From the NCBI GenBank assembly GCA_030452225.1, contig JAKDMP010000005.1:1-34387 (forward strand): DNA of 34,387 nt, in the 5' to 3' direction. The DNA comes from Gammaproteobacteria bacterium. Its GTDB lineage: Bacteria; Pseudomonadota; Gammaproteobacteria; JAKDMP01. The notes beneath the pieces are model-generated. The model saw only the letters and a list, made by a program, of their open reading frames with translations, was not told the origin of the DNA and searched no databases. Positions 1 to 34,387 of the stretch are shown one piece after another. The position numbers and the translations under genes were made by a program. Positions within the stretch are counted from its first letter, which is position 1, and the number at the start of each line of letters is the position of its first letter.

Positions 1-444
1 CGGGGCAGCGCTCTCGACCGAACGAGCCGGACTCGGCATTGCAGGCGCAGGTTCGCGCACTGCTCAAGCAAGAGGCGATCGAGTCATGCCAGACTCACAG
101 AGAGCCATCAACCGCCAGCTCGTCGATGTCGGCAACCGTTTCGTGGCGCGGTAGAGAAAAATGAGCCATGAGACACGGATGCCGACGGGCGGAAAAAACG
201 AACAGGCGGTCTATACTGCCTATACGCGCGACCGGGAAGGCGGCGCGGCGGCGAATGCGCGCGAGTTTTCGCGGCTGAGCGGGCGGCTACGCCGGCACTC
301 GAAGGCGTTCCTGAGACGCCCCGTCGCGGCCAGCGGCGTCTCCTGCAGTGACGGTACGGACGCCGCCTACGCGGATTTCATGGGGAAAGCGCACGAGCGT
401 CTCGCCACATCGAGGACACAAACAACGACACAAGGACCACGCTG

Positions 445-2514
<2,070 letters not shown>

Positions 2515-2523
2515 GAGGGAACA

Positions 2524-3603
2524 GTGACACACGCGACCGCGAAGCTCCACGAGCTGGGCCAGAGCCTCTGGCTCGACAACATTACGCGCGAGCTGCTCGA
2601 CTCCGGGCAGCTCCAGACCTACATCGACGACTACTCGGTGACCGGACTCACGTCGAACCCGTCGATTTTCGACAAGGCGATCGCGGGCGGTGGCTACGAC
2701 GACGGGATTTCCGAGAAGGCCGCCACCGGGATAGACCGGGAGGCCCTCTTCTTCGAGCTCGCGCTCGAGGATCTTCGCCGCGCGGCCGACCTGTTCGCGC
2801 CGATCCACGAGCGCACTGGCGGAGTCGACGGCTGGGCCTCGCTCGAGGTCTCGCCGCTCCTTGCCTACGACACGCAGAGCACCGTGCGCGCGGTCACCTC
2901 GCTCCATGCGCAGGCCGAGCGCGACAATCTCTTCATCAAAATCCCCGGCACCGCGCAGGGGCTGCCCGCGATCGAGGAGGCGATCTTCGCCGGCGTTCCC
3001 GTGAACGTCACCCTCCTCTTCTCGCCCGATCACTACCGCGCGGCGGTGGACGCCTACATGCGTGGGGTCGAGCGCCGGGTCGAGGCCGGGCTCGATCCCG
3101 CCGTCGGCTCGGTCGCCTCGGTCTTCATGTCGCGCTGGGATGTCGCCGTCAGCGACAAGATGCCGCATGAGCTCAAGAACACGCTCGCGCTTGCGATCGG
3201 CCTGAAGACCTATCAGGCCTACCGCGAGCAGATGGACTCGCAACGCTGGCAGAAGCTCGAGAGCTCGGGCGCGCGCATGCAGCGCCTGCTCTGGGCGTCG
3301 ACGGGCACGAAGGATCCGAGCGCACCCGAGGATCTGTACCTCCACTGCCTCGGCGCACCGTTCACGATCAACACGATCCCCGAGGGCACGCTGCACGCGT
3401 TCCACGACCATGGACACGTCGGCACGCCGATGCCGAGCGACGGTGGCGATGCGGACAAGACGCTCACCGCCCATAAAGCGGCCGGGATCGACCTCGACGC
3501 CCTCGCCGCGAAGCTGCAAAACGACGGCGCGGCGGCCTTCGTCAAGTCCTGGAACGACCTGATGAGCCTCATCGACAAACAGAGCGCGGCACTGCGCGCC
3601 TAG
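2524..3603 (+). CDS. tal: Transaldolase
   Basis: 359-aa ORF with GTG start, 9 bp after tkt; VTGLTSNPSIFDKAI, LEVSPLLAYDTQST, LFIKIPGTAQGLPAIEEAI, VNVTLLFSPDHYRA. Confidence 0.95.
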   Translation: MTHATAKLHELGQSLWLDNITRELLDSGQLQTYIDDYSVTGLTSNPSIFDKAIAGGGYDDGISEKAATGIDREALFFELALEDLRRAADLFAPIHERTGGVDGWASLEVSPLLAYDTQSTVRAVTSLHAQAERDNLFIKIPGTAQGLPAIEEAIFAGVPVNVTLLFSPDHYRAAVDAYMRGVERRVEAGLDPAVGSVASVFMSRWDVAVSDKMPHELKNTLALAIGLKTYQAYREQMDSQRWQKLESSGARMQRLLWASTGTKDPSAPEDLYLHCLGAPFTINTIPEGTLHAFHDHGHVGTPMPSDGGDADKTLTAHKAAGIDLDALAAKLQNDGAAAFVKSWNDLMSLIDKQSAALRA

Positions 3604-3624
3604 CCCGAGCTCAGAGGAGTCCGG

Positions 3625-5268
3625 ATGGCCACCGCCGATCCCACAGCGACGACCCCGCTGCGCGAGCGCGCGGCCTGGAGGGCGCTCGAGGCGCACCACG
3701 CGCAGCTCCGTAACCTGCACCTGCGCGAGCTGTTCGCCGAGGATCCCTTACGTGGCGAGCGCCTCGCGGCCGAGGGTGCCGGGCTCTACCTCGACTATTC
3801 GAAAAACCGCATCACTGACGAGACCCTGCGCCTGCTCATCGAGCTTGCGCGGGAGTCGGGCCTCGCCGCGCGGACCGAGGCGATGTTCCGCGGCGAGCGC
3901 ATCAACGTCTCCGAGAACCGCTCGGTGCTGCACATCGCGCTGCGCATGCCCAAAGGCACGCCCTTGGTCGTCGAGGGCGTGGATGTCGCGGCGCAGGCAC
4001 ACGCGGTGCTCGAGCGCATGGCGGCGTTTTGCGAGCGCATTCGCTCGGGCGAGTGGAAAGGCCACACGGGCAAGCCGATCCGAAACATCATCAACATCGG
4101 AATCGGCGGCTCCGACCTCGGGCCGGTGATGGCCTACGAGGCACTGCGCCACTACACGCGGCGCGATCTCACCTTCCGCTTCGTCTCAAACGTCGATTCG
4201 ACCGATTTCGCCGAGGCGACGCACGACCTCGCCGCCGAGGAGACGCTCTTCATCGTCGCCTCGAAGACGTTCACCACCCTCGAGACAATGACGAACGCGC
4301 ACACGGCGCGCGCGTGGTCGCTGAGCGCGCTCGGCGAGGAGGCGGCCATCGCGAAGCACTTCGTCGCGCTCTCGACGAACGCGGATGAGGTCGCGGCCTT
4401 CGGCATCGACACCGATAACATGTTCGGCTTCTGGGAGTGGGTCGGCGGGCGCTACTCCATGGGCTCGGCGATCGGCCTCTCGACCATGCTCGCGATCGGC
4501 CCGGGCGCGTTTCGCGACCTGCTCGCGGGCTTTCACGCCATGGATGAGCACTTCCGCACGGCGCCGCTCGAGCGCAATCTTCCGGCGCTGATGGGCCTGC
4601 TCGCCGTTTGGTACGGCGATTTCTTCGGCGCGCAGACCGCGGGCGTGATGCCCTACAGCCAGTACCTGAAGCGCTTCCCGGCCTACCTCCAACAGTTGAC
4701 GATGGAGTCCAACGGCAAACACGTCACACTCGACGGGCGGCGGGTGGACTACGACACCGGGGCCGTCTACTGGGGCGAGCCGGGCACGAACGGCCAGCAC
4801 AGCTTCTACCAGCTCATCCATCAGGGGACGAAGCTCATTCCCGTCGACCTCATCGGCTTTGCCAAGAACTTGAACCCGATCCGGGACCATCATGACATCC
4901 TCATGTCGAACGTGTTCGCGCAGGCCGAAGCACTCGCCTTCGGCAAGACCGAGGAGGACGTGCGCGCCGAGGGTACGGCGCGGGCGATCGTTGCGCATCG
5001 CGTCTTCGAGGGCAACCGCCCGACGAACGTGATCCTCGCGCAAAAGCTCACCCCGCGCACGCTGGGCGCCCTCGTCGCCCTCTACGAGCACAGCGTGTTC
5101 ACGCAAGGCACTGTCTGGAGCATCGACTCCTTCGACCAGTGGGGCGTAGAGCTCGGTAAGGTGCTCGCAAAGCGGATCATCCCCGAGCTCGAGTCGCAAG
5201 ACGAGCCCGAGCTCGACCACGACTCCTCGACGAACGCGCTCATCCGCCGATATCGGAGACTTCGATGA
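3625..5268 (+). CDS. pgi: Glucose-6-phosphate isomerase
   Basis: 547-aa [89 protein letters not shown]. Confidence 0.97.
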
Positions 5269-6071
5269 GCATCAAGCTGCTGCTCGCCGACGTCGACGGC
5301 ACGCTCGTCAAGACGGACAAGTCGCTGGCGGAGGCGACCGTCGACGCGGTCCACCGGCTCCACGGCGCCGGCATCCACTTCGCGGTCACGAGCGGCCGCC
5401 CCCCGCGCGGGATGGCCATGCTCGTCGAGCCGCTGCAGCTCAAGGCCCCGCTAGCCGCGTTCAACGGCGGGCTGATCGTGGAGCCGGACATGACGCTCGT
5501 CGAGCAGCGGACCATCCCCGACGATCTCGTTGTGCCGATCATCGAGCTGCTCGATGCGTCCGGGCTCGACGCCTGGGTCTACCGAGGGGCCGCCTGGCTC
5601 GTGCGCGATGACCAAGCGCCGCATATCGAGCGCGAGGCCACCACGGTTCGCTTCCAGCCAACGGTCGTGGCGAGCTTCGAGGGCTTCGACAGCGATGTGG
5701 CGAAGATCGTCGGGGTCAGCGACGATTACGACCGGGTCGAGTCCGCGGCCGCGGCCGCTCGGGAGAGATTCGAGGACCACGTCTCGGCCGCGCGCTCGCA
5801 GCCCTATTACCTCGACGTCACCCATCCGCGGGCGAACAAGGGCGACGTCGTCAAGCTCCTATCGGCGAAGTACGGGATCCCGCCGAGCGAGATCGCGACC
5901 ATCGGCGACATGCCGAACGACGTGCTCATGTTCGCCCACTCGGGCCTCTCGATTGCGATGGGGCAAAGCGGCCGTGAGGTTCACCGCGCGGCGCGGTGCG
6001 TGACCACGTCCAACGACGAGGACGGCTTCGCGAACGCCGTCGAGCGTTTCATTCTCAGACAGAGGAGCTAG
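5265..6071 (+). CDS. Cof-type HAD-family hydrolase (likely sugar-phosphate phosphatase)
   Basis: [16 protein letters not shown] (HAD motif I), [23 protein letters not shown] (motif IV); 4-bp ATGA overlap with pgi. Confidence 0.9.
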
Positions 6072-6074
6072 AGC

Positions 6075-7109
6075 GTGCCAACCGACACTCCCATGCAGCT
6101 TGGAATGGTCGGGCTCGGCCGGATGGGCGCGGGCCTCGTGCGCCGGCTCATGCGCGACGGGCATCGCTGCATCGGCTATGACGTGTTCCCGGACGCCGTG
6201 AAGGCGATCGAAGCCGATGGTGCGCTAGGCACGACCTCGCTCGAGGACTTCGCGGCCAAGCTCGACAAACCGCGCACGGCCTGGGTGATGGTGCCGGCCG
6301 GCGAGACCACCGACAAGACGATCACCGCGCTCGCTGAGGTGCTCGAGCCGGGCGACACGATCATCGACGGCGGCAACACTTACTACCACGACGACCTGCG
6401 CCACGCGGCCGCGCTCGGGGAGAAAGGCATACACCACGTCGACGTCGGGACGAGCGGCGGCGTCTGGGGATTCGAGCGCGGGTTCTGTCTGATGATCGGC
6501 GGTGAGAAGGAGGTCGTCGACCGGCTCGGCCCGATCTTTGCCTCGATCGCTCCCGGCCTCGATACGGCGCCACGCACGCCGGGTCGTACGGGCGAGCCGA
6601 CAACGGCGGAGCACGGCTACTACCACTGCGGTCCGAACGGCGCGGGGCACTTCGTGAAGATGGTGCACAATGGCATCGAGTACGGACTCATGGCCGCGTT
6701 CGCCGAGGGTCTGAACATCATCAGGAACGCCGATGCCGGCAAGCGCGCCCGGGAGATGGACGCCGAAACCGCGCCGCTCGAGAACCCGGAGCACTACCAA
6801 TACGACATCGACACGACCGAGGTGGCCGAGGTCTGGCGGCGGGGCAGCGTCATCGGGTCGTGGCTGCTCGACCTGACCGCCGCGGCGCTCTACGCCTCCC
6901 CGCGGCTCGAGGAGTTTGCCGGCCGCGTTTCCGACTCCGGCGAGGGACGCTGGACCTCAATCGCGGCCATCGACGTGGGAGTCCCGGCACCGGTTTTGAC
7001 CGCCGCGCTCTACTCGCGCTTCACCTCCCGTGGACTCGCCAACTTCGCCGACAAGCTCCTCTCGGCGATGCGTAAGGAGTTCGGCGGCCACGACGAGAAG
7101 AAGGCTTAG
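6075..7109 (+). CDS. gnd: 6-phosphogluconate dehydrogenase, decarboxylating (short, YqeC-like form)
   Basis: 344-aa ORF with GTG start; MQLGMVGLGRMGAGLVRRLMRDGH, DGGNTYYHDDLRHA, GHFVKMVHNGIEYGLMAAFAEG. Confidence 0.92.
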   Translation: MPTDTPMQLGMVGLGRMGAGLVRRLMRDGHRCIGYDVFPDAVKAIEADGALGTTSLEDFAAKLDKPRTAWVMVPAGETTDKTITALAEVLEPGDTIIDGGNTYYHDDLRHAAALGEKGIHHVDVGTSGGVWGFERGFCLMIGGEKEVVDRLGPIFASIAPGLDTAPRTPGRTGEPTTAEHGYYHCGPNGAGHFVKMVHNGIEYGLMAAFAEGLNIIRNADAGKRAREMDAETAPLENPEHYQYDIDTTEVAEVWRRGSVIGSWLLDLTAAALYASPRLEEFAGRVSDSGEGRWTSIAAIDVGVPAPVLTAALYSRFTSRGLANFADKLLSAMRKEFGGHDEKKA

Positions 7110-7112
7110 GCA

Positions 7113-7778
7113 ATGGCGCTCGAGATCGAGATCCTCCCCAACGCCGCGGCCGTCGCCGAGCGTGGCGCGCAGATCGTCGCGCAGCGCGCGCGGGCGGCCG
7201 TGGCCGCCCACGGCCGGTTCAACTTCGCCGTCAGCGGCGGGCGAACCCCTTGGGCCATGTTCGCCTGCCTCGCCGGGAAGATGCCTTGGGAGAAGGTAAC
7301 GATCTTCCAGGTTGACGAGCGGATCGCCCCCGACGGCGATCCCGATCGCAACCTCACTCACCTGCGCGCGAGCCTCGCGCCCGCGGGCGCGGTCGAAATC
7401 CGCGCGATGCCGGTCGCAGCACACGAGCTCGACGCCGCGGCGGCCGAGTATGCGGCAACGCTTCCCGACGCGCTCGACCTCGTCCATCTCGGGCTCGGGC
7501 CGGACGGCCACACGGCCTCACTCGTTCCCGGTGACCCGGTGCTCGACGTCGCGGATCGTGACGTCGCGCTAACGCGCCCGTACCAGGGACACCAGCGCAT
7601 GACGCTCACCTTCCCCGCTTTGAACCGCGCCCGCGGCGTCCTCTGGCTCGTCACGGGCAAAGACAAGGTCGAGGCGCTGCGGCGTCTGCGTGCGGGCGAC
7701 AGCTCGATCCCCGGCGGGCGGATATCGAGCGAGCACGCGATCGTCGTGGCGGACGTGGCGGCCGCGGGCTCCAAATGA
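7113..7778 (+). CDS. pgl: 6-phosphogluconolactonase
   Basis: 221-aa ORF; FAVSGGRTPWAMFACLA, VDERIAPDGDPDRNLTHLRA, LVHLGLGPDGHTASLVPGDPVLD. Confidence 0.93.
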   Translation: MALEIEILPNAAAVAERGAQIVAQRARAAVAAHGRFNFAVSGGRTPWAMFACLAGKMPWEKVTIFQVDERIAPDGDPDRNLTHLRASLAPAGAVEIRAMPVAAHELDAAAAEYAATLPDALDLVHLGLGPDGHTASLVPGDPVLDVADRDVALTRPYQGHQRMTLTFPALNRARGVLWLVTGKDKVEALRRLRAGDSSIPGGRISSEHAIVVADVAAAGSK

Positions 7779-8782
7779 CTAGCCGGTTGCGCCAAGCACG
7801 CCCGCCCTATGTCGGCGTGGCCATATTGTCTAGCACACTGCTGCTGCTCAGCGGATGCGCCGAGAGCGGCGTCTATCTGAGCTTTCTCAACCCGCAAGGA
7901 CCCATTGCCGCCGCCCAGCGCTGGCACCTCATCGAGGTGGTGGTGCTGCTCGGGGTGTTCGTGGCGCTACCCATATTTGTGCTCCTGCCGCTGCTGGTGT
8001 GGCGCTATCGCTATGGCGCGAAATCGCCGCGCTACACGCCCAAATGGCAGGATTACCTACCACTGGAAGTCATGGTCTGGGCGGGTCCAATCGCCATCAT
8101 CTGTGTGCTGGGCTTTCTGGTCTGGCACTACACGCACGCGCTGGACCCCTATAAGCCGATCGCACCCCACGGGCGGCCTTTGCAAGTGCAGGCGATCGGC
8201 TACGACTGGAAGTGGCTCTTTATCTACCCGGACCAAGGTATCGCAACCGTTGGCGTGCTGGCGATTCCGGTGGAACAGCCGGTTGCCATGCGTTTGACAT
8301 CGGCCACGGTCATGCAATCCCTGCTGATTCCCGCGCTGGCCGGCCAGATCTACGCCATGGGCGGCATGGTCACGCAGCTCCACCTCAAGGCCACGAAACC
8401 GGGACGCTCGCTCGGTGAGAACACCATGTACAACGGGAACGGATTCCACCACCAGAAGTTCACCGCGCTCGCTATGCCGCCCGAGGAATTTAAAGCGTGG
8501 GTTAGGAAAGTCCGAGCGAGCGGCGTTGCGCTGGATGCCCGCGCCTACAAGGCGCTCTCGCAGCGCGGCACCGTGGCGGAGCTGGTCGCTGCCCTGCCGC
8601 GGGCCTCGCACGAGGGCAACATTTATCTGACGCAGGTGAGCGCTGCCCTGTTTCCCGCGGTCGTCGAGGCGACCATGACCGGTACTCCTACCGCGCTGGG
8701 CCATGTCTTGGTGGCTCCGGCAGGATTGCCGGCGCCTGTAGTCCGCAAGACCGCCGCATCGTCAATGGAAAATGCGCCATGA
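7775..8782 (+). CDS. cyoA: Cytochrome bo3 ubiquinol oxidase subunit II
   Basis: Lipobox-like LLLLSGCAES, IGYDWKWLFIYPDQGIATV, VMQSLLIPALAGQIYAMGGMVTQLHLKA; no CuA ligand motif; overlaps pgl stop by ATGA. Confidence 0.93.
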   Translation: MTSRLRQARPPYVGVAILSSTLLLLSGCAESGVYLSFLNPQGPIAAAQRWHLIEVVVLLGVFVALPIFVLLPLLVWRYRYGAKSPRYTPKWQDYLPLEVMVWAGPIAIICVLGFLVWHYTHALDPYKPIAPHGRPLQVQAIGYDWKWLFIYPDQGIATVGVLAIPVEQPVAMRLTSATVMQSLLIPALAGQIYAMGGMVTQLHLKATKPGRSLGENTMYNGNGFHHQKFTALAMPPEEFKAWVRKVRASGVALDARAYKALSQRGTVAELVAALPRASHEGNIYLTQVSAALFPAVVEATMTGTPTALGHVLVAPAGLPAPVVRKTAASSMENAP

Positions 8783-10890
8783 ATGCCGCCGCCATCATTG
8801 AACAACCGCTGGGGCGCTTGGGGATGGATTCACTGCCGTTCTGGGAGATGCTGCAGCACCCCACGGAGGAGAACCTGATCAACGGCTTCATCGGGGGAGG
8901 CGCGGCATGCGTGGTCGTAATCGGGATCGTGGTTGTCTGCGCGCTGATCACTTTCTTCGGCAAATGGCGCGCACTGTGGTCCGAGTGGCTGACCAGCCCC
9001 GATCACAAGAAGATCGGCATCATGTACGTCGTGGTGGCCTTGGTGATGCTGGCCCGGGCCGTGATCGAAGCGATACTGATGCGGTTGCAGCAGGCGGTCG
9101 GGCTGGGTGGCGGCTTTCTCGCGCCCGATCATTTTGCGCAATTGTTCAGTACTCACGGCACGATCATGATCTTTTTCATGGCCATGCCGTTTCTCATCGG
9201 CGTCATCAATTACGTGATGCCGCTGCAGATCGGTGCGCGCGACGTTTCCTTCCCCGTGCTCAATTCCATAAGCCTGGGATTGACCGCGGCCGCCGCGATG
9301 CTGGTGATGGTTTCACTGGTCATCGGCCAGTTCTCCACCGGTGGCTGGTTCGGCTACCCGCCCTATACCGAGACGGCTTTCACCCCCGATGTCGGACCGG
9401 ATTACTGGATCTGGGCGCTTACGCTGTCGTCGGTGGGGACGACGTTGACCGGCATCAATTTCGCCGTAACCATCTACAAGGAGCGCGCACCGGGCATGAC
9501 GTTGATGCGGATGCCGTTGTTCACATGGACCGCGCTATGCACCAGCATCCTGATGATCTTCGCGATGCCGCCTCTGACCGTCGCCACGGCGCAACTGGCG
9601 CTGGACCGTTACCTGGGCTTTCACTACTTCACCAATGCCCTGGGCGGCAACATGATGAATTTCATGAATCTGTTCTGGCTGTTCGGCCATCCGGAAGTCT
9701 ACATCCTAATACTGCCGTCATTCGGGATCTACTCCGAGGTCGTTGCGACTTTTTCCGGCAAGGCGTTGTTTGGCTACCGCTCGCTGGTGCTGGCTACCAT
9801 GACCATTGCCGTGCTGTCATTCACCGTGTGGGTGCACCACTTTTTCACCATGGGCCAGAGCGCGAACATCAACGCGGTATTCGGCATTGCCTCCATGCTG
9901 ATCGGCATTCCCACGGGAGTGAAGATCTATGAATGGATGGCGACGATGTACCGTGGCCGGGTGCGTCTGACCGTCCCAATGGTGTATGCGATCGGTTTCA
10001 TCCTGCTGTTCGTGCTCGGCGGCATCACCGGGATTATTCTGGCCAACCCCGCGATCGACTATCAGGTGCACAACACGGTGTTTCTGGTGGCGCACTTCCA
10101 CAACGTCGCCATCCCTGGTGTGCTCTTTGGCCTGCTCGCCGGCTACCATTTCTGGTTTCCCAAGGTGTTCGGCTTTCGCCTTGACGAACGCTGGGGGATG
10201 ATCTCGGCGTTGTGCTGGCTGTTTGGATTCATGCTCGCGTTTTTCCCGCTTTATGCCCTCGGCCTGATGGGGCTGCCACGGCGCACCGTCGCCTACTTCA
10301 ATCCTGCTTACCAGCCGCTGGAGATCGTGGCCTTCCTTGGTGCACTGCTAATTGGCTGTGCGCTCCTTGCGCTCCTAATCCAGGGCTGGGTTTCAATCAA
10401 GCATCGCAACGAGAACCGGGTGTTCGCGGGCGATCCCTGGGACGGGCGCAGCCTGGAATGGGCGGTCTCGGCGCCGCCGCCCGAATACAACTTTCCGGTC
10501 TTGCCCGTGGTCAATGATGCGGACGCTTTCGCGGCCGCCAAGGAGTTCGGCGTGGCCTATCAGCAACCCGACGAGTTTGTGGACATCAAGCTCCCCAGGA
10601 ACAGCGCCATGGGCCCGGTGCTTGGCGGCCTCGGTTTCGTCATGGCATTCGGGCTGGTCTGGCATATCTGGTGGCTGGTGATCGTTTGCGCCCTCGGCAC
10701 ACTGGCGGCGATCATCGTGCGCGGATTCGCGCGCGATACGGTGCAAACCGTGCCGGCGAGCGTCGTCAAAGAGGAGCACGGGCGCTGGCTTGATGCTGTC
10801 CAGCATGCCGCCGCGATCTCACGCGCCGCTGAATGCGATCCCGCCAATGAAGGCCTTGCCGAGCAGGGCGCCGCGGGGGCCACGTCATGA
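8779..10890 (+). CDS. cyoB: Cytochrome bo3 ubiquinol oxidase subunit I
   Basis: Heme-copper oxidase subunit I motifs: FGHPEVYILILPSFGIYSE, VWVHHFFTMG, IPTGVKIYEW, VAHFHNVAIPGVLFG, GDPWDGRSLEWAVSAPPPEYNFPVLP. Confidence 0.97.
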   Translation: MNAAAIIEQPLGRLGMDSLPFWEMLQHPTEENLINGFIGGGAACVVVIGIVVVCALITFFGKWRALWSEWLTSPDHKKIGIMYVVVALVMLARAVIEAILMRLQQAVGLGGGFLAPDHFAQLFSTHGTIMIFFMAMPFLIGVINYVMPLQIGARDVSFPVLNSISLGLTAAAAMLVMVSLVIGQFSTGGWFGYPPYTETAFTPDVGPDYWIWALTLSSVGTTLTGINFAVTIYKERAPGMTLMRMPLFTWTALCTSILMIFAMPPLTVATAQLALDRYLGFHYFTNALGGNMMNFMNLFWLFGHPEVYILILPSFGIYSEVVATFSGKALFGYRSLVLATMTIAVLSFTVWVHHFFTMGQSANINAVFGIASMLIGIPTGVKIYEWMATMYRGRVRLTVPMVYAIGFILLFVLGGITGIILANPAIDYQVHNTVFLVAHFHNVAIPGVLFGLLAGYHFWFPKVFGFRLDERWGMISALCWLFGFMLAFFPLYALGLMGLPRRTVAYFNPAYQPLEIVAFLGALLIGCALLALLIQGWVSIKHRNENRVFAGDPWDGRSLEWAVSAPPPEYNFPVLPVVNDADAFAAAKEFGVAYQQPDEFVDIKLPRNSAMGPVLGGLGFVMAFGLVWHIWWLVIVCALGTLAAIIVRGFARDTVQTVPASVVKEEHGRWLDAVQHAAAISRAAECDPANEGLAEQGAAGATS

Positions 10891-11510
10891 GCTACGAAAC
10901 CTTCCGGTATCCCGGGCTGAACCTCGGCCGCGCGCACCCCGAAGCGCACGATGCCGCGGAGACCCTGATGTTTGGTTTCTGGGTCTTCATGATGAGCGAT
11001 GCCATTTTGTTCGGCATGGTGTTCGGGACGTACGTGATACAGTTGGATGCCACCGCCGGTGGACCCGGGCCGCGCGACATCTACGACATCAAAAGCGTCC
11101 TCATCCAAACCATGCTGCTATTGGCTAGCAGCTTTACCTTCGGTATGGCATCGCTGTCGAATAAACACAAGGGCAGCCCGCCGCGCCTGCTTGCCTGGCT
11201 GGTAGTGACCTTGTTGCTGGGCGTGGGTTTCCTGGTTTTCGAAGTTCGCGATTTCCTGTCGATGTTTGACATGGGCGCTGTTCCGAGCCGCAGCGGCTTT
11301 CTCTCCGCGTTTTTCGACCTGGTGCCACTGCATGGCCTGCATGTCACCTGTGCCTGCATTTGGCTGATTTGCCTAGTCGGTCAGATCGCCCGTTACGGCC
11401 TCGACACCGACGTCAAGTTGAGCGTTATGCGACTCGCACTGTTCTGGCACTTTTTGGACATCATCTGGATTGCAATTTTCTCGGTGGTTTATTTGGCGGG
11501 GCTGGCATGA
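10887..11510 (+). CDS. cyoC: Cytochrome o ubiquinol oxidase subunit III
   Basis: Heme-copper oxidase subunit III features (FGFWVFMMSDAILFGMVFGTYV, VPLHGLHVTCACIWLI, ALFWHFLDIIWIAIFSVVYL); ATGA overlap with cyoB. Confidence 0.95.
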   Translation: MSYETFRYPGLNLGRAHPEAHDAAETLMFGFWVFMMSDAILFGMVFGTYVIQLDATAGGPGPRDIYDIKSVLIQTMLLLASSFTFGMASLSNKHKGSPPRLLAWLVVTLLLGVGFLVFEVRDFLSMFDMGAVPSRSGFLSAFFDLVPLHGLHVTCACIWLICLVGQIARYGLDTDVKLSVMRLALFWHFLDIIWIAIFSVVYLAGLA

Positions 11511-11938
11511 GCGAGCAAGTTCATTACCCGGATGAACAGGCGCGCGATCAGCGCGGGGAGTCTTGGACGGTTTTCCACGCCGCGATTGCTCCCCTCAAAA
11601 GAGAGGAAAAAATGCGCGCGCAGCGCCGGGAGCAGCGCCAAGAGTTTTGGTCCTATTGTTGGGGTCTCGTTCTGGCGCTGGTGCTCACGCTGGTACCGTT
11701 TGCCATGGTCTACTGGGCCGTCTTGCCGCGCTTTTCTCTGCTCATCGTGATCGGCGTTTTCGCGCTGGCGCAGATCATCGTCCACATCCGCTTTTTCCTG
11801 CGCATTGGCGTCAGGCAAAAGCGTGAAGACCTGCAGCTAATCCTGTTCTCGGCGCTGTTGTTGATCATCATGGTCGCGGGCACGATCTGGATCATGTTCA
11901 ACCTCGCGGATCGAATGAGCATGCCCATGCATCCCTGA
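11507..11938 (+). CDS. cyoD: Cytochrome o ubiquinol oxidase subunit IV
   Basis: Start reassigned to the ATGA overlap with cyoC; three predicted hydrophobic helices with LAQIIVHIRFFLRIG and LLLIIMVAGTIWIMFNL; position in the cyo operon. Confidence 0.88.
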   Translation: MSEQVHYPDEQARDQRGESWTVFHAAIAPLKREEKMRAQRREQRQEFWSYCWGLVLALVLTLVPFAMVYWAVLPRFSLLIVIGVFALAQIIVHIRFFLRIGVRQKREDLQLILFSALLLIIMVAGTIWIMFNLADRMSMPMHP

Positions 11939-11965
11939 TGTACAAACCAATTGTAGGAGCATGCT

Positions 11966-12922
11966 ATGCGAGCGTTTTTCACAACGATCTCAATAGCACT
12001 GGCGCTTGTGCCATCGGCACGCGCGGCTGAATCCGAAGTATTCCCTGCCCCGGTTTACGTGACTTTGCAGGCTGCCAATGCCGTAGAGGTGCTGCCCGCG
12101 GGCGCAACCTGGGAGGGATTGGATGGCGCGCACTACAATGCAATCAGCCCCGATGGCACGCGCCTGCTGGTCAGCAGCAAGAATACGAACAATGTCTATG
12201 TGGTCGATACAGGGACCGGCAAGACGCTCGCCACGTTTGACATTGGCGCGACCCCACAAGGTGTGGCGATCGGCCCGCGTGGTCAGTGGGGCCTGGCAGT
12301 CAGTGCTGGGACGGATGCGCTGGCGGTCATCGATCTCGAGAATTTGAAAATAGCCAAAACCATTAAGGTTGGCAAGATACCCCACAACGCCCGTTTCTCG
12401 GGGGACGGCCGGCTTGCCTATATAACCCTGCAGGGTGGCCAGAGCGTGGCGGTGGTGAACATGCAGACCTTGGCGAAGGTCAAGGAAATTCCCGTGCCGG
12501 GACTTCACGGCCCGCACAACTTGGATATCTCCGCGGACGGCAGTGTGTTGTGGATACGTGGTGTCGCCGGCAAGGTGGCGGCCGTTAATATTGAGACAGG
12601 CGAGCAACTGGCGCTGATCGAAGTGGGCAGCGGCCATGCGGGTATTGACGTCATACCCGGAGGCCGGTACGTGTTCACCGGTGCCATAGCCGATGACATC
12701 GTGAGCGTGATCGATTCAAAGAGCTTTGAGCTCATCAAGCACATTGATGTCGGGCCGGGCTCCCACGGTGTGCGCGCGAGCCGCGATGGGCGCTGGGTCT
12801 ACGTCGGCATGACTAGTACCGATGAGGTAACCGTGATTGATACCCAGAGCCTCGAAGTCGTGCGTCAAATTCCTACCCAAGGGCAACTACCGTTTTGGAT
12901 CAGCGTGGTCGGTAATAATTGA
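11966..12922 (+). CDS. Periplasmic YVTN-type beta-propeller protein
   Basis: Signal-peptide-like N-terminus (MRAFFTTISIALALVPSARAA) and repeated blade motifs (NNVYVVDTGTGK, LAVIDLENLKI, VAVVNMQTLAK, VSVIDSKSFE, VTVIDTQSLEVV). Confidence 0.85.
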   Translation: MRAFFTTISIALALVPSARAAESEVFPAPVYVTLQAANAVEVLPAGATWEGLDGAHYNAISPDGTRLLVSSKNTNNVYVVDTGTGKTLATFDIGATPQGVAIGPRGQWGLAVSAGTDALAVIDLENLKIAKTIKVGKIPHNARFSGDGRLAYITLQGGQSVAVVNMQTLAKVKEIPVPGLHGPHNLDISADGSVLWIRGVAGKVAAVNIETGEQLALIEVGSGHAGIDVIPGGRYVFTGAIADDIVSVIDSKSFELIKHIDVGPGSHGVRASRDGRWVYVGMTSTDEVTVIDTQSLEVVRQIPTQGQLPFWISVVGNN

Positions 12923-12928
12923 CATCAT

Positions 12929-13040
12929 TCATTGCTCAGAGCGTTGCTGCGCCCGGCCCTTCTTGCGCTGCAGTCTCGGATGGCACGCGGTATCGATGGG
13001 CCCGACCCGTGGCGATGTGCGCGGTAACGGCCGTGGGGGA
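12929..13040 (-). pseudogene. Degraded 3'-end remnant of a GH15 gene
   Basis: Minus-strand translation VGPIDTACHPRLQRKKGRAQQRSEQ* aligns with the C-terminus of the intact GH15 at 19443..21248 (VGLINTAHHLSLEEGNGPAQHHAEQ*); DNA is identical at ATTCATTGCTCAG and similar beyond. Left part of the remnant is uncertain. Confidence 0.6.
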
Positions 13041-13161
13041 ACCGGCACGCCGTTGCCGTTGCCTCAAACGAGGCTCGGCCCTGAGCAGCGCCGCGATCGA
13101 CGTAGCAGCGTTGCGCGTCCGCACAGAGTGCTCAACGAGAGCTCGGAGAAATTGCTGAATC

Positions 13162-14547
13162 ATGAGCGTCCCATCCAGCTGCGACATCTTTGTGATCTTC
13201 GGTATCACCGGCGATCTCGCGAAGGTCATGACGTTTCGATCGCTCTACCGCCTCGAACGGCGCAACCTCCTCGACTGCCCGATCGTCGGTGTCGCCGTGG
13301 ACGACTGGAGCGTCGACCAACTCATCCAGCGCGCCCGTGAGTCGATCATCAGCAGCGGGGAGCCGCTCGACGAAGCGGTGCTCGCTCGGCTGGCAAAGCG
13401 ACTCTCATATGTGCCGGGTGATTTCGCGGACGATGCCACCTACGAGCGCGTGGGTGCCGCGATCAAAGGCTTCGCACGGCCCGTCTTCTACCTCGAGATC
13501 CCGCCCGCGCTGTTCGCGATGGTCATCAAGGGCCTCGCTACCGCGGGGCTCACGAAGAGCGCGCACATCGTCGTCGAGAAGCCCTTCGGGCACGACCTCG
13601 CATCGGCACGCGCGCTCGCCGCGGAGCTGCACCAGTACGTCGACGAGTCGCAACTCCTGCGCATCGATCACTTCCTCGGCAAGATGGGCCTGGAGGAAAT
13701 CCTCTACCTGCGATTCGGCAACACCCTGCTCGAGCCGGTCTGGAACCGCAACTATGTCAAGAGCGTCCAGATCACGATGGCCGAGGACTTCGGTGTCGCG
13801 GATCGCGGCCGCTTCTACGACCCCGTCGGCGCGCTGCGCGACGTCGTCGTCAACCACCTCATGCAGGTCGTGGCGGCCGCCGCGATGGAGGCGCCCGCCG
13901 GAGCCGAGGCTGAGACCATCAAGGACTCGCAACTCGCCGTGTTCCGCTCCGTGCTCACGGCTGATCCCGCCCACTACGTCCGCGGCCAGTACGAGGGCTA
14001 CCGCACGATCGACGGCGTCGCACCCGATTCCAGCACCGAGACCTTCGCCGCCCTGCGTCTCGACATCGAGAACTGGCGCTGGTCCGGTGTGCCCTTCTAC
14101 ATCCGCACCGGGAAGTGCCTGCCGGTCACCCAGACTGAGCTCCGGCTCGTGTTGAAGAGCCCGCCTCGCCTTGGCCTCGGGCTCCGAGGCCCCGCTTCCG
14201 AGCCCGACGAGCTCGTGATCAGGCTGGATCCGGCGACCGGCATCCGCTTCCGACTCGAGGCCCGACTGGCGAAGAGCCGTGAGGCGCGGCCTATCACGCT
14301 CGACATGACGTTCGCCGAGGAAGGCGGCGAGGGGGCCACGCCCTATGAGGTCTTGCTGCACGCGGCCATGGTCGGTGAGACCACGCGCTTCACCCGCCAA
14401 GATGGCGTCGAAGAGGCATGGAGGATCATGCAGCCCCTCCTCGACTCACCACCCACGGTCCATCCCTACCCCCAGGGCTCGTGGGGCCCGAAGGAAGCGA
14501 GTGAGTTGGTGGCGGGGTATGGCCGCTGGCACGATCCGTGGCTCTAA
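13162..14547 (+). CDS. zwf: Glucose-6-phosphate 1-dehydrogenase
   Basis: 461-aa [75 protein letters not shown]. Confidence 0.95.
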
Positions 14548-14678
14548 GCAATAAAGGGCGTTTCTGCTTCGCAAAGCGCGTTGGCCATGCTGTTCCGCGG
14601 GAGCGCGGCGGCTCGTGACGGTTATCGGGTCGGCACTTGATGATAGCAGCCGGGCGGCATGGGCCACGGGAGAGATTG

Positions 14679-16214
14679 ATGCAGTCCTACGATGCCGTGG
14701 TCATCGGCGCCGGGCACAACGGCCTCGCCTGCGCCTGCTATCTCGCCAGAGCCGGCATGACCGTGCTCGTAGTCGAGCGCAACGCTACGATCGGCGGCAT
14801 GACGAGCACGAAGGAGCTGGCGCTTGCGGGATACCATACGGACGTCCACGCCAGCGGCTATCAGCTCGCTGCCCTGTCCTCGGCGGCGGACGAGCTGCGC
14901 CTCGCGGTCTACGGCCTGGAGCTCATCCGGCCGGCGGTTTCGCTTGCCAAGGTCTTTGCCGACGAGCGCTGCCTCGCCATCATGGCGAGGATCGAGGACA
15001 CCTGCGCCAACCTGGCGCAGTTCTCCAAGCGCGACGCCGACACCTGGCGAGCCCTTTTCACTGGCTATCTCGCGCAACGGGACGAGTTGCGGCGCGAGCT
15101 TGAAAGCCCTCCGGCCTCTCCTGCGACCATCGAGGCGCGGCTGAAGCGCGAGCCGGGCGGCGTGGCGCGCATCCGTTTCCGGGCGCAATCGGTGCGCTCG
15201 TGGACGACCGAAACCTTCGAATCGGAGGAAATGCGTGGCCTGATGGCGGATTTTGCCGCCCATGCCGGCTTCGCGCCGGACGATGCCGGCGGCGCCGCCT
15301 TCGCCTTTGTCTTTCTCTCGGTCATCCAGGACGCCGGCAACCGAGCGGTCAAGGGCGGCATGGGCCGGCTGCCCGCCGCGCTCGCCGCCTGTTTCACCGA
15401 GGCCGGCGGCGCGATTCGCACCGGCGCGGCGGTCGCGGCAATCCGCGTCGACGACGGCCGGGCGAACGGCGTGCGGCTTGCGGACGGCTCGGAGATTGCG
15501 ACCGAATGCGTGGTTTCGAGCGCCCATCCCCGCCATCTCGTCCTCGACCTTCTCGCCGAAGCGGCGCTCGACCCGCGGATCACCGCCGAGATGGAGCGCT
15601 ATGATCTCGGCGCCTCGCAGATGGGCATCCATCTCGCCCTCTCGGCGCCCGCGACCTATGCCGCCGGCGCCACGGCAGCGCAGGCGACGCAAGTGCACGT
15701 CATGCCGACGACGACGGCCGGCCTCGCCGATGCCCTCTGCGCCGTCCGCGCCGGCCGCCTGCCCGCGGAGCCGCCGGCCTTTATCGTCAACGAGGCCGCG
15801 GTCGACCCGGGCCGCGTGCCGGAGGGCCGCTCGTCCCTCAAGATCATCCTGACGGCAGTGCCCTACGACATTGACTGGGGCGAGGCACGGACGCGCTACG
15901 CCAGCGCCGTCATCGAGCGGATCGCCACGGCCCACATTCCCGACCTCGAGCAGAAGATCGTCGGCACCGCGATCCTCTCGCCGGTCGACTACGAGGCGGA
16001 CGTCGTCTCGGCGCTGCACGGGACGGTGACCCACGGTGCCATGGTGCCCTATCAGCAGGGCGCCATGCGCCCGACGCTCGGCCTAGGGCAGTACCGCGGG
16101 CCGATTCGCGGCCTCTATCTCTGCGGCGCCGACAGCCATCCGGGGCCCGGGGTCTCGATGATGCCCGGGCGTAACGCCGCGCAAGTAATCGTGGGTGACC
16201 TCGGACGGGGGTGA
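14679..16214 (+). CDS. Phytoene desaturase-like NAD(P)/FAD-dependent oxidoreductase
   Basis: Dinucleotide-binding motif DAVVIGAGHNGLACACYLARAGMTVLVVER and C-terminal GLYLCGADSHPGPGVSMMPGRNAAQVI; internal ATG at 14679 chosen. Confidence 0.88.
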   Translation: MQSYDAVVIGAGHNGLACACYLARAGMTVLVVERNATIGGMTSTKELALAGYHTDVHASGYQLAALSSAADELRLAVYGLELIRPAVSLAKVFADERCLAIMARIEDTCANLAQFSKRDADTWRALFTGYLAQRDELRRELESPPASPATIEARLKREPGGVARIRFRAQSVRSWTTETFESEEMRGLMADFAAHAGFAPDDAGGAAFAFVFLSVIQDAGNRAVKGGMGRLPAALAACFTEAGGAIRTGAAVAAIRVDDGRANGVRLADGSEIATECVVSSAHPRHLVLDLLAEAALDPRITAEMERYDLGASQMGIHLALSAPATYAAGATAAQATQVHVMPTTTAGLADALCAVRAGRLPAEPPAFIVNEAAVDPGRVPEGRSSLKIILTAVPYDIDWGEARTRYASAVIERIATAHIPDLEQKIVGTAILSPVDYEADVVSALHGTVTHGAMVPYQQGAMRPTLGLGQYRGPIRGLYLCGADSHPGPGVSMMPGRNAAQVIVGDLGRG

Positions 16215-16460
16215 TAGCCATGCCTTCACGCATGGCTTTATCACGCTGCACCTTCGCGAGGCGTTAGGGCACGGCCGGCAGACATCGAGCGCATACATCT
16301 CGATAACTTCTACCTCGACGGCCTGCGCCAATCCGTGCGCATCACCGTTGGCCGGGCGAAGCTCGAAGCCTCGTGCAGGCAATATGGAATTCCCGCTCCG
16401 CTCCTCACAAACTCCGCGGTCGCAGTAGCGCGTTTGCTCGCTTCTACCTAGGCTCGGAAA

Positions 16461-17918
16461 ATGAGCAAAACGGCCTTCAGCACCGATATCCCGGCGCGCC
16501 TTGACCGGCTGCGCTGGTCGCGTTTTCACACGCGTTTGATCGCGGCGCTCGGCACGAGCTGGATCGTGGACGGGCTCGAGGTCACGCTCGTCGGCTCGCT
16601 CGCCGGCGTGCTTACCCTGCCCTCGACGCTCGGCCTGAGTGCGGCCCAGGTGGGTTTGGCCGGGAGCATTTATGTCGTCGGCGCGGTAATCGGCGCGATC
16701 TTTTTCGGCGGCTTTGCTGACCGGTACGGCCGGCGCAAACTGTTCTTCATCACGCTCGGTCTGTACTCCGCGGCGACGATCGCCTCGGGTTTCGCGCCAA
16801 ATTTCTATGTGTTTGCGGCGCTGCGTTTTCTTACCGGGGCGGGCATCGGCGGCGAATACGCGGCGATCAACTCGGCAATCCAGGAGTTCATGCCGGCACG
16901 CCTTCGCGGGCGCATTGACCTTGCGGTGAACGGCAGCTTCTGGATCGGCGCTGCGATCGGCGCCGCCGGCGCGGTGCTGGTACTCGACTCGGGCTGGGTA
17001 CCCGAGCAATGGGGCTGGCGCATCGCCTTCGTGGTCGGCGGCGGGCTCGGGTTCGCCGTCCTGCTGCTGCGCAGGTATGTGCCGGAGAGCCCGCGCTGGC
17101 TGTTGCTGCATCGCCGGCGCAAGGAAGCCAAGCACGTCGTCGCGCGCATCGAGACGCAAGCCGCCGTCGTCCCGGGAAGCGCACCGCCTGCAAAGATCAT
17201 CCTCGACCCCTCGGGGGATGTCGGCTGGTTTGCGCTCTTCGGCGTGCTTCTCGAGCGTTACCCGGGCCGCGTCACGCTCGGTCTCAGCCTGATGAGCGCC
17301 CAGGCGTTTCTCTACAACGCGCTGTTTTTCACCTACGCCCTGGTGCTCACTCGTTACTACGGGGTGAACGAGGCGCGCGTCGGTTTGTTTCTCCTGCCGT
17401 TCGCGGCCGGTAATTTTCTCGGTCCGCTCCTGCTCGGCCCGCTGTTCGACCGCATCGGCCGGCGCGTGATGATCACCGCAACCTACGCGCTCGCGGGCAT
17501 TCTGATCATCGCCACCGGTCTTTTATTCAAGGCGGGCATCTTGAGCGCGACGACGCAAACGCTGGCCTGGAGTGTGGTGTTCTTCTTCGCTTCGGCGGCG
17601 GCGAGCTCAGCTTATCTCACCGTGGGCGAGAGTTTTCCGCTCGAAGTCCGCGCGAGCGCCATCGCCTGGTTCTACGCCATCGGCACGGGACTCGGCGGCA
17701 TCGCCGGCCCGGCGTTGTTCGGTTATCTCATCGCCTCGGGGGCGCGGGCCGAGCTGTTTGCGGGTTATGCCCTCGGCGGTGCACTCATGATCGGCGCCGC
17801 AATCGTTGCGGCGTTTCTTGCGGTCAATGCCGAGCGACGCTCGCTTGAATCCGTCGCCGCCCCGCTTTCCCTGCGCGCAAATGCCCAATCATTTATAGCC
17901 GGTTCCTCGCTCAATTGA
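16461..17918 (+). CDS. MFS transporter (sugar porter/AAHS-like)
   Basis: 485-aa hydrophobic ORF with MFS signatures (GGFADRYGRRKLFFITLGLYS, LTGAGIGGEYAAINSAIQEFMPARLRGR, LFDRIGRRVMI). Confidence 0.92.
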   Translation: MSKTAFSTDIPARLDRLRWSRFHTRLIAALGTSWIVDGLEVTLVGSLAGVLTLPSTLGLSAAQVGLAGSIYVVGAVIGAIFFGGFADRYGRRKLFFITLGLYSAATIASGFAPNFYVFAALRFLTGAGIGGEYAAINSAIQEFMPARLRGRIDLAVNGSFWIGAAIGAAGAVLVLDSGWVPEQWGWRIAFVVGGGLGFAVLLLRRYVPESPRWLLLHRRRKEAKHVVARIETQAAVVPGSAPPAKIILDPSGDVGWFALFGVLLERYPGRVTLGLSLMSAQAFLYNALFFTYALVLTRYYGVNEARVGLFLLPFAAGNFLGPLLLGPLFDRIGRRVMITATYALAGILIIATGLLFKAGILSATTQTLAWSVVFFFASAAASSAYLTVGESFPLEVRASAIAWFYAIGTGLGGIAGPALFGYLIASGARAELFAGYALGGALMIGAAIVAAFLAVNAERRSLESVAAPLSLRANAQSFIAGSSLN

Positions 17919-18169
17919 GCAGCGATTTCGCGCGCGCGCGCCGGGCATGCACCACGCTCGGTACGTCGTAATGTCACGAAGGCAGAATAAGCGAGTCGCC
18001 GGGTTAGGCTCGTATTGTGCGTGGGTACCCGGCTCCGGCAGAACCGGGCTCACCTTGGGTCGCGGGGCGGATATTGCGCTGCTGCCCGTGAATCATGCGT
18101 GCAGCAGCGCCGAAAGGAGCGTTTATACTTTCGATACTCATCGTCTGCTAGCGCAACTGGAGGAAAGAC

Positions 18170-19423
18170 ATGAGTGAGCGAGCGCGCGTTCTCATCCTCG
18201 GTGGGGGGTTCGCCGGAGTCGGCGCCGCCAAGAAGCTCCGGCGCGCCGACGCCGAGGTCGTTCTGGTCGACCGGCACGACTACCACACCTTCCAACCGTT
18301 GCTGTACCAGGTTGCGACTGCCCTGCTCGAGCCGACGGTCGTCGGTCACTCTCTTCGCGACCTGCTCGATAGGCAGGACAACGCCACCGTCCACCAGGCA
18401 ACCGTCACCGGTGTCGACCTCGACGCGTGCGAGGCCCGCTTCGACGAGCTCGCGCCGATTACCTACGACTTCCTCGTTCTCGGCGTCGGCGCCGAGGTCA
18501 ACTTCTTCGGCACCGAGGGTGCGGCCGAGCACGCGTTCCCGATGTACACGCTCCCGCAGGCGGTTCGCCTCAAGGACCACCTGCTCGAGCGATGGGAGGC
18601 CGCCGACCGCGACCCGAGTCTGGTGGAGGATGGCGTGCTCGACGTCGTCGTCGTCGGCGGGGGGGCGACCGGGGTGGAGACTGCCGGGGCGATCGCCGAG
18701 CTCTACCGAGCGGTCTTCGCGCGGGACTATCCGGGGCTGCCGCAGCAGAAGGCGCGCGTGGTCCTTGTCGAGGCCGGGCCGGAGCTGTTCTCGATGTTCA
18801 AGCCGAGGCTTCGCAGCTACGCGGCGACGGCGCTGGGGGAGCGCACGGTCGAGGTGATGACTGGCGCGCGGGTCTCATCTGTCTCGCCGACCCGAGTAAC
18901 GCTCAACACTGGAGAGGAGCTAAAGGCGCACACCCTGATCTGGGGCGCCGGCCTGCAGGGCAACCGACTGGTGCAAGGCCTCGGGATCGAGCTCGCGCGC
19001 GGGCATCGTCTCGCCGTCGGGGCCGATCTTACCCTGCGCAGCCACCCGGAGGTCTACGCGCTCGGCGACGTCGCCGAGATCACGGACGCCAGAACCGGGC
19101 AGGTCTTGCCTCAGCTTGGCTCGGTGGCGTTCCAAGCGGGGGAGCACGCCGGAGAGGCGATTGACCGCCGCCTCGCCGGCAAGGAGGTCAAGCCCTTCCG
19201 GTACAGCGACAAGGGCACGATGGCGATGATCGGGCGCGGCGCCGCCGTCGTGCAGGTGCTCGGCGGGCACACGATGACCGGAAAGGCGGCGCAGGCGGCC
19301 TGGGAAGCGGTGCATCTGGCGCTGCTGCCGACCAACGAGGACCGCGCGAAGGCGGTCCTCGACTGGGCTGGGGTCACGGCAAGCCACCAGCGCGCCGACA
19401 GAATCACCATCGGCGACGAGTAG
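18170..19423 (+). CDS. NDH-2-like NAD(P)/FAD-dependent oxidoreductase
   Basis: VLILGGGFAGVGAAKKL, FQPLLYQVATALLEP, VVVVGGGATGVETAGAIAEL, VYALGDVAEI; RBS-like CTGGAGGAAAG upstream of ATG. Confidence 0.9.
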   Translation: MSERARVLILGGGFAGVGAAKKLRRADAEVVLVDRHDYHTFQPLLYQVATALLEPTVVGHSLRDLLDRQDNATVHQATVTGVDLDACEARFDELAPITYDFLVLGVGAEVNFFGTEGAAEHAFPMYTLPQAVRLKDHLLERWEAADRDPSLVEDGVLDVVVVGGGATGVETAGAIAELYRAVFARDYPGLPQQKARVVLVEAGPELFSMFKPRLRSYAATALGERTVEVMTGARVSSVSPTRVTLNTGEELKAHTLIWGAGLQGNRLVQGLGIELARGHRLAVGADLTLRSHPEVYALGDVAEITDARTGQVLPQLGSVAFQAGEHAGEAIDRRLAGKEVKPFRYSDKGTMAMIGRGAAVVQVLGGHTMTGKAAQAAWEAVHLALLPTNEDRAKAVLDWAGVTASHQRADRITIGDE

Positions 19424-19442
19424 ATGTGCTCTACGGTGAAAT

Positions 19443-21248
19443 TCATTGCTCAGCGTGATGCTGCGCCGGACCATTGCCCTCCTCCAGGCTCAGATGGTGC
19501 GCGGTGTTGATGAGCCCGACGTGCGAGAATGCCTGCGGAAAATTGCCCAGCAGGCGCTTTTCCCGCGGGTCATATTCTTCTGCCAGAAGACCAACGTCGT
19601 TGCGGATCGCAAGCAGACGATGGAACAGCTCCCGTGCTTCGTCTTTGCGCCCCATGAGCGCCAGATTATCGGCGAGCCAGAACGAGCAGAGAATGAACGC
19701 GCCCTCGCCACCGGCCAGCCCATCGTCGCCTTCCTCCAGCGAATAGCGCATGACGAAGCCGTCGTTCATTAGGTTTTTCTGAATGGCCTCGACGGTGCTT
19801 TTGATGCGCGGATCCTCGGCCGGCAGAAACCCCACCAGCGGCATCAACAGTAAGGCCGCATCGAGTGGCTCGCCGCCGTAGTACTGCACGAACGTATTGC
19901 GCTTCTTGCTAAACCCCTTTTCGCAGACCTCGTCATGGACGGTCTTGCGCAGCGCGCGCCAGTGCGCGGCGTCGCCTTCAAGGCCGAAGTTCTCGATGGC
20001 CTTGACCGCGCGGTCGAACGCCGTCCACGCCATCACCTTGCCATGAGTGAAATCGCGCGGCGGACCGCGCATCTCCCAGATCCCTGAGCCTTCGTCTGGC
20101 CAGTGGACTTCGAGATACTTCAGCAGCTCGAGCTGCAAGAGCCAAGTATCGTCGTCCGGCTGAATGCCGTGCCGCCTCGCGGTGTACAGAGCGTCGATGA
20201 CCTCGCCGTAAATGTCGATCTGGACCTGAGTGTAGGCGCCGTTGCCTATGCGCACCGGGCGGCTGCCCTCATAGCCGCTCAGCCAGTCGAGCTCGAGCTC
20301 GGGCAGCCGGCGCTCGCCGCCGATGCCATACATGATCTGCACTCTTCTCGGATCGCCGGCCACCGCGCGTAGCAGCCATTCACGCCACCGGCGGGCTTTC
20401 TCGTGGTAGCCCGATAGCAATAAGGCCTGCAGGGTAAAGGCCGCATCGCGCAGCCAGGTGTAGCGATAGTCCCAATTGCGGGTGCCGCCGATCAGCTCCG
20501 GCAGCGAGGTGGTCGGCGCGGCCACTATGCCGCCGGTCTCGCTGTCGGTCAGCGCTTTCAGCGTGATCAGCGAGCGCACCACCGGCTCGCGGTACTCGCC
20601 CTGCGTCTTGCAGTGCGCGCTCCAATCGCGCCACCAGCGCTGCGCCTGCTCGAGCGCCGCGCCGGCGTCAAGCACCGCGGGCGCATCGTGCCAGGACAGG
20701 TACCAGTCCAGCACGCAGGGCACGCGCTCACCGGCCGAAATGGTGAACTCGGCCACTGTGGTCTTGTCGCGGCCGTGCAGCTCCAGCGGTGTGTGCAGTT
20801 GTAGCGCATCCGGGCCAGCGATCGCCTGCAGCCCAAAATCCTGGTGGCGCACCCATGGTGCGACTCTGCCGTAGCCGAAGCGGAAGATTATCTCCATTTG
20901 CATAGCCACGCGCCCTTGCCGGCCCTCGACGATGCGCACTACGTCAATGACGTCATTGCCGTCGCGCGGCAGCGGCATGAAATCGATCAGTGCTACCGTG
21001 CCGGAATCCGTCTCGAATAAGGTTTCCAGGATCAAGGTTTCGTCGCGGTAGCGGCGCGTGATCTTCTTGGTTGCTTCTTTAGGCGCAATCAGCCAGCGGC
21101 CATTGTCACGCTCGCCGATCAGTGCGGCGAAACAGGCGTCGGAGTCGAAGCGCGGCAGACACAACCAGTCGATCGAGCCGTCGCGGCCGACCAGCGCGGC
21201 GCTGCGCATGTTGCCGATCAGCGCGTAGTCTTCAATACGTTGGCTCAT
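19443..21248 (-). CDS. Glycoside hydrolase family 15 protein (glucoamylase/trehalase-like)
   Basis: MSQRIEDYALIGNMRSAALVGRDGSIDWLCLPRFDSDACFAALIG N-terminus, GGTRNWDYRYTWLRDAAFTLQALL, AWTAFDRAVK, NFPQAFSHVGLINTAHHL; internal Met start chosen. Confidence 0.93.
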   Translation of the reverse strand: MSQRIEDYALIGNMRSAALVGRDGSIDWLCLPRFDSDACFAALIGERDNGRWLIAPKEATKKITRRYRDETLILETLFETDSGTVALIDFMPLPRDGNDVIDVVRIVEGRQGRVAMQMEIIFRFGYGRVAPWVRHQDFGLQAIAGPDALQLHTPLELHGRDKTTVAEFTISAGERVPCVLDWYLSWHDAPAVLDAGAALEQAQRWWRDWSAHCKTQGEYREPVVRSLITLKALTDSETGGIVAAPTTSLPELIGGTRNWDYRYTWLRDAAFTLQALLLSGYHEKARRWREWLLRAVAGDPRRVQIMYGIGGERRLPELELDWLSGYEGSRPVRIGNGAYTQVQIDIYGEVIDALYTARRHGIQPDDDTWLLQLELLKYLEVHWPDEGSGIWEMRGPPRDFTHGKVMAWTAFDRAVKAIENFGLEGDAAHWRALRKTVHDEVCEKGFSKKRNTFVQYYGGEPLDAALLLMPLVGFLPAEDPRIKSTVEAIQKNLMNDGFVMRYSLEEGDDGLAGGEGAFILCSFWLADNLALMGRKDEARELFHRLLAIRNDVGLLAEEYDPREKRLLGNFPQAFSHVGLINTAHHLSLEEGNGPAQHHAEQ

Positions 21249-21529
21249 TGGTCTTGTCCTTTGTACTTGCGGGACGCGTCGGGCGAAGCGAGGTATCACC
21301 TTTGCGCCGGATGTTGCCAGTCTTCATCCGCGCAAGGTCATTTTCAAGCATTGCGTTAGCTGAGCAATGCAGAGAGTCGGCGGCGCCACGGTCGCAGCCC
21401 AATGAGGGCTGGAACTCCAGGTGGCGGGCACGGTCTAGATTATTCAACCGGCGACCGGGGTTGTCGTAGCGAATGCTGTGACCTTCCCAGAACGGGGAGT
21501 TTACCCAATCGAGCGGCGCTCGGCGGCGA

Positions 21530-22618
21530 ATGTCAACAGGAGATGTTGTGATAAAGGAAACGGCGTCCATAGCCAACGTCTTCGGAGAGACACCCGACGG
21601 GCGCGCCGCGGCCTTGTACGTGCTCCAGAACAAGCACTTGCGCACGCAGATTACAGATTACGGTGGCCGCATCGTCTCGCTGGAGGTCCCGCACCGAGGT
21701 GGTGCGCGTAGGCACGTCGCGTTGGGCTTCGATCGGGTCGCGGATTACGTCAGAGCCGGAAAACCGTTTGGTGCGTTGCTTGGGCGCACTTCGAACCGCA
21801 TCGCCGGCGGGCGTTTCTTGCTGGATGGGCGCAGCTACGATCTCGTGCAGAACGAAGGCGACAATACGCTGCATGGCGGCGGGGTCTTCGGCAACGTGTT
21901 CTGGCTCGTATCCGAAGCAAGCGCCACGCAGCTCGTTCTCACACATGTCAGCCCCGACGGCGATCAGGGCTTTCCTGGCGAGCTCACGGTGCGCGCGGCC
22001 TACCGGCTTGACGGCACGACACTGTGGCTGGAGCTCGAGGCACAAACGAGCAAGCCTACAGTCGTCAGTCTGAGCGCGCATCCCTATTTCAATCTTGGCG
22101 GCCTGCAAGCCGGGAGTGTGCTCGATCATGAGCTCACCATCGCCGCCGAGACTTACCTGCCGACCGATGCCGCACAGATTCCCACGGGCGAGCGCCGTTC
22201 GGTCGCTGGAACGCCGTTCGATTTCCGCAAGCCGATGCCCGCCGCCGCGCGCATCCGTGATCCGGATCCGCAGCTTCTCTATGGCAAGGGCTATGACCAT
22301 TATTTCATTATCGATGCAGCCAAGGGAGGCACGCCAAGTTTCGCCGCACGCGCCAGAGACCCCGCAACCGGATGCACCCTGGATGTTTACACGACACAGC
22401 CCGGTCTGCAGTTCTACACTGGAAACAATCTCGATGCGACCATTGCCGGCCGTGGTGGCATTTACCGTCAATCCGCCGGTTTCGCGTTCGAGCCGCAAGG
22501 TTTTCCCAACGCGCCGAACCAAAAGGAATTCCCAAGCACGATCTTGCGGCCCGGCGAAACCTATCGACACAGCATCGGTTATGCTTTCAGCCTCACCGAG
22601 CCGGAGCCCGGAAGCTAA
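21530..22618 (+). CDS. galM: Aldose 1-epimerase
   Basis: GALLGRTSNRIAGGRFLLDGRSYDLVQNEGDNTLHGG, LSAHPYFNLGG, GLQFYTGNNLD; a GTG at 21548 is an alternative start. Confidence 0.92.
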   Translation: MSTGDVVIKETASIANVFGETPDGRAAALYVLQNKHLRTQITDYGGRIVSLEVPHRGGARRHVALGFDRVADYVRAGKPFGALLGRTSNRIAGGRFLLDGRSYDLVQNEGDNTLHGGGVFGNVFWLVSEASATQLVLTHVSPDGDQGFPGELTVRAAYRLDGTTLWLELEAQTSKPTVVSLSAHPYFNLGGLQAGSVLDHELTIAAETYLPTDAAQIPTGERRSVAGTPFDFRKPMPAAARIRDPDPQLLYGKGYDHYFIIDAAKGGTPSFAARARDPATGCTLDVYTTQPGLQFYTGNNLDATIAGRGGIYRQSAGFAFEPQGFPNAPNQKEFPSTILRPGETYRHSIGYAFSLTEPEPGS

Positions 22619-22620
22619 CC

Positions 22621-24267
22621 TCAAAGGCTGCCTTGCGCCGCCATCGCCCGAATTCGATCCGCGGTGCGGCAGGCGATTGCCTGAATAGTGAGCGACGGGT
22701 TGACCCCGCCGACGGTCGGGAACACCGAGCCGTCACAGACCCACAAATTGGGGATATCCCAACTGCGGCAATCGGCATTGACGACGCTGGTGCGTGGATC
22801 GTCGCCCATGCGCGCGGTGCCGTTCAGATGACAGGTGTCGTCACTTTCGGTCCATATGTCGCGCGCACCGACTACCGAGAGGCTTTGCGACATGAAATTC
22901 AGCGCGTGCTTAACCAGTGCCTTATCGTTGTCGCACAGCGAGTAAGTCACCCGCGCGATCGGCAAGCCGTATCGATCCTTCTCGTCGGCCAGTGCTACGC
23001 GGTTGCGTTCCTGCGGCAACACTTCGCCGACGATCTTCAGACCCGCCTGGTGGTTGTACTTTTCCATTGCGCGCAGCAGCGCATCGCCCCACAGCCCGCG
23101 ATTACCCGCGAGGGAGGAAACCCAAGCCCGCGGCAGCGGCCCCTGACTCATGTACGCGTAGCCGCCGAAGAAATCCTTGCCGGTGTCCGTATAGTTCCAG
23201 TGCTCGGTCACGGCCAGCGACGGCGGCCCTTTGTACCAACGAATCTCGTCTTCCATCACACCCCAGGCCGCCTGGTTGGTTTGCGCCATCAGATTTTTGC
23301 CCACCAGACCGGAGCTATTCGCGAGCCCGTCCGGAAACTGCGAATTGGCCGAGCTCAATAATAGCCGCGGCGTTTCGATCGCATAGCCTGCGACGACGAC
23401 GTTACGGGCGCGCTGGAAGCGCCATTGGCCTTCGCGATAGTAGTGCACCCCCGTGACGTAACCGGCGTCGTTGGTTTCGATCCGGCCTGCCATTGCCAGA
23501 TCCCGGATTTCGGCGCCGGCCTTCACCGCGCGTGGAATCCAGGTAATCAGCGCGCTCTGCTTGGCGTTGGTCGAGCATCCACTTACGCAGAAGCCGCGAT
23601 AGACGCAAGGAGGCGAGCGCCCGCGCGGGGCGGAGACCGTGGCGAGCGGCGTCTCCGACCAGGGAATGCCCATTGCTTCACAGCCTTTGGCGAGCACCAG
23701 AGCGGCGGCATTAAGCTCATGCGCGCGGTAGGGGTAGCGCGGCCGCGGTGGCCCCCACGGATAATTCACCGGCCCTGCGATCTTTAGCGCCTGTTCGACT
23801 TCGGTGTAATAGCGCCACATCTCGCGCCAATCGAGCGGCCAATCAGCGCCGTAACCAAGGAGGCTGCGCGACTTGAGCCACTCAGGGCGAAAGCGCAGCG
23901 ACACCATCGCGAAATGCACGGTCGAGCCGCCTATGGCCTTGCCACTGTTGTTGCTGCCGAGCTTGAGCGGATTGTCCCCGTCGCAGATGCGCTCGTCGGT
24001 CCAGAAAAGTTTTTCCTGGTGTGTTTCATCCGAAGCGAATTCCTCGAGCGGGCGCCACCAGGCGCCGGCGTCGAAGCCGACGACCGAGAAGCCCGCCTCC
24101 GCCAGCTTGCAGGCCAGCGTCCCGCCGCCGGCGCCCGTGCCGACGATGGCGAAATCGACTTCGTCATTCTCGCCATATTGGCGCATCGGCATCCAGCCGC
24201 CGACGCGCAGGGGGTCAGGCGCGCGCCCATCCTTGCCGCGTGGGCTGTGCAGCGCCTCATCCAACAC
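22621..24267 (-). CDS. GMC-family oxidoreductase (gluconate 2-dehydrogenase / FAD-glucose dehydrogenase large-subunit type)
   Basis: FAIVGTGAGGGTLACKLAEAGFSVVGFDAG, GKAIGGSTVHFAMVSLRF, CVYRGFCVSGCSTNAKQS, LWVCDGSVFPTVGGVNPSLTIQAIACRTADRI. Confidence 0.93.
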   Translation of the reverse strand: MLDEALHSPRGKDGRAPDPLRVGGWMPMRQYGENDEVDFAIVGTGAGGGTLACKLAEAGFSVVGFDAGAWWRPLEEFASDETHQEKLFWTDERICDGDNPLKLGSNNSGKAIGGSTVHFAMVSLRFRPEWLKSRSLLGYGADWPLDWREMWRYYTEVEQALKIAGPVNYPWGPPRPRYPYRAHELNAAALVLAKGCEAMGIPWSETPLATVSAPRGRSPPCVYRGFCVSGCSTNAKQSALITWIPRAVKAGAEIRDLAMAGRIETNDAGYVTGVHYYREGQWRFQRARNVVVAGYAIETPRLLLSSANSQFPDGLANSSGLVGKNLMAQTNQAAWGVMEDEIRWYKGPPSLAVTEHWNYTDTGKDFFGGYAYMSQGPLPRAWVSSLAGNRGLWGDALLRAMEKYNHQAGLKIVGEVLPQERNRVALADEKDRYGLPIARVTYSLCDNDKALVKHALNFMSQSLSVVGARDIWTESDDTCHLNGTARMGDDPRTSVVNADCRSWDIPNLWVCDGSVFPTVGGVNPSLTIQAIACRTADRIRAMAAQGSL

Positions 24268-24898
24268 GTTCGTTGGCCTTGCGTGCCGCAGCCTCGTGGC
24301 CGGGCTTCGCTTCCACCGCTTCCCAGGAATCGCGCCGATTGAAATTCATGCGCACGTAGCCGCGCGGACTCGCCGGGCCGCCGAAACCGATCTCGTTCCA
24401 CGAGCTCGAGTGGGAATAGTAGGCAGCGAGGATGTCATGGGCGAGGCGCTCGCTGAAGAAGGTGTGAGCCGGCATACCATTCCACTCCGGTCCACTCAGT
24501 TCGCCGTTTTGCATGGCTTTCAGCAGCACGTCTTGCTTGACCGCGGCGATGGCGTGGAAAGGCGCGCCATGGCTGGCGCGGGCCGCGGCATCCAGGGCGG
24601 CGAGCCCGCGCTGCCACGCTTGCTGCATCTTCGGCATGCTGGCCTGGCGGTAGCCGTCGCGCTCGTCATTCGTCATCTTGCGGTCGACCAGCGCCGCGAT
24701 CGGAACTGGGGCACGGTCTTTGGGCTGCGGCACGATGCGATCGCAGATTGCGGTCAACGTCTCCCATTCCTGCATAGTGAAAAAACGCGGCTCGTTCGGA
24801 ATCGACAATCGTGCATCGATCACTCGGCGGGTAGGTTCGTTCCACGACGGCGTGGCGCGCTTTGCGAGGACGTCGTAGCCGGGATAGCGCTCAGGCAT
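24257..24898 (-). CDS. Gluconate 2-dehydrogenase subunit 3 family protein
   Basis: FFTMQEWETLTAICDRIVPQP and position directly upstream of the GMC gene with 11-bp overlap; start MPERYPGYDV chosen. Confidence 0.8.
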   Translation of the reverse strand: MPERYPGYDVLAKRATPSWNEPTRRVIDARLSIPNEPRFFTMQEWETLTAICDRIVPQPKDRAPVPIAALVDRKMTNDERDGYRQASMPKMQQAWQRGLAALDAAARASHGAPFHAIAAVKQDVLLKAMQNGELSGPEWNGMPAHTFFSERLAHDILAAYYSHSSSWNEIGFGGPASPRGYVRMNFNRRDSWEAVEAKPGHEAAARKANERVG

Positions 24899-25907
24899 CG
24901 GGGTGTTCCTCCAACAACCCGAGCGCGGCGAGTCCAGCGAGCGCAAGGCCGGTAAAGCTCGGCGGCGCGGGGATCGGCGGCCCGTTGAGCACGTTCTGGC
25001 TCCAGTTGCGCCAACCGCCCATGTTGCGCTGGACGCCATAGGCATGGAAGCCGGCGCCCGCGAAGCCGAGGAGCGCCGTGAGGCGCAGCCACCAGCGGGT
25101 GAGGCGGCGCGGCCGGCGCGGGCGACTCAGCGCGGTTTCACCCAGCAGCGCGCCGGCCAGCGGCGGTACAGTTACTGGCGCGAACATGAAGGGGTTGTGA
25201 TAGGCGCCGCGAAAGTGCAGCAATCCCGCCTCGCCAGCCGTCGCGAGTAGGCCGACGCCGCTCAGTGCCGCGAGCGCGCGGCCGGCGGGCAGCCCAAAGA
25301 CCTTTGGTATCTTGTCGGATTCATTGTCGCGCAAGCGCTCCGAATAATAGCCGAGCAATCCGGATAACGCGACAGCCCCCGGCGCACCGAGCGGCGAGCC
25401 ATAGAACAGGTTCTGCCATGAGAAGCCGCCCGGACGCTTGGCGATGTTATAGATATGAAAGCCGGTGCCGGCGATACCCGTCAGCGCCGCCGCCAGGTAG
25501 GTTGCGTCGCGGACTCCATGCGCGATGGGGCGTTTGTCGCGGGTGCCGTGCGCACTCACCGCCAACATCAACGCCGAGACGATCAACGGCGTGTACATAG
25601 CCTTGTTCTGGAACGAGCCGCGGTAATGCTCAACCGCGCTGTCCAATAATGTGGACGTCCCGAGTAAGCCCGCGGCGCGATTTAAACGCCGCGCGGCCTT
25701 GACCTGCGGCGGCTCATCGACCCGCAAGGGGCTGCGCTTCTGACGCGCATGCGTTCTCGCGCCGGCGAGCGTCTCCCGGCCGGTTTGCGGTGTAAAACCC
25801 CGTCGAAGCAACGCAACTCCAAGGCCAAGCGCGATGGCACCAACGGCGCCACCCACTAGTTGACGGGTCGCCGCCGTAGATAGATCCCCAGCGTTGTTCG
25901 CTGCCAT
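24891..25907 (-). CDS. Integral membrane protein with internal tandem duplication, function unknown
   Basis: 338-aa hydrophobic ORF; 8-bp overlap with the downstream subunit-3 gene; two halves align (HYRGSFQN...GTGFHIY versus HFRGAYHN...GAGFHAY). Confidence 0.85.
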   Translation of the reverse strand: MAANNAGDLSTAATRQLVGGAVGAIALGLGVALLRRGFTPQTGRETLAGARTHARQKRSPLRVDEPPQVKAARRLNRAAGLLGTSTLLDSAVEHYRGSFQNKAMYTPLIVSALMLAVSAHGTRDKRPIAHGVRDATYLAAALTGIAGTGFHIYNIAKRPGGFSWQNLFYGSPLGAPGAVALSGLLGYYSERLRDNESDKIPKVFGLPAGRALAALSGVGLLATAGEAGLLHFRGAYHNPFMFAPVTVPPLAGALLGETALSRPRRPRRLTRWWLRLTALLGFAGAGFHAYGVQRNMGGWRNWSQNVLNGPPIPAPPSFTGLALAGLAALGLLEEHPDA

Positions 25908-26072
25908 AGCAGAGTTTCCATAGCTACCTACTTTGAAACGCGCTTTAAGGCGGGCGCGCCGACTGGTGCGCGAGCTGGATTCAACTGGCGCAGAACGCCT
26001 GTTATCTCGTCTGCCCCGGAACCCGGCTCGGTGGCTTTGACTGGAAAGACCCGATACAGGTGATCGTCATAC

Positions 26073-26108
26073 CTATGCAGTTAGTTCCTAACCTGTGCAC
26101 TTAGTTCC
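26073..26108. repeat. Two direct copies of CCTRTGCASTTAGTTCC-like 16-mer, period 20 bp
   Basis: CCTATGCAGTTAGTTCC (26073..) and CCTGTGCACTTAGTTCC (26093..) seen directly; resembles the serial terminal repeats of some IS elements, but no transposase is present. Confidence 0.55.
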
Positions 26109-26376
26109 GACGCATTTGCGCAGGCTGCGCTGGGAAAACGAGGCTCGCATTCGGCGAGCAGGCGCTGGCAATTGCATGCAAGCTTCGAAACGCTTGCCGC
26201 GCCGCAAATATCTTTCATGGCTACGTCATTATGAGCGCAATGGGTGCAATGAGCGCAGTGGTTCTCCAGGAACCAATGGCCCGCCTTCTTGTCTGATTCA
26301 TTTGCGCGGCTGACGGCACGACCGACCAGCACGCGGCGCGCGATTCCAAAAAATTCTGTCCTGGAGGCCGGACATC

Positions 26377-28170
26377 ATGGGTGAATTGGTCAGCGATTTC
26401 CTGCTTAAGCGGTTATCCGAATGGGGCGTCAAGCGCATCTTCGGCTTTCCCGGGGATGGCATCAACGGCATTCTTGGTGCGCTCGGCCGCGCCGGCGACC
26501 GCTTCGACTTCGTGCAGGTACGCCATGAGGAAATGGCCGGGTTCATGGCCTGTGCCCATGCCAAGTTTACCGGCGAGGTGGGCGTTTGCCTGGTGACCTC
26601 CGGTCCCGGCGCGATCCATGTGCTGAACGGTCTCTACGACGCCAAAAAAGACCACCAGCCGGTGCTCGCAATCATCGGGCAGCAAGCCCAGAGCGCGCTC
26701 GGTGGCGATTATCAGCAGGAGGTCGATCTGACCACGCTGTTCAAGGACGTCGCGCACGAATACGTGCATATGGCGACCAGCCCGGCGCAGGTGCGCCATC
26801 TCATCGATCGCGCGCTGCGTATTGCCAAGGACCAGCGTACCGTCACGGCTCTGGTGTTTCCGAGCAACCTGCAGGAAATGCCGGCGGTGGAGGCGCCGCC
26901 GCGCGCACACGGCACCGTTCACTCCGGTGTCGGCTATACGCCGCCGCGTATCGTGCCGGAAGAGGATGATCTCAGGCGCGCCGCGCTGGTGCTGAACGAG
27001 GGCAAGAAGGTGGCGATGCTGGTCGGCGCCGGCGCCCTGAACGCAACCGACGAGGTGATCGAGACGGCCGAGCTGCTGGGTGCCGGAGTCGCTAAGGCGC
27101 TGCTCGGCCGCGCCGCGGTGCCGGATGACCTGCCTTATGTGACCGGCTCCATCGGCCTGCTCGGCACCAATCCGAGCTGGGAGCTAATGACCGGCTGCGA
27201 CACGTTGCTGATGGTTGGCTCGGCGTTCCCATATTCCGAATTTTTGCCCAAGGAAGGCCAGGCCCGCGGCGTGCAGATCGATATCGACGGGCGCATGGTC
27301 AGCATGCGCTACCCGATGGAAGTGAACTTGGTCGGCGACAGTGCCAAGACGCTGCGCGCGCTGATCCCGCACTTAAACCGTAAGACCGACCTTTCTTGGC
27401 AGGACCACATCAAGGAGGAAGTCGCGCACTGGTGGAAGATACTTGAAGCGCGCGCGATGACGAGCGCCAACCCGATCAACCCACAGCGCGTGTTCTGGGA
27501 GCTCTCGTCGCGGCTGCCGGACAACTGCATCCTGACCTGCGACGCCGGCTCGGCAGCCAACTGGTACGCGCGCGACCTCAAGCTGCGCCGCGGCATGATG
27601 GCCTCGCTCTCCGGCGGACTGGCCACGATGGGGCCGGGCGTGCCGTATGCGATCGCGGCCAAGTTTGCGTATCCTGATCGTGCCGTTATCGCGATGGTCG
27701 GCGACGGCGCGATGCAAATGAACGGCATCAACGAGCTGATTACGATTGCGAACTATTGGAAGCGCTGGAGCGATCCGCGCCTGGTCATCCTGGTGCTCAA
27801 TAACCGCGACCTGAACCAGGTGACCTGGGAGCAGCGGGTGATGGCCGGCGATCCAAAATACGAAGCCTCCCAGAACGTTCCCGATTTTCCGTATGCGAGC
27901 TACGCCGAGCTGATCGGCCTGCGCGGCATCAAGGTCGAGGAGCCGGACGCAGTCGGCGGCGCGTGGGACCGTGCGCTCAGCGCCGACCGCCCGGTGGTGC
28001 TGGAAGCCGTTACCGACCCGGACGTGCCGCCAATGCCGCCGCATATCAAGCTGGAGCAGGCGAAGGCGTACATGTCCGCCCTGCTGCACGGCGATCCCGA
28101 CGCGATGGGCATCATCAAAGCCTCGGCTAAGGACTTCCTCAAGACCTTCGTGCCGACCGTAAAAGGCTGA
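26377..28170 (+). CDS. Thiamine-pyrophosphate-requiring enzyme (pyruvate dehydrogenase/oxidase PoxB-like)
   Basis: FGFPGDGINGILGAL, RHEEMAGFMACAHAKFTGEVGVCLVTSGPGAIHVLNGLYDAKKDH, TPP motif VGDGAMQMNGINELITIANYWKRWSDPRLVILVLNN. Confidence 0.93.
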   Translation: MGELVSDFLLKRLSEWGVKRIFGFPGDGINGILGALGRAGDRFDFVQVRHEEMAGFMACAHAKFTGEVGVCLVTSGPGAIHVLNGLYDAKKDHQPVLAIIGQQAQSALGGDYQQEVDLTTLFKDVAHEYVHMATSPAQVRHLIDRALRIAKDQRTVTALVFPSNLQEMPAVEAPPRAHGTVHSGVGYTPPRIVPEEDDLRRAALVLNEGKKVAMLVGAGALNATDEVIETAELLGAGVAKALLGRAAVPDDLPYVTGSIGLLGTNPSWELMTGCDTLLMVGSAFPYSEFLPKEGQARGVQIDIDGRMVSMRYPMEVNLVGDSAKTLRALIPHLNRKTDLSWQDHIKEEVAHWWKILEARAMTSANPINPQRVFWELSSRLPDNCILTCDAGSAANWYARDLKLRRGMMASLSGGLATMGPGVPYAIAAKFAYPDRAVIAMVGDGAMQMNGINELITIANYWKRWSDPRLVILVLNNRDLNQVTWEQRVMAGDPKYEASQNVPDFPYASYAELIGLRGIKVEEPDAVGGAWDRALSADRPVVLEAVTDPDVPPMPPHIKLEQAKAYMSALLHGDPDAMGIIKASAKDFLKTFVPTVKG

Positions 28171-28173
28171 GCC

Positions 28174-29292
28174 GTGGCCGAGCGCACGGCGAGTCCTGGG
28201 AGGGCGGCAGCACCCATCGAGACGATCGAAGTCTCCGCCTACGAGATTCCGACCGATGCGCCAGAGTCGGACGGCACCTTGGAATGGGATTCGACCACCA
28301 TGGTGCTGGTCGAGGTAAGCGCCGGCGGCAAAACCGGGGTCGGTTACACGTATGGTCATCAGGCGATCGCGACACTGATTCGCGACAAGCTCTCTGGTGT
28401 CATCAGCGGTCGTGATGCGATGGATGTCGGCGACTGCTGGCTGACGCTGGTCAAATCGATCCGCAATCTCGGCCGCCCCGGTATCTGTTCGATGGCGATC
28501 GCCGCGCTCGACATCGCGCTCTGGGATTTGAAGGCGCGCTTGCTCGATCGACCGCTGGTGGGGCTGCTGGGTGCATTTCAGGCGATGGTGCCGGTGTATG
28601 GCAGCGGCGGCTTCACCTCGTATTCCGAGGCGCAGCTGCGCAATCAGCTAGCCGGCTGGGTCGATGCCGGTATCCCGCGTGTCAAGATGAAGATCGGTCG
28701 CGAGCCGGAGCGCGACCCAGCCCGAATGAAATCTGCGCGCGCCGCGATCGGCTCGGCCACCGAGCTCTACGTCGACGCGAACGGCGCCTATGACCGCAAA
28801 CAGGCGCTCGCGATGGCCGGGGTCTTCCTCGAGCACGGCGTTACTTGGTACGAGGAGCCGGTAACCTCCGATGATCTCGCCGGCCTGCGTTTGCTGCGCG
28901 ATCGGGCGCCCGCGATCACTGAGATCGCGGCCGGCGAATACGGCTATGACCTGCCTTATTTCCGCGCCATGCTCGAAGCCGGCGCAGTCGATGTGCTGCA
29001 GGCCGACATCACCCGTTGCGCCGGCCTGACCGGCTTTCTTGCCGTCGCCGCGCTTGCCGAGGCGCATGAGGTGCCGTTATCCGCGCACTGCGCGCCCGCC
29101 CTGCACCTGCACCCGTGCTGCGCAATCAAGCCGCTGCGCCATCTGGAATATTTCTACGATCACGTGCGCATCGAGCGCATGTTGTTCGATGGCACGCAGG
29201 AGCCGGATGGTGGAGCGCTGCGCCCGGATTTGTCGCAGCCCGGCTTGGGACTCGAATTCAAACGTGTGGACGCGCAGGCGTATCGGTTGTGA
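28174..29292 (+). CDS. Enolase-superfamily (mandelate racemase/muconate lactonizing-like) protein, probable sugar-acid dehydratase
   Basis: GTG start 3 nt after TPP gene; KMKIG (KxK), VDANGAY, WYEEPV, AAGEYGY, VLQADITRC, SAHCAPALH match the metal-ligand/catalytic layout of the superfamily. Confidence 0.88.
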   Translation: MAERTASPGRAAAPIETIEVSAYEIPTDAPESDGTLEWDSTTMVLVEVSAGGKTGVGYTYGHQAIATLIRDKLSGVISGRDAMDVGDCWLTLVKSIRNLGRPGICSMAIAALDIALWDLKARLLDRPLVGLLGAFQAMVPVYGSGGFTSYSEAQLRNQLAGWVDAGIPRVKMKIGREPERDPARMKSARAAIGSATELYVDANGAYDRKQALAMAGVFLEHGVTWYEEPVTSDDLAGLRLLRDRAPAITEIAAGEYGYDLPYFRAMLEAGAVDVLQADITRCAGLTGFLAVAALAEAHEVPLSAHCAPALHLHPCCAIKPLRHLEYFYDHVRIERMLFDGTQEPDGGALRPDLSQPGLGLEFKRVDAQAYRL

Positions 29293-29294
29293 GT

Positions 29295-29322
29295 GTGAGG
29301 AGTGAGGAGTGAGGAGTGAGGA
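29295..29322. repeat. Heptamer tandem repeat GTGAGGA x4
   Basis: Direct reading: GTGAGGAGTGAGGAGTGAGGAGTGAGGA ending in the A of an ATG. Confidence 0.95.
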
Positions 29323-29474
29323 TGCGCGATACGATCAAATTCGACGACGTCGAGCGCATGACGCTGAAGGATCATTACGAGGAAAGCGAGATCGACGCGA
29401 CCATTGCCGCCGCCGATCACGTGCCGGTCATCATGCACGATCGCCCGATCGCCCGATCGCCCGATCGCCCTTGA
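29322..29474 (+). CDS. Short orphan ORF (about 50 aa) ending inside an octamer repeat; possibly a gene remnant
   Basis: ATG after GAGG-rich repeat; MRDTIKFDDVERMTLKDHYEESEIDATIAAADHVPVIMHDRPIARSPDRP*; protein-like composition until the repeat. Confidence 0.4.
   Translation: MRDTIKFDDVERMTLKDHYEESEIDATIAAADHVPVIMHDRPIARSPDRP
29438..29469. repeat. Octamer tandem repeat CGATCGCC x4
   Basis: Direct reading: CGATCGCCCGATCGCCCGATCGCCCGATCGCC. Confidence 0.95.
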
Positions 29475-29498
29475 GGGTATCGATTCGGGTGCGTCGCG

Positions 29499-29838
29499 GT
29501 GCGCTGTGTTGGTGTTGGCAAATGCCGCGGCGAAGGCGTCACGATGTGTCCGAGCTACATGGTCACGCGCGAGGAGAAACACGCGGGCGCGCGCGGCTGC
29601 TGTTCGAGATGATGCAAGACGACGTGCTGACCGACGGCTGGCGTTCCGAGGCGGTTTAGGTATCGCTCGATTTGTGCCTCTCCTGCAAGGGTTGCAAGAG
29701 CGACTGTCCGGTCAATGTCAATATGGCGGCCTACAAGGCGGAATTCCTGTCGCATTACTACAAAGGCTGGCTTGAAGCCGATCTCGGCTTGCGCGTTCGG
29801 CCTGATCGAGCGCTGATCGCGGCTCGCCTTGCCTGCGG
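29499..29838 (+). pseudogene. Fragment of FAD-/Fe-S-binding oxidoreductase (D-lactate/glycolate dehydrogenase-like), multiply disrupted
   Basis: RCVGVGKCRGEGVTMCPSYMVTREEKH (frame 1), then GRARLLFEMMQDDVLTDGWRSEAV*VSLDLCLSCKGCKSDCPVNVNMAAYKAEFLSHYY (frame 2, in-frame TAG), then KPISACAFGLIER*SRLALPA (frame 3): at least two frameshifts and two stops. Confidence 0.8.
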
Positions 29839-29851
29839 TGGAGTAAATGGC

Positions 29852-30874
29852 ATGGACGTATACGAAAAGTCCGAAGTCGTCGTCATCACCGGCGCAAGCG
29901 CCGGCGTTGGCCGCGCGACGGCACGTGCGTTTGCCAAGCACGGTGCGCACATCGGCCTGATTGCACGCGATACCGCTCGGCTGGAAGCGGCGCGCGGTGA
30001 AGTCGAAGCTCTGGGCGGCAAGGCGCTCGCCGTCAGTGTCGACGTGGCCGACGCAGCCGCGCTCGAACGCGCGGCTGAGACGATCGAGAGCAACCTCGGG
30101 GAGATCGACATCTGGATCAATGCCGCGATGACAACCATTGTCGCACCGCTCGCCGAGATCGAGCCAGGCGAATTCAAGCGCGTCTCAGAAGTCACCTATC
30201 TCGGCAACGTTTACGGCACAATGGCCGCGCTGAAGCGCATGCTGCCGCGCAACCGCGGCACGATCGTTCAGGTGAGCTCCGCACTCGCCTACCATTCAGT
30301 GCCGTTACAGGCGCCGTACTGCGGCGCCAAGCACGCGATCAACGGCTACACCGACTCGCTGCGCGCCGAGCTGCTGCACCGCGGCAGTCATGTCCACGTC
30401 ACCGCCGTCGATTTGCCGGGGCTCAATACGCCGCAGTTCGACTGGGCCCTTAACAAGATGCCGCAGCGCCTGCGTCCAGTCGCGCCCGTCTACCAGCCCG
30501 AGGTTGCCGCGCGCGCGATCGTCTGGGCCGCGCATCACCGCCGGGCGCGGCTGTACGTCGGGCTGTCGGCGTTGTTGATGATTTGGGCCGATAAGTTTGC
30601 ACCGGGGCTGCTCGATCGCTATATGGCCCGCAGCGCCGTTAGTGGCCAGCAAACGGCTGAGCCCGCCAATCCCGACCAGCCGAACAACCTTTGGCAGCCG
30701 GGTTCCGGCGATCATGGCGCGCGCGGCCGCTTCAGCGCTGGAGCCTACGAGCACAGCGTCCAGCTCTGGGCGACCACGCACCGCGGTTGGCTTGCGCTTG
30801 CCGGTGCCGCGCTCGCCGCTGGTGCCATCTGCGCGAGCGCCGCCCGGCGGCGGCGAAGACATGGACTACCGTAA
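29852..30874 (+). CDS. SDR-family oxidoreductase
   Basis: VVVITGASAGVGRATARAFAKHG (TGxxxGxG), VQVSSALAYHSVPLQAPYCGAKHA (S...YxxxK); start at MDVYEKSEVV, since the longer ORF only reads into the upstream pseudogene. Confidence 0.9.
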   Translation: MDVYEKSEVVVITGASAGVGRATARAFAKHGAHIGLIARDTARLEAARGEVEALGGKALAVSVDVADAAALERAAETIESNLGEIDIWINAAMTTIVAPLAEIEPGEFKRVSEVTYLGNVYGTMAALKRMLPRNRGTIVQVSSALAYHSVPLQAPYCGAKHAINGYTDSLRAELLHRGSHVHVTAVDLPGLNTPQFDWALNKMPQRLRPVAPVYQPEVAARAIVWAAHHRRARLYVGLSALLMIWADKFAPGLLDRYMARSAVSGQQTAEPANPDQPNNLWQPGSGDHGARGRFSAGAYEHSVQLWATTHRGWLALAGAALAAGAICASAARRRRRHGLP

Positions 30875-30962
30875 CCCCGTAACCGTACCCTCAAATCTGA
30901 GGAGACGCTGATTAGATCATTTCTTGTCAATTCGGCAAAAGCAGAGATCTGAAAAAGGCAAA

Positions 30963-31048
30963 AAGATGGACCTCGGCCTGCGCCGGCGTTGACGGCTATG
31001 CAAAATGCCCTGTACATCGTCATTCTGGCGCAGGCCGGAATCCATCTT
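30963..31048. repeat. Long imperfect inverted repeat (about 31-nt arms, 23-nt loop)
   Basis: AAGATGGACCTCGGCCTGCGCCGGCGTTGACG versus the reverse complement of the right arm, AAGATGGATTCCGGCCTGCGCCAGAATGACG. Confidence 0.85.
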
Positions 31049-31117
31049 AGCCTTTCGCCCCAGAGCACGCGCATGAAGCTGTACAATGTTCGATAAGGCC
31101 TCTGCCCCCTGGGACCG

Positions 31118-31292
31118 CGGACATCTTGCCCGCATACGGCCCGGCAGGGCCGTTTTGCCTCGCCCAGCGGGCAGGATACCCGCGCTCCTAGCCCGCGCAG
31201 GGCGCAATAGCGCAGCGCATTGCGCCGCATGCTTCTGCAGCTCGGCGATCCCAGACATTCGGCGTATTACGGCCTGATCGCCCTAATGCGCC
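31118..31292. repeat. Cluster of four short palindromic (REP/MITE-like) elements
   Basis: GCGGACATCTTGCCCGC (31118), GCGGGCAGGATACCCGC (31167), GGCGCAAT-N10-ATTGCGCC (31201), GGCGTATTA...TAATGCGCC (31261). Confidence 0.7.
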
Positions 31293-31374
31293 CTACGACA
31301 ACTGGTACCAGCCGCGCTGTGGGTAAGCCCCAGTAGAAGCCAGCTCCACACGCGCAACAAAACTGAGCTTTGCA

Positions 31375-32724
31375 TCAGTCTGGCGGCGCGGGCTCGTTGG
31401 CTAATTTCTTGAAAGGCGTAACAGTGCCATCCTTGGCCACTTGGATCGTTCTGCGGAAATGCCAGGAAAACAGCGCGATTGCCAGCACCCCGTAGAGCGC
31501 CGATAGCACGATGATTGTGATCTGGTTAATCTGCTGGCCGGCGAAGATGCTGACGAAGAATTGCACCAGGAACAGCGACAGCAGCGCGGTCGCGCCGCGG
31601 AAGGTGAGACTCTTGTCCACTAGGAGGGCCACCGCGAACAGCGATTGGGCACCGGTAATGAGCAGTTCAAGGCGTTGGTGATAATCGATCGGCAGCCCGC
31701 GGAAGGCCGTCGCCGAGATGGCAAAGACTATGGGCAGACTGCCGACGAGTAGAGTCCACTGGTTAACCTTGCTTGATAACAGCGTGCCTAGGGAGTCGTC
31801 GGCCTTGAGTCGCCACGCATAAAGGCAGGCCACGATCAGCTCGGGTGACTCGCTCGCCAGCGGCGCAACCCACTGCACCAATAGGAACTCTGAGATCCCA
31901 AGCTGCTGGCCGGTATTAACCAGGTTTTCAGCGAAGTGCTCGGCAGTCAGAAGGATCACCACCGCGGCGAACACGAACATGGCGCTCACCCAGGCTCGGC
32001 GCGGGCGCTTATCCTTATCACCGACCCACTGCGATACCCCAAGCAGCTCCGGTTTGGTTGGCTGCATCTTCGAGAGCCGCCATCCATATACTGCGAAAAT
32101 CCCTATGAACACCAGCGAGTCCCATAACATGAGGTTGCTCTTCAGCGGCAGGGTCAGCGAGTACAATGTGGCAATACCGAGAAAGACGATCTCAACCGAC
32201 ATATTCGGCGCCAACCGGACCTCTCCGGCACTAGTCGATTTCGATGTGATTTCTTTGTTGCCGGATCGGCGTGCCCTCCACACTGCAAGGCTGGCCACCA
32301 GGACTACGAGCGGCCAGCCGACGCCCACCAGTACCCGGTTCGCACCGGTCATGTTCGCCAGCGCCAGAGAGCAGACGTTCGACTCACCGGTAAGGCCGGG
32401 CGAGCCCTGCGCGTATATCCCGCCGCATTGCCAGGTGAACACGAAATCGACGGCGTACTCGGGCAAAACCGCTAGCAATGCCAGCAACGCCAACGCCAGC
32501 CCCGCGTTGATATCCACCTGTGCCGCTTCCGCGGCCCACGATAGGATGAAGGCCCCGCCGATGATCGCGATACCGAAAACCAAGGCGGCGAGCGCGGGCG
32601 CCAGCGTGAGACTAGGCAGGCTAAAATAGGCTGCCGCGCCGAGGTAGCTGCCCGGCAAAGTGGCCAGTGCTGCCAGCCACAACGGAAACGGAGGTAGGTG
32701 GGGTCTGTGGCGCTTTGCAGTCAC
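31375..32724 (-). CDS. CaCA-superfamily (sodium/calcium or cation/proton) exchanger
   Basis: Polytopic ORF with two alpha-repeat-like segments: LLAVLPEYAVDFVFTWQ...ANMTGANRVLVG and VAPLASESPELIVACLYAW...LLSSKVNQWTLLVG; GTG start. Confidence 0.8.
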   Translation of the reverse strand: MTAKRHRPHLPPFPLWLAALATLPGSYLGAAAYFSLPSLTLAPALAALVFGIAIIGGAFILSWAAEAAQVDINAGLALALLALLAVLPEYAVDFVFTWQCGGIYAQGSPGLTGESNVCSLALANMTGANRVLVGVGWPLVVLVASLAVWRARRSGNKEITSKSTSAGEVRLAPNMSVEIVFLGIATLYSLTLPLKSNLMLWDSLVFIGIFAVYGWRLSKMQPTKPELLGVSQWVGDKDKRPRRAWVSAMFVFAAVVILLTAEHFAENLVNTGQQLGISEFLLVQWVAPLASESPELIVACLYAWRLKADDSLGTLLSSKVNQWTLLVGSLPIVFAISATAFRGLPIDYHQRLELLITGAQSLFAVALLVDKSLTFRGATALLSLFLVQFFVSIFAGQQINQITIIVLSALYGVLAIALFSWHFRRTIQVAKDGTVTPFKKLANEPAPPD

Positions 32725-33297
32725 TCTCGCGTAGCTCCCATTCGCTAATTTGGCACGAGCACAATCTTGACCCGGCCTCGCCTATCGATTTTGCTGCGCT
32801 TGTGCACCGATTGCGGCAGCCCAGCCTTCGGCTGCAGTGAACCGCGGATACCTGCCAAGGACAATAGGGATAACTCCGTAACGACCCGAGGGTAACTCCC
32901 TATGCCTGCTGTTTACCGAACAATTAAACGGTGGCAACTGCTCACCCATCATCTTTGCGGAGCTCCGCAGCAGGGCGGTCCTGGCAACCGCGCTTCGCGC
33001 ACTGGGAGCGCGGGCATCGACAATACAAGGTACCTGCTCACTCATCTCCTTCTGCGCAGGAGGACTTTTCTTGGATAAGCGTTAGCGCATGGCCTTCCGA
33101 TTCGGAGGCTTGTCGGTGGATGCGCTGCGCTCTCATTCCATCCGGGGCTCTCTTTTTATCTCTATTATTCAATGAGGTGGCGATTAAAGACGTGCGCTTC
33201 CTCGCTGTCCCTTGATTTGCCCCCATATTGCCCCACGGAACCAGACAGAGGCGCTTCACAGCCGCCGGACATAGATATTCCAAGTACTATAGGGTAG

Positions 33298-33321
33298 CGT
33301 TATAGCTCACGTCACATAGCG
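33298..33321. promoter_or_regulatory. Candidate ModE-family operator
   Basis: CGTTATA-GCTCACGTC-ACATAGCG; same length and arms as the E. coli modA ModE site recalled from memory (CGTTATATTGTCGCCTACATAACG); lies 88 bp before a mosB-like start. Confidence 0.65.
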
Positions 33322-33408
33322 CTCTTGATCGCAAAGCGCTGTTGTTCACATCATATAAAGAGTAGCGATATAGTCCACATTCTGACAAATCAAGACCTGG
33401 AGATAGAT

Positions 33409-34221
33409 ATGGCAAATGCATCGAGCGCCATCGAATCCATACTAAGTGGAGGCTCTCTGACCGACGTCGATGTCCTCAAGGCAACGGAAAGTTTCCCCGA
33501 CTACGCGGTGCTTCCGGATGTGAGCGTCGTAAAGGTTGGCGGGCAGAGCCTCATCGACCGCGGCAAAGCGGCGGTCTTCCCGGTCGTGGAAGAGCTCGAG
33601 AGCGCACGTAAGAAGTACCAACTGCTTATCGGCACCGGCGCCGGAACGCGGGCGCGCCACCTCTACGCCTTGGCGGCGGATCTCGGCCTGCCGACCGGTG
33701 TGCTCACCGATATCGGCACCGCGGTCGCCGGCGAAAATGCCGCCATCCTCGGCTACCTGATGGCGAAGTACGGGGTACCGGTGGTCAACATCTCCGAGTT
33801 CGCGGCACTGCCCTTGTTCCTTGCCGAGCGCAACGCGGCGATCTTCCCCGGCATGCCGCCCTATGACATGTGGCAGCACGTGCCCAGCGAGGGGCTCATC
33901 CCGCCCTACCGCACCGACGCCGGCTGCTACCTCGTCGCCGAGGTCTACGGCTGCGGGCAGATGATCTACGTCAAGGACGAGGACGGCCTGTATACCGCCA
34001 ACCCCAAGCAGGATTCGAATGCCAAGCTGATCCCCAAAGCAACGGTCGACGAGGTCATCGCCATGGACCTGCCCGATCTGGTGATCGAGGGACCGGTTCT
34101 AGAGCTGATGCGCCATGCCCGTCACGTGAAATCGGTACAGGTGATCAACGGCCTAAAGCCGGGCCTGCTCACCAAAGCCCTGGCCGGCGAGCACGTCGGC
34201 ACCATCATCACCGCAGCCTGA
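33409..34221 (+). CDS. mosB: Molybdenum storage protein subunit beta-like (amino acid kinase fold)
   Basis: Start at ATGGCAAATGCATCG after CTGGAGATAG; VVKVGGQSLIDRGKAAVFPVVEEL, LLIGTGAGTRARHLYALAADLGLP, GMPPYDMW, IPPYRTDAGCYLVAE, VKDEDGLYTANPK, LAGEHVGTIITAA; close to Azotobacter MosB as recalled. Confidence 0.85.
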   Translation: MANASSAIESILSGGSLTDVDVLKATESFPDYAVLPDVSVVKVGGQSLIDRGKAAVFPVVEELESARKKYQLLIGTGAGTRARHLYALAADLGLPTGVLTDIGTAVAGENAAILGYLMAKYGVPVVNISEFAALPLFLAERNAAIFPGMPPYDMWQHVPSEGLIPPYRTDAGCYLVAEVYGCGQMIYVKDEDGLYTANPKQDSNAKLIPKATVDEVIAMDLPDLVIEGPVLELMRHARHVKSVQVINGLKPGLLTKALAGEHVGTIITAA

Positions 34222-34246
34222 CCGTAGATACCGGGAGAAACCTACA

Positions 34247-34387
34247 ATGACCAGCGATACCACCGCACGACACGTTCCCTCGGCGCTGATGCGCCAGACG
34301 CTCCTAAACCGTGACTTGGTAAGGCCCGCCACCAACCGGCCGGTGATACGGATGCTGCCGCAGCTACGCGTCGTCAAGCTCGGCGGC
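34247..34387 (+). CDS. mosA: Molybdenum storage protein subunit alpha-like, 5' part (truncated by window end)
   Basis: MTSDTTARHVPSALMRQTLLNRDLVRPATNRPVIRMLPQLRVVKLGG resembles the MosA N-terminus (LARQTLQDRDLTRPVAGKRPIRLLPWLQVVKIGG, from memory); GGGAGAAA RBS upstream. Confidence 0.8.
   Translation, partial: MTSDTTARHVPSALMRQTLLNRDLVRPATNRPVIRMLPQLRVVKLGG

Follow-up and report, generated by a model that had tools for sequence, protein, structure and literature searches.

A duplicated four-helix histidine protein as the probable membrane partner of a 3Fe-4S GMC flavoenzyme in a cassette without cytochrome c

The membrane protein P0001, encoded in a 34,387-nucleotide stretch of a gammaproteobacterial genome (the window, meaning the whole stretch analysed), is with a probability of roughly 0.6 the membrane subunit of a cytoplasm-facing sugar (aldose or glycoside):quinone dehydrogenase that receives its electrons from a 3Fe-4S cluster. 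It probably plugs a sugar-oxidising flavoenzyme into the respiratory membrane, replacing the usual cytochrome c. In the proposed mechanism the GMC subunit would oxidise the sugar with FAD, electrons would pass from FAD to the 3Fe-4S cluster of the same subunit, the eight-helix protein would dock the pair of GMC and small subunit (g3) to the membrane, and ubiquinone would be reduced either directly at a site of His, acidic and Arg residues or via heme b held between His pairs. The membrane docking, the electron transfer via the membrane protein, quinone as the acceptor and sugar as the substrate are what we infer here.

The gene of P0001 (24891..25907, minus strand) starts with ATG and encodes 338 residues in a tandem arrangement of 4+4 helices, with no Cys and therefore no heme c. 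An earlier note on this DNA, made from the sequence, had described the protein as a tandem duplication with identically spaced His residues and had proposed a self-alignment of profiles and a structure prediction as checks. The duplication is real: profile-profile alignment of residues 70-200 with residues 205-335 gave a probability of 99.0 and an E-value of 4.6e-18 over 124 columns, far above column-shuffled controls (n=30), which reached a probability of 6.3% at most. When offsets from 40 to 199 were compared, most identities were found at 137 (38/201, the runner-up giving 33/235), and this offset is exact for both H94/H231 and H151/H288, the sequence motifs quoted in the note also being present. 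The AlphaFold model, built on a 71-sequence alignment, is confident (mean pLDDT 85, pTM 0.82) and has four membrane-length helices in each half, predicted at residues 67-96, 102-123, 128-157 and 174-194 and at residues 208-231, 239-260, 268-295 and 315-334. Repeat unit 1 (residues 67-194; 25326..25709, minus strand) contains D89, E93, H94, R96, M104 and H151, and repeat unit 2 (residues 205-334; 24906..25295, minus strand) contains E226, H231, R233, M241 and H288. In the model the two His of each unit lie on one side, close to ends of helices 1 and 3. Ahead of the repeats, a further hydrophobic helix at the N-terminus (residues 6-37) varies among relatives, several of which, from sphingomonads, apparently start at about residue 70.

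When one genome per species was scanned with six seed peptides, just one of which includes any of the four His, 74 relatives of the membrane protein were found. His94 (codon 25626..25628), His151 (25455..25457), His231 (25215..25217) and His288 (25044..25046, all on the minus strand) are invariant among 73-76 aligned sequences and in the 71-sequence alignment, where D89, E93, R96, M104, E226 and M241 are likewise invariant and the C-terminal block RNMGGWRNW-Q mostly so. In each unit the residue five positions ahead of the first His is acidic and invariant, and a conserved Arg or Lys stands two positions after that His. A seed-independent profile search of 399 Pseudomonadota genomes added four relatives, and the His and the other invariant residues are kept in 4/4; the conservation of the four His claimed in the earlier note was thus borne out, with no relative lacking them among about 74 and these four. 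The family is rare, being found in 4/399 genomes in addition to the genome of the window, which has two copies, and its His are kept across four phyla, Pseudomonadota, Acidobacteriota, Deinococcota and Actinomycetota, the diversity beyond Pseudomonadota coming from a few plasmid records. The second cassette of this genome (G000:C44:3025-4026, locus L076) encodes a membrane protein 71% identical to P0001, and a separate g3 and GMC go with it. In two other genomes, G094 and G302, weak profile hits (E about 0.01) that are not close to the g3 genes of these genomes were taken as chance, and a match in Embleya was left out, sitting in a rearranged or decayed stretch.

No family match for the membrane protein was found in Pfam, NCBIfam or PHROGs, where known-family assignments were rejected as sub-threshold noise (for example Acyl_transf_3, E 0.054). 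The sole match in a sequence search of the PDB was a gamma-glutamyltransferase at E 0.82, and a PDB fold search with the model had no match as good as E 0.001, the best value being 0.21. A clear match to a known unrelated family, which the earlier note had named as a finding against it, did not appear in Pfam, NCBIfam, PHROGs or the PDB. Plasmid records label members of the family 'hypothetical protein', 'putative membrane protein' and, once, 'sodium/proton-translocating pyrophosphatase', and no description of the cassette or of the membrane family was found in the open-access literature, outside which most subscription journals fall.

The membrane gene heads a near-fixed trio in the order membrane protein, g3 (a gluconate-2-dehydrogenase-3-like small subunit) and GMC flavoenzyme. 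The GMC and/or small-subunit gene follows the membrane gene in 75/76 loci, including the two of the genome of the window, with partial trios explained by contig ends, and the four extra relatives from the 399-genome sample have the complete trio in 4/4. The lone exception is L004, where a restriction-modification-type ORF comes immediately behind the membrane gene, at the g3 position. In the window, g3 (24257..24898, minus strand) matches PF13618, Gluconate_2-dh3, at E 1.8e-25 (Pfam), has its likely start at 24898 (ATG) and shows no Tat signal. Its start overlaps the membrane-gene stop by 8 nt, as the note had said of the two genes, and the overlap has the identical length in 46/54 relatives. 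The distance matrices of membrane protein and g3 correlate with r 0.81, which could arise from inherited linkage alone. A cytochrome c subunit is absent from the trio, and no other family occupies the cytochrome position. The suggestion in the note that the membrane protein replaces this subunit is supported both by the lack of a rival family at that position and by the lack of Cys in the protein.

The GMC flavoenzyme of the window (22621..24267, minus strand; PF00732/PF05199 in Pfam) has the large subunits of FAD-glucose dehydrogenase and fructose dehydrogenase as its nearest solved relatives, with a match to PDB 6a2u at E 2.9e-50. Its Cys221, Cys227 and Cys231 (stretch 23575..23607, minus strand) align with Cys212, Cys218 and Cys222 of the FAD-glucose dehydrogenase (FAD-GDH) of B. 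cepacia, which in the structure of that enzyme ligate the 3Fe-4S cluster passing electrons towards a membrane-bound heme c subunit (PMC6719666). Equivalents of the three Cys are invariant in 71-72 GMC sequences, and the ligand Cys are also present in the Deinococcus and Frondihabitans GMCs. Within the trio the membrane protein is the sole conserved candidate for electron exit. The small subunit of the B. cepacia enzyme is a Tat hitchhiker (PMC6719666). By a strict pattern (RR followed by a hydrophobic stretch) a Tat signal was found in 0/75 cassette g3 versus 24/30 comparison g3, the latter being the best 30 PF13618 matches and no random sample, and in the remaining 6/30 an RR and a hydrophobic stretch were visible by eye. 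No signal peptide was seen at the N-termini of the cassette GMCs. Because both g3 without a Tat signal and GMC without a signal peptide point the same way, the dehydrogenase of the cassette is, judged from sequence, most likely cytoplasmic. The cassette shares with B. cepacia FAD-GDH, Gluconobacter fructose dehydrogenase and gluconate 2-dehydrogenase a PF13618 small subunit and a GMC in which the 3Fe-4S Cys have the same spacing, but its small subunit lacks the Tat signal for hitchhiker export and its third subunit is a Cys-free eight-helix His protein where theirs is a multi-heme cytochrome c with CxxCH motifs. Since both the Tat signal on g3 and the multi-heme cytochrome c are absent, the cassette is a variant of the design of GMC, 3Fe-4S cluster and small subunit that stands outside the cytochrome-c-linked family.

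How the four His would act was considered in three ways. The first, possible though rather unlikely as a complete account, is that each unit binds one heme b (H94-H151 and H231-H288), so that the protein would be a di-heme cytochrome by which electrons move on from the 3Fe-4S cluster to quinone, as in complex II or other b-type anchors. Complex II anchors have membrane His close to a 3Fe-4S donor, and the likeness of the cassette to them would be one of functional analogy. The modelled placing of the His pair of each unit, on the same side and close to ends of helices 1 and 3, would be consistent with such a site, as is the invariance of the His in four phyla and in single-unit forms, and a conserved Arg nearby could neutralise heme propionates. 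Against this, the membrane protein matched no known b-type cytochrome, complex II anchors included, by sequence or by fold (Pfam, PDB sequence and PDB fold searches), and invariant acidic residues adjoin the His, which is atypical of heme b sites. As far as sequence tells, a site for quinone or protons would fit the acidic and Arg or Lys residues around the His no worse than heme. The second explanation, likewise doubtful when taken by itself, is a cofactor-free quinone module like NrfD/PsrC, in which two four-helix bundles bind quinone near an iron-sulfur cluster. The modelled 4+4 helices, in two repeats beside an iron-sulfur partner, have the same layout as those of NrfD, PsrC and ActC. In NrfD-like proteins the quinone sites involve His, Asn, Tyr and Asp (PMC8076601), with which the conserved Asp or Glu, His, Arg and Asn of each unit may be compared. 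The membrane protein had, however, no NrfD match in Pfam or NCBIfam, and no NrfD-like chain (PsrC, ActC) was among the 50 fold matches listed. The NrfD-like site is moreover single and in the first bundle, whereas here the His motif is kept in both units and unduplicated forms exist in the family. Between direct quinone reduction and a heme b relay, the data fit both about equally.

The third explanation, improbable, and more so than either of the others, is that the membrane protein is not redox-active but a plain anchor, a substrate channel or a metal-binding accessory, the GMC electrons going to another acceptor. It draws on topology in particular. Mean counts of Lys and Arg in the membrane family are 17.4 on the non-His side versus 7.8 on the His side, so that the positive-inside rule predicts a periplasmic His face, away from the presumed enzyme. 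This prediction, the chief obstacle to the proposed role, argues against its simplest version, because a periplasmic His face would stand opposite a cytoplasmic dehydrogenase handing over electrons. The charge-count signal is blurred by the His-side Arg and Lys, which are conserved and probably functional, and either the rule is misleading, or the His serve a more distant site, or the complex has another architecture. The set of one acidic residue and two His per unit would also suit a metal, and a VKOR-like membrane protein in Deinococcus cassettes is a possible alternative redox partner. Against an inactive protein stand the constancy of a trio that has a 3Fe-4S exit cluster and no cytochrome c, and the membrane protein as its sole conserved partner.

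In the surroundings of the trio, a GalM-like aldose 1-epimerase lies at 21530..22618 on the plus strand (a minus-strand ORF at 21533-22624 was rejected as spurious, the plus strand there coding for the epimerase), and an aldose epimerase is also found beside the Frondihabitans cassette. Among 42 loci with full flanks, a thiamine-pyrophosphate (TPP) enzyme (NF006129; here 26377..28170, plus strand) occurs near the trio in 37/42, an enolase-superfamily (MR/MLE) sugar-acid dehydratase-like enzyme (28174..29292, plus strand) in 28/42, an SDR oxidoreductase (29672..30874, plus strand) in 19/42 and a GH15 trehalase/glucoamylase-like enzyme (19443..21299, minus strand) in 13/42. All four, and the aldose epimerase, are present in the window, where the TPP-MLE-SDR block runs divergently from the trio. 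The domain of the SDR ORF begins at residue 66, and its start is uncertain; its first ~60 residues include a Cys-rich LCLSCKGCKSDCPVNVN, like the end of an iron-sulfur oxidase, and may reflect a misplaced start codon or a remnant of an upstream gene. In Granulicella the MR/MLE enzyme and the membrane gene flank a cyclase-family protein (L086:5114-5857).

Positions 445-11510 of the window encode a transketolase, a transaldolase, a phosphoglucose isomerase, a HAD hydrolase, a 6-phosphogluconate dehydrogenase-like enzyme and a 6-phosphogluconolactonase, and also a CyoABC-type bo3 ubiquinol oxidase about 11 kb from the trio; G6PDH follows this pentose-phosphate and respiration block at 13162-14547. 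The cytochrome b of bc1 (PF00032, PF00033) was not found in the 97%-complete genome G000 to which the window belongs. The bo3 oxidase and this absence favour quinone as the acceptor as support, not as proof, because the genome also encodes COX2 with CuA ligands (on contig C189) and a few cytochrome c domains.

The earlier note had counted homologs without the duplication as evidence against its reading, and such relatives exist. A single-unit form of 154-157 aa stands at the position of the membrane gene on plasmids from Deinococcus sp. D7000 and AJ005 and from Frondihabitans (Actinomycetota), with profile matches to the two halves of the duplicated form at E 5.2e-19 and 3.7e-17. Since these proteins keep both His, the acidic residue and the same neighbours, they look, from their sequences, like the unduplicated form and no refutation. 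In Deinococcus D7000, g3 and GMC are fused into one protein with the Cys motif intact. Duplicated forms are found in Granulicella (Acidobacteriota) and in Deinococcus peraridilitoris. Reading the Deinococcus ORFs as a split gene was rejected, one being a single repeat unit (157 aa) and the other an unrelated VKOR-like protein. Carrying a CGLC/CGWC motif, this small membrane protein lies directly upstream of the single-unit gene in two Deinococcus plasmids (L085:5511-5909 and L087:5484-5873). In the simplest history a single unit would have worked as a homodimer before it was duplicated, a direction that is our inference.

Known three-subunit GMC dehydrogenases use a periplasmic electron route via heme c and are employed in glucose and fructose biosensors. 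Somewhat short of an even chance, in our estimate, is the wider proposal that the duplicated four-helix His-pair unit, whose single-unit form survives in Deinococcus and Actinomycetota, constitutes a new respiratory module that remodels the periplasmic, cytochrome-c-linked GMC design as a cytoplasmic oxidoreductase between sugar and quinone, either via heme b or directly. If true, this would be a second wiring by which one and the same 3Fe-4S flavoenzyme feeds the respiratory chain, made without an export signal and widespread in reach, from Pseudomonadota and Acidobacteriota to Deinococcota and Actinomycetota. A family labelled hypothetical in public records would thereby also gain a name and a role open to testing, and its single-unit and duplicated forms offer a natural experiment in the building of repeat membrane proteins.
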